From a virus: a stretch of 38,675 bases of DNA. How positions within the stretch are numbered: position 1 is the first letter of the stretch; every line of letters starts with the position of its first letter. The translations under genes and the position numbers were made by a program. The DNA lies in IMG/VR virus record IMGVR_UViG_3300046543_000532, positions 1-38,675 of that record. The stretch is one strand, 5' to 3'. Shown here in pieces: positions 1 through 38,675 of the stretch. The notes under the pieces are model-generated. The model made no database searches and was not told the origin of the DNA. It saw only the letters and a program-made list of their open reading frames with translations.

Positions 1-26
1 TACACCATCGGGCGCCCGATGGTGTA
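1..26. repeat. Perfect 26-bp palindrome at the window edge
   Basis: The first 13 bases (TACACCATCGGGC) are followed at once by their exact reverse complement, with no spacer. The palindrome lies inside the reading frame of the partial gene that leaves the window here. A perfect 26-bp palindrome at the terminal bases suggests either a fold-back assembly artefact or a real DNA end or site. The sequence alone does not decide. Confidence 0.9.
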
Positions 27-74
27 AAGCGAAGCGACCGCGATCCCTGCGAGTACTGTCTTGCCGGCGTTCAC
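1..74 (-). CDS. Partial small membrane protein, 3' end missing
   Basis: A GTG at 74 overlaps the TGA stop of the upstream gene in a GTGA tetrad, the same coupling used along this operon. The 24 visible codons read VNAGKTVLAGIAVASLYTIG and then RPMV. This is a hydrophobic stretch that could be a membrane helix. The frame runs off the left edge through the terminal palindrome, so the last visible codons may be unreliable if that palindrome is an artefact. No family can be assigned. Confidence 0.4.
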   Translation of the reverse strand, partial: MNAGKTVLAGIAVASLYTIGRPMV

Positions 75-550
75 GGAACCTGCGTTTCGCCGTCCGGCGC
101 GGTAACCGGCGGAATCGGCGGGGCGGACGGGTTCACGGCCGGATCGGCATCCGTCGCCGTCTTCGTGAGCGCTGCCGCGGTTGCGTTCATCGTCACGGCT
201 GCCGCCTTGAGCGTGTCGAGCGAGGGCTTGGCCGCAGCGGCAAACTCTGCGGGGTCGATCGTGCCTGCGGCGACCTTGGCGGCGAGGTCGGTGATCGCTG
301 CGGTGGCGACGGTGACGGCGCTGCCGGTCGCGGCGACGGCCGTGCTGATTTCGTTCGTGGACTCGTTGATGTCGTCCACGATCGCCTGAGCCTGCGTGCT
401 GAGTGCCATGATGATCCGATTCTCCATCGCTGTGAGTTGAGCCTGCGTGACCTGCGGGGCGAACAGGGTGGTAAGGAACGCTTTCGTATCCGGGTCGAGC
501 TTGTGCGTGACGACGATTGCGCTTGGGAGCGTGAGCGTGACGAGTGCCAT
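71..550 (-). CDS. Hypothetical Ala/Thr-rich helical protein
   Basis: This 159-residue protein starts at the ATG at 550, which shares one base with the stop of the upstream gene (TAATG). The N-terminal 40 residues are mixed (MALVTLTLPSAIVV...). The middle (about 45-120) is rich in Ala, Thr, Val and Asp and looks like an extended amphipathic helix (STQAQAIVDDINEST). The tail is proline-rich. Such helical proteins occur among phage accessory and baseplate proteins, but I recognise no family. It is the penultimate visible gene of the lysis/accessory operon. No signal peptide is seen. Confidence 0.6.
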   Translation of the reverse strand: MALVTLTLPSAIVVTHKLDPDTKAFLTTLFAPQVTQAQLTAMENRIIMALSTQAQAIVDDINESTNEISTAVAATGSAVTVATAAITDLAAKVAAGTIDPAEFAAAAKPSLDTLKAAAVTMNATAAALTKTATDADPAVNPSAPPIPPVTAPDGETQVP

Positions 551-897
551 TAGATGCTCGCGACGTTGATTCTGACTTCGTCCAGGCCGACGCGTTCGCG
601 TCGAGCCGTACCGCGGTGCTGATCGTTCCATTCGCCGGCGGCTTTGCGCTTGCAGTTGTCGCAGACTTCGCCGACGGACTGCTTCGCCAGGAACGGCGCG
701 TCGAACGGTTCGCCGCAATGCGAGCAGTCGATCGTCGCGATGCCGTCCCAATCGTCGGGGATGAACAGGAGCTTCCCGCCCTTTCGCGCGCGCCGGCGAT
801 CGTAAGCGGCTTCGAGGATCTCGCGGCAGCGGTCGCACGGAACGCCGTAGACAGCGACGTCGACCTTCTTGCACCGCCAACAGAACAGGCGCTTCAT
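550..897 (-). CDS. Small zinc-ribbon-like protein
   Basis: This 115-residue protein begins MKRLFCWRCKKVDVAVYGVP at the ATG at 897, coupled to the upstream stop by ATGA. It carries three Cys pairs: CWRC near residue 6, CDRC near 21, and a CSHC...CDNC pair around 58-82. This fits two zinc ribbons or one treble-clef-like fold plus a ribbon. A basic segment (RRRARKGGK) lies between them. Zinc binding is inferred from the spacing. Nucleic-acid or protein binding is possible, but no named family is recognised. Its place downstream of the lysis genes gives little functional help. Confidence 0.65.
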   Translation of the reverse strand: MKRLFCWRCKKVDVAVYGVPCDRCREILEAAYDRRRARKGGKLLFIPDDWDGIATIDCSHCGEPFDAPFLAKQSVGEVCDNCKRKAAGEWNDQHRGTARRERVGLDEVRINVASI

Positions 898-1124
898 CGC
901 GCGAGACCCGAGCGTCCGGCTTCCCGCAGCCGGCCGGCGATGTCGATAGGGAACCCGAGCGCCGCGCCGCCCGTCTCGACGAGCTCGCAGAGCGCGTCGA
1001 GATGCGCGCGGTTCATCTGCAGCACGCCCAGCGTCATCAGCGCGCCAGGCTGATGCGGGTTCGGCGTCTGCACCTTGACCCGGTAGCCGATGCGCGTCGG
1101 CGAGACGAGGAGGCGGATCTTCAT
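894..1124 (-). CDS. Hypothetical 76-residue protein
   Basis: The ATG at 1124 overlaps the stop of the upstream membrane protein (ATGA) and starts MKIRLLVSPTRIGYRVKVQT. The predicted pattern is strands followed by a helix (MNRAHLDALCELVETGGAAL), a small alpha/beta protein. It has no membrane segment and no cysteine cluster. Tight coupling on both sides supports a real gene. I do not recognise a family. In-frame upstream extension is possible but would overlap the neighbour far more than is usual here. Confidence 0.6.
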   Translation of the reverse strand: MKIRLLVSPTRIGYRVKVQTPNPHQPGALMTLGVLQMNRAHLDALCELVETGGAALGFPIDIAGRLREAGRSGLAR

Positions 1125-1861
1125 CGCTTCGCGAGCTCGTAGCCGAGAATGCCGCCGCCGACGCCGCCCGCGACGAACATGAGCCAGCGCGGCGGACACG
1201 GGACGAACGGGAGCAGACGACAGTCCTGCCGCGCGTTTGACTTGGCGATGCCCTCGGCCGTGGTGCGCGACGCGATCGCACCGCGGAGGTCGCGGATCGT
1301 GTTCGAGTCGATCTCAACCAGCCTGCTCACGATGGCGAGGTTCCGCTCGGCCTTCGCAGCCTCGTCCGACTTCTCCACGAGCGAGCGTCGCAGCTCCGCA
1401 CCGAGATCGACGACGAACTGCGGCACGACGTAGAGCTGCGGATCGCCCGCGCGTTGAATCGTCGCGCGCTTCGTGGTGTCCGGCTCGGGGGCAGAGCTCG
1501 AGCCCCCAAGCGCCGTCTCCCCTCGAGGCGCTGTCGGCGGGGCGGAGTGGATGACCGTGATCGTGCCGAGATGCGCGAGCGCGTGCGTGGCGTCCGAGTC
1601 CGCCTTCGCCTTCGCGATTCGCAGATCCTTCATCGAATCGGCATACAAGCGTCGGACGGAATCGCCAGCCTTCGCGGCCGCCTTCGCGGCGTTCTCGCTC
1701 GCCGTCGCCTGCGCGTCCGCGGCGTCCTGGCGATCGCGCGCGCTCCGGCGGTGCGCACCGTCGCAGCGCGCGAGCCAGAGCGAGACAACGGCGATCGCGA
1801 CGGCCGCGCCCCATCGCGCGGCGCGGTTCTTCGAGAGATCGACCAGGCCGACCGGGATCAC
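1121..1861 (-). CDS. Membrane protein with coiled coil, spanin-like candidate
   Basis: The 246-residue product starts at the GTG at 1861 (GTGA overlap). Residues 16-31 form an N-terminal membrane helix (AARWGAAVAIAVVSLWLARC). A long Ala/Lys/Asp-rich helical stretch follows at about 38-90, then a Pro/Ser linker, a second helical segment (SLVEKSDEAAKAERNLAIV), a CRLLPFVPCPPR turn and a glycine-rich C-terminal helix (WLMFVAGGVGGGILGYELAK). A membrane anchor plus periplasmic coiled coil next to an endolysin is the general plan of inner-membrane spanins (Rz). A second C-terminal membrane segment is not typical, so the spanin role is only inferred from position and topology. Confidence 0.55.
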   Translation of the reverse strand: MIPVGLVDLSKNRAARWGAAVAIAVVSLWLARCDGAHRRSARDRQDAADAQATASENAAKAAAKAGDSVRRLYADSMKDLRIAKAKADSDATHALAHLGTITVIHSAPPTAPRGETALGGSSSAPEPDTTKRATIQRAGDPQLYVVPQFVVDLGAELRRSLVEKSDEAAKAERNLAIVSRLVEIDSNTIRDLRGAIASRTTAEGIAKSNARQDCRLLPFVPCPPRWLMFVAGGVGGGILGYELAKR

Positions 1862-2412
1862 AGATGCGCCTTGAGCTTCGCGAAGGTCGCCTCGATCTCG
1901 CCGAGGAGTTTGAAGCCTTCGCCTCCGGCCGCGTGCCAGTCGTCGGTCAGCTTGTTCCGGATCCGCGCGAAGAGCGAGTCGGCGTGGTCCGGGATCGACG
2001 CCGGCGTCGGAGCTGCGGTCGTCGCAGTCCCGGGCGGAGTCGCGGCAGCCGTCGTGCCAGGCAGCGCGCTCGAGCTCGTGGGCTGCGGATCCGCCGTCGA
2101 CGACGTCGGTGGAGTCGGCGGGATGATCTTCGTCGCGTGAATCGGCGGAATGTTGCCGCCCACGGCGTTGATCGCGTCCACGATCGCGGGCGTCAGGACA
2201 GGTCCGTCGGGACCGATCTCGCCGGTCTCGTTGTTCGTCAGCGCGATGCGCTGCACGATGATTCCGCCCTCGTCGCGTTCGACGATGCTGGCGTACTTCC
2301 ACACCTCGCCGTTCGACAGCGTGACGACGTTCCAGCCATCCGGCTTCGTGGGATCTTGGCCGATGGAGACGAACGTGAGCGGGTCGGTGTTGGGGGCGTT
2401 CATGTCGGTCAT
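1858..2412 (-). CDS. Hypothetical protein with Pro/Thr-rich linker
   Basis: The ATG at 2412 is preceded by AAGGAAT at ribosome-binding distance, and the gene is separated from the upstream stop by 10 bases. The 184-residue protein has an N-terminal beta-rich domain (about 1-90, LTFVSIGQDPTKPDGWNVVT). A low-complexity linker of Pro, Thr, Ser and Ala follows at about 95-140, then a helical C-terminus (LFARIRNKLTDDWHAAGGEG). A two-domain protein with a flexible linker suits a virion or envelope-associated accessory, but no family is recognised. It lies between the endolysin block and the spanin-like gene. Confidence 0.6.
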   Translation of the reverse strand: MTDMNAPNTDPLTFVSIGQDPTKPDGWNVVTLSNGEVWKYASIVERDEGGIIVQRIALTNNETGEIGPDGPVLTPAIVDAINAVGGNIPPIHATKIIPPTPPTSSTADPQPTSSSALPGTTAAATPPGTATTAAPTPASIPDHADSLFARIRNKLTDDWHAAGGEGFKLLGEIEATFAKLKAHL

Positions 2413-2422
2413 TTGAGATTCC

Positions 2423-2857
2423 TTATGCGGCGTCGCCGCTGGTGATGTAACCGTGCCACTCGCATCCGCCGTAGAGCAGGATTGAGGGCGTTGTCGTCAG
2501 ATCGTCGAAGCCGGTGCCGGAGACGTTCCAACGCGTCGGCTCGCCGTTCTTGCCGTGGCATCCCTGCTGCGGCTCGACACCGCGATCGGCAAACGTGACC
2601 TGCAGATAGTGACCCTGAGCCACTCGCAGTCCCTCGGCGTTGGGCTCGTCGGACCGGCTCACGCACTTCGGGCAGCGGAAGAAAATCCCCTGCGCCTCGG
2701 CCAGCGTCTCGACGCGATCCATCTCCTCGCGCGGACCCGTTACTGTCTCGGTTGGATCGCCTGCCTTCCACGTCAGCGGATCACCGATCACGCGCTCCCA
2801 GGTCTTGATGACCGTCTTGTAGCGAATGAACCAGGGGTCGAGGTCGCGGAGTCTCAC
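2423..2857 (-). CDS. Small Cys/Trp-containing protein, possibly DUF6527-like
   Basis: The 144-residue protein starts at the GTG at 2857 within a GTGA overlap with the endolysin stop. An N-terminal helical part (VRLRDLDPWFIRYKTVIKTW) is followed by FRCPKC near residue 60, a QQGCHGKNGEPTRWNVSG segment, then TTPSILLYGGCEWHGYIT at the end. The order of Cys pair, RW strand, PSI and C-WHG-IT resembles the small DUF6527 family common in phages, whose function is unknown. The match is from memory of the motif order, so the family call is tentative. Being translated directly after the endolysin may be only operon organisation. Confidence 0.6.
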   Translation of the reverse strand: MRLRDLDPWFIRYKTVIKTWERVIGDPLTWKAGDPTETVTGPREEMDRVETLAEAQGIFFRCPKCVSRSDEPNAEGLRVAQGHYLQVTFADRGVEPQQGCHGKNGEPTRWNVSGTGFDDLTTTPSILLYGGCEWHGYITSGDAA

Positions 2858-3549
2858 GCGAGTACTCCCGGCATGAGCACCGAGGGAAGTCCGCCGAGGA
2901 GATCGCCGCCCACAACGTTGACGTCGATGTCGCTCGTCTGCAGTCCGAAGCCGGCCGGGATCTCGTTGTCATGCGCGGCGCGCTGCGCCATCGCGAAGCC
3001 GCGCGGCACCGGCGACTGATCGCCCGCGACGTTGTATGCGCGCCAGTAGAGGTCCGCGCCGAGAGATCCGAGCCCCTTCGGTCCGAGCACGGCGCCGGCG
3101 CCGACGTAGCAGCACCGCGACGTGTAGCCGGCCGCCTCGAGCGCGGAGAAGAAGGCCTGGCCGCACGACACGACGTCGGCCGCCGGCGTGTCGAACTTCA
3201 CCTCCTCGAGGTCCCACGCGACCGTCACGCCCTTCGGGATCTGCAGGAGCTCGAGCGCGAGGATCGCCGTCGTCGCCTGCTCGGCGCCGAGGTCGGCGGT
3301 CGGCGACCAGCCCGGGAGTGGCGCGTGCTGCACGATGCCGACGCCGAGACCGGAGAGTAGGATGACCTCGATCTCCGCCGGCGTCACGTCGGTCGAGCGA
3401 TAGTGGTCGCGCCAGATGTAGCGGAACACGAATTCGAAGCCGAGCATCTTGAAGCCGCGCGCGAGCGCCGGCGTGAGCGGCCGGTTGATGTCGAAGCCCT
3501 TCGCGCCGGGCAGGAGCTGCTCGACGCGGGCGGAGGCGAGCGCGCTCAT
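2854..3549 (-). CDS. Endolysin-like DUF1906 (GH25-like) glycosidase domain
   Basis: The 231-residue protein begins MSALASARVEQLLPGAKGFD at the ATG at 3549, coupled to the upstream membrane gene by ATGA. The core has the features of the DUF1906/Rv2525c-like TIM-barrel family related to GH25 muramidases: KGFDINRPLT at the first strand, FVFRYIWRDH, TPAEIEVILLSGLGVGIVQH, the acidic strand VTVAWDLEEV, GYTSRCCYVG, YWRAYN, and QTSDIDVNV near the end. It fills almost one whole domain with no cell-wall-binding module. No signal peptide is seen, so release would depend on a holin. Peptidoglycan cleavage is inferred from the family and from the adjacent membrane proteins. Confidence 0.75.
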   Translation of the reverse strand: MSALASARVEQLLPGAKGFDINRPLTPALARGFKMLGFEFVFRYIWRDHYRSTDVTPAEIEVILLSGLGVGIVQHAPLPGWSPTADLGAEQATTAILALELLQIPKGVTVAWDLEEVKFDTPAADVVSCGQAFFSALEAAGYTSRCCYVGAGAVLGPKGLGSLGADLYWRAYNVAGDQSPVPRGFAMAQRAAHDNEIPAGFGLQTSDIDVNVVGGDLLGGLPSVLMPGVLA

Positions 3550-4016
3550 GGCGTCGGGACTCCCGTCTGCGTCTGGACGATCGTCTGCGTGGAGCTCGCG
3601 ACGACTGCCGGCGCTGGCGCGCGATCGTCGTCTGGCTCGCTCGTCCCGTCCGCCCTCGTGCGCTTCAGGAGACCGACGCAGACCGTGGCGAAGAGGGTCG
3701 TCGCTAGGCCCGCGAGGATCCCGAGGGTTCCGGTCTCGCCCTTCGGACTCGCGAGGACGGCGATCGCGAATTCCACGGTCTTGGCGGCCGTCCAGATCCC
3801 GGCGCCCATTGCGACCGCGGCGAGGAGCCGCGCCATGCTCGCCTTCTTCTCGGCGACCGGATCGCTCACGGCCGAGGCGACGAAGGCGATCACGCGGTCG
3901 AGGCGTCGCTGGAGCTCGTCGGCGATCGCCACGACGCCGCGGCCGGCATACCGGATGATCACGAGCAGCACGCTCGAGCCGATCGCGAGCAGCGCGAGGA
4001 GAGCGACGACTCTCAT
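3546..4016 (-). CDS. Multi-pass membrane protein, holin candidate
   Basis: This 156-residue protein has three hydrophobic segments: about 3-23 (VVALLALLAIGSSVLLVII), 60-88 (including LLAAVAMGAGIWTAAK) and 98-117 (ILAGLATTLFATVCVGLL). A Thr/Pro/Ala-rich soluble tail follows. It is coupled by ATGA to the genes on both sides and lies directly upstream of the endolysin. Three membrane segments followed by a polar tail are compatible with a class I holin, although the protein is longer than many holins. No sequence family is recognised, so the role is inferred from topology and position. The neighbouring 100-, 138- and 46-residue proteins are alternative holins. Confidence 0.6.
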   Translation of the reverse strand: MRVVALLALLAIGSSVLLVIIRYAGRGVVAIADELQRRLDRVIAFVASAVSDPVAEKKASMARLLAAVAMGAGIWTAAKTVEFAIAVLASPKGETGTLGILAGLATTLFATVCVGLLKRTRADGTSEPDDDRAPAPAVVASSTQTIVQTQTGVPTP

Positions 4017-4315
4017 CGCGGATCTCCAGCCTGCAGCACGCGGCCGGCGCCGTGCGGCTGATGGGCCTGCTCGATCGAGTCGATGACCTGCGCCGTGCGT
4101 GCGCGCTCGCGCTGGGCGTACTGGTGGCGCAGCGAATCGTCGTGCACATAGAGCGCGAAGGTGGCGGCGCTCGTGTAGTGTCGATCGAGATACGCCTTCA
4201 CCGTCCCGCCGATCGTGCCCAGCGCGCCGATCGCGGCGCCGATCGCGACGAGCCAGGTCATCGACGTTTTGAGCGCCGGGCCGCCGCGGTAGTAGGTGGA
4301 GGGCATCGGCGTCAC
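4013..4315 (-). CDS. Small single-pass membrane protein in lysis cassette
   Basis: The GTG at 4315 lies in a GTGA overlap with the preceding gene. The 100-residue product has one glycine/alanine-rich membrane segment at about 18-40 (MTWLVAIGAAIGALGTIGGT). A charged helical region follows (LRHQYAQRERARTAQVIDSI). This is the layout of a single-pass holin, antiholin or inner-membrane spanin, and the sequence does not separate these. An internal ATG three codons later (MPSTYY...) could also be a start. Dual starts are known to make holin/antiholin pairs, but here that is only a possibility. Confidence 0.6.
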   Translation of the reverse strand: MTPMPSTYYRGGPALKTSMTWLVAIGAAIGALGTIGGTVKAYLDRHYTSAATFALYVHDDSLRHQYAQRERARTAQVIDSIEQAHQPHGAGRVLQAGDPR

Positions 4316-4728
4316 GGCGTAAGCGACGAAAAGTTCGAGCAGTTCAACCCGACGAGCGCCAGCTCCGACTTGGTCGCGCGGCTCGAGATGCACGTCACGC
4401 GGAGAATGATCGTGAGCTTCTGGTTGACCGAATCGCGCGCGACCTCGCCCTTGATGATGGTCGCCCTGGTCGTGTCGATCTGCGCCTGCAGCCCGACCGT
4501 CGTCTCCTTCATCGTGTCGCGAATCCACTGTCGCGCGCCGAGCAGGAGGAGGAACAGAATCGGCACCGTCAGGATGCTGTACTTCTCCTGGTAATAGCGA
4601 AGCCGGAACCAGAGAGAGCGGTCGGTGACGCGCGTGTAGACGTAGGTCTCGTCGGCCTCCTGCTCGTCGGTCGATCCGCGGACGATGGGCTGCTCATCGC
4701 CCGGACGGTGGACGCGCGTCATCATCAC
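4312..4728 (-). CDS. Single-pass membrane protein in lysis cassette
   Basis: The 138-residue product follows the 46-residue gene with a one-base overlap (TAGTG). GTG at 4728 or ATG at 4725 or 4722 are all possible starts. A hydrophilic N-terminus rich in acidic residues (EQEADETYVYTRVTDR) precedes a membrane helix at about 51-64 (SILTVPILFLLLLGA). A soluble helical domain with VARDSVNQKLTIILRV and two Cys near the C-terminus follows. It is predicted to be inner-membrane with the larger domain outside. Coupling to the other lysis genes suggests a spanin-like or holin-regulating role, without family support. Confidence 0.6.
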   Translation of the reverse strand: MMMTRVHRPGDEQPIVRGSTDEQEADETYVYTRVTDRSLWFRLRYYQEKYSILTVPILFLLLLGARQWIRDTMKETTVGLQAQIDTTRATIIKGEVARDSVNQKLTIILRVTCISSRATKSELALVGLNCSNFSSLTP

Positions 4729-4868
4729 TACAGCCGCTCGCCCTTCAGGAACCGCACGCCGGTCAGCACGGCGACGAGGATGAGGAGCGACACCGGCGTG
4801 ATCGCCAAGTGCGCGAGGACGATCACCACGAGGTAGGCGGCGACCACGAGCAGCATCAGGATGGCCAT
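4728..4868 (-). CDS. 46-residue two-helix membrane peptide
   Basis: The ATG at 4868 has GGAG five bases upstream, and the frame ends in TAG overlapping the next start. The peptide is almost entirely hydrophobic: MAILMLLVVAAYLVVIVLAH, a short LAITP turn, then VSLLILVAVLTGVRF and a KGERL tail. Two membrane segments with a positive C-terminus match the class II holin or pinholin size range. It is the first gene of the lysis operon, directly behind the divergent intergenic region. The role is inferred. Its extreme hydrophobicity, good ribosome-binding site and coupling argue that it is real despite its length. Confidence 0.55.
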   Translation of the reverse strand: MAILMLLVVAAYLVVIVLAHLAITPVSLLILVAVLTGVRFLKGERL

Positions 4869-5038
4869 GGGAACTCCGCGGGCTGTGGCTCGGACTAACT
4901 CACGATGCCGCGCGCCGCGCTGGCGGGTTCCTGCGCTCTACAGGTCAACAGTCTACACGGCGGGGCGGTGGCGCGCCAGACAGGGGCGATGAGAAGGGTC
5001 TAATTCGCGACCGGCGTCGAGGCCGATACTTTCCTGGT
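4869..5038. promoter_or_regulatory. Divergent intergenic region between lysis operon and GT87 gene
   Basis: These 170 bases lie between the leftward lysis operon and the rightward glycosyltransferase gene, so both need promoters here. On the minus strand CGCCGTGTAGACT (4950-4962) resembles the spacer and -10 portion of the two promoter-like elements upstream of the scaffold and portal genes, but it lacks their TTGAC box. On the plus strand I see no convincing -35/-10 pair or ribosome-binding site before the ATG at 5039. Confidence 0.3.
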
Positions 5039-6022
5039 ATGTCAGAGCCAACCGTGGCACTGCCGGAGCAGACAGGTGTTCGCCGGGCCGCGATGATGGC
5101 CGTCGCGATCACGGCGCTCGCGCTGATCTACGCCGCGTACGTGAATCGCAAGCCCGCGACCTTCACGCGAGACTTCGACGTTTTCTATGCCGCCGCGCGT
5201 TTTGTCTCGCAGGGCCGTAATCCGTACGCGCTGATCGGGCCTGGGCAGCTATTCCCGTGGAGATGGCCGTTCTTCCACCCGCTGCCCGGCGCGCTCATGA
5301 TCGTGCCTCTGGCGTGGCTCCCGCTGCCGACCGCCTGGCTCGCCTTTGTCGGTATTACCTGCCTGCTGTTCACCTACGCCCTCGGCCGAGTCGGTGGCAC
5401 GCGTTGGCGATACGTCACGATCTTCTCGAGACCATTTGAAGTGACGCTATTGACCGGACAAATGTCGTTCCTGTTCGCGGCGGCCTACGTGCTCCCCGTC
5501 GTGGCGGCCTTCGCCTGCGTCAAGCCCAACATCGGCGCGGCGATCGTTGCAGCTCGCGCAGACCGACGCACGATCATCTGGGCAGTCATTGGCGGCTCGG
5601 TGCTGCTCGCGCTGAGTTTCGCCCTCCAACCGCTCTGGGTGCGCGACTGGCTCGCCGCTGTTCACCACGATCCGTTCCAGCGACCCGCCGTGCTTCGGTC
5701 GGGCGGGTTCCTGCTGCTGCTCGCTGGACTGAAATGGCGACGACCCGAAGCGCGATTGCTGCTCGGACTCTCGCTCGTCCCGCAGACGCTCGGCATGTAC
5801 GACGCCTTGCCGCTCTTTTTCATCCCGCGCCGCGCGACGGAGTATGTCGCTCTTACCCTGCTCTCCCGCATCGTAGTCTTGATACTCGCCGACGCACGTT
5901 ACGGCTCGATGGACGCGTCCATCATCGCGAGCGGCGATGCCGTCGTGCATTGGATGTTCCTGCCCGCGCTTGCGATGGTGCTCGTTCGCCAGAATCTCAC
6001 CCATCCGATCATCCGGCCTTGA
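5039..6022 (+). CDS. GT87-like (DUF2029) polyprenol-sugar glycosyltransferase
   Basis: This 327-residue polytopic membrane protein runs against the surrounding genes. A first membrane helix (about 17-35) is followed by RDFDVFYAAARFVSQGRNPY (44-63), the hallmark of GT-C family 87, where Asp residues just after the first helix (here D45, D47) are expected to be catalytic. Next come FHPLPGALMIVPLAWLP and a KPNIGAA motif, then further hydrophobic helices to the C-terminus. GT87 enzymes transfer mannose or similar sugars from polyprenyl phosphate at the outer face of the membrane. It is shorter than the roughly 400 residues usual for the family. Its 3' end overlaps the convergent tail fibre gene by 14 bases. 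Lysogenic surface modification is inferred. Confidence 0.7.
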   Translation: MSEPTVALPEQTGVRRAAMMAVAITALALIYAAYVNRKPATFTRDFDVFYAAARFVSQGRNPYALIGPGQLFPWRWPFFHPLPGALMIVPLAWLPLPTAWLAFVGITCLLFTYALGRVGGTRWRYVTIFSRPFEVTLLTGQMSFLFAAAYVLPVVAAFACVKPNIGAAIVAARADRRTIIWAVIGGSVLLALSFALQPLWVRDWLAAVHHDPFQRPAVLRSGGFLLLLAGLKWRRPEARLLLGLSLVPQTLGMYDALPLFFIPRRATEYVALTLLSRIVVLILADARYGSMDASIIASGDAVVHWMFLPALAMVLVRQNLTHPIIRP

Positions 6023-7808
6023 ACCAGTCGGCCAGAAAGAGCGTGGCGGACGCCGAGGCGTTCTTGACCTCGCCGCCGATCCCTACATGCGTCGCTGCAG
6101 CTCCCAGCGTGCTCGTCGAGCCGGTAAAGGCAAGAACATAGGTGCCGGGTAGTCCGTTGAACGAATAGCTATACGTGAGAGCGGTGCCGCCGTCGTAAGC
6201 AATTTCAAAATAGATCCATTGACTGAGCAGGTTCTCGACGCCGTTGACAGCCGCGAGCGTTGTGTCGAACGTATTGACGTCATCGAAGAACAGCACCTTC
6301 GGTATAAAACCCCCGGCGTTGTTCGTGATTCCACAGTAGATAACTCGACTGTTTGCGCTGTTCCGAATCCAGAGCCCCGAACCCATCTCGGTAAACCCGG
6401 CGATCGCCGTAAGCGCCACCTTCGCCCGGCGCTTCCATGCCCCGCCGGGGAGGGACTGTTCGTAGCCACGGATCGTGTTACTGGAAACGGCCTGCGGATT
6501 GATCTGGAGCGCCGAGTCGGCCACGGAAACGGTGGACGTCCCTAGGTTCTGAGCCGTCCAGGCGTTCGCGCTCGCGAAGCGCGTTCCTCCCGTATCGACG
6601 GACGAGCCGATGAAATGATCGTCTGCGGCGTTCGGCACCGCTGTGATCCGATCGATGCTTCCCGTCGGGGTTCGTAGCCGCGCATCAATGACGTAAAAAC
6701 TCGACCCATCCGAGGCGATACGACACCACTCGTCCGGCATCAGACAGATCAGCGACCCGACGATCACATATCCGGAGCTGCTCGCGTTATAGACGCCGAA
6801 TTGGAACTTGTTCGTCGCGCTTGGCAGCGTGAGCGTCAACGGCGCCGTACAGATGAAGGTCTTTCCCTTGTCGGTCGGTGCGACGACGGTATAGTCGGCG
6901 CTCTTCGTCGTGTCGTCGAACAGTTCGAACGCCGGCACGCCGCCGACGCCGGCGATGATGGCCGCGTCGACATAGGCGGTTGTCGCGAGCTTACTCGAGT
7001 TGTCGCTGGGACTCTGTGTCGTCGTCGTCGGTGAACCGGGAAGCGGCGCGCTGCTTTTTACCGAAAAGGTCGTCCCCGACAGATGCAGGGTGCTTTCGTC
7101 GGCGCTGTACGTCGCGCCGGCCCCGAACTGGACGAACGTCAGCGCGGTGGATCCCGGGGTGATCGGCGCGTTCGTCGTGCAGGTCCAGGCGCTGTCGGCG
7201 TTGGCCGTTCCTTCGCTAACGTAGCATGTCGCATTTACCAGCTCGGCGCCCGCGTCCGCATCCGTCGCCCGCGCCGGCGCGCCGCTCGCCGCGACGATAT
7301 AGATCCCGTTCTCGGCCGGCGCCGCCTGGTTCTTAATGAGGAGGCGATCGCCGGTCGCGAGCGTCACGCCGTCAATCGTCTGACCGTTCGCGAACGACGA
7401 CGCCAGCGTTCCGGCGGCCGTCGTCGCGGCGCGGACTTCCTGCTTCCACGATAACCCGGCGATCGCCGCATCCGCCGCCGCTTTCACATAGGCCGTTGTC
7501 GCGAGCTTCGTCGAGTTGTCGCCGGCGGACTGTGTCGGCGCGGTCGGATTTCCGGAGAGCGCCGGACTCGCGAGCGGCGCGAGGGTTGCAATGAGCGTCG
7601 TGAGATCGAGGATCGTCACCCACGCGGTGTTGCCGGCGTTGCGCTCCTTCAGGAGCGCGCCGGTCAGGAGCGTCGTGCCGCCGGTCGTGTCGCGCCACCA
7701 ACAAAACGGTTGCACGTCGTTCGCGGGAACGGTTGACGGATCGGTCGAGCCGATGAACATCAGCGGATGGCACGCGTCCGGCGCGGTGAGCCTATTGTGA
7801 ATCGACAT
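6009..7808 (-). CDS. Tail fibre / receptor-binding protein
   Basis: The 599-residue protein starts at the ATG at 7808 with GAGG upstream. Two copies of a phage tail-fibre repeat are visible: SGNPTAPTQSAGDNSTKLAT at about 84-103, leading into TAYV, and PLPGSPTTTTQSPSDNSSKL near 255, again leading into ATTAYV. Between them lies a beta-rich domain (GDRLLIKNQAAPAENGIYIV). The C-terminal 300 residues resemble a jelly-roll lectin fold by composition (Gly, Ser, Thr and aromatic-rich strands, ending VGIGGEVKNASASATLFLAD). It is the last gene of the tail operon, as expected for the adhesin. Receptor specificity is unknown. Confidence 0.8.
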   Translation of the reverse strand: MSIHNRLTAPDACHPLMFIGSTDPSTVPANDVQPFCWWRDTTGGTTLLTGALLKERNAGNTAWVTILDLTTLIATLAPLASPALSGNPTAPTQSAGDNSTKLATTAYVKAAADAAIAGLSWKQEVRAATTAAGTLASSFANGQTIDGVTLATGDRLLIKNQAAPAENGIYIVAASGAPARATDADAGAELVNATCYVSEGTANADSAWTCTTNAPITPGSTALTFVQFGAGATYSADESTLHLSGTTFSVKSSAPLPGSPTTTTQSPSDNSSKLATTAYVDAAIIAGVGGVPAFELFDDTTKSADYTVVAPTDKGKTFICTAPLTLTLPSATNKFQFGVYNASSSGYVIVGSLICLMPDEWCRIASDGSSFYVIDARLRTPTGSIDRITAVPNAADDHFIGSSVDTGGTRFASANAWTAQNLGTSTVSVADSALQINPQAVSSNTIRGYEQSLPGGAWKRRAKVALTAIAGFTEMGSGLWIRNSANSRVIYCGITNNAGGFIPKVLFFDDVNTFDTTLAAVNGVENLLSQWIYFEIAYDGGTALTYSYSFNGLPGTYVLAFTGSTSTLGAAATHVGIGGEVKNASASATLFLADWFKAG

Positions 7809-7819
7809 GCGTGCCTCGA

Positions 7820-9898
7820 TTAGTGGGATGTGACCGGATTGCCAGCCATGTCGAACACGAGCTCATATCCGCCCATTCCGTCGCGCGAGGTGACAAAGTC
7901 CGTGCTGACCGATCCGCCGGTGGCGGCTTTCGCGGGAAAGAGCACGCTACCGGCGATGGTCTGCATGTCCCCGTAGAGCACCTTGTACGCGATCTGCGAT
8001 TGGCCGGTCGTCGAGAGTGCGACAGAGCCCTCGTAGACGTTGCCGACGCCGGTGATCGAGTGGAACGCGCTCGCGGACGTGTCGCCGCCAACGAGCTCGC
8101 TCATCGTGACGGCGACGACGGAGCCGTCGGGATCGATGATGACGAGATCGAGCCACCCGGTTACGCCGTCGTCGCGCTGTGTCGGGATGATCTGCGGCGT
8201 GCGCGCGGCCGGGAGCGATCCGAGCGGGGCGGTCGTCGGCGTATCGACGACGTCGACGACCGGATCGGCGAGCGAAAAGAGGTCCTGCGCCACCGTGAGG
8301 TTCACCGTGTTGTCTTTCGGCGAACCGAGGTTGACAGCGGTTGCGCGGAGGGCGATCCGCCCATAGTGGCCCGCGTCGTCGTCGAAGCCGAGCCACGGAA
8401 TGTCGTAGAGGCACACGTCGCCGCGCTCGATGTCGAAGCAGGAGCGGGTCAACTTCAGCGTGCCCGCGTAGGCCGGGACGCTGACCGCCTTGAGTTCCCT
8501 GACCGCGACCTGAAGCGCCAGCGGATAATACGTGATGGACGGGAGGCGAATATCCGGCGCCGGGCGGATCGAGCCGGTCGCCGCGACATTGCCGCGGTTT
8601 CTGACGGTGACAAAGTCCTGCTCGAAGAGCTTGTCCGCGTTGCTGAACCAGACCGTGACCTCGTTGAAGGTCGCGAGGAGCTGACTCTGCGCGAGGTCGG
8701 CGTCGACGACCTGCGTCCGGTCGACGACCCGCATGGCGCCGGGATCTTCGGCGCGAATGAGCTTGATCTGGAGCTTGTTGTTCGCGGGATTCCGTCGCGG
8801 CACGGCGCCCGCGATCTGGAACATCTCATTCAGGCGCTCTTTCGCTGCGGCCCGCGTGCCCTGCGTAATGAAGGAGACGCCGATGTTGTCGTCGGCGACC
8901 TGGTTCGCGACGCTGTCCCAATCGGCCAGATCGATTTCGTTGAGCGGACGGGCCAATCCGCCGAACCGGTGCGTGAGCAGCATGAGCGCCGCCGCGATCG
9001 GATTCGCGTCCCCCATGTCCCATGTCGCATCGGCGCCGTAGGTGACGAACGCCATCGCGCTCCGCGAGATGATCGTGCGCGGGTTGATGTTGGCCGCGAG
9101 ATCGAGAAACGCGTGGCCGCTGCTCGGATCGTTGAAGGACTGCACGACGACGATGAAATCCATCGGCGGAGCGGTCGGCCGCATGCCGATGTTCGTGTCC
9201 TCAAACACGACGTACGCGAGATCCTTGTAGCTCGGCAGGTTGCCCATGCCGACGATCGGCTCGAGGTATCCGCAGGGGCCATTCTGTCCGCCGCCGCAAA
9301 AGATTTCGATATTCCCGGTCACGCCGCCGCCGCCGTTCGGCACCTCGCCGCCGTACACCGTCGGGCAGTAAAATTCCAACATCTCGCGCCCACCGTGCAA
9401 GACGAAGGTGAAGGCGTCGACCCCGCCACGCATGCGCTGCTGCGTTGCAAAGGTGACGTCGACCGTCGTGCCGAAGCCGAGGAACCCCTCATGCACTTGC
9501 AGGCTCGTCACCTCCGGCATCGTCGGCGGCAGGTCGGTCAGCGGCATGTTGTCGCCGAAGACGACGTTCCGAATCGACGTCACCGCGCCATGGCAAAGGA
9601 CGCCCATCGCGGTGAGCCGGTAGCGATTGCCGATCGGCTGCGTGATCGGGATGAGTCCGAAGAAGGCGGAGCCGGTCTGCGCTTTGACGACCTCGGTCCT
9701 GACTTGGCCGACGAGCGTAATGATCGGGCGCGCGCGCACGGTTCCGCACGCGAGCGGAATCGTCGTTCCCGTCGTGACATCCGGCGGGACGAAGCTCTGC
9801 GCCGGCGGCGCCTTCGCCCGCGCCGCCAGGTACGAGGTGATCAGCGCCCCGACGAACGCGGTCGCGACGTTGAGCAGGGCGTAGATGAGAAAGATCAT
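7820..9898 (-). CDS. Tail tip / baseplate protein (Phage-tail_3 / J-like)
   Basis: The 692-residue protein starts MIFLIYALLNVATAFVGALI, a hydrophobic N-terminus often seen in tail-tip proteins, at the ATG at 9898 (ATGA overlap with the hub gene). It continues with PLACGTVRARPIITLVGQVR, the entry strand of the GTA/phage tail-tip family (Phage-tail_3). Its middle holds a long mixed domain with NPIAAALMLLTHRFGG and TRAAAKERLNEMFQIAGAVP, typical of the tip protein's second hub domain. It probably seals the tail tube and carries the fibre. The assignment rests on position, size and motifs. Confidence 0.75.
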   Translation of the reverse strand: MIFLIYALLNVATAFVGALITSYLAARAKAPPAQSFVPPDVTTGTTIPLACGTVRARPIITLVGQVRTEVVKAQTGSAFFGLIPITQPIGNRYRLTAMGVLCHGAVTSIRNVVFGDNMPLTDLPPTMPEVTSLQVHEGFLGFGTTVDVTFATQQRMRGGVDAFTFVLHGGREMLEFYCPTVYGGEVPNGGGGVTGNIEIFCGGGQNGPCGYLEPIVGMGNLPSYKDLAYVVFEDTNIGMRPTAPPMDFIVVVQSFNDPSSGHAFLDLAANINPRTIISRSAMAFVTYGADATWDMGDANPIAAALMLLTHRFGGLARPLNEIDLADWDSVANQVADDNIGVSFITQGTRAAAKERLNEMFQIAGAVPRRNPANNKLQIKLIRAEDPGAMRVVDRTQVVDADLAQSQLLATFNEVTVWFSNADKLFEQDFVTVRNRGNVAATGSIRPAPDIRLPSITYYPLALQVAVRELKAVSVPAYAGTLKLTRSCFDIERGDVCLYDIPWLGFDDDAGHYGRIALRATAVNLGSPKDNTVNLTVAQDLFSLADPVVDVVDTPTTAPLGSLPAARTPQIIPTQRDDGVTGWLDLVIIDPDGSVVAVTMSELVGGDTSASAFHSITGVGNVYEGSVALSTTGQSQIAYKVLYGDMQTIAGSVLFPAKAATGGSVSTDFVTSRDGMGGYELVFDMAGNPVTSH

Positions 9899-11499
9899 GC
9901 GGGCGACCCCGTTCCGGTCATCATGAACGCCGTCGTCGTCGCGCGATCGGTATCGTCGACCGGTCTCGGATAGATCAAAAATGCGAATAGGGCGCCGAGC
10001 CAGTAGAACGAGCCGCCTTTCCCGAGCGTGTTGCCGGATGAGTTCAGCCCGATGCCGTAGCCGTTCTCTTGCGGCGTCGTCGTGAAGATGACCTGCCCGT
10101 CGAGCCGCACCGTGTAGCGGTCGGCGGTGGCCGTCCAGTTCAGCACATGCCGACCGCCGCGCAGACTGATCGGCGGACGATAGTTAAACGGCGCGGCGCC
10201 GGCCGCCGAGAGAAAGGTCCCGTCGGTGATGTGATTCTCGGGGAACGGATAGAGGAGGAACGCGTTGACGGCCGCGCCGCTGCCAACCATGGAAATAATC
10301 GAGCGAATGTCGGCAGCCGGGTCCTCGACGGAATTGAATGCGAGAAACGCATCGATCTGCGAGAGGGACGACAGATCGGGCCCATCGAACCAGGTTGCGG
10401 CGCCTCCGATTCCAGAATGCCCATACGGAAGCTCGACGCTCGACGGGCCGAGGCCCATCGCTCCGCTACCGTCGTATCCTGGCCGCCGCGTCGGGTCGGT
10501 CTGCGAGAGATCGCGACCGTTGCCGCTCTGGTCGGCCCAATTCGAGACGTTGCCCGCGACATCCGTCGTGACCCCAATGCCGGCGTCCCAAAGGCCGAAC
10601 TGTGCTGGCGTCGTGTAACCGACCAGCGGAGGCACGTGCGGGACAAAGGCAATGAGTGCGTCCGGGCCGCCGTGCGATTCGAGGTTGTCGAGCGGGTTCG
10701 ACGTCGGGAGCCACTTGAAGCCGAGGAACTCGTCGAGGTTGTCGAACTTGTCGCGGCAGGTCTCATGCGTGAGATCGTCCCCGGCGTAGAGCGTCGCTGC
10801 GGCGGGAAGTGTGAGCCCTCGCGGCAACGCGCCGAAGATCGTGACGGCCGTCCCGACCTGCTTGGGCACGTGCCAGAACTGATTCCCGATCTTCAAGATG
10901 CCGAAACTGAAATAATCGTCGGGCCGACCGCCGACCGAGTCGACGGTCACGGCCGCGCCGACGGCGGCGGTCACATTGCAGGCAGTGGCGAACGCGTCGG
11001 GATCGACGCCGCACTCGGCCGAGTAGGTGTCCTTCTGGCAATGCGTCGAGAGGATCGCGCGCGGCGCGAGGTTCTCCCAATACGCTTCTTCGGTCTGCAG
11101 CTCCAACGTGCACCAACCGCGCGTGACTCGCACGTTCGCGATGTTGCCGAAGGCCCACCGCGCCGGATTCGCGCTCTCGCTCCCCGCGCTGACGTGGTAG
11201 CGATGAATCCCGAGATAGCACGCCTCCGTCTGATTCGTGCGGAGCGCGTCCACGACCTCGGCGCGAATGCCGATGCGGACGGCGATCCGCTGCGGGCCGA
11301 GATCGTCGCGCCGGTCGGTGTCGCCGTCGACCTGAATCTGCGCGGCCGTGTAGGTGAGCCCGGTCCGCAACACTGTGACGTCCGCGTTGCCTTGGACGTA
11401 CCGCCACATCCGCGTCCCGACGACGAACGTGAACAGAATCTTCGGCTTGCCGCCGAGCCGTTCTGCCGCCGCCCACGCACTGCCGAGGAGGGGACTCAC
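9895..11499 (-). CDS. Baseplate hub (BR0599/Gp84-like) fused to LamG-like domain
   Basis: The 534-residue protein starts at the GTG at 11499 (GTGA). Its first half matches the Phage_BR0599/Gp84 C-terminal family: CQKDTYSAECGVDPDAFATA near 155-175 and THETCRDKFDNLDEFLGFKW near 245-265, with the four conserved cysteines. From about residue 300 a second domain begins (FGLWDAGIGVTTDVAGNVSN, then WADQSGNGRDLSQ), a typical concanavalin A/LamG-like opening. It runs to the C-terminus with jelly-roll strands. GTA-type hub proteins usually lack this half. The fusion probably adds a glycan-binding module to the tail tip. Confidence 0.7.
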   Translation of the reverse strand: MSPLLGSAWAAAERLGGKPKILFTFVVGTRMWRYVQGNADVTVLRTGLTYTAAQIQVDGDTDRRDDLGPQRIAVRIGIRAEVVDALRTNQTEACYLGIHRYHVSAGSESANPARWAFGNIANVRVTRGWCTLELQTEEAYWENLAPRAILSTHCQKDTYSAECGVDPDAFATACNVTAAVGAAVTVDSVGGRPDDYFSFGILKIGNQFWHVPKQVGTAVTIFGALPRGLTLPAAATLYAGDDLTHETCRDKFDNLDEFLGFKWLPTSNPLDNLESHGGPDALIAFVPHVPPLVGYTTPAQFGLWDAGIGVTTDVAGNVSNWADQSGNGRDLSQTDPTRRPGYDGSGAMGLGPSSVELPYGHSGIGGAATWFDGPDLSSLSQIDAFLAFNSVEDPAADIRSIISMVGSGAAVNAFLLYPFPENHITDGTFLSAAGAAPFNYRPPISLRGGRHVLNWTATADRYTVRLDGQVIFTTTPQENGYGIGLNSSGNTLGKGGSFYWLGALFAFLIYPRPVDDTDRATTTAFMMTGTGSPA

Positions 11500-12170
11500 G
11501 ATCCCGGCGTCTCGTTGGGCAACTCGACGACATGTACCGTGAACTGCGCGGAGTCGTCGCCGAGCTCGACCTGCTCGATTTCGTCATCCGCGAAGCGGAC
11601 ATACCGGAGCCACGATGGCCGCACGCCTTTCGCTTCGGTGAAGGGCGGCGCGACGAGCGCGCCGAGGCCCGCCACGCTCGGATCGTAGCCGATTTTCTCC
11701 CAGGTCGTGCCGCCGGGATCATTGTCGGCGACGCTCTGCGCTTCGATGATCGCGTAGAGGTCCGCGTACAGCAGGAGGACGTGCCGGTAGGCGTGGCCGA
11801 GCGCGTAGAGCGCGCTATAGTCGCAGCCCTTCACCCACAGGAAATCGTGGTGCCCGTCGACGTGCAGATACCTGTCCTGGATCTCAAATTCCCATTGCCA
11901 CGTCGGCATCCAGAAGCCGTCGTGCGCGCCGAGGCAGCTATCGAAGAAATCCTCGAGCGCGCGCGTGTCCGCGCGGCTTTCGGTGACGAACGTGTACTGG
12001 CGAATGGCGCCCGGCGGCGCGGACACCGTCTCGACGACCCGCGGTCCAGCGATGGCCTCCGCGATCGCCCCGCTGGCCGTGCGCACGAGCGGCTTGCTGT
12101 CGACCGCGTGCGGCATCATCAGCAGCAGCGGCTTCGTCAGATAGGTCGCCGTGTTCGTGACGGCGGTCAT
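11496..12170 (-). CDS. Distal tail / hub-associated protein
   Basis: This 224-residue protein begins MTAVTNTATYLTKPLLLMMP at the ATG at 12170, coupled by ATGA. The segment ALEDFFDSCLGAHDGFWMPT (near 90-110), continuing into WQWEFE, is characteristic of tail proteins that precede Gp84/BR0599-type hubs. In these a length-limited FF-G-FWxPT block links beta domains. It has no membrane segment. Its order (distal tail, this protein, hub, tip, fibre) is conserved in many high-GC siphoviruses. The exact role in the baseplate is not known. Confidence 0.65.
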   Translation of the reverse strand: MTAVTNTATYLTKPLLLMMPHAVDSKPLVRTASGAIAEAIAGPRVVETVSAPPGAIRQYTFVTESRADTRALEDFFDSCLGAHDGFWMPTWQWEFEIQDRYLHVDGHHDFLWVKGCDYSALYALGHAYRHVLLLYADLYAIIEAQSVADNDPGGTTWEKIGYDPSVAGLGALVAPPFTEAKGVRPSWLRYVRFADDEIEQVELGDDSAQFTVHVVELPNETPGS

Positions 12171-13039
12171 AGGCCGATGTGCGCCGAGACGCCGAGCACG
12201 GTGACCGTCAGCGTCGGGCTAAGCGCGCCGTTGTTGCGGACCCGCGCGGCCTGCTTGCCGATCGCGATGTGCAGCTCGAGGGTCGGATCGGAGCTGCTCA
12301 GCGACCAGGTCGCGTTGACGTCGATGATCGGCATGTTGTCGGCGTCCCGCGCGTCGACGATGATGGTGTTGTCGTGCCCCGGCTGACCGTTCAGCGCCCA
12401 GACGTTGAATAGGCTGATCGAATCGATGACGGGCGTGAATGCGCCGGTGACGCTGGGGTCGATGCCGGCGATGACAGGGAGCTCCTCGCGGAAGACGAGC
12501 GGGACGACTTCGCTATAGGACTGCTCATTGATCGTCGGCGGATCGAGCCAGGCGTTCATGGCCGGCAGGCAGATCACTGCCCCGATCTGGTAGGCGCCGG
12601 AGAACGGCGCGGTGGCGACCACCGTCGATGACGTGACGGTCTGAATCGTGAACGTCTCCCAGGCGATTTCGTCGTCGACGAATTGCCAGAGTATGGCCTC
12701 TTGGCCTTCGACGAACCGGCGATCGGTCGTGTCGCACGTGACCGTGTCGCCGGCGATGGCCGTCGGATCCGCGCGCTCGCGCCAGAGCGGGACCTGAAAC
12801 CGGAGCGGCTGCAGCGCCGCGTACCACATCGACCGAAAGACGCCGGCGTCTCGCGCGTTCTCGAAGACCGCGGAGAACGACTGCCGGCGCGTCGGCAGGT
12901 CGCGCGTCGCGATGCGCGTCTCGCTGCCGTCGTCGGCGATCTGAATATCAGTGGCCCACGTGCGCGCGACGCGGATGGGATCCGGCCCACCGGGCGGCAG
13001 AATGAAGACGGCTGGGGCCGCGAGGGCGTCCATCGGCAT
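12167..13039 (-). CDS. Distal tail protein
   Basis: The 290-residue product follows the tape measure directly: its ATG at 13039 shares one base with the tape-measure stop. It contains ARTWATDIQIADDGSETRIA near 25-45, ENARDAGVFRSMWYAALQPL, and FQVPLWRERAD. These motifs are seen in phage tail proteins that cap the tube before the hub. The last 90 residues (from about 200) form a beta-rich Ig-like domain ending SAHIGL. Tail completion or distal-ring function is inferred from position next to the tape measure gene. Confidence 0.65.
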   Translation of the reverse strand: MPMDALAAPAVFILPPGGPDPIRVARTWATDIQIADDGSETRIATRDLPTRRQSFSAVFENARDAGVFRSMWYAALQPLRFQVPLWRERADPTAIAGDTVTCDTTDRRFVEGQEAILWQFVDDEIAWETFTIQTVTSSTVVATAPFSGAYQIGAVICLPAMNAWLDPPTINEQSYSEVVPLVFREELPVIAGIDPSVTGAFTPVIDSISLFNVWALNGQPGHDNTIIVDARDADNMPIIDVNATWSLSSSDPTLELHIAIGKQAARVRNNGALSPTLTVTVLGVSAHIGL

Positions 13040-15750
13040 CAGCTAGTCCCGACGATACTGCGCACGCGGTTCCGGTTCGCGTGCAGGTTCGTGATCTGGA
13101 TATCCACGCCCTCCGGCGAGCGCAGGAAGTCGCCGATCAGCCCGGGCGCGAGCGAGATCTGGCCGTCGAGTCGGCCGTGAATGCCGCCGGCGGCGCCGCT
13201 GAGCGTCGTCGCCCCGACCACACCGCCCTCCGCGAAGCGGCGCACGACGAGCGCGTTTCCCGCATTGAGCGCGTTGACACCGGACTCGCCGATGCGCTGC
13301 ACCGTCCGGGCGGTGAGGAACCCTTCGCCATTCGACACACGCGCGAGAATCGAGTCCGACGTTCCGGTGCCGGGGCCTCGGATCACGCCGCCGGCCGCCT
13401 TGCCGCCGATCACGGAGATGCCCGGAACGCCCTGTGCGACGATCGCGTCGATGAGCGCTCCGCTGCCATCGTCGCCGGCTGACCCATCGAAGAGGCCGAG
13501 CGCCTTCGCGATCCGCTGCACCGCGATCTGGGCGAGCAGCTGGCTGATGACGCGCTGGATCGAGTGCAGGATCGACTCGGCCGCGAGCGCCCACGCCTCG
13601 CTGAGCGACTTGGCCCCCGTCACCGAGTCGTCGATGCCCTGCGCGAGTCCGTTTTCCAGCGCATCGAGCGAGGCGATCTTGAGATCGTGGAATTCGTCCG
13701 ACGTCGCCGCGATCCCGAGGTTGAGCTGGAGCAATTCCGTCGTGTACTTCTCGAGCTGGGCCTGCGCCTGCGCGTCGCCCGGGAGTAACGCGGCCATGCG
13801 CTGGAGCTCCGGGATCGCCGACGCGACCGCGTCGCGCTGCTTCGTCAGCTCGGCGACGGTCTGTGATCGCGCGTCGCCTGGCGAGATCGTGCGAGCCTGC
13901 ACCTGCAGGTTGATCCGCTGGATCGCCGACTGCGCCGCCGTGATCGCCTGCTGAGCCGTCGCCTCGATCTGCCGCGCCTGCGCGGCCTCGACGATGCCCT
14001 TGATCCGCTGGCGAATCGCGTCGAGAGCGGCTTGGTCGCCGGCGGCCGACGCTTCGAGGATCGCGTCGCGGAATTCTTTCTGGACCTGGATCGCCGCGGC
14101 TTGGACGAACTGCCCCTGCTGCTCGAGCGACTGAACGTTGATCTGCTCGATTTCGCTGGCGAGCTGGCGAGATACCTGCGCCGTCTGCCGGGCGGCGTCG
14201 GTGTTGATCTTGACCCGTTTCGCCGCAGCGTCCTCGGTCGCCTTCGTCTGCTGCGCCGGCACGTCGTTGATCGCCGATTGAATGGTGCCACGCTTGGCCG
14301 GATCGGTCGTCGCGGCGAGGAGCTTCTGCTGCTCGACGAGCTCCTGGCCGATCGCCTTGAGCCGCGCCTGCTCCTCGGCGTTGATCTCGACGATGGCGGC
14401 ATCGCGGCGCGCGTTGATCGCTTGGCGCTCGCTGATTTCGCGCGCGTCGCGGGCGTCCTGAATGATGGCGTCGGTCTGCGCCTGCGCGTCTTTCGCGCTG
14501 GCGATACGCGCCTCTTCGATCGACTTGATCGCTTTCGCTTCGGCGGCCGCGCGCGCTTCGGCGGTGTGCTGGATCTCTTCGGCGGTGATCGTCGCGAGTT
14601 CCTGGTCGCGCTTTCGCTTCGCCGCGTCGACGGCGGCCTGCTGCTCGCCCTGGACCGTGGCGATCGCGTCCAGATGCCGCTTCGCGTTCTCGAAATCCTG
14701 CTCGGCGGCGAGCCGGCGCGCCGCGAATTCGCCCTGCGTCGCCTGCACGCGGAGCCGCGACGTCTCTTGATCGGACTGTCGCTGGGCATCGTCGAGCTCC
14801 TTCACGACGTTTTTGCCGCGCTTCAGGAGGTCGCGATTGAGCGATCCGGCCCGATCCTGCAGCGCCGAGAGTTGCTTCTGGAGTGCATCGACCGCCGCCT
14901 CGTTCCCCGTGACCGGCGGCGCGCCGCCGGGGCCGAACGCCGAGGCGGGAGCGGACTGCCGCGCCTGCGCCTGGAGCTTTGCCAGCGCGTCCTGCGTCGC
15001 ACGGATTTTGGTGTTCGTCTCGTCGAGCGAGTTGCGCAGCGCCTCAGTCGAGGTGTTCTTCTCCATCTCCTTGGCGAGGTCCGTGAGCTCTTGCCGCGCC
15101 GACTTGGACTTCTTCGCCACGTCGTCGAGAATGCCGACAAGGGTGGCCCCGACCGCGATGAGCGCGCCGATCGCGACAGAGGTGCCTAGCGTCGCCCCGC
15201 TCACACTGAGGGCGCCGACCGCGACGCCGGCCATCTCCGACGCAACGGATTTGAGATTGAATGCGCCCGTCGCTGCCGAAATCGCGAGCCCATCGATGGA
15301 CGTCGCCATGCGTCGCACCGCGAAGGTGCTGGCGCCAGCACCGCGGCCGAATCCGTCGGTCGCCGTGGCCGTGTTGTTGATCGCGATCGACGCGGCGCCC
15401 GCCTTCTGCTCGACCTGCGAGATCGTGTTCCCGATCCGGTTGAGCTGCGCGTCCGTCGCGCCGAGCTTGGCGAGGTAGCCCGAGATCGCGTCGCCCTGCG
15501 CGCGGAAGTTGGCGACGGCCTTCTGGCTCGTGACATCGATCTGTGCGCCGAGCTTCTGGAACGCGCCGATGCCGGCGTTGATCGACGCGAGATCGGTGAC
15601 GCCCTGTTTGCTCTGGGCGGCCGTCTGCGCGAGCTCGGTGCGCAGCGCCGCGAGCTTGAGCCGGAAGTTGTCGACCGTTTGCGATGCGCCCGATTGCTCC
15701 CGGACGCCAATCGCAATGTCGATGTCGTCGCCGCCGCCGCTGAACCCCAT
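13039..15750 (-). CDS. Tail tape measure protein
   Basis: This is the longest gene (903 residues). The N-terminus is helical, with a hydrophobic segment near 170-205 (VGALSVSGATLGTSVAIGAL) suited to membrane insertion during DNA entry. Residues 210-700 are mainly Ala/Gln/Arg/Glu coiled coil. The C-terminal GGVIRGPGTGTSDSILARVS and FAEGGVVGATTLSGAAGGIH segments are typical of tape measures. By the known rule of about 0.15 nm per residue the tail would be near 135 nm. It is translated 8 bases after the frameshifted chaperone, its usual partner. Confidence 0.9.
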   Translation of the reverse strand: MGFSGGGDDIDIAIGVREQSGASQTVDNFRLKLAALRTELAQTAAQSKQGVTDLASINAGIGAFQKLGAQIDVTSQKAVANFRAQGDAISGYLAKLGATDAQLNRIGNTISQVEQKAGAASIAINNTATATDGFGRGAGASTFAVRRMATSIDGLAISAATGAFNLKSVASEMAGVAVGALSVSGATLGTSVAIGALIAVGATLVGILDDVAKKSKSARQELTDLAKEMEKNTSTEALRNSLDETNTKIRATQDALAKLQAQARQSAPASAFGPGGAPPVTGNEAAVDALQKQLSALQDRAGSLNRDLLKRGKNVVKELDDAQRQSDQETSRLRVQATQGEFAARRLAAEQDFENAKRHLDAIATVQGEQQAAVDAAKRKRDQELATITAEEIQHTAEARAAAEAKAIKSIEEARIASAKDAQAQTDAIIQDARDAREISERQAINARRDAAIVEINAEEQARLKAIGQELVEQQKLLAATTDPAKRGTIQSAINDVPAQQTKATEDAAAKRVKINTDAARQTAQVSRQLASEIEQINVQSLEQQGQFVQAAAIQVQKEFRDAILEASAAGDQAALDAIRQRIKGIVEAAQARQIEATAQQAITAAQSAIQRINLQVQARTISPGDARSQTVAELTKQRDAVASAIPELQRMAALLPGDAQAQAQLEKYTTELLQLNLGIAATSDEFHDLKIASLDALENGLAQGIDDSVTGAKSLSEAWALAAESILHSIQRVISQLLAQIAVQRIAKALGLFDGSAGDDGSGALIDAIVAQGVPGISVIGGKAAGGVIRGPGTGTSDSILARVSNGEGFLTARTVQRIGESGVNALNAGNALVVRRFAEGGVVGATTLSGAAGGIHGRLDGQISLAPGLIGDFLRSPEGVDIQITNLHANRNRVRSIVGTS

Positions 15751-15758
15751 GCGCTACC

Positions 15759-16142
15759 TCACGCCTTGACTGCGCTGCCGAGAATGGCCGGCGGCTTGGG
15801 CTCGTCCTTCATCAGCCGGCCGTGGTAATACCGATCGACCTGGCGCGCGTACGCCTCGGCCGCGTCGCGCTTGAGGAGGGCGACGTACGCGAGTAGCACC
15901 TCGCGGATCGGCCACGACGCGATGACCGCGTAGCGACTCACGTCCCATGTGGCGAGCTCGCGGACGATGCCGTTGTAGGTGCCGTAGTCGTGCTCGGCGT
16001 CGCCGCGGAAGCGCTCGATGTCGGGCTCTTTCCGTCGGACACGGTGTTCGAACTGGGGTCGCTCGCGCCGCGGGCCAGATCGCTGTCGAGGGTCGGCAGC
16101 GTAGACGTCGGGGAAGTCGGATTCCAACTCGCGGCAAGCCTG
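15759..16142 (-). CDS. Tail assembly chaperone, -1 frameshift extension (gpT-like)
   Basis: This frame has no start of its own. It is entered by a -1 shift at 16142-16148 and adds 127 residues to the first 135, giving a 262-residue fusion. The extension begins QACRELESDFPDVYAADPRQ and contains HDYGTYNGIVRELATWDVSR and AYVALLKRDAAEAYARQVDR. This is an ordinary protein composition, in contrast to the competing zero frame. As with lambda gpGT, the fusion should be made as a minor product and bind tail tube subunits. The tape measure gene begins 8 bases after its stop. Confidence 0.8.
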   Translation of the reverse strand, partial: QACRELESDFPDVYAADPRQRSGPRRERPQFEHRVRRKEPDIERFRGDAEHDYGTYNGIVRELATWDVSRYAVIASWPIREVLLAYVALLKRDAAEAYARQVDRYYHGRLMKDEPKPPAILGSAVKA

Positions 16143-16546
16143 AAAAAATCGATGACGATGTCGGCGGCGTAGTCGAAGATCGCGGCCGACTCGTCCGGAT
16201 CGGTCACCGTCTGGATGAGCGCGGCCGTCTCGAGCGCGCGTTGGCGTGACCACGTTGCCCCGGGCTCGAGCAAGAGACCGCCGAGGATCTCGTACATCTC
16301 CCCGGATTCGAACGCGGCCCAAATCGCGTTCTCGAACTGGAGCGCGAGTCGCGCGGCGGCGGCATTGTCGCCGATATCGACGCGGCCCGCGGTCGCGATG
16401 CCGGCGCGCTTCAGCCGGCCGATCACGAAGACCTGCTGGGCCACCGTCATCGAAGCCGTCGCGCGGCGATAGGTGCGGCCGTTCAGCGTGAACGTCTCAG
16501 GACTGGCCGGCGCGTCGGCCACCAGCTGCACAGCGGCAGTGCTCAT
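15938..16546 (-). CDS. Tail assembly chaperone, zero-frame product (gpG-like)
   Basis: The 202-residue product starts at the ATG at 16546 with AGGAGAAGAGCG as ribosome-binding site. The first 135 residues form a helical domain (TFTLNGRTYRRATASMTVAQ and FENAIWAAFESGEMYEILGG). After the slippery site the zero frame turns into low-complexity Ser/Thr/Pro/Ala (PTSSASAATPSTTTAPTTAS), a composition unlike the rest and probably of little function. Position between the tail tube and tape measure genes and the frameshift heptamer identify it as the chaperone, which coats the tape measure and recruits tube subunits. Confidence 0.85.
   Translation of the reverse strand: MSTAAVQLVADAPASPETFTLNGRTYRRATASMTVAQQVFVIGRLKRAGIATAGRVDIGDNAAAARLALQFENAIWAAFESGEMYEILGGLLLEPGATWSRQRALETAALIQTVTDPDESAAIFDYAADIVIDFFRLAASWNPTSPTSTLPTLDSDLARGASDPSSNTVSDGKSPTSSASAATPSTTTAPTTASSASSPHGT
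16142..16148 (-). other. Programmed -1 frameshift slippery heptamer
   Basis: On the minus strand the bases are T TTT TTC in zero-frame register (codons 133-135 read GAT TTT TTC). A -1 slip allows re-pairing as TTT TTT, followed by CAG of the extension frame. This is the classic X XXY YYZ heptamer with X and Y both T. I see no obvious strong pseudoknot immediately downstream. Confidence 0.85.
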
Positions 16547-16560
16547 CGCTCTTCTCCTAT

Positions 16561-16612
16561 GAAAAACGGGGCGTCGCTGACGAAGAGTTGCCTCTCGTCG
16601 AACGAGCGCCCC
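16561..16612 (-). terminator. Rho-independent terminator after tail tube gene
   Basis: Read leftward, GGGGCG (16612-16607) pairs with CGCCCC (16573-16568). An inner hairpin GACGAGAG/CTCTTCGTC lies between them and the stem is followed by GTTTTT. The element lies between the tail tube stop and the chaperone start, so it can lower expression of the chaperone and downstream tail genes relative to the abundant tube protein. Confidence 0.75.
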
Positions 16613-16676
16613 GGCCTTCCTAACTCGCGGACAGCGTCTCTTGGTGCGGTCCTTCGGTTGTCTTCTACGCCCGCGA

Positions 16677-17495
16677 CTACGCCGGCAGTTCCGTGATCTG
16701 CCCGATCGGGTTCGTCGGGTGATTCGCGTAGTCCGTCTTCACCGTCGCGATCATGTTGAGCGGCGTGTTCTCGTTCGCGGTAGTGACGAGCGGGAGCGCG
16801 CCGTTCGGCCTGATCGAGCAGACCCACCAGTCCCACATGAGCCGCGGGCCGTTCGGCGGGTCGCCGATGAACCGGATCGCCGCGTCGACAGTCGAGATCG
16901 TGCCGATGTCGAAATGCTTGCCCGTCGTCGACGCGTACGCCGTCGGGGTGTAGCTGACCTTGAGAATGTCGCCGAGCGCGAACGTACCGCTTGCGAGCGT
17001 CCGGATGACGCCGACATTCGGGTCGTCGATCACGTAGTCGGTGCCGAGGGTCATCGTGGTCGACCCGGCGACGCCGCCCTTCACCGTCACGGCCGAGATC
17101 GGGCCGCGCTTGGCGAGGAGATACGAATCGCCCGGCACGACGGCGCTCGAGACGACTTCGTCCACGATCGGCGTCGCGGCCTGCGAACTCAGATCCGCAA
17201 CCGTCGCCTGCGCCCAGATGCCGAGCAGGAACGACGACCACTCGTCGAATGAGAACTCGATCGACGTGTTACGCCGGAGCAAGAGATCCGCGACCAACGC
17301 GCGGAACCGCGTGCGCGATTCGTACTTCTGGAAGCGCTCGTCCGAGTTCGTCGGCTGGACGACCGAGGCGTTCCCCGCATCGCGATAGCCAGTGAGCAGC
17401 CCGGTGACGGGGTCCTTCTGATTGATCTCGACGATGCCCGCGCCAATCATGTAGAGGCGGGAGTCGTTGATCAGGGTCATATCGACAGGCGGCAT
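16677..17495 (-). CDS. Major tail tube protein
   Basis: The 272-residue protein starts at the ATG at 17495 with a GAGGA ribosome-binding site about eight bases upstream. It is beta-rich with mixed Ser, Thr, Val and Asp and no membrane segment. It opens MPPVDMTLINDSRLYMIGAG, and further in has TRFRALVADLLLRRNTSIEF and strands such as DILKVSYTPTAYASTTGKHF. Its size, position directly before the chaperone/tape measure pair, and a terminator immediately after it fit the tube subunit, one of the most abundant virion proteins. The family match is by gene order and not by a diagnostic motif. Confidence 0.75.
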   Translation of the reverse strand: MPPVDMTLINDSRLYMIGAGIVEINQKDPVTGLLTGYRDAGNASVVQPTNSDERFQKYESRTRFRALVADLLLRRNTSIEFSFDEWSSFLLGIWAQATVADLSSQAATPIVDEVVSSAVVPGDSYLLAKRGPISAVTVKGGVAGSTTMTLGTDYVIDDPNVGVIRTLASGTFALGDILKVSYTPTAYASTTGKHFDIGTISTVDAAIRFIGDPPNGPRLMWDWWVCSIRPNGALPLVTTANENTPLNMIATVKTDYANHPTNPIGQITELPA

Positions 17496-17519
17496 GATCA
17501 GAGTCCTCGAAAAGAGTGA

Positions 17520-18053
17520 TTACGCGATGCCGTCGACGACGGTCAGGTGGACTTCCAGCCAGCCCCACAGTTTCACGGTCTCCGCGACCGCGGTCACGCG
17601 ACGCTCGCGCACGGCCGTCACGTCCATCACGCGGATGCCGTTCAAGTCGCGGTAGTTCGCCGAGGCACGCTGCTGCCGATAGCGGCGCAGCGAGCGACGC
17701 CCGGCGCGCAACAGGAGCGAGCACGCCGCCTGCGACGTCTGCTCGTCCGCCGAATCGTTCGTGACGAAGCCCACGGCGACCACGATCGGGTGCGGCGTGA
17801 TGGCCTTGTCGTCGTTGGAGTCCGACACTTCGCGCGTCTCGCCGAACACGATCATCGACGGGAACTCGGGCGGCGTGAGATTCTTCGCCACGCCGGCGTC
17901 ATCGACGTCGTTGTAGATGTTGACCGTCGGCGGCGCTGGCGCCGTGGTCGAGCTGCCGAGGATGGTGCGCGGCAGGTCGGCGGCCATCGCGTTGATCCCG
18001 TAGGTCGAGTCGGCGAGGAACGCCGCGAGCAGCTGCGTCGCCTCGCGGATCAC
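17520..18053 (-). CDS. Tail terminator-like protein
   Basis: The 177-residue protein starts at the GTG at 18053 (GTGA overlap). The sequence VIREATQLLAAFLADSTYGI gives an N-terminal helix. Strands follow (PSMIVFGETREVSDSNDDKA, HPIVVAVGFVTNDSADEQTS) with a long helix (QAACSLLLRAGRRSLRRYRQ), then final strands ending KLWGWLEVHLTVVDGIA. This alpha/beta pattern matches tail terminator proteins such as lambda gpU. Its position between the morphogenesis gene and the tail tube gene agrees. Confidence 0.65.
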   Translation of the reverse strand: MIREATQLLAAFLADSTYGINAMAADLPRTILGSSTTAPAPPTVNIYNDVDDAGVAKNLTPPEFPSMIVFGETREVSDSNDDKAITPHPIVVAVGFVTNDSADEQTSQAACSLLLRAGRRSLRRYRQQRASANYRDLNGIRVMDVTAVRERRVTAVAETVKLWGWLEVHLTVVDGIA

Positions 18054-18601
18054 TGGCCGACTCCGGCGAAGGATACGACCTGGCCGCCGGCGCCACGGAT
18101 GCGGCCCGTCGCGACGTAGTCGTGCACGACCGCGCGGCACGCATCGCGGAACGATCGTGGCAGCGGGTTCGGCACCGGCTGACGCGCCGGCATCTTGGAC
18201 GTGCCGAGCATGTGAAACCGGAACGTCATCGCCTCGACGGGATCGGAAATCCCCGACGAGCCGAGATTGAGCCGATAGCCGCCTGGCGTCGCCTGAATGC
18301 GCTGGCCGTTCGCCAGTGATTCGAAGAGCGCGCGGAACAGGTGCCCCGTGTCGTTCAGGATGCCCTGCGCGACGTTCCCCTTCCGGATGCGAGCCGCGAG
18401 GGTCGACGGCGCCCACGCGGCCCACGGATGGCCGAACGCGGCGCCCTGGCTCGCCCAGTGCTGCTCGAGCATCGCCGTGGCGAGCGGGGCGATGCCCTGC
18501 TCGACGAGCGGGCGCAGGTTCCGCAGCCGCGACGGCAGGGCGGCGAGCTGCTGCTCGGCCGGCGAGAGTCGCGGGCTGTACGTGATATCCACGTCGAACA
18601 C
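18050..18601 (-). CDS. Virion morphogenesis / tail completion protein (gpG/HK97 gp10-like)
   Basis: The 183-residue protein starts at the GTG at 18601. HPWAAWAPSTLAARIRKGNV, leading into ILNDTGHLFRALF, is the signature of the Mu gpG-like virion morphogenesis family, in which W-PSTLA-R-KG and L-DTG-L recur. A C-terminal segment reads FRFHMLGTSKMPARQPVPNP. Proteins of this kind complete the connection between head and tail. It has no membrane segment. Confidence 0.75.
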   Translation of the reverse strand: MFDVDITYSPRLSPAEQQLAALPSRLRNLRPLVEQGIAPLATAMLEQHWASQGAAFGHPWAAWAPSTLAARIRKGNVAQGILNDTGHLFRALFESLANGQRIQATPGGYRLNLGSSGISDPVEAMTFRFHMLGTSKMPARQPVPNPLPRSFRDACRAVVHDYVATGRIRGAGGQVVSFAGVGQ

Positions 18602-18604
18602 GCA

Positions 18605-19195
18605 TCACACTCCCGCCATGGACGGCGCGAACCGGACCTGCCGGACGCCGGTCACGCGTTCGACGATCGCCGCGGCGGCGGGATCGACCCAGCGGTCGCG
18701 GTACGTCGTCGTCGTGCCGCGGTTACCGTCGGCGGCCGCTTTGAGCACGTTCGGCGTCGCCCCGCGCTCGAGCTGGTAGTTGATCTGGAGTACGATCGCG
18801 TAGCGGAGCTCGTCCGCGTCGTCGCCCGTGTAGAGCGGCGCGGTGAGCCCGAGGAGCATCTCGGCGCGCACCTGCTCGGCCGTCTGCGCCGCCATCGAGA
18901 GCTTCTGGAACGTCTGCGAGAGGATCGGGTTCGCCGCGGCAAGCGCGAACGTCGCGACGTCGCCAGCGATGAGCGCAGTCGGCAGTGCAGCCGTAACGAG
19001 TGCGACGTCGCCCACGTCCGCGTCCGCCGCGAGCTTCGCGAACTTGGCGGAGCCGAAGTCGAGGATCGTGCCGCTCAGCATGCTCGCCGTGAGCGCGACC
19101 ACGGGGGCGCTCGTGTCGGCCGCCGACGCGCCGGGCGCCGCGACGGTCACTGGCGCCGTGGTGCGATCGAGCGGATAGAGCGGTCCGATCGCCAT
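18605..19195 (-). CDS. Head-tail connector / adaptor candidate
   Basis: The 196-residue product begins MAIGPLYPLDRTTAPVTVAA at the ATG at 19195, two bases after the preceding stop. Low-complexity Ala/Thr/Val dominates its first 100 residues. It then becomes helical (QTFQKLSMAAQTAEQVRAEM) and ends with TTTYRDRWVDPAAAAIVERV, ahead of the final strand VRQVRFAPSM. Position downstream of the small capsid-proximal genes and upstream of the gpG-like protein suggests an adaptor or neck protein. No family motif is recognised. Confidence 0.6.
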   Translation of the reverse strand: MAIGPLYPLDRTTAPVTVAAPGASAADTSAPVVALTASMLSGTILDFGSAKFAKLAADADVGDVALVTAALPTALIAGDVATFALAAANPILSQTFQKLSMAAQTAEQVRAEMLLGLTAPLYTGDDADELRYAIVLQINYQLERGATPNVLKAAADGNRGTTTTYRDRWVDPAAAAIVERVTGVRQVRFAPSMAGV

Positions 19196-19197
19196 GG

Positions 19198-19608
19198 CTA
19201 CCAGCTGAACACGTTGGGGATACCGACCGACAGGCCGGCCACTGGCTGCGATGCGACAGGGAGCAGCGCATCGAGCGCCGCGTCGTACTTGTCCGCGAGC
19301 TGCTGCATCGCGCCGATCTGCGCCGTCGAGTAGCCGTGGCCGCCCTTCTCGGTGACGTTCACCGTGAGCGGCTCGGAATTCATCCGCTGGACAACCGCGC
19401 TGTAGGCGCGGAAGAGCGCGTACGCCGTCTTCGCCGCGTCCGTCTTCGTCCCGTCGGCCGCGATGATCGCCGCGACCCGCGGGTCGGTGAGCGCCGCCGT
19501 TAGATACGCGTCGACGCGCACCGCGAGCGCGTTCCCGTCTTCGCCCGGAAAGAGCGAGGTCGTGAGCGGCCCGGTCGGCTCGATCAGGGCGGCGGCGGCG
19601 ACAGCCAT
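19198..19608 (-). CDS. Small head-tail joining protein candidate
   Basis: This 136-residue protein starts at the ATG at 19608, three bases past the stop of the basic protein before it. It is mostly helical and rich in Ala (MAVAAAALIEPTGPLTTSLF, AAKTAYALFRAYSAVVQRMN, AQIGAMQQLADKYDAALDAL). The size and helical character fit small head-tail joining proteins that follow the capsid in many siphoviruses. That is inference from position only, since no diagnostic residue is seen. Confidence 0.6.
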   Translation of the reverse strand: MAVAAAALIEPTGPLTTSLFPGEDGNALAVRVDAYLTAALTDPRVAAIIAADGTKTDAAKTAYALFRAYSAVVQRMNSEPLTVNVTEKGGHGYSTAQIGAMQQLADKYDAALDALLPVASQPVAGLSVGIPNVFSW

Positions 19609-19611
19609 CGG

Positions 19612-19791
19612 TCAGTAGCTCGCCTTCCGCCCTTTGGCGGACAACTTCGCGAAGCGAGAGGGGCCGAGCTTCTTGCGGCCGATGTACGCCGCGAGCGCGC
19701 CCGGGTCGCTGACCTTGTTCTTGCCTTTCCGCGCGCCGAGGATCCGCTTGAGCTTCGCGAACCGCTGGCCGCTTCCGAGTTTGGGCATCAT
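19612..19791 (-). CDS. 59-residue basic protein
   Basis: The start is ATG at 19791, seven bases after AGGAG. A second ATG follows at once (MMPKLGSGQRFAKLKRILGA). The product is rich in Lys and Arg (RKGKNKVSDP, GRKKLGPSRFAKLSAKGRKA). Small basic proteins with a GRKKLG-RFAKLSA-GRK pattern recur near the capsid genes of many siphoviruses. Binding to DNA or to the acidic capsid interior is a plausible but unproven role. The good ribosome-binding site and tight junctions (3 bases to the next start) support it. Confidence 0.7.
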   Translation of the reverse strand: MMPKLGSGQRFAKLKRILGARKGKNKVSDPGALAAYIGRKKLGPSRFAKLSAKGRKASY

Positions 19792-19801
19792 GAGCGTTCT
19801 C

Positions 19802-19984
19802 CTACGGCTGTTCGTCAGGCGATAGCACGCGCGTCGCCTTGAGGCTGTCGTGCGACTTCTCGAGGCCGAGTGCGCGCGCGAGATCCCGCGGGTCGGTCGT
19901 GCCCGTGTAGTCCCGCGGGCGGTGAAACTCCAACGCGCCGCTCGGCAGCGGCGGCGCGTTGAATGGTCCGAGTGGGCGTCCCAT
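19802..19984 (-). CDS. Hypothetical 60-residue protein
   Basis: The frame opens at the ATG at 19984, nine bases after the previous stop, and ends 10 bases before the next start. Its sequence (MGRPLGPFNAPPLPSGALEF...) is proline-rich and unstructured at the N-terminus, with a short helix (DPRDLARALGLEKSHDSL) after it. The ribosome-binding site is weak (GGCGAGCG). I recognise no family. It is kept as a gene because it fills a gap in an otherwise gapless operon. The composition is that of a genuine coding frame rather than the Arg-rich shadow frames of this genome. Confidence 0.45.
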   Translation of the reverse strand: MGRPLGPFNAPPLPSGALEFHRPRDYTGTTDPRDLARALGLEKSHDSLKATRVLSPDEQP

Positions 19985-19993
19985 CGCTCGCCG

Positions 19994-20185
19994 TTACGTC
20001 GGCGGTGCTTCGGGCGCCGGGATGTCCACGGGCTGAACCACCGGCTCGCCCTTGAGCACCTTGCCCTTTTCGTCGATGCGCTGGCCGTGGGCGTTCATGA
20101 AGCCGCCCTCGGGGTGCGCGTACTTGCCGCCCGGGATCGTCTTGTCCGGCTTGTAGCCGTCCGGGTATTTCTTCTCTTCCGCCAT
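19994..20185 (-). CDS. Hypothetical 63-residue Lys/Pro-rich protein
   Basis: The ATG at 20185 has GGAG seven bases upstream. The product MAEEKKYPDGYKPDKTIPGG... is hydrophilic, rich in Lys, Gly and Pro, with a second half EPVVQPVDIPAPEAPPT. It looks intrinsically disordered. It is the first gene after the capsid and follows a strong hairpin, so its expression may be set by read-through. No family is known to me. Small disordered proteins in this position occur in many phages without known function. Confidence 0.55.
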   Translation of the reverse strand: MAEEKKYPDGYKPDKTIPGGKYAHPEGGFMNAHGQRIDEKGKVLKGEPVVQPVDIPAPEAPPT

Positions 20186-20220
20186 CGCACCACTCCGTGA
20201 GAGAGGTCTCAGAGGTCACA

Positions 20221-20247
20221 GCGGCGCGCCCGTTCGAGGCACGCCGC
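20221..20247 (-). terminator. Hairpin after major capsid gene
   Basis: Read leftward, GCGGCGTGCC pairs with GGCGCGCCGC (10 pairs, one of them a G-T wobble) around a seven-base TCGAACG loop. It begins 17 bases after the capsid stop. It lacks a following T-run, so it may be a partial attenuator or mRNA-stabilising hairpin rather than a full terminator. Confidence 0.5.
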
Positions 20248-20263
20248 CATCAGAACACGCGAA

Positions 20264-21334
20264 TTACAGCGCGGCCGGATCCGTGTACGAACCGTGGCCG
20301 AAGTCCAGCACCGCGCCGTTCGTCCGCGTCCACACGCCGAAGCCGTACTCGGACTGCATGAACTTCGACTGGAGCGGGAACGTGACGATCTCGGCGACCG
20401 GCTTGAGGATGATCTGCTCCGGCGTGTTCTCGCGAACGCGGGCGACGAGCGGTTTGCCCGCGTTCGGGCTCACGTCCATGCACACCGCGTAGCCCGCGAT
20501 CGTCCACGGCTTGACCCACACCTCGGCCGCGCCGTAGAGGCCGATCGGCCGGTTGTTGGTCTTGAACGGGTTCAGCCGAACGGTCGGCTCGTTCGACGCC
20601 GTGTTCAGCGTGAGCCTGGAGTCGATGTACGGCTTGAAGTTCGTCAGCGCGCGCCACGTGACCTCGTCGGCCACGTTGATGAAGACTTGCGGCTGGCCGT
20701 TCTGGTGGTGCTCGACGACGGTCGAGACCAGCGAGTCGGCGTGCGTCGTGTCGAGCGACGCGTTGGCGAGGTAGTGCGTGTGCGTCGACGGGTCGAACGT
20801 CTCGCCGTTCGGGCCGGTCGGGATCTCGGCGCCGTCGGCGTTGACGAAGCGCTTGACGCCGATCGAGAAGTTCCGGACGAGGAAGTCGCGGAACGTGTAG
20901 TTCGTCGCGCCGTAGATCGCCGCCGCGAGATCGGAGCGCACCTGGAGCGCGTGGCCGTTCTGCATCGCGACCTGCGTCAGCGCGAGATCGCGCGGCGTGG
21001 CGCGGGACAGGTAGTCGGCGGACCAGCCGTTGGCGCCCTGGTAGCGCCGGAGCGGGAAGCCCACCGCGGATCCGCCGGTCGCCTTCTGTGTGTGCGATCG
21101 GCCGAACTCGTCGACCTGGCTGAAGCGCACCGTCGAGCCAGCGGCGTACAGGCGCTGGATGTCCGGCGACACGGCCGCGAACGTCGAGACCATGTCCGTC
21201 ATCAGCGCGTTGTGGATCGCCATGTCCTGATCGAGGATCGTCTGGATGGCGTCGAACCCGAACTTTTCCGCCGAGAGGAACCGGACCTCGAGGAGGTCCT
21301 TGATTCCCAAGTTGCCTACGTTGGCCGGGGGCAT
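20264..21334 (-). CDS. Major capsid protein
   Basis: The 356-residue protein starts at the ATG at 21334 with AGGAG upstream. It is a mixed alpha/beta protein without signal or membrane segment. Segments compatible with an HK97-like fold include the N-terminal helix (IKDLLEVRFLSAEKFGFDAI), FSQVDEFGRSHTQKATGGSA, VSTVVEHHQNGQPQVFINVA in the spine/P-domain region, and a C-terminal strand set ending GAVLDFGHGSYTDPAAL. Order (scaffold, decoration, capsid) supports the call. No motif is unique to the family, so the fold is inferred from size and context. Confidence 0.85.
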   Translation of the reverse strand: MPPANVGNLGIKDLLEVRFLSAEKFGFDAIQTILDQDMAIHNALMTDMVSTFAAVSPDIQRLYAAGSTVRFSQVDEFGRSHTQKATGGSAVGFPLRRYQGANGWSADYLSRATPRDLALTQVAMQNGHALQVRSDLAAAIYGATNYTFRDFLVRNFSIGVKRFVNADGAEIPTGPNGETFDPSTHTHYLANASLDTTHADSLVSTVVEHHQNGQPQVFINVADEVTWRALTNFKPYIDSRLTLNTASNEPTVRLNPFKTNNRPIGLYGAAEVWVKPWTIAGYAVCMDVSPNAGKPLVARVRENTPEQIILKPVAEIVTFPLQSKFMQSEYGFGVWTRTNGAVLDFGHGSYTDPAAL

Positions 21335-21386
21335 GGTCGTCTAGCTCCTACCCGAAGGGGTTGAACTGCGAGTCGTGTCTTCGGGA

Positions 21387-21420
21387 GCGCCACCGGCGTC
21401 TCCAGTGCACTGCGTGGCGC
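21387..21420 (-). other. Inverted repeat in decoration-capsid gap
   Basis: The seven-base arms GCGCCAC and GTGGCGC enclose a 20-base loop, which itself contains the ten-base palindrome CAGTGCACTG. The element lies in the 92-base gap between the second decoration gene and the capsid gene. It could be a processing or attenuation structure in the mRNA, but there is no T-run. Confidence 0.4.
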
Positions 21421-21426
21421 TTACGA

Positions 21427-22152
21427 TCAGGTGCCGATTGCGATCCAGTTGAACGTCTCGGTGCCCGTCGACGCGACGAGCGTCGGGTCGGTGCCACCGG
21501 TGTTTTTCCACCCGTAGACGTCGAGCGAGCCCGGCGTCGCGTTGTTGTGGGACGTGAGCACGGACGTGCTGTCGCCCGGGGCTGCCGTTCCGTCGAGCGA
21601 GACCACTGCCGCGACGATCGTGGCGAGTCCAGTGACCACCGTCGTCGGGTTGGACCCGTCGAGCGCTGCCGAGCCGCGGGCGATCTTGTAGCCGGCCGCG
21701 ACACCCGCGGCACCGCTGCCGCCAGCCGCCGCGCCCGCCGGCGTGATGGCCACCGTGAGGCGGATGTTCGAGCTGTCGATCGCCTGCGCGACGCCCGCGT
21801 TGTCCGCCGTCGTGGCCGTCGTCGAGAGGCCGCCGGCCGTTTCGGCGAGGTAGAGCACGGCCCCAGGCGTGAGCAGCGCGTCCGAATACTTCGCGACCTG
21901 GCCGGGACCGGGGAGAATCGTGCACGGCTCGCCGGTGTTCGCCTGCCGCGGCGCGATGCCGACAGCGAGTGACGCCTCGTTCACGGCGGCGGCCGTGGCG
22001 CGGTACACCTTGCCGTCCGCGCCCTTGATGTAGACGAGATCGCATTCCGCGATGTTCTCGCCGGCAACGAGCCCGGTGATCAGCAGGTTCAGCTGCGCCG
22101 TCGACACATCGACGGACGCCTTGCTGCTTTTGGTGACCAGAGTTTCGGCCAT
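21427..22152 (-). CDS. Capsid decoration protein paralog with added C-terminal domain
   Basis: This 241-residue protein shares about four fifths of its first 137 residues with its upstream neighbour (both begin MAETLVTKS and share AVGIAPRQANTGEPCTI and AQAIDSSNIRLT). The domain is DUF2190-like, a family of phage decoration proteins. After a Gly/Ala linker near 140 it gains a beta-rich domain of about 95 residues (GSAALDGSNPTTVVTGLATI to TETFNWIAIGT) that resembles lectin-like surface domains. It likely trimerises on the capsid and displays the extra domain outward. Its start lies three bases from the paralog's stop. Confidence 0.75.
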   Translation of the reverse strand: MAETLVTKSSKASVDVSTAQLNLLITGLVAGENIAECDLVYIKGADGKVYRATAAAVNEASLAVGIAPRQANTGEPCTILPGPGQVAKYSDALLTPGAVLYLAETAGGLSTTATTADNAGVAQAIDSSNIRLTVAITPAGAAAGGSGAAGVAAGYKIARGSAALDGSNPTTVVTGLATIVAAVVSLDGTAAPGDSTSVLTSHNNATPGSLDVYGWKNTGGTDPTLVASTGTETFNWIAIGT

Positions 22153-22155
22153 GGC

Positions 22156-22569
22156 CTAGTCCTTGATCGCGCGCGTCAGGCGGATGTTGCTCGAGTCGAT
22201 CGCCTGCGCGAAGCCGACCGAGTCACCCGTCGTCGCGATCGACGAGAGACCACCGGGGGTCTCCGCGACGTACAGGATCGCGCCCGGCGTCAGGAGCGCG
22301 TCGGAGTACTTGGCGACTTGCCCCGGACCCGGCATGATGGTGCAGGGCTCGCCGGTGTTGGCTTGTCGGGGAGCGATGCCGACGGCCTTCGCAGCGGCGT
22401 TCGCGGCGGCCGCGGTGGCGCGCCACACGAGGCCGTCCGACTTGATGTAGACCAGGTCGCACTCGGCGATGCTCTCGCCAGCGAGCAGGCCCGTGATCAG
22501 GAGATTCATCTGCGCGGTCGAGACGTCGATCGACGCCTTCGCGCTCTTGGTGACGAGGGTCTCGGCCAT
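22156..22569 (-). CDS. Capsid decoration protein, short paralog
   Basis: The 137-residue protein starts at the ATG at 22569 with AGGAG eight to nine bases upstream. Its sequence MAETLVTKSAKASIDVSTAQ, then ECDLVYIK and PGPGQVAKYSDALLTPGAIL, matches the DUF2190-like decoration fold. It stops where the paralog continues into its extra domain. Many synonymous differences between the two copies show the duplication is not recent. A stable hairpin directly upstream of its ribosome-binding site may set its expression. Together the two could give a mixed decorated capsid. Confidence 0.75.
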   Translation of the reverse strand: MAETLVTKSAKASIDVSTAQMNLLITGLLAGESIAECDLVYIKSDGLVWRATAAAANAAAKAVGIAPRQANTGEPCTIMPGPGQVAKYSDALLTPGAILYVAETPGGLSSIATTGDSVGFAQAIDSSNIRLTRAIKD

Positions 22570-22585
22570 GGTGCGGAACTCCTGT

Positions 22586-22615
22586 CGGTGAAAATCCGTG
22601 TGGGGATTCGCACCG
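22586..22615 (-). promoter_or_regulatory. RNA hairpin upstream of decoration genes
   Basis: Read leftward, CGGTGCGAATCC pairs with GGATTTTCACCG around a six-base CCACAC loop. Eleven of the twelve positions pair, counting one G-T wobble, and there is one C-T mismatch. It ends two bases before the AGGAG of the short decoration gene and is not followed by a T-run. A role in mRNA stability or translation control is inferred. Confidence 0.5.
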
Positions 22616-22649
22616 GCGCCGCCGTGTGCCTGAGACTGCGTCGACTACG

Positions 22650-23501
22650 TCAGAGCGAAGCGTAGGCGGGGTCTTGCGCCTTTTCCTTGAACCGCTCTTC
22701 CTGCGCCTTCTCGATCGCCCGCGCGCCCGATGCTGGCCGCGTGTTCCGCGTTGCCGGCATCGTCACGCCACGCTGCGCTGCCGGCAGACCTGCCGCTTTT
22801 CGCGCGACGGGATCGCCCGCGCCGAAGCGCTTGGTCTGCTGCGCGTGCGGAGCCGATCCGTTCGCCGCGGCGCTTTCAACCTCTTCGTCGTCCGCGGCCG
22901 GCTCGGTCTGGAAAATCTCGATGAAGTCGGGCACCTCGCGCTCGATGTACGTGTCCAGCGGTTCGAGTGAGGCCTTCTCGTCGGCCTTGGCGCGGACCAT
23001 CGCCACCTTGACCGTCACCATCTTGCCCGACTCCTCGTCGCGCTCCTGCACGTCCTTGAACTCCACGTGGAGCTTTTCCCGCTCCATGAAGCGCATGAAC
23101 GCTGGCAAGTTCGCGAAGCCCATCGCGTCGGCCACGTCGACGTACAGCTCCTCGGCGTCGCGTTCCGCGAGCCGGGTCTTCTGGTCGCCATGCTCCTTGA
23201 CGAGCGTCACGAGGTCGGCGGCCTTGAGATTCAACTTCTTGAATGCCTCGAACTCGGCCGCGTCCTCTTTCGACAGCAGGACTTGGCCATCCTTCGGCTT
23301 GGCGCCTTGCGCTTGCTCGGCTTGCTGCTCGAGTTCGCGGTTCCGGAGGCGCAACTTGAACAGGCGTTGGTTGAGCTTTCGCTCGCGGGCGGGGACGTCG
23401 TTGCCGCGATACAGCGCGGTCAGCTCGTCCTTGAACTCCGCGAGAATACTCTCGCGGGTTGGTGCTGCGCCCTTACCGTCGCCGTTCTCGCCTGGAGGCA
23501 T
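22650..23501 (-). CDS. Capsid scaffold protein
   Basis: The 283-residue protein is highly charged and helical. A coiled coil lies at about 25-80 (NQRLFKLRLRNRELEQQAEQ), a middle domain contains EDAAEFEAFKKLNLKAADLV, and an acidic, disordered segment (FQTEPAADDEEVESAAANGS) precedes a basic C-terminal tail, as in scaffolds that bind the coat through their ends. The start is chosen as the ATG at 23501 (MPPGENGDGK). A GTG at 23594 would add 31 residues but has no ribosome-binding site. It lies downstream of a promoter-like element and precedes the decoration and capsid genes. Confidence 0.75.
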   Translation of the reverse strand: MPPGENGDGKGAAPTRESILAEFKDELTALYRGNDVPARERKLNQRLFKLRLRNRELEQQAEQAQGAKPKDGQVLLSKEDAAEFEAFKKLNLKAADLVTLVKEHGDQKTRLAERDAEELYVDVADAMGFANLPAFMRFMEREKLHVEFKDVQERDEESGKMVTVKVAMVRAKADEKASLEPLDTYIEREVPDFIEIFQTEPAADDEEVESAAANGSAPHAQQTKRFGAGDPVARKAAGLPAAQRGVTMPATRNTRPASGARAIEKAQEERFKEKAQDPAYASL

Positions 23502-23649
23502 GGGTGCGCGCGCCGCGCGCGGGTCTAGAAGGGTCGTGCGCGAGTCGTATTCGTGGCTCGCGTGACCGGCGCCTCGCGCTCGATCGAGGGGCACTGCGGT
23601 GCTACGGCTGCTCGGTGGCGCGCGGTCGCGCTGCGCACCGATGCGGGAA

Positions 23650-23679
23650 TTACTAACACAACGGCGTGGAGAATGTCAA
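23650..23679 (-). promoter_or_regulatory. Promoter-like element before scaffold/capsid genes
   Basis: On the minus strand TTGACA (23679-23674) is followed by an 18-base spacer and TAGTAA (23655-23650). The spacer contains CGCCGTTGT, placed exactly as in the element before the portal gene. It lies in the gap after the minor head gene. The expected start site is near 23643. Confidence 0.6.
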
Positions 23680-23696
23680 CATTTCCACATTCGCGG

Positions 23697-24302
23697 TCAC
23701 TGGTATTCGACGGTGCAGCGGTCGTTCCCGAGGCACGTTCGTTCGCCGATCGGGATGAGTCGTCCGATCTGCACCCAGCCGCGCTCCGCCTCCGAGACAC
23801 AAACGTCGCAATGCTCCGACGCGTGGAGTAGCGAGCGCTCGTGCGTGTACCCGGCGCCCGCCAAGACGACGCCCTGCGACGCGTAGAACGCAGGTCGCGA
23901 CGACGCGGCGTACATCTTCGCGCGAGCGAGGAACCCGCCGTCGAGTCGGACCGTCCCGTCGCGCAGCTGCGTCGTGAAGGCGGCGAGGAAGCGATACTGC
24001 GCGCGGACGCGCTGACCGACGCGGCCGAAGTCCGCTGGCGTCAACTGATTCCAGCCGCCGCGGGCGAGCGCTTCGGCGACGAGATGGCTGTCTTTGATTT
24101 CGTCGCGCATCGTCGACTGCCAGCTCGCCAGCGTGATCTGCCCGGCGCGCAGCGCGTTCGACGCTTCGAGGACCTTCGCCTGGCTGGCGGCGATGTACTG
24201 GTCGAGCCACTGGCGGACCTGGACGCGCGTGATCCAGCGACCGGTGTCTGGATCTCGAAAGCGAGCGGTGCTGCCCGAGAACTGAAACGGCGGTCGCGCC
24301 AT
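23697..24302 (-). CDS. Minor head / head morphogenesis protein (Mu gpF-like)
   Basis: The 201-residue protein starts MARPPFQFSGSTARFRDPDT at the ATG at 24302, directly after the previous stop. Its body is helical and its C-terminus holds the Cys/His block typical of this family: HASEHCDVCVSEAERGWVQI, then LIPIGERTCLGNDRCTVEYQ. Such proteins bind the portal and the head interior and are minor virion components. The domain is about half the length of Mu gpF, so only the core may be present. Confidence 0.65.
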   Translation of the reverse strand: MARPPFQFSGSTARFRDPDTGRWITRVQVRQWLDQYIAASQAKVLEASNALRAGQITLASWQSTMRDEIKDSHLVAEALARGGWNQLTPADFGRVGQRVRAQYRFLAAFTTQLRDGTVRLDGGFLARAKMYAASSRPAFYASQGVVLAGAGYTHERSLLHASEHCDVCVSEAERGWVQIGRLIPIGERTCLGNDRCTVEYQ

Positions 24303-24716
24303 CTACGCGACGCGCGACGTCTGCCTCGTCGCCCCGAGTTCGCCCTTCTTGCATCGCGTGCATGTGACCTGCCGCGGGCCGGTCGGCGTGAACGTCTCGT
24401 GGCACGTATCGCACGCCTTATCCTGGTACGACCGCACCGTCTTACCGTTTCGCCGCGGCTTCTCGTCGGTGCGCGGTCCGAGGCGACGGAGCGCGGGGTT
24501 GATCGCGCGGAGCTGCTGGCGCGCCGCCTTCATCGTCCGGGTGACGTGTTCCGTTCCGCATTCGCCCGGACAGGTGAGCACCAGTTCGCGGCCGCAACAG
24601 ACGCAGCGGAGCGCGCCCGTGGTCGGGCTGACGATCTCCGGGATGTGCGGGCAGCTGCAGCCGCTACTGCGTTCGGCTGTCGGGGATTGGTCCAGTGACG
24701 CCGCCGGCGGTGTCAT
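24303..24716 (-). CDS. Zinc-finger-like protein
   Basis: The 137-residue protein carries three Cys pairs: CSCPH near 20 with CVCC near 38, ECGTEH near 52, and KACDTCHETFTPTGPRQVTC, running on to TRCKKGEL, near 100-127. The last is a clean four-Cys ribbon. The middle is basic and helical (MKAARQQLRAINPALRRLGP). The start at 24716 overlaps the previous gene by 53 bases, more than elsewhere in this operon, so a shorter form is possible. DNA or RNA binding is inferred from the zinc-ribbon pattern. Confidence 0.6.
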   Translation of the reverse strand: MTPPAASLDQSPTAERSSGCSCPHIPEIVSPTTGALRCVCCGRELVLTCPGECGTEHVTRTMKAARQQLRAINPALRRLGPRTDEKPRRNGKTVRSYQDKACDTCHETFTPTGPRQVTCTRCKKGELGATRQTSRVA

Positions 24717-24858
24717 CGCGCTCGGCGTTCAACGCGCGCGACGCTTGCGGCACGCGCTCGGCGGCGAGTCGTTTCGCGCGCGCGATGTCCGCTGCGGTCA
24801 CTTCGGCCAGTTGATCGAGTTCGGCGGCGCTCGGTGTCTCGGAGTCGCGAATCGGCAC
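24664..24858 (-). CDS. Small hypothetical protein, 64 residues
   Basis: The GTG at 24858 follows the preceding stop by 15 bases. The product is hydrophilic and helical in the middle (AAELDQLAEVTAADIARAKR), with an Asp/Thr-rich C-terminus that overlaps the next gene by 53 bases. I see no family or motif. It is supported by composition (not the Arg-rich pattern of shadow frames) and by filling the gap. The upstream ribosome-binding site is unclear. Confidence 0.4.
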   Translation of the reverse strand: MPIRDSETPSAAELDQLAEVTAADIARAKRLAAERVPQASRALNAERDDTAGGVTGPIPDSRTQ

Positions 24859-24873
24859 GGCGAGAATATAGCC

Positions 24874-25173
24874 TCATTCGAGGATGCCGTCCGCCTTCTT
24901 CTCGCTCTCGTAGGCGATCCCGAATTCGCGCTGGGCGCGGCGCTGGTCACGCGTCTCGCGCTGGAGCCCGCGAATCTCCGAGACCGGGCAGGTGACGCCG
25001 CCGCCGCCCGGATATTCGACATGCACGAGGCGGTCGTTCCGCTGTCCGCTCGACATAAATTCGTTCCACTCGGCGTCGATCCGGTCGTAGTCGGCCGGGT
25101 CGATGAACCGCCAATCGCGATCCGTCGCGAGCAGCATGCAGCAGACGTCGCCCAGCTCGACGTCGTTGATCAC
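24874..25173 (-). CDS. Hypothetical 99-residue protein
   Basis: The gene starts at the GTG at 25173, in a GTGA overlap with the 51-residue gene before it. Its first part (VINDVELGDVCCMLLATDRD) and FIDPADYDRIDAEWNEFMSS suggest an alpha/beta fold. The second half is charged (RGLQRETRDQRRAQREFGIA). It lies between the portal and the minor head gene, where small head-completion proteins are common, but I recognise no family. Confidence 0.55.
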   Translation of the reverse strand: MINDVELGDVCCMLLATDRDWRFIDPADYDRIDAEWNEFMSSGQRNDRLVHVEYPGGGGVTCPVSEIRGLQRETRDQRRAQREFGIAYESEKKADGILE

Positions 25174-25325
25174 GCCGGGCCACCTCGCGGAACCAGCCAC
25201 TGCCAATGCCACCACATCCAGCAGTGAAACGGAGTCGCGCCGCCCGGTTTGACGTCGAGGCGCAGCAGCCAGTAAAGATCCGGGGGCAGGACGAACCCCA
25301 CGGCCGGATTCAGCTTCGCGTTCAC
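25170..25325 (-). CDS. 51-residue Trp-rich peptide after portal
   Basis: The GTG at 25325 forms GTGA with the portal stop. The reading frame is VNAKLNPAVGFVLPPDLYWL, then LRLDVKPGGATPFHCWMWWH and WQWLVPRGGPA. It is short and rich in Trp (six residues). The frame is coupled to both neighbours by four-base overlaps, which argues that it is translated. Trp-rich small proteins may contact membranes or serve as packing pieces in virions, but no family is known. Confidence 0.45.
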   Translation of the reverse strand: MNAKLNPAVGFVLPPDLYWLLRLDVKPGGATPFHCWMWWHWQWLVPRGGPA

Positions 25326-27490
25326 GCCGCCGCTCCGCCCGGCGCACCACCGCCGGCCGTGGATCCGGGACTCGACGATGCCTTCGTGCCCTTCGCGCCC
25401 ACAGCCGCGGCGGCTGCGGGGTTCGGCGCCGTATCGATCGCCACCGCCGTGGACGCTGCGCGTGGCTCTTCGAGCGCCGCCTGCGGCTCGATGACCTCGC
25501 CAGCGGCGCCCGGTTTCGGCTGTTTGACGCTGACACCACCGGGGAGCGCGGCGTACGTCTCGGGTGTGAGCAGATCTTTGACCTGCGCCGGCGTGAGGCC
25601 GAGCACCTTGGCCGCGCCCTCGAGCGTCGCGCCCGCCGTGGTGATCGCCTGGAGCGCCTTGCCCAGCGCCTCACCGCCTGCGTAGCGCGATGCCGGGTCT
25701 GCGGCCATGCGCGACTTCTCGGCGTCGACGTCGTCAACGTCGAGCATGAGCATCGCGGTGTCCTGGCTGATCGTCACGCCGATCGACGCTTCGATCGCCT
25801 TCCGCTCCTCGGGCGTGATCGGCCCGGTGTCCAGCTTGCACGAGCCCTGCACGCGGAGGAGGCTCGTGTACTGGCCCGCCTGCCCGGCAATCGCCTCGGC
25901 CATCGCGAGCGCCGTCTCGATGAGCCACGTGAACGCGGACTCGACCTCGGTCTTCGACTTGAGCAGCGTGTTGAGATACTCGGCGCGCGCCTGAATCCGC
26001 GAGACGGCGGACGAGGTCGCGTCGCCGGTGATCAGCACATGGCGCTGGCCGGTCTCGGCGAGGATCGCGTCGTAGTGCTCATCGGCGGCCGCGATCGACG
26101 CGTCGGGCTTGACCGGCTCGCGGAAGACAACGCTGGGGCTGGCGTGCTTGACGACTTTCTCGCCCTGGTCGTTCGTCTCCTGGACGTTGATGCCCTCGAT
26201 GATGTTCGTCGTGCCGGCGCCGAGCTTGAGCGGCGAGGGGATGAACACCTTGCCGCCCTTGCCGTCGTCCTGGAACGCGCCGGGCACGGCGGCGTCGAGC
26301 AGCAGCCGCTCGACGAAGCCGCCCGTCGTGACGTTCCGCGGCACCATCGTGAGCGCGAAGTTCAAGGCGCGCTGATTCTGCTGCACCTGCGGCGTGACGA
26401 GCGCGGGGCGGCGCATCTCGAACATGGCGAGCCGGCCGCCGAGTTTGAGCGTCGCGTCGCCCGGCTGCGGCGTGTACTGATCCGGCGCGTCGGCTGCGGG
26501 CTTCTCCGGCTCCGCGTCGTCGTCCGAGAGGATCCGGATCACGGTCTCGCCGACGCGATTCAGGAAGCAGAGCCACGCGTAGTCGTTTGTCTCGTCGGAG
26601 TCGCCATCGCTGTCGTCGTCGTACGCGTCCGCCGCGCCCTCGTAGCGGACGACGCCGGCCTCGAGCTTCGTGTCGTCATCGCATGCGACCGTCGCCGATT
26701 CGGGCTGATTGTGCTCGGGCCAGATCTTGGTCAGCGCCTGCTCGATCGACGCCGCGACGACGCTGCGCATCCCGTCGGCGCCAGCTTCGGTGAGCCCGTA
26801 CGGCGTGTAGAGGCGGATCGACGAGCGCTCGGCGAGGAGGAGCGTCGCGGTCGCGTCCAGCATTAGCGTCGAGACCTTCCGCGCGTTGAGCCAGTCGCGG
26901 ATGATGCCCGACGCGGCATCGATCGCCGTCTGCTCTTCGGTCGTCGGCTTCTGGTCGCCCGTCGCGCGGCGCGGCACCAGTGCCCAGCGGAACGGCTTGC
27001 CGATGACGCCCGCGGCGTGACGATCGACGACCTCTTTGATCGCGTTCTTCGACGTGAAGATGAGCGAGATCTCGGTCATCGCGTCCTGGAACGCCGTGTC
27101 GCCGATGGCCGGGTGCGGGCCGATGTAGCCGGAGCCGTATTGCCAGTGGTCGCCGAGGTAAAACGCGCGATTCACGACGATCGGGTCTTGCGTGCGTCGC
27201 GCGGGCTGGAATCGCACCTCGCCGGCCGATGGCCCGATGGTCGCGACCGCGCGCTGAGCGACGTCGATGGTCTGGTGCGCGACGGCGTCCGAGACCGCTT
27301 CGTTGGCGTCCTCGAAGCCCCAGAGCGCGAACGGGGACGGCGGGTAGAGCGGCGTGACCGTAGCACTCGACGTGGCGCCGCGCGACTTCCGGAGCGTGCC
27401 GCGGATCTTGGCGAGGCGCTGGAGGAGCGTCAGCTTGGGTTTCGCTGGCGCGGCGTCGCTGGCGGCGGTGGGCTCGGCGGTCGTGGCCAC
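25322..27490 (-). CDS. Portal protein
   Basis: The 722-residue protein starts at the GTG at 27490 (VATTAEPTAA...). After a disordered N-terminus it has FYLGDHWQYGSGYIGPHPAI near 130, and FTSKNAIKEVVDRHAAGVIG near 162, as seen in portals of this size class. A long helical region at 465-560 (ARAEYLNTLLKSKTEVESAF) would form the stem and clip. The C-terminus is Ala/Pro/Gly-rich and disordered. It is the largest head gene, directly after the terminase pair and a small gene. It forms the DNA-packaging channel. Confidence 0.85.
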   Translation of the reverse strand: MATTAEPTAASDAAPAKPKLTLLQRLAKIRGTLRKSRGATSSATVTPLYPPSPFALWGFEDANEAVSDAVAHQTIDVAQRAVATIGPSAGEVRFQPARRTQDPIVVNRAFYLGDHWQYGSGYIGPHPAIGDTAFQDAMTEISLIFTSKNAIKEVVDRHAAGVIGKPFRWALVPRRATGDQKPTTEEQTAIDAASGIIRDWLNARKVSTLMLDATATLLLAERSSIRLYTPYGLTEAGADGMRSVVAASIEQALTKIWPEHNQPESATVACDDDTKLEAGVVRYEGAADAYDDDSDGDSDETNDYAWLCFLNRVGETVIRILSDDDAEPEKPAADAPDQYTPQPGDATLKLGGRLAMFEMRRPALVTPQVQQNQRALNFALTMVPRNVTTGGFVERLLLDAAVPGAFQDDGKGGKVFIPSPLKLGAGTTNIIEGINVQETNDQGEKVVKHASPSVVFREPVKPDASIAAADEHYDAILAETGQRHVLITGDATSSAVSRIQARAEYLNTLLKSKTEVESAFTWLIETALAMAEAIAGQAGQYTSLLRVQGSCKLDTGPITPEERKAIEASIGVTISQDTAMLMLDVDDVDAEKSRMAADPASRYAGGEALGKALQAITTAGATLEGAAKVLGLTPAQVKDLLTPETYAALPGGVSVKQPKPGAAGEVIEPQAALEEPRAASTAVAIDTAPNPAAAAAVGAKGTKASSSPGSTAGGGAPGGAAA

Positions 27491-27564
27491 GGGTCGGGAG
27501 TTGAGGAAACTCGAACCGGTGTGGCGACCACGTCGTCCACGATGCTGCGGGACTACTCGGCGAT

Positions 27565-27594
27565 CAGGATACTACAACGGCGAGCGATCCGTCA
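27565..27594 (-). promoter_or_regulatory. Promoter-like element before portal gene
   Basis: TTGACG (27594-27589) with an 18-base spacer and TATCCT (27570-27565). The spacer contains CGCCGTTGT eight bases after TTGAC, exactly as in the element before the scaffold. The stop codon of the preceding gene is embedded in the TTGACG box. Confidence 0.5.
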
Positions 27595-28041
27595 ACGATT
27601 GTCGCGGAAATCGGGGTCTTCTGCGGGCGGATGAGAGAACACGTCCTCAACCGGGAAGCCCATGAACCGGTTCTCGTTCTTGAACGGCGTACGGTCGATC
27701 GATGGGTCCGGCGGGAGATACGATTCGATCACGTCGGCGAGATCGCGCACGGCGTCAATCTCCGCGCGTTTTGTCTCTGCGCTGACAAAAGTCGTCCCGA
27801 CGAGGTTCTCGATCGTGTGGCCGATCTGTCTCAGTAGCCCGACCGTCGCGCGCGTGAGCTTGCGTGGATCCTCGTCGGCGAGCGCCGCGTTGGCGAGGGC
27901 GATCGTCGCCGCGAGCCCTGTCACGTCGCGCGTTACGAACGCCGCGTCGGCCAGCGCTCCCTCGAGCGCGTGGCGACCGCTGATCTCTCGCCACCTGTCT
28001 GCATCGAGTGCTGGCGGGATGTCGCGCACGTCATCCGACAT
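27592..28041 (-). CDS. Hypothetical protein between terminase and portal
   Basis: The 149-residue product starts at the ATG at 28041, 30 bases past the large terminase stop. It is helical, with ALADAAFVTRDVTGLAATIA and LTRATVGLLRQIGHTIENLV, then an acidic, disordered C-terminus (PAEDPDFRDNR). It has no membrane segment and no cysteine. Genes in this position are often of unknown function. A helix-rich protein next to the portal might be a small packaging factor, but there is no family support. Confidence 0.6.
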   Translation of the reverse strand: MSDDVRDIPPALDADRWREISGRHALEGALADAAFVTRDVTGLAATIALANAALADEDPRKLTRATVGLLRQIGHTIENLVGTTFVSAETKRAEIDAVRDLADVIESYLPPDPSIDRTPFKNENRFMGFPVEDVFSHPPAEDPDFRDNR

Positions 28042-28071
28042 AACTAAGCCATTCTTTGGGCATTGTTATGC

Positions 28072-29541
28072 TCACGCTCCGTGCGAGACGAACGATCCGC
28101 CGCGCGGCCGCCCGTTCGTGTTCGGCTCGTCGCGCTGCCGAATCATCGGCGAGAGCGCGTACCGCGCCGCGTCCCACGTGTGGTCATTCCCATCTTGCAG
28201 CACCGGGAGCACCTCCTGGGTGCGCGGGTCGACCTTGTACCGCCAGAGCCGCGCGTCCTGCACCGCCCGTTTGCATCTCGGGTGTATCACAATTTCCGCA
28301 TACGTGCGGAGATGCGCAATGCCGTCCTCGACCGAGCCCTTCCACTTCCGCGCGGCGATGACGTTGAGCTTCCGCTTGCGCATCTCGTGGATCGTCTCAG
28401 GTCGCGCGGCATCCGCCCGAATCTCCCGCTGGACACCGGACCGGACATCGAACACGCCCGGCATCTCCTTGAACGCCGCCGCGGTGGCGTCGTTGTCGAG
28501 CTGCACGCCGCCGGCCTCGTAGTCAACCCAGAGGCGCGAGTCGGCGACCCAGAGCCGGACGAGCTGCGTCGGGTCGTGCGAGAAGCCCCAATCGGCGCCG
28601 TAGTACGGCCCCTGCCACGACGGCAGCGCGACGAACTCCGCGACGCGCCACTTGCCGTTCAGCACCTGCGCGTCCGAGCGTGACCACGGCTGGCCGCCCC
28701 AGACGTGCGCGTGCGCCTCGGGGTCTCGGACGAGGAGCGTTGCTTGCTCGTCGTGCAGCACTTGCGGCAGCCAGGGATTGTCCTTCCAGCTCACGGGCCG
28801 GATGATCGCGTTGGGCTCCGGGTTGACGACGAACTTCGCGTAGGTCGCGTCCGTGGGCAGCGCCGGGTTGAACGAGACCCAGATCTCGGAGCCCTCTTTC
28901 CGGATCGTCGGTGTCAGCGTGCCCCACGACTGCGCGGTGACCGACTCCGCCTCCTCGACCCAGCAGATGTCAACGCCCTCGGTGGATTTGATCTGCGCGA
29001 TGTCCTTCCGGAGTCCCTTGAAGATGAACTCCGTGCCGTTCTTGCCGACGATGCTCGACGCGCCGATCTCGTAGAACCCTTGGAGCGTGAGCGCGCGGAT
29101 CTGGTCGGAGAGCAGCTTGTGGACCGAGTCTTTGATCGAGCTCTGGTACTCGCGCGCGCAGAGGATGCGGAGCTTTTTCGTCCGGCCATGCGCGAGCAAC
29201 GCGCGGGCGAAGTTCCAGCTCGAGCCCTTGCCGCGTCCGCCGTACGCGACGCGGTACCGCACGGAGCCGAGCGGCGGGTCGTAGAGATAGCCGAACGCTG
29301 GCGGAGTCGCCACGTCGATCGTGGAGCTCGGCGCCTCGTCGTCTGGCGTCGCCTCAGTCGGCTCGCTCGCGACGAGCGCCAGCACACGTGGCGCGGCACC
29401 GGGGACGCGCACGACGACCTCGCGCCGATCCTGCGCATCGTGTTCGACGCCGTTCGCCTCGCTGTCATCGGTGACCAGCTCGACCGATCGCTTCGGCGCG
29501 AAGATCGTCTCGAACGGGTGCGCGCGAAGGCGGAGGCTCAC
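28072..29541 (-). CDS. terL: Terminase large subunit (PBSX-like)
   Basis: The 489-residue protein starts at the GTG at 29541 (GTGA overlap). The ATPase part has GGRGKGSSW (101-109) at the Walker A position, DICWVEEAE (191-199) as Walker B with the catalytic acid, and NPALPTDATY as coupling motif. The nuclease part has YYGADWGFSHDPTQLVRLWV near 315, KWKGSVEDGIAHLRTYAEIV, and NDHTWDAARYAL near the end. The Walker A loop is unusual: the Lys lies two residues early relative to the common G-[SA]-GKS order. An 80-residue N-terminal extension is also atypical. It packages DNA into the head. Confidence 0.9.
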   Translation of the reverse strand: MSLRLRAHPFETIFAPKRSVELVTDDSEANGVEHDAQDRREVVVRVPGAAPRVLALVASEPTEATPDDEAPSSTIDVATPPAFGYLYDPPLGSVRYRVAYGGRGKGSSWNFARALLAHGRTKKLRILCAREYQSSIKDSVHKLLSDQIRALTLQGFYEIGASSIVGKNGTEFIFKGLRKDIAQIKSTEGVDICWVEEAESVTAQSWGTLTPTIRKEGSEIWVSFNPALPTDATYAKFVVNPEPNAIIRPVSWKDNPWLPQVLHDEQATLLVRDPEAHAHVWGGQPWSRSDAQVLNGKWRVAEFVALPSWQGPYYGADWGFSHDPTQLVRLWVADSRLWVDYEAGGVQLDNDATAAAFKEMPGVFDVRSGVQREIRADAARPETIHEMRKRKLNVIAARKWKGSVEDGIAHLRTYAEIVIHPRCKRAVQDARLWRYKVDPRTQEVLPVLQDGNDHTWDAARYALSPMIRQRDEPNTNGRPRGGSFVSHGA

Positions 29542-29978
29542 CGGCGGAGTCCGATGAACCGCGGCGCGATCAGGGCGATCAGCGCCTCGGCCGCTTCGGG
29601 AGAGAGCGCGCGGAACCCACGAATGTCGTCCGTCATACCCATCAGCGCCTCGGTCAGCGCTGCCATCGGCACGCGATCCTCGTACGCGAGCATCCGAAGC
29701 TCAGCGATCGCCCGGATCTGGTTCGCCGTGCTGTGCGGCGCCTTCCCGGTCCGCTTGCCTTTGTTCTTTCCGCGCTTCGATCGCCCCGGAACGTTCATCG
29801 CAATCCGCGAGAGCTTCGGAATCACCTGGTAGAGGCGCTTCGTGGCGAGCGATGAGACGTGCGCGGGCGTCGGGTTCGCCGGCCGCGGATCGCCGCCGCG
29901 CATCAGCGCGCCGCCGTGAATCTGCGGGACGGGCGCTTTCGCCTCCGGCTCGGCGGCCGGGCGCTGTTCTTCGCTCAT
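29538..29978 (-). CDS. terS: Terminase small subunit candidate
   Basis: The ATG at 29978 has AAGGAAG as ribosome-binding site. The 146-residue product is disordered for about 45 residues (MSEEQRPAAEPEAKAPVPQI). It then becomes helical with a basic stretch (GRSKRGKNKGKRTGKA) and ends with helices (AIAELRMLAYEDRVPMAALT, LSPEAAEALIALIAPRFIGL). No clear helix-turn-helix is seen. The call rests on its position directly upstream of the large subunit, translational coupling and a DNA-binding basic patch. It is the first gene of the leftward late operon. Confidence 0.55.
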   Translation of the reverse strand: MSEEQRPAAEPEAKAPVPQIHGGALMRGGDPRPANPTPAHVSSLATKRLYQVIPKLSRIAMNVPGRSKRGKNKGKRTGKAPHSTANQIRAIAELRMLAYEDRVPMAALTEALMGMTDDIRGFRALSPEAAEALIALIAPRFIGLRR

Positions 29979-30022
29979 ACTGCTTCCTTGAACACACCCA
30001 CTATTCCGATCATCGTTGTGCG
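29979..30022. promoter_or_regulatory. Divergent intergenic region between small terminase and plus-strand cargo gene
   Basis: The 44 bases separate the leftward terminase operon from the rightward cargo gene and must carry or adjoin both promoters. I find no pair of boxes with good spacing. A six-base inverted repeat TCATCG/CGATGA (30010-30026, five-base TTGTG loop) overlaps the cargo start codon. It could act as an operator or hide the start in mRNA. Confidence 0.35.
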
Positions 30023-30841
30023 ATGAGCGAAACTCCGAACCGCGCCGGCTCTCTGTATAAGCCGGACGCCCCATCCGGGACGCACCCGTGGCTTATGGCC
30101 GAGGTCGAATTTGGGGAGCATCTCCGACCCTCGATCGAGCGCCACGTCGCCCTCGCAGCTCAATGCGTCGACGTCGGTGGAGCGTTCTTGGCTAGGGCCG
30201 CCAATCAGGCGGGGTCGGTCCTGTACCGCGTTCATGCAACACTGTTGATTCGGGCGCTGCAGGATCTTCGCGGCTGCGTTCTCTGCTCGATGGCCGGCTA
30301 CACGGTCCAGGCCTGGTCGGTTGCGGCCTCGGCGTTCGAAGCCGCCTATATGCTCGGCTACGTCGGGCGGAGCACTGATCGCGCAGAAGAATGGCTGGGA
30401 CATTCTTCCGAAACAAAATCCCCAGCGGCCGTCCCCAAGACGGTTGAGAGCACGATTGAGCTTCTCCAGGTCGAACCGAACAACCCTGAAAAGCGCGCAG
30501 CCGCCGTCAGCGATGCATACGGGCACTACAAATACTTGTGCATGGCCAAACACATCAACCCGATCTATGAGCGCGACCGCTACATCTTCGGCGTCGACGG
30601 AATTCCGAACCTGCTCCTCAGCCCGGTCGTCACGAAGCGCAGGACGTCGCAGGCGCGCATCGGGATTCTGGTGGCGATTCAATCGGCTCATGTCGCGCTC
30701 TGGGCCTTCGACGTGATGCACCTCGCGGAGCCGGGCCTCGTCGACGCGCCGTTGGAAGACATGGCTCGCGAGCTCGGCGAATTGCTCTCGTCGGATCTGG
30801 CTCGTGATATGTCGCTCATTGAATCGCAAGGCGATCTATAG
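30023..30841 (+). CDS. Plus-strand cargo gene, helical protein of unknown function
   Basis: The 272-residue protein begins MSETPNRAGSLYKPDAPSGT. It is soluble and mainly helical (LIRALQDLRGCVLCSMAGYT, WSVAASAFEAAYMLGYVGRS). A central segment reads VSDAYGHYKYLCMAKHINPI. This pattern loosely resembles large DUF5677/HEPN-like proteins, a group that includes abortive-infection and RNase-type defence proteins. I see no clear R-X4-6-H catalytic motif, so function is unknown. It runs against every neighbour and has its own divergent start region, as expected for cargo expressed from the lysogen. Its stop faces the 67-residue gene across 46 bases. Confidence 0.6.
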   Translation: MSETPNRAGSLYKPDAPSGTHPWLMAEVEFGEHLRPSIERHVALAAQCVDVGGAFLARAANQAGSVLYRVHATLLIRALQDLRGCVLCSMAGYTVQAWSVAASAFEAAYMLGYVGRSTDRAEEWLGHSSETKSPAAVPKTVESTIELLQVEPNNPEKRAAAVSDAYGHYKYLCMAKHINPIYERDRYIFGVDGIPNLLLSPVVTKRRTSQARIGILVAIQSAHVALWAFDVMHLAEPGLVDAPLEDMARELGELLSSDLARDMSLIESQGDL

Positions 30842-30887
30842 CGCTGACACGGGTTCGGCGGCCGATACTCGCATTCATGTCCGAATC

Positions 30888-31091
30888 CTACTCCTCGGGC
30901 GGACGTTTGAGTTTCCCCTGCCGTAGTTCCTGGTGGCCCCAATGCCATCGGCGGCAGTGCGGGCACCGATACGCGACCATGCGCTGATCTGATCGGCGCC
31001 GGATCTTCCGCGCGAGTCGTAGCGCTGCGCCGGGCGACGTGAAGGACTGCTTTCCGTCGCACATAGCCTGGCGACGCGCGAGGCCGGTCAC
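30888..31091 (-). CDS. 67-residue zinc-ribbon-like protein
   Basis: The GTG at 31091 overlaps the preceding stop (GTGA). The product VTGLARRQAMCDGKQSFTSP... has basic helices (AALRLARKIRRRSDQR) followed by YRCPHCRRWHWGHQELRQGK. This resembles small phage zinc-binding proteins with CPHC-x-WH spacing. It is the last gene of the early operon and ends just before the convergent plus-strand gene. DNA binding is plausible but unproven. Confidence 0.6.
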   Translation of the reverse strand: MTGLARRQAMCDGKQSFTSPGAALRLARKIRRRSDQRMVAYRCPHCRRWHWGHQELRQGKLKRPPEE

Positions 31092-31345
31092 GATCGGCGC
31101 GTCGTGGAATTCGTCAGCTCGTCGACTGTCGCGAATTGCGCGTAGCCCTCCTTCGCTTCAGAGACTGCCGACCGCTGGCGCGGGTAGATCGTCGCCTCGT
31201 ACGCGTCGCGGTAGAACGCGGCCCGGTATTCGTGGAGCTTCGACTCGCGCTCGTAGTGCTGGTGCAGCGCGCGCTCGTGGCGATACGCGAGGACGGCACC
31301 GATCGCTATGGCCGAGAGCGCGAAGATGAACGCGGCCAAGATCAC
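31088..31345 (-). CDS. Small membrane protein with coiled-coil region
   Basis: The GTG at 31345 sits in a GTGA overlap with the RusA-like gene. Residues 2-22 form one membrane helix (ILAAFIFALSAIAIGAVLAY). A charged helix follows (RHERALHQHYERESKLHEYR), then AFYRDAYEATIYPRQRSAVS and a helical tail. A type II membrane protein with a short coiled coil in an early operon could affect host envelope or exclusion. It has no family match. Confidence 0.55.
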   Translation of the reverse strand: MILAAFIFALSAIAIGAVLAYRHERALHQHYERESKLHEYRAAFYRDAYEATIYPRQRSAVSEAKEGYAQFATVDELTNSTTRRS

Positions 31346-31770
31346 AGCGCCTCGACCGTGACGACGACCCGCGGGTTCGCTGCGTCCTCGTGCCGACGCG
31401 CGACGATCTCGACGACCTGCGAATCGTTCAGGTAGAGAACACCCTGCAGCGCGTCGAAGACGACGCCGAGGCGTTTGTCGAGATCGCCGCTCCGGCGCTC
31501 GCGGTACCAGTCGAGTGTCACACGCACGGCATCGAAACACACGGCCCCGTCGGCGCCGAGTTGCTCGCGCACGAGGCCCGGCACCATCGCCTTATACTTC
31601 CGCGCCTCACTCGACAGGAGCATCCGCGCACTGCCGCGAATCGTGACCATGCGCCACCAGCGGTTCGCGCTCGGCGGATCGGGGAGGGTGACCGTGACCG
31701 ATTTGAAGTTCTGGCCGGCGAAGAGCGGCGCATACTCGTACGGGACGAGTTTCGCGGCGACGCGCTTCAC
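31342..31770 (-). CDS. rusA: RusA-type Holliday junction resolvase
   Basis: The 142-residue protein starts at the GTG at 31770 (GTGA). It shows the RusA order: TLPDPPSANRWWRMVTIRG at the N-terminus, SSEARKYKAMVPGLVREQLG, a TLDWYRERRSGDLDKRLGVV block, and VLYLNDSQVVEIVARRHEDA, where conserved Asp residues (GDLDKR and NDSQV) bind the metal ions. The enzyme resolves recombination intermediates during phage replication. Its size matches the family (about 120-140). Confidence 0.85.
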   Translation of the reverse strand: MKRVAAKLVPYEYAPLFAGQNFKSVTVTLPDPPSANRWWRMVTIRGSARMLLSSEARKYKAMVPGLVREQLGADGAVCFDAVRVTLDWYRERRSGDLDKRLGVVFDALQGVLYLNDSQVVEIVARRHEDAANPRVVVTVEAL

Positions 31771-31946
31771 CGGGAGGCCTTCGCGCGGTTCGCCGCGCGG
31801 CGCTTCCGGATCTCGCACGCCTTCCGATCGGCGCAGCGCCCTTTGCCGTGGCTGATCTCAACGACGATCGGCGAATGCGCGGTCATCCAGCATTCGGTGC
31901 ACGTCGCCTTCCCGGCGCGCGGCGGAGTCACTGTCGTGGAGATCAT
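31767..31946 (-). CDS. 59-residue Cys-containing basic protein
   Basis: The ATG at 31946 overlaps the upstream stop (ATGA), and its own stop overlaps the RusA-like start (GTGA), so it is coupled on both sides. The product MISTTVTPPRAGKATCTECW has CTEC, then MTAHSPIVVEISHGKGRCAD and a second Cys pair with RCADRKACEIRKRR. Four cysteines and one His suit a small zinc ribbon followed by a basic tail. DNA binding is possible. Confidence 0.6.
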   Translation of the reverse strand: MISTTVTPPRAGKATCTECWMTAHSPIVVEISHGKGRCADRKACEIRKRRAANRAKASR

Positions 31947-32206
31947 CGGTCCGCCTTCTGGCGCTCGCTGCGCACCACGCCGTCAGCCCACGCCGCCGTG
32001 GTCGCGTCGCTCGAGGTGAGCGGGAGGTCGGGGCGATAGCTCGCGTCGTGCGCGGTGCGTGGATGCTCGACAGCGCCACCGACTTCCGCCTGAACGCCGC
32101 AGACAGAGCAGACGAAGATGCCGGGGCGCGGCACCCTGAACGTGCCGAAGACGCTCGTCCGCTCGATTGGCGGCGCCGGCACGAAGTCGTGCTGATGGTC
32201 GCTCAT
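31943..32206 (-). CDS. Small zinc-ribbon-like protein, 87 residues
   Basis: The ATG at 32206 (MSDHQHDFVPAPPIERTSVF) overlaps the end of the broken gene before it. The product has FVCSVCGVQAEV with a later His (VEHPRTAHDASYRPD) and a polar C-terminus, compatible with a one-zinc ribbon lacking a second Cys pair. It is coupled to the next gene by ATGA. No family is recognised. The continuing frame upstream of the ATG belongs to the remains of the disrupted gene, so the ATG is preferred. Confidence 0.55.
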   Translation of the reverse strand: MSDHQHDFVPAPPIERTSVFGTFRVPRPGIFVCSVCGVQAEVGGAVEHPRTAHDASYRPDLPLTSSDATTAAWADGVVRSERQKADR

Positions 32207-32435
32207 CGCGTCACCTCTCGGAAATCCGGCTCGCCGTTGTGGACGTACAGCGTGACGCCAAGCTCGTGTTCCGCGTAGTCGGCTGATCGCCAGCATTTTG
32301 CGGCACGCGATGATCGCATCCATGCCCGCGCCGTACATCACGCGGTCGCTGATGCTGATGCCCTGCAGCCCATCGCCGTTCTTCCGCGCGAGGTCGCGCA
32401 GCTCTTCGCAAAGATTCGAACGAGCGAACCGTCAT
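32203..32435 (-). pseudogene. Gene disrupted by two frameshifts
   Basis: A start ATG at 32435 (ATGA overlap) opens a frame that becomes Arg/Ser-rich and ends at 32211 without resembling a protein. Good coding sense appears instead in two other frames. One gives CEELRDLARKNGDGLQGISI, then SDRVMYGAGMDAIIACRKML. From about 32284 the third frame gives ADYAEHELGVTLYVHNGEPD, then FREVTR and a stop at 32203 that couples to the next gene. Joining them needs two shifts, one in the first few codons and one near 32284-32287. This is either sequencing/assembly error or a decayed 75-residue gene. Confidence 0.55.
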
Positions 32436-32662
32436 CGCTTCCGCCCTCCCTTCGCCTTGAGCTGGGCCTTCACGGTCGCGAGGTCATCGGTCAGCCGCCG
32501 GATCTCGACGTCGCGGACCTCGGACACGGTTCGCAGCTGCTCGTGCGAGAGCGCGATCGCGAGGAAGCGCTCTTTCAGATCCGATCCGGCGAGCGGATAG
32601 CGTTTCGCGGCGTCGACCCACGAGGCCACGTCTTTCGCGGGGACGATCGTGGAGTCAGACAT
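32432..32662 (-). CDS. Hypothetical 76-residue helical protein
   Basis: The ATG at 32662 (MSDSTIVPAKDVASWVDAAK) overlaps the stop of the upstream Cys-rich gene. The product is helical and charged, with LKERFLAIALSHEQLRTVSE and a probable coiled coil (VRDVEIRRLTDDLATVKAQL), ending KAKGGRKR. It has no cysteine. A small protein with a coiled coil and a basic tail could be a regulator or a nucleic acid accessory protein. No family is recognised. Confidence 0.6.
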   Translation of the reverse strand: MSDSTIVPAKDVASWVDAAKRYPLAGSDLKERFLAIALSHEQLRTVSEVRDVEIRRLTDDLATVKAQLKAKGGRKR

Positions 32663-32978
32663 CGTTCCACGCCTCGGCGCGCATTGCGGTGGATCCAACC
32701 GCCTCGCGACCGGGCAGAGGATGCGATTGGCACCAATCAGGCGAGTTGGTGCAATGCCACGATCCGCACTCGCCGCGGCACCAGTTGCAGACGACGTTGT
32801 CCTCGGGATTCAAGCAGCAGCAGCAGTCTTCGCCGCAGTCGTGGTGGCTGTAGCCTTCCCCGCCGCAGTTCGAGCAGTTCACGAACTCGGCATCCCCGCC
32901 GCAGCGAGCGCATGACGCCGCCTCGCCCTCTTCGCACTCGTATCTGAACCATTCGATCCCGCCGCGAATTTCGCTCAT
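32655..32978 (-). CDS. Cys-rich small protein with DnaJ-like CxxC repeats
   Basis: The 107-residue protein opens MSEIRGGIEWFRYECEEGEA and has about 15 cysteines, including CARCGGDAEFVNCSNCGGEG, CGEDCCCCLNPEDNVVCNWC and CGSWHC. The CxxC-G-x-G pattern resembles zinc clusters of DnaJ-type or rubredoxin-like proteins, but the arrangement is irregular. Binding of several zinc ions is inferred. It is coupled to its neighbours by ATGA and lies in the early operon. Function is unknown. Confidence 0.6.
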   Translation of the reverse strand: MSEIRGGIEWFRYECEEGEAASCARCGGDAEFVNCSNCGGEGYSHHDCGEDCCCCLNPEDNVVCNWCRGECGSWHCTNSPDWCQSHPLPGREAVGSTAMRAEAWNDV

Positions 32979-33244
32979 CGGCGCCCCGGCAACAGCCGAA
33001 ACATCGTCGGCGCCTCGTACACGAACTCCGGCACCGTGCGCCGGTAGTCGTCGATCGCGCGCAGCACGCGCTTGCCCTGCTTCTCCGCCCGCTCCCGCTC
33101 GATGCGATACGCGGTGATCGCTTCGCGGCGCTTGGGATCGTCGAGCGCCTGACGACGAGCGGCTGCGGCCCGGGCCACGCGTTCAGCGGCTTCGCGTTTT
33201 CGCTGGGCGCGCTCCTGGCCGAGGATCTCGCTCTGGCTCGGCAT
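32975..33244 (-). CDS. 89-residue charged helical protein
   Basis: The ATG at 33244 shares one base with the preceding stop (TGATG). The product MPSQSEILGQERAQRKREAA has a long charged helix (ERVARAAAARRQALDDPKRR, then EAITAYRIERERAEKQGKRV) with coiled-coil character, and a C-terminal hydrophobic segment (VPEFVYEAPTMFRLLPGRR). It has no known family. It could be a structural or regulatory small helix protein of the early operon. Confidence 0.55.
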   Translation of the reverse strand: MPSQSEILGQERAQRKREAAERVARAAAARRQALDDPKRREAITAYRIERERAEKQGKRVLRAIDDYRRTVPEFVYEAPTMFRLLPGRR

Positions 33245-33606
33245 CAGCGCGCGGCCTCACGCTTCGCACGCTCGAGCGCGCGCTCGTATCGCTTCGCCTT
33301 GCGGTACGACTTCCCGCGGAAGCCGACCTCCCACGCGATGTTCAAGAACTCGCGCTTCGTGGCGTTGTCGCTGAGTGTCGGCTTCGAGCGCGGGCTGACC
33401 TTGACCGACGTCGGCTCGTACCGCTCCTGGTGCTGTCGTCGCTCCATGCCGCGCGGATTCACCTTCCGCGTTGATGCGATGCCGCGATTGCGATACCCGC
33501 GCTCACGCCCTGTCTTCCGGCGCGTCGGGAGTCGCTGCGACGGGACGAGGAAATCCGTCTGCTTCCAGGAGCGCTTGCCGCGAATGCGGTTTGTTGGAGC
33601 GGTCAC
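33244..33606 (-). CDS. 120-residue basic protein
   Basis: The GTG at 33606 forms GTGA with the STAS-like gene. The product is very basic: VTAPTNRIRGKRSWKQTDFL, RRKTGRERGYRNRGIASTRK, RSKPTLSDNATKREFLNIAW, then GFRGKSYRKAKRYERALERA. It is rich in Arg and Lys but varied enough to look like real coding sequence, with helices in the last 50 residues. A nucleic acid-binding role is plausible, for example a ribosome- or RNA-associated small protein. The GTG is preferred because the longer upstream frame is Arg-rich shadow overlapping two genes. Confidence 0.5.
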   Translation of the reverse strand: MTAPTNRIRGKRSWKQTDFLVPSQRLPTRRKTGRERGYRNRGIASTRKVNPRGMERRQHQERYEPTSVKVSPRSKPTLSDNATKREFLNIAWEVGFRGKSYRKAKRYERALERAKREAAR

Positions 33607-34037
33607 GCGAAGGCCTCGGGAGAATGGGGCGTGGTCGGAAACGCGGTCACGACGAGGTTGTCGATCCGCGGGAGTGCGTCGAGCACGACGGCCAGCTCCT
33701 CGGCCACGATGCTGAGCGTGAGCGAGCCGCGTCGCGGGAGGTGGCGCAGCTCGTTCGCGAGCTTCACGACGTAGCCGAGCCCTTGCGATGTCGCGTCCTC
33801 GCCACGCACCGCGGCGCAGTCGAGCACGACGTCGGTAATGCCGGCCGCGAGCTGGTCGGAGACGAGGATCAACAGCCGGCGCATCGTCGGGCCGTCGAGC
33901 GTCGGCATGGTCACGAAGAGATCCGCCCGACCGTCCGCGTGCATCTTCCGCGCGACGGCGAGGAAGCACGGCGGCGCGAGGAGGCCACTGGCGAAGCGGC
34001 GCTCCGTGGTGGTGATCGGCACCCTGTGCGTCCTCAT
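33603..34037 (-). CDS. STAS-like domain protein
   Basis: The 144-residue protein starts MRTHRVPITTTERRFASGLL at the ATG at 34037 (ATGA). From about 40 it has the alternating strands and helices of a STAS domain: ADLFVTMPTLDGPTMRRLLI, then AGITDVVLDCAAVRGEDATS, where the family's conserved D-S/T phosphorylation turn would lie (here EDATSQG), then GLGYVVKLANELRHLPRRGS and LTLSIVAEELAVVLDALPRI. STAS proteins act as anti-anti-sigma factors or transporter regulators. A phage copy could titrate a host anti-sigma factor. The match is structural pattern only, so moderate confidence. Confidence 0.5.
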   Translation of the reverse strand: MRTHRVPITTTERRFASGLLAPPCFLAVARKMHADGRADLFVTMPTLDGPTMRRLLILVSDQLAAGITDVVLDCAAVRGEDATSQGLGYVVKLANELRHLPRRGSLTLSIVAEELAVVLDALPRIDNLVVTAFPTTPHSPEAFA

Positions 34038-34228
34038 GCCGGCACCTCAGCGTGCATCGCGTCCCAGGCGAAGCGCGCCAGCTCGTCGATCGTCGCGTCG
34101 AGGTTCGCGTTCGCCACGAACAGGGCCTCGCCACATGGCGACGTCCGCGCGCGCATCTCGCGCTCGTGCTTCTGCAGCACGTTCCGGGTCCGCTCGGCGA
34201 AGCCGGTGACGAAGTCGTCGCGCGTCAC
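34034..34228 (-). CDS. Hypothetical 64-residue protein
   Basis: The GTG at 34228 overlaps the loader-like gene stop (GTGA). Its own stop overlaps the STAS-like start (ATGA). The product VTRDDFVTGFAERTRNVLQK is helical, continuing with HEREMRARTSPCGEALFVAN and ending LARFAWDAMHAEVPA. It is coupled on both sides, which argues for real translation. No family is recognised. The larger frame that extends upstream is the Arg-rich shadow of the loader gene. Confidence 0.55.
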   Translation of the reverse strand: MTRDDFVTGFAERTRNVLQKHEREMRARTSPCGEALFVANANLDATIDELARFAWDAMHAEVPA

Positions 34229-34833
34229 GCGGTCATCCGCGAGCCAGAGTAATCCGGCGTGCCGCCGAGGCGTTTTTGCGCGGCCGGCATGGCGCGCTGT
34301 TCCGCCGTCTTCTCGATCAGCGCCTTGACCGTCGCGTCGGCCCGTTCGAGCGCCAACGAGGTCTGCCGTTCCTCCTCCGCGTGGAGGCAGCTCGCCGTAT
34401 ACGCTTCGACGAACCGCTGCCGGGCCCACTTCACGTCGACCTCGAGGATGTTCTCGAGCTCGCGCCGGCCCCCGGCGGCGTGAAACGCCCGAGTCGTCGA
34501 CGCGCCCAGCGCGAGCGTCTTCTCGCGGCGATCGTCGGGCGAGATTCGGGGATCGTTCCAGATCGCCAGCACGCGCTCGAACGCCTCGGCCGCGTCGAGC
34601 GTCGGGTTGGGAACCGGCGCGATGAGCTCCACCAGCTGCGCCGGAGACGGCCAGTTGCGATACGCCGCGTCCCAGGTCTTGAACGCCAGCGCCGTCGCGG
34701 CGTAGAACTGCTCGGTCGTGAGCTCGGCGTTCAGCTGCCGGAAGTACTCGGCCTGGACGGGCGGCTCGAGTTCGCGGCCGATGCGGCCGGCGAGCAGTGC
34801 CATGCGTTGCAGGAAAATCTCCTTGTCGATCAC
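34225..34833 (-). CDS. Helicase loader-like (replication accessory) candidate
   Basis: The 202-residue protein starts at the GTG at 34833 (GTGA with the initiator gene). Its N-terminal third, VIDKEIFLQRMALLAGRIGR, then PVQAEYFRQLNAELTTEQFY, AAYRNWPSPAQLVELI, follows the helical pattern of phage helicase-loader N-domains (G39P-like), where YF-L--L-T and a Pro-rich turn recur. The rest is helical (VKWARQRFVEAYTASCLHAE). It is translated directly after the initiator-like gene, its expected partner. The family link is from pattern only. Confidence 0.55.
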   Translation of the reverse strand: MIDKEIFLQRMALLAGRIGRELEPPVQAEYFRQLNAELTTEQFYAATALAFKTWDAAYRNWPSPAQLVELIAPVPNPTLDAAEAFERVLAIWNDPRISPDDRREKTLALGASTTRAFHAAGGRRELENILEVDVKWARQRFVEAYTASCLHAEEERQTSLALERADATVKALIEKTAEQRAMPAAQKRLGGTPDYSGSRMTA

Positions 34834-35723
34834 AGACCCTCCAGGGCGGCTTTGCCAGCGAGGTAGGACCGTTCTCCGGGACCCGGCGCGGTAGGCGTGG
34901 TGCGGTACGGCGATTCGGGCTGGCCGGGCGGTGATCGTTCGGCGGCGATCGCGCGGCGCACGTATTTGCGAAAGAGCGCGGCGTTCCAGTCGCAGCCATT
35001 CGCGTTGAAGTCGCGGATCGCCACGCCCATCTCGACGGGCGTCGGCTGCAGCGGTTCTCCGCCGTCGAGGTACATCGCCACCGAGGCGACGACGCCGAGC
35101 TTTCTGCCGGATCGGGCGACGAGCGCAGTCAGCGCGGTGCGATCGGCGTCGGACGCAAGGCGCTCCGCGAGCGACGCTTCTTGGACCGGCCGCCACGAGC
35201 CGCCGTTCGCGCCCGCGGAAGAAGAGGCCTGTTGTAGTTCTTCGTTTCGTAACGTCTCGTCTTCGTTCGCGCGTGCGGGTTGCACTGTCCGCGTGACTGT
35301 CGGCGGAATGTCCGCAGGGTTGTCCGCGTGACTTTCCGCGTGACTGGCGGCGAGTCGTTCGCGCTCTTTCCGCTCACGTTCCAGCCGCTTCCGTTCACGC
35401 TCTGCGGCGCGGCGCGATTCGAGTTTGCCCGCGTACTCGTCCCACTCGTTGACGCACCCGTCGCCGTCAAGGTGTTGCGTGCGAATGAATTGAGCGAAGC
35501 GGCCGGGCTTCTTTCCGCGTCCGCTCCATCCCGCCCACATCTCGAGTTGCCGGTCGGTTCGCTGCCCGACGAGGCCCTCCGTCGCGTACTGCGAGACCGC
35601 GCCCCAGAACTGGACAAGGAGCCCAATCGCTTCATGATGCGTGACACCGAGTGCATGGACAGCGCGATCGACAACTGGCTTGTCGACGAGGTTTGCGTGT
35701 ACACGGATCCAGGGCTCAGCCAT
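34830..35723 (-). CDS. Replication initiator-like protein (phage O-type)
   Basis: The 297-residue protein starts at the ATG at 35723. The N-terminal 100 residues (MAEPWIRVHANLVDKPVVDR, LGVTHHEAIGLLVQFWGAVS, YATEGLVGQRTDRQLEMWAG) have the winged-helix layout of phage replication initiators. A long Arg/Glu-rich helical linker (LESRRAAERERKRLERERKE) and a Ser/Asp-rich disordered region follow. The C-terminal part (about 225-285, VEMGVAIRDFNANGCDWNAA) is a second helical domain. It would bind the origin, perhaps inside its own gene as in lambda O, and recruit the helicase. Confidence 0.65.
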   Translation of the reverse strand: MAEPWIRVHANLVDKPVVDRAVHALGVTHHEAIGLLVQFWGAVSQYATEGLVGQRTDRQLEMWAGWSGRGKKPGRFAQFIRTQHLDGDGCVNEWDEYAGKLESRRAAERERKRLERERKERERLAASHAESHADNPADIPPTVTRTVQPARANEDETLRNEELQQASSSAGANGGSWRPVQEASLAERLASDADRTALTALVARSGRKLGVVASVAMYLDGGEPLQPTPVEMGVAIRDFNANGCDWNAALFRKYVRRAIAAERSPPGQPESPYRTTPTAPGPGERSYLAGKAALEGL

Positions 35724-35804
35724 GTCGATTCGAGCCCTCCGGGCCGACGTCGAGGTTTTTGGCGCCCGGGGTTTCGACCGAAAAACAGCGTCTTCGTCGA
35801 CGGT

Positions 35805-36209
35805 TCATCTGGTCGCGGTCTCCTCGGGATCGAGCATGGGCCGAGACATCGGGACCGGCGATTTTGTGATGCTCTCGACGAAGCGGATCACCCTGGTGAT
35901 CGCGCGCAACGGAAGGCGCCCGATCGCGCGGTGGACGCGCTCGAGTTCATCGGTGATCAGCTCGTGGCAGCTTCGGCATAGGCAACGAAGCTCGTCGTCT
36001 TCGTACTCCCACGGCGCCGCACCGGCGCGATAGTACCGGTGATGAACGTTCAGGCCGCTCAAATCGCCGTTGGGATCGAACGCGAGCCCGCACTCGTCGC
36101 AGGCGTAGCTGGCGAGAGCCATGATCTCTTCGCGGCGCGCGAGCCAGCGCCAATCGGAGAGCATTTCACGGTACGTCGGGCGGCGGCCGGACTCGCGGTA
36201 GGCGCTCAC
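35805..36209 (-). CDS. HNH endonuclease
   Basis: The 134-residue protein starts at the GTG at 36209 with GGAGG six bases upstream. It has the HNH core: YACDECGLAFDPNGDLSGLN with the first zinc pair, VHHRYYRAGAAPWEYEDDEL with the catalytic HH, and RCLCRSCHELITDELERVHR with the second zinc pair. N-terminal helices (MLSDWRWLARREEIMAL, after the YRE turn) are typical of small phage HNH proteins. Homing or packaging-associated cutting is possible. It is the first gene of the leftward early operon, next to attP. Confidence 0.8.
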   Translation of the reverse strand: MSAYRESGRRPTYREMLSDWRWLARREEIMALASYACDECGLAFDPNGDLSGLNVHHRYYRAGAAPWEYEDDELRCLCRSCHELITDELERVHRAIGRLPLRAITRVIRFVESITKSPVPMSRPMLDPEETATR

Positions 36210-36261
36210 GCCGCGCCTCCGCTTCTATAGAACAGCCCCTTCCCCGAACGGCAGTAAACAA

Positions 36262-36281
36262 CCGGGGAAGAAATCGGGGAA
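36262..36281 (+). repeat. Left copy of 20-bp arm-type direct repeat
   Basis: CCGGGGAAGAAATCGGGGAA matches the right copy (36453-36472) at 18 of 20 positions, in the same orientation. Each copy is two YCGGGGAA boxes spaced by GAAA. An inverted single box TTCCCCG lies at 36240-36246. They bracket the tRNA fragment, as integrase arm sites do. Confidence 0.6.
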
Positions 36282-36355
36282 CTTTGGCTGACTTTCGGGC
36301 GGGTTTCGCTGTTGTTCGGGGCAGGTTCACAGAGGGTCGAGACAGCCGCGACCCG

Positions 36356-36399
36356 ACTGTTAATCAGAAAGTTCCAGGTTCGAGTCCTGGCGCCCCAGC
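36356..36399 (+). other. attP core: 3' half of tRNA-Asn(GTT)
   Basis: The stretch holds CTGTTAA with anticodon GTT, a T arm (CCAGG, TTCGAGT loop, CCTGG at 36374-36390), an acceptor strand CGCCCCA and discriminator. The 5' side has no D arm or matching TGGGGCG, so it is not a complete tRNA. Placed between int and the early genes, it is the likely crossover core carried to restore the host tRNA on integration. Confidence 0.75.
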
Positions 36400-36429
36400 T
36401 TTTTACAGCATCGGCAGTTACGCGGTTGC

Positions 36430-37482
36430 TCATGCTTCGCTCGGGATCGCGGTCGGGGAAGAAACCGGGGAAGTGGGGACAGGAATCGTCAGAAAGGCGG
36501 CGATTTTGACCGCGTCCTCTTTGACGAACGCAGCCACCTCGTGGCGCTCGTACTGGTCGGTGACGTCCTTCGAGCCGTGCCCCATGTAGAGGCGTCGGCG
36601 CGTGCGCGGGACGCCGGCCGACTCCATCCAGCGGGAGTACGTGCGGCGCAGATCGTACGGCGTGATCGTCCCCGAGAATCGTTTGCGCATCGACTTCTCG
36701 AACCAATCGCGGGAGATCTTCGCGACCGCGGGAACGCGGACGAGCGGCACTTCGCGGAGCCTGCCCTTCCGTTTGGTGCCGCCGATCACGACGCGATCGC
36801 TCTCGACGTGCCACGGGCCGTAGTACTCCTTCGTGCCCATGCCCGTCGTCATCAAGGCCCATGCGATCGCGTCGACGGCGTCGGTCTCGGGGTGCGGGAA
36901 GTTCCCGCGCATCGCGTCCGGTGTGTGATAGGCGCGCGGGGCTGAGGGTGCGACCTTCCGCGCTTCGACCGCGGCGCAGCTGATGTAGACCGGGTGCGAT
37001 CGTTTGAGCGTCGCGCGCACGAACGCGAGGGCGTGGGCGCGCGCGAGGTTAAAAGAGCGCGGGTGCTTGATCCCGAGCGTCTTCCGGAGCTGCTCGAGCA
37101 CCTTGGGCAGATCGGCGATGCGCGCTTTTTTGTTCGCGCGCTCGAAGTAGCGGCGCGACGTCTCGAGCGCGACCAGGTGCTTCGAGGAATACTCGTTCGT
37201 CTCGCCCGCGATCCAGGCCTTCATGGAATCGGCGACGAGCGGCATGGCGTCACCGACCGGGAGCTCGTGGAGCGCCTGACGCTTGTACGCGTCGTAGGTC
37301 GAGGCGAACGTCACTTGCCGCGCCTTGATGGCGCGCAGGATATCGAGCCGCCCCTGGTCATACAGGTCGCTCAGCATGCGCTCATAGCGCGTGCGCTGCT
37401 TAGGGTCGGTCGTGCCGCTCGCAAGGTTGATCCGGCCGACGTCACGGAAGCGCCGGTCGATGCGCATCGTCTCGGGTGTCAC
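36430..37482 (-). CDS. int: Tyrosine integrase
   Basis: The 350-residue protein starts at the GTG at 37482 (GTGA with xis); ATG at 37467 is an alternative. It has an SAM-like N-terminal domain (about 60-190) and a C-terminal catalytic domain. GTKRKGRLREVPLVRV carries the catalytic Lys, YDLRRTYSRWMESAGVPRTR carries the HxxR-type Arg, and MGHGSKDVTDQYERHEV has the GH and nucleophile Tyr. At the first Arg position (TTGMGTKEYYG) the usual R is replaced by G, as in some phage integrase lineages. It recombines attP at the tRNA fragment just past its stop. Its 3' end contains the right arm repeat. Confidence 0.85.
   Translation of the reverse strand: MTPETMRIDRRFRDVGRINLASGTTDPKQRTRYERMLSDLYDQGRLDILRAIKARQVTFASTYDAYKRQALHELPVGDAMPLVADSMKAWIAGETNEYSSKHLVALETSRRYFERANKKARIADLPKVLEQLRKTLGIKHPRSFNLARAHALAFVRATLKRSHPVYISCAAVEARKVAPSAPRAYHTPDAMRGNFPHPETDAVDAIAWALMTTGMGTKEYYGPWHVESDRVVIGGTKRKGRLREVPLVRVPAVAKISRDWFEKSMRKRFSGTITPYDLRRTYSRWMESAGVPRTRRRLYMGHGSKDVTDQYERHEVAAFVKEDAVKIAAFLTIPVPTSPVSSPTAIPSEA
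36453..36472 (+). repeat. Right copy of 20-bp arm-type direct repeat
   Basis: TCGGGGAAGAAACCGGGGAA lies inside the last codons of the integrase gene and differs from the left copy (36262-36281) at two positions. Overlap with coding sequence makes chance conservation less likely and supports a binding function. Confidence 0.6.
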
Positions 37483-37700
37483 GCGGCCACCCTCTTTTTC
37501 GCGCGCTGCGCGAGGATGTCGAGCACGAGGCCCCACTGCAGCCGGCGGTCGCGCCCGATCTCGATCCAGGGAAGGTTGAGCTGCTCGACCTTCTCTTTGC
37601 TGATGCGGAGCGCGGCCATGACGTGTTCCGGCTGCACCATCGCGTCGTGCGGGAAGGTGACGAGCGGCGGGAACGCGGTGTCGTTGGTTGGCGTCGTCAC
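37479..37700 (-). CDS. xis: Excisionase-like small HTH protein
   Basis: The 73-residue protein starts at the GTG at 37700, in a GTGA overlap with the DUF6745-like gene, and stops in a GTGA overlap with int. The region QPEHVMAALRISKEKVEQLN, then LPWIEIGRDRRLQWGLVLDI, fits an HTH_17/excisionase fold: two helices followed by a short wing (IEIGRDRRLQW). In this position it would direct excision and perhaps repress the integrase promoter. Confidence 0.6.
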   Translation of the reverse strand: MTTPTNDTAFPPLVTFPHDAMVQPEHVMAALRISKEKVEQLNLPWIEIGRDRRLQWGLVLDILAQRAKKRVAA

Positions 37701-38675
37701 GTCTGCATCGCCGGCTGGTAGTCCTCGGCGCGTTGGATCCCGAACGTCCAGGCTACGGCTTCGCGCGCGGTCGTCATGGTCGGCGGAACACGAAGTGAGT
37801 AGCGCCTGTACGTGCCGTCCGGCTCAGGCGTCGAGTTGACGACGCGCACCATCACTAGATCGGTGTCGTTTGGCCGCGTGATCCGGAACAGCTCACCGTA
37901 GTCGTCGGCCTGCTCGCGGACCGCGCCGGTGTCAGCCAGGTAGCGCTCGTAGCCGTAGCGCTCGGTCATGACTCGCCGGACTTCGGCGTTCTCCTCCTGC
38001 TGAATGTGGGCGACCGTGATCCAGTCGGGCCGAACGATCACGAACGCCGGGACTAAGACGCCGTGCCAGAAGTAAAGGCGTTCGACATCCGACTCGAGGG
38101 CGGCCGTCTCGGCGGAATGCAGGCGCCGACCGGTCGGGATTTCCTCGACGTGCACGGCAGGCTTGGAAAACCAGAACAGCGTGTCGTCGGTGAACTGCAT
38201 CGTCCACGCGCCGGCCAGAAACGCGTCGTAGATGTGCCGAGCCCAGGGCATCTGGTCGCTCGTCCCGAGCTGCTCGGCGCCGATATGCGTGCACGCCAGA
38301 TAGGACAGCTCCTGATACCACCAGTACCAGCGAGACTGCAGGCACCACTGGGAGAATCGCTGGAGCGCATTCCCTCGTCGGACGGAGTCCGACGCATCGC
38401 GAGCATCGCGAGCATCGCGAGCATCGAGAGCATCGAGAGCATCGAGAGCAGCGCGAGCATCGCGAGCATCGCGAGCATCGAGAGCATCGAGAGCATCGAG
38501 AGCAGCGCGAGCATCGCGAGCAGCGCGAGCATCGCGAGCATCGCGAGCATCGAGAGCATCGCGAGCATCGAGAGCAGCGCGAGCATCGCGAGCAGCGCGA
38601 GCATCGCGAGCATCGCGAGCATCGAGAGCATCGAGAGCATCGAGAGCAGCGCGAGCATCGCGAGCATCGAGAGCA
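37697..38675 (-). CDS. DUF6745-like protein with helical tripeptide repeats, 5' truncated
   Basis: At least 325 residues are visible; the start lies beyond the window. The first 92 visible residues are the tripeptide repeat (D/A)-A-(R/L). Then DASDSVRRGNALQRFSQWCL, WYWWYQELSYLACTHIGAEQ and the C-terminal domain, MPWARHIYDAFLAGAWTMQF, with FWFSKPAVHVEE, LYFWHGVLVPAFVIVRPDWI, TVAHIQQEENAEVRRVMTER, VVNSTPEPDGTYRRYSLRVP and TTAREAVAWTFGI. These are hallmark segments of DUF6745, a family of unknown function. It is the first gene of the xis-int operon by overlap. A shorter frame that starts inside the repeat in another phase is shadow. Confidence 0.7.
   Translation of the reverse strand, partial: ALDARDARAALDALDALDARDARDARAARDARAALDARDALDARDARDARAARDARAALDALDALDARDARDARAALDALDALDARDARDARDASDSVRRGNALQRFSQWCLQSRWYWWYQELSYLACTHIGAEQLGTSDQMPWARHIYDAFLAGAWTMQFTDDTLFWFSKPAVHVEEIPTGRRLHSAETAALESDVERLYFWHGVLVPAFVIVRPDWITVAHIQQEENAEVRRVMTERYGYERYLADTGAVREQADDYGELFRITRPNDTDLVMVRVVNSTPEPDGTYRRYSLRVPPTMTTAREAVAWTFGIQRAEDYQPAMQT
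38399..38675. repeat. 9-bp minisatellite, 30 full units plus a partial one
   Basis: Counted on the plus strand, units are gcgagcatc, gagagcatc, gagagcagc and gcgagcagc. They run in perfect nine-base register from 38399 to the edge. Units 1-6 and 7-12 are identical 54-base blocks, and similar larger blocks recur. In the minus-strand gene they code DAR, DAL, AAL and AAR. The window ends inside the array, so it may be longer. Confidence 0.95.

Follow-up and report, generated by a model that had tools for sequence, protein, structure and literature searches.

A glycosyltransferase gene between the lysis and tail-fibre genes of a phage

Why should a phage carry the gene for a polytopic membrane glycosyltransferase beside its tail fibre, and on which host structure might the encoded enzyme act? 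The question is raised by IMG/VR virus record IMGVR_UViG_3300046543_000532, the whole stretch of which (38,675 nucleotides) was analysed here and is referred to as the window. The gene lies at positions 5039-6022 on the plus strand, with an ATG at 5039 and a stop codon at 6020-6022, and encodes 327 amino acids, in which the motifs RDFDVFY and GRNPY form residues 44-50 and 59-63, respectively. Lysis-like genes flank it on one side (2854-4868, minus strand), including an ORF with an Rv2525c-like glycoside-hydrolase domain (2854-4149, minus strand), which is an endolysin candidate whose true start is probably further in, and a hydrophobic ORF of 46 aa, predicted to span the membrane twice and holin-like by eye (4728-4868, minus strand). 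On the other side, the tail-fibre gene (6009-7808, minus strand) converges on the glycosyltransferase gene, and their 3' ends overlap by 14 bp. The genes for the tail proteins (7820-15750), capsid (20264-21334) and terminase (28072-29541) are, like the fibre gene, on the minus strand, so that all other scanned window genes with an assigned function run opposite to the glycosyltransferase gene. Coordinates, motifs and strands thus agree with the sequence-only reading, which had described an opposite-strand ORF with both motifs between lysis genes and fibre. The fibre gene also contains a 71-bp direct repeat (6961-7031 and 7477-7547, 80% identical), which encodes a repeated SDNSSKLATTAYV-type segment.

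The ORF is a real gene, since about 60 homologues, the retention of family-invariant motifs and an identical twin contig place it beyond chance. The twin, IMG/VR contig 3300046836_000411, is 100% identical to the window across 14,019 bp, both borders of the glycosyltransferase gene included, which rules out a chimeric contig. The moron position proposed earlier is borne out by a moron-like place and by codon usage that is the least phage-like of 15 genes (-1.18, compared with -0.63 to -1.10 for the other 14; GC3 0.79). This atypical codon usage is compatible with recent acquisition, although the fibre gene is almost as atypical. No promoter-like or terminator-like signal was seen at the gene, and no Tad gene was recognised among the scanned ORFs of the phage. 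Lysogeny of the window phage is unproven, because no integrase was recognised among its genes.

A short GT87-like family concentrated in Gemmatimonadota

In a Pfam scan (hmmscan), the sole match of the window protein was GT87 (PF09594), at E 7.3e-5 and 23.1 bits over residues 78-278, below the curated cut-off of 25 bits; the stop-to-stop frame of the ORF scored 24.7 or 27 bits. Only 4 of 33 members of its family matched PF09594 at E<0.01, and no match was obtained in NCBIfam, PHROGs and PDB searches with the window protein or in a PDB sequence search with the family alignment A1, which comprises these 33 sequences. Profile-profile comparison, in turn, matched the family to an alignment of canonical Gemmatimonadota GT87 proteins (A3) with 97.9% probability and to PimE with about 98% probability over the N-terminal two thirds (hhalign), and the canonical proteins of A3, from the phylum of Gemmatimonadetes MAG G051, matched PimE in the PDB at E 2e-23. 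A membrane-composition artefact was ruled out as the source of this link, as none of 23 other polytopic proteins exceeded 15.7% against the glycosyltransferase profile, compared with 97.9% for the GT87 alignment and up to 88% for single GT87 sequences. Hydropathy analysis yielded approximately 8-9 membrane segments and placed D45 in between segments one and two. AlphaFold models built without a deep alignment (pLDDT 45 for the window protein and 40 for the two phage proteins) were too poor for fold comparison. Judged by these profile comparisons, the family is GT87-like and probably of the GT-C type, forming a branch separate from canonical GT87. The earlier assignment is retained as far as a GT-C/GT87-like enzyme class is concerned, but the protein is not a clean member of the Pfam family.

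Homologues surfaced only through whole-genome searches, in which about 60 were found in cellular genomes at 26-41% identity (the best at 38% over residues 24-323, E 3e-49). The phylum of G051 contained 57 matches in 19 of 298 genomes, at 31-41% identity, while that of Terriglobia MAG G052 (Acidobacteriota-type) contained one strong and several weak matches in 297 genomes, and that of Methylococcales MAG G053 (proteobacterial) a single interrupted 66-residue fragment and no full-length match in 249 genomes. The window protein belongs to a separate family of roughly 300-400 aa, concentrated in Gemmatimonadota. Its shortness relative to typical GT87 proteins had been described correctly, but it reflects the length of the entire family and not a truncation. 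The rarity of GT87 in phages, also claimed earlier, is supported by the absence of any PHROG match for the window protein or 13 canonical GT87 proteins, and by 50,697 phage records in which no match to the window protein, a host family member or canonical GT87 was found.

Linkage of the host family to Tad-pilus loci

Around many of the host members are genes for a Flp pilin, an A24 prepilin peptidase, RcpC/CpaB, a secretin, a T2SSE/TadA-type ATPase, T2SSF and TadG, which together make up a complete Tad locus. In 15 of the 19 carrier genomes, TadE and a family copy shared a contig and lay no more than 25 kb apart (at most 1.24 expected at random); the distance was within 15 kb in 12 genomes (upper bound of expectation 0.75) and within 10 kb in 9 (0.5). 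TadE was present in 16 of the 19 carriers, compared with 53 of the 296 genomes sampled from the phylum (Fisher p 9e-11); several carriers are close relatives and not independent, so that these figures are inflated by kinship. The 19 carriers span several clearly different lineages, and two of them, G070 and G120, bear the family without TadE. A profile search of the 37 other TadE-positive genomes returned no family member, so that the family is characteristic of some Tad loci only. As a control, canonical GT87 was found in 30 of 61 genomes of the same phylum; 3 of these 30 encode TadE, each time on a different contig from GT87, and canonical GT87 in this phylum shows no link to Tad loci.

Host members often occur in tandem arrays, as in G213, where nine copies occupy the part of one contig from 43 to 81 kb, around its Tad locus. 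Some array neighbours are GT2 and UbiA genes, which resemble polyprenyl-phosphate sugar synthases and decaprenyl-phosphate phosphoribosyltransferases but score below curated cut-offs, and the arrays also hold methyltransferase, sulfatase-family and PMT_2-like genes. A further polytopic family, about 510-550 aa long and lacking any Pfam match (L187:914-2566, with relatives in G209, G103, G080 and G330), is encoded in the same Tad loci; it was the top-scoring control against the glycosyltransferase profile and is possibly another GT-C family. The tie between the glycosyltransferase family and the Tad pilus is one of guilt by association, and the true target could be a different surface polymer whose genes lie close to those of the pilus.

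Phage carriers and the probable host

When IMG/VR was scanned with a different alignment of the family, a second carrier emerged, contig 3300010400_000008 (L239, 56.7 kb), which encodes a 304-aa member (E 3.9e-66) that keeps the conserved Asp, Tyr, Gln and Lys. This contig is a phage, containing a terminase, portal, head protease, endolysin and tail proteins; the glycosyltransferase is the sole protein that it detectably has in common with the window. Its glycosyltransferase gene lies a short way downstream of the tail genes, on the opposite strand, and two genes away lies a HAD-IIIA phosphatase resembling the heptose-bisphosphatase GmhB (L239:9426-9938). The two phage proteins fall in different clades of the family tree; a joint clade was, however, not rejected (p-AU 0.23), and the idea of two independent captures was set aside.

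The window terminase shares at most 63% identity with terminases of other IMG/VR contigs, which have almost no other gene in common with the window, making this an orphan, mosaic phage; GT87 was found in none of 49 records with a related terminase. No homologue of the window capsid was detected in 296 Gemmatimonadota genomes, and the C-terminal domain of the fibre has no relative besides that in the twin contig. The tetranucleotide profile of the window is nearest to some Gemmatimonadota loci, yet overlaps Methylobacterium and so does not discriminate between hosts. The affinities of the glycosyltransferase point to Gemmatimonadota, which we infer to be the probable host. At its edge, the window begins exactly at a perfect 26-bp palindrome (1-26, TACACCATCGGGCGCCCGATGGTGTA), just 13 nt past which the twin contig reaches, and which may represent a genome terminus or an assembly break. 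Near the other end, positions 37697-38251 encode a phage protein with a strong DUF6745 domain (E 9e-46).

A possible role in modifying the Tad pilus or a surface glycan

Modification of the O-antigen receptor by phage genes is well documented (PMC11436027), Tad pili serve as phage receptors in Caulobacter (PMC11067988), and in Pseudomonas pilin glycosyltransferases, of the GT-C type or otherwise, protect against pilus phages; for example, pilin glycosylation, for which TfpW is a GT-C enzyme, shields P. aeruginosa from such phages (PMC11841053). Against this background, the window gene may encode a phage-borne GT-C glycosyltransferase that attaches sugar to the Tad pilus of the host or to another surface glycan and thereby changes receptor access, a proposal to which we give an even chance and in which we infer the activity, host, acceptor, donor sugar, effect on adsorption and benefit to the phage. 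The enzyme would be inserted into the host inner membrane, take a sugar from a host-made polyprenyl-phosphate donor, and transfer it, on the periplasmic face of the membrane, to an acceptor on the host surface. The likeliest acceptor would be the Flp/Tad pilin, or else a glycan associated with the Tad pilus, which is the first candidate because of the Tad linkage of the host family. The surface altered during infection or lysogeny would then reduce adsorption of phages that use it. Masking of the receptor of the phage's own fibre by this enzyme, suggested in the sequence-only reading, is conceivable as a hypothesis.

An enzyme of the same class could instead target LPS, O-antigen-like or exopolysaccharide chains, in the manner of the P22-type gtr genes, with the Tad linkage reflecting a shared adhesion or surface island. 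The glycan-building set in the host arrays (GT2, methyltransferase, sulfatase-family, PMT_2-like and UbiA genes) and the GmhB-like phosphatase in the second phage are consistent with such a target, and phage glycosyltransferases known so far are mostly O-antigen-directed (PMC11436027). However, neither GtrA nor GtrB was detected in those window ORFs near the gene that were scanned, which gave only lysis, fibre and tail matches, and canonical GT87 proteins of the same phylum, which likely serve such polymers, lack Tad linkage. We consider a polysaccharide target unlikely, although a serious contender.

Extending the Tad-pilus proposal, part of the Gemmatimonadota may sugar-coat their Tad pili by means of a lineage-specific, multi-copy GT-C family, from which at least two unrelated phage lineages captured members, re-decorating the pilus to control adsorption; this wider scenario is put forward tentatively, as somewhat short of an even chance. 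It would represent a pilus-directed counterpart of O-antigen seroconversion, whereas phage surface-modifying enzymes so far concern almost exclusively the O-antigen, and pilin glycosylation against phages is known from Pseudomonas type IVa pili. It would also tie a phage gene to an apparently undescribed set of Tad-pilus glycosyltransferases in a poorly studied phylum, and it predicts glycosylated Tad pilins in these bacteria, with a sugar that controls phage binding. The open literature (subscription journals being outside its scope) yielded no relevant paper on GT87 together with phages, on Gemmatimonadota Tad loci together with glycosyltransferases, or on phage-encoded GT-C glycosyltransferases.

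Conserved residues and the question of activity

The aspartate D45 (codon at 5171-5173, plus strand), located in the first extracytoplasmic loop, is kept in 58 of 59 aligned sequences (98% of the family), which answers the earlier call to check a conserved Asp, here by sequence alignment. As the only near-invariant acidic residue of its loop, D45 is taken as the putative catalytic base; in the hhalign comparison it falls on PimE D55, three positions ahead of the catalytic D58, in a pairing that includes a 2-residue gap and depends on its placement. When PimE was added to the alignment, Q141 (5459-5461) paired with Q163, K162 (5522-5524) with K195, a phosphate ligand, H80 (5276-5278; all plus strand) with Y92, and Y50 with Y62, and in PimE mutation to Ala of each of these four residues abolishes activity (PMC12041525). 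Invariant or nearly invariant positions in alignment A1 comprise D45, P62, Y63, Y80, P81, P90, Q141, K162, P163, P198, W200, W204, G223, W233, R234 and P248, all of which are kept in the window protein except Y80, a Tyr in 58 of 59 aligned sequences that is replaced by His. The near-invariant W142 and R17 are also lost, and most of the 23 invariant or near-invariant family columns checked are kept. The substitution by H80 of a near-invariant Tyr whose counterpart is essential in PimE means that activity of the window enzyme could be lost.

If the gene were instead a host capture in decay, or one that had taken on a non-catalytic function in the membrane, it would have no receptor effect; such a reading is in keeping with these losses, with the poor codon match and the lack of obvious expression signals, and with the longest branch of the family tree, which belongs to the window protein (1.49-1.52). 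This explanation is nevertheless improbable, given that the frame is open over its full length, that D45 and nearly all other invariant residues are kept, and that the member in the second phage keeps its Asp, Tyr, Gln and Lys. Truncation of a typical GT87 enzyme in the phage, which the partial Pfam match over residues 78-278 might suggest, is very hard to credit, because family members are short throughout and distinct from the canonical GT87 proteins of their phylum, rarely match PF09594 (4 of 33), and, in the alignment with PimE, conserve no counterpart of W319, H321 or H322.

Comparison with known systems

The closest known counterparts are PimE and the Pfam GT87 family of polyprenyl-phosphomannose-dependent mannosyltransferases, with which the N-terminal two thirds of the window family align at 98% hhalign probability, and in which the positions of the first-loop Asp, the Tyr/His-Pro, the Gln and the Lys correspond (PimE residues from PMC12041525). 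However, the window family is about 80-100 aa shorter, its C-terminal third is diverged and without equivalents of PimE W319/H321/H322, the window protein scores below the Pfam cut-off, and the genomic setting of the family is Tad-linked. The arabinosyltransferase TfpW, which acts on group IV type IV pilins of P. aeruginosa, is likewise a GT-C enzyme adjoining a pilus locus, and pilin sugars block pilus phages in that system (PMC11841053); TfpW, however, is a cellular, single-copy enzyme of Pseudomonas serving a type IVa and not a Tad pilus. The gtrABC genes of P22 and SF-type phages and the O-antigen modification of phage D3 provide a precedent for phage-carried surface modification that hinders superinfection (PMC11436027), whereas the window gene is without detected GtrA/GtrB partners, and its relatives sit at pilus loci instead of O-antigen loci.
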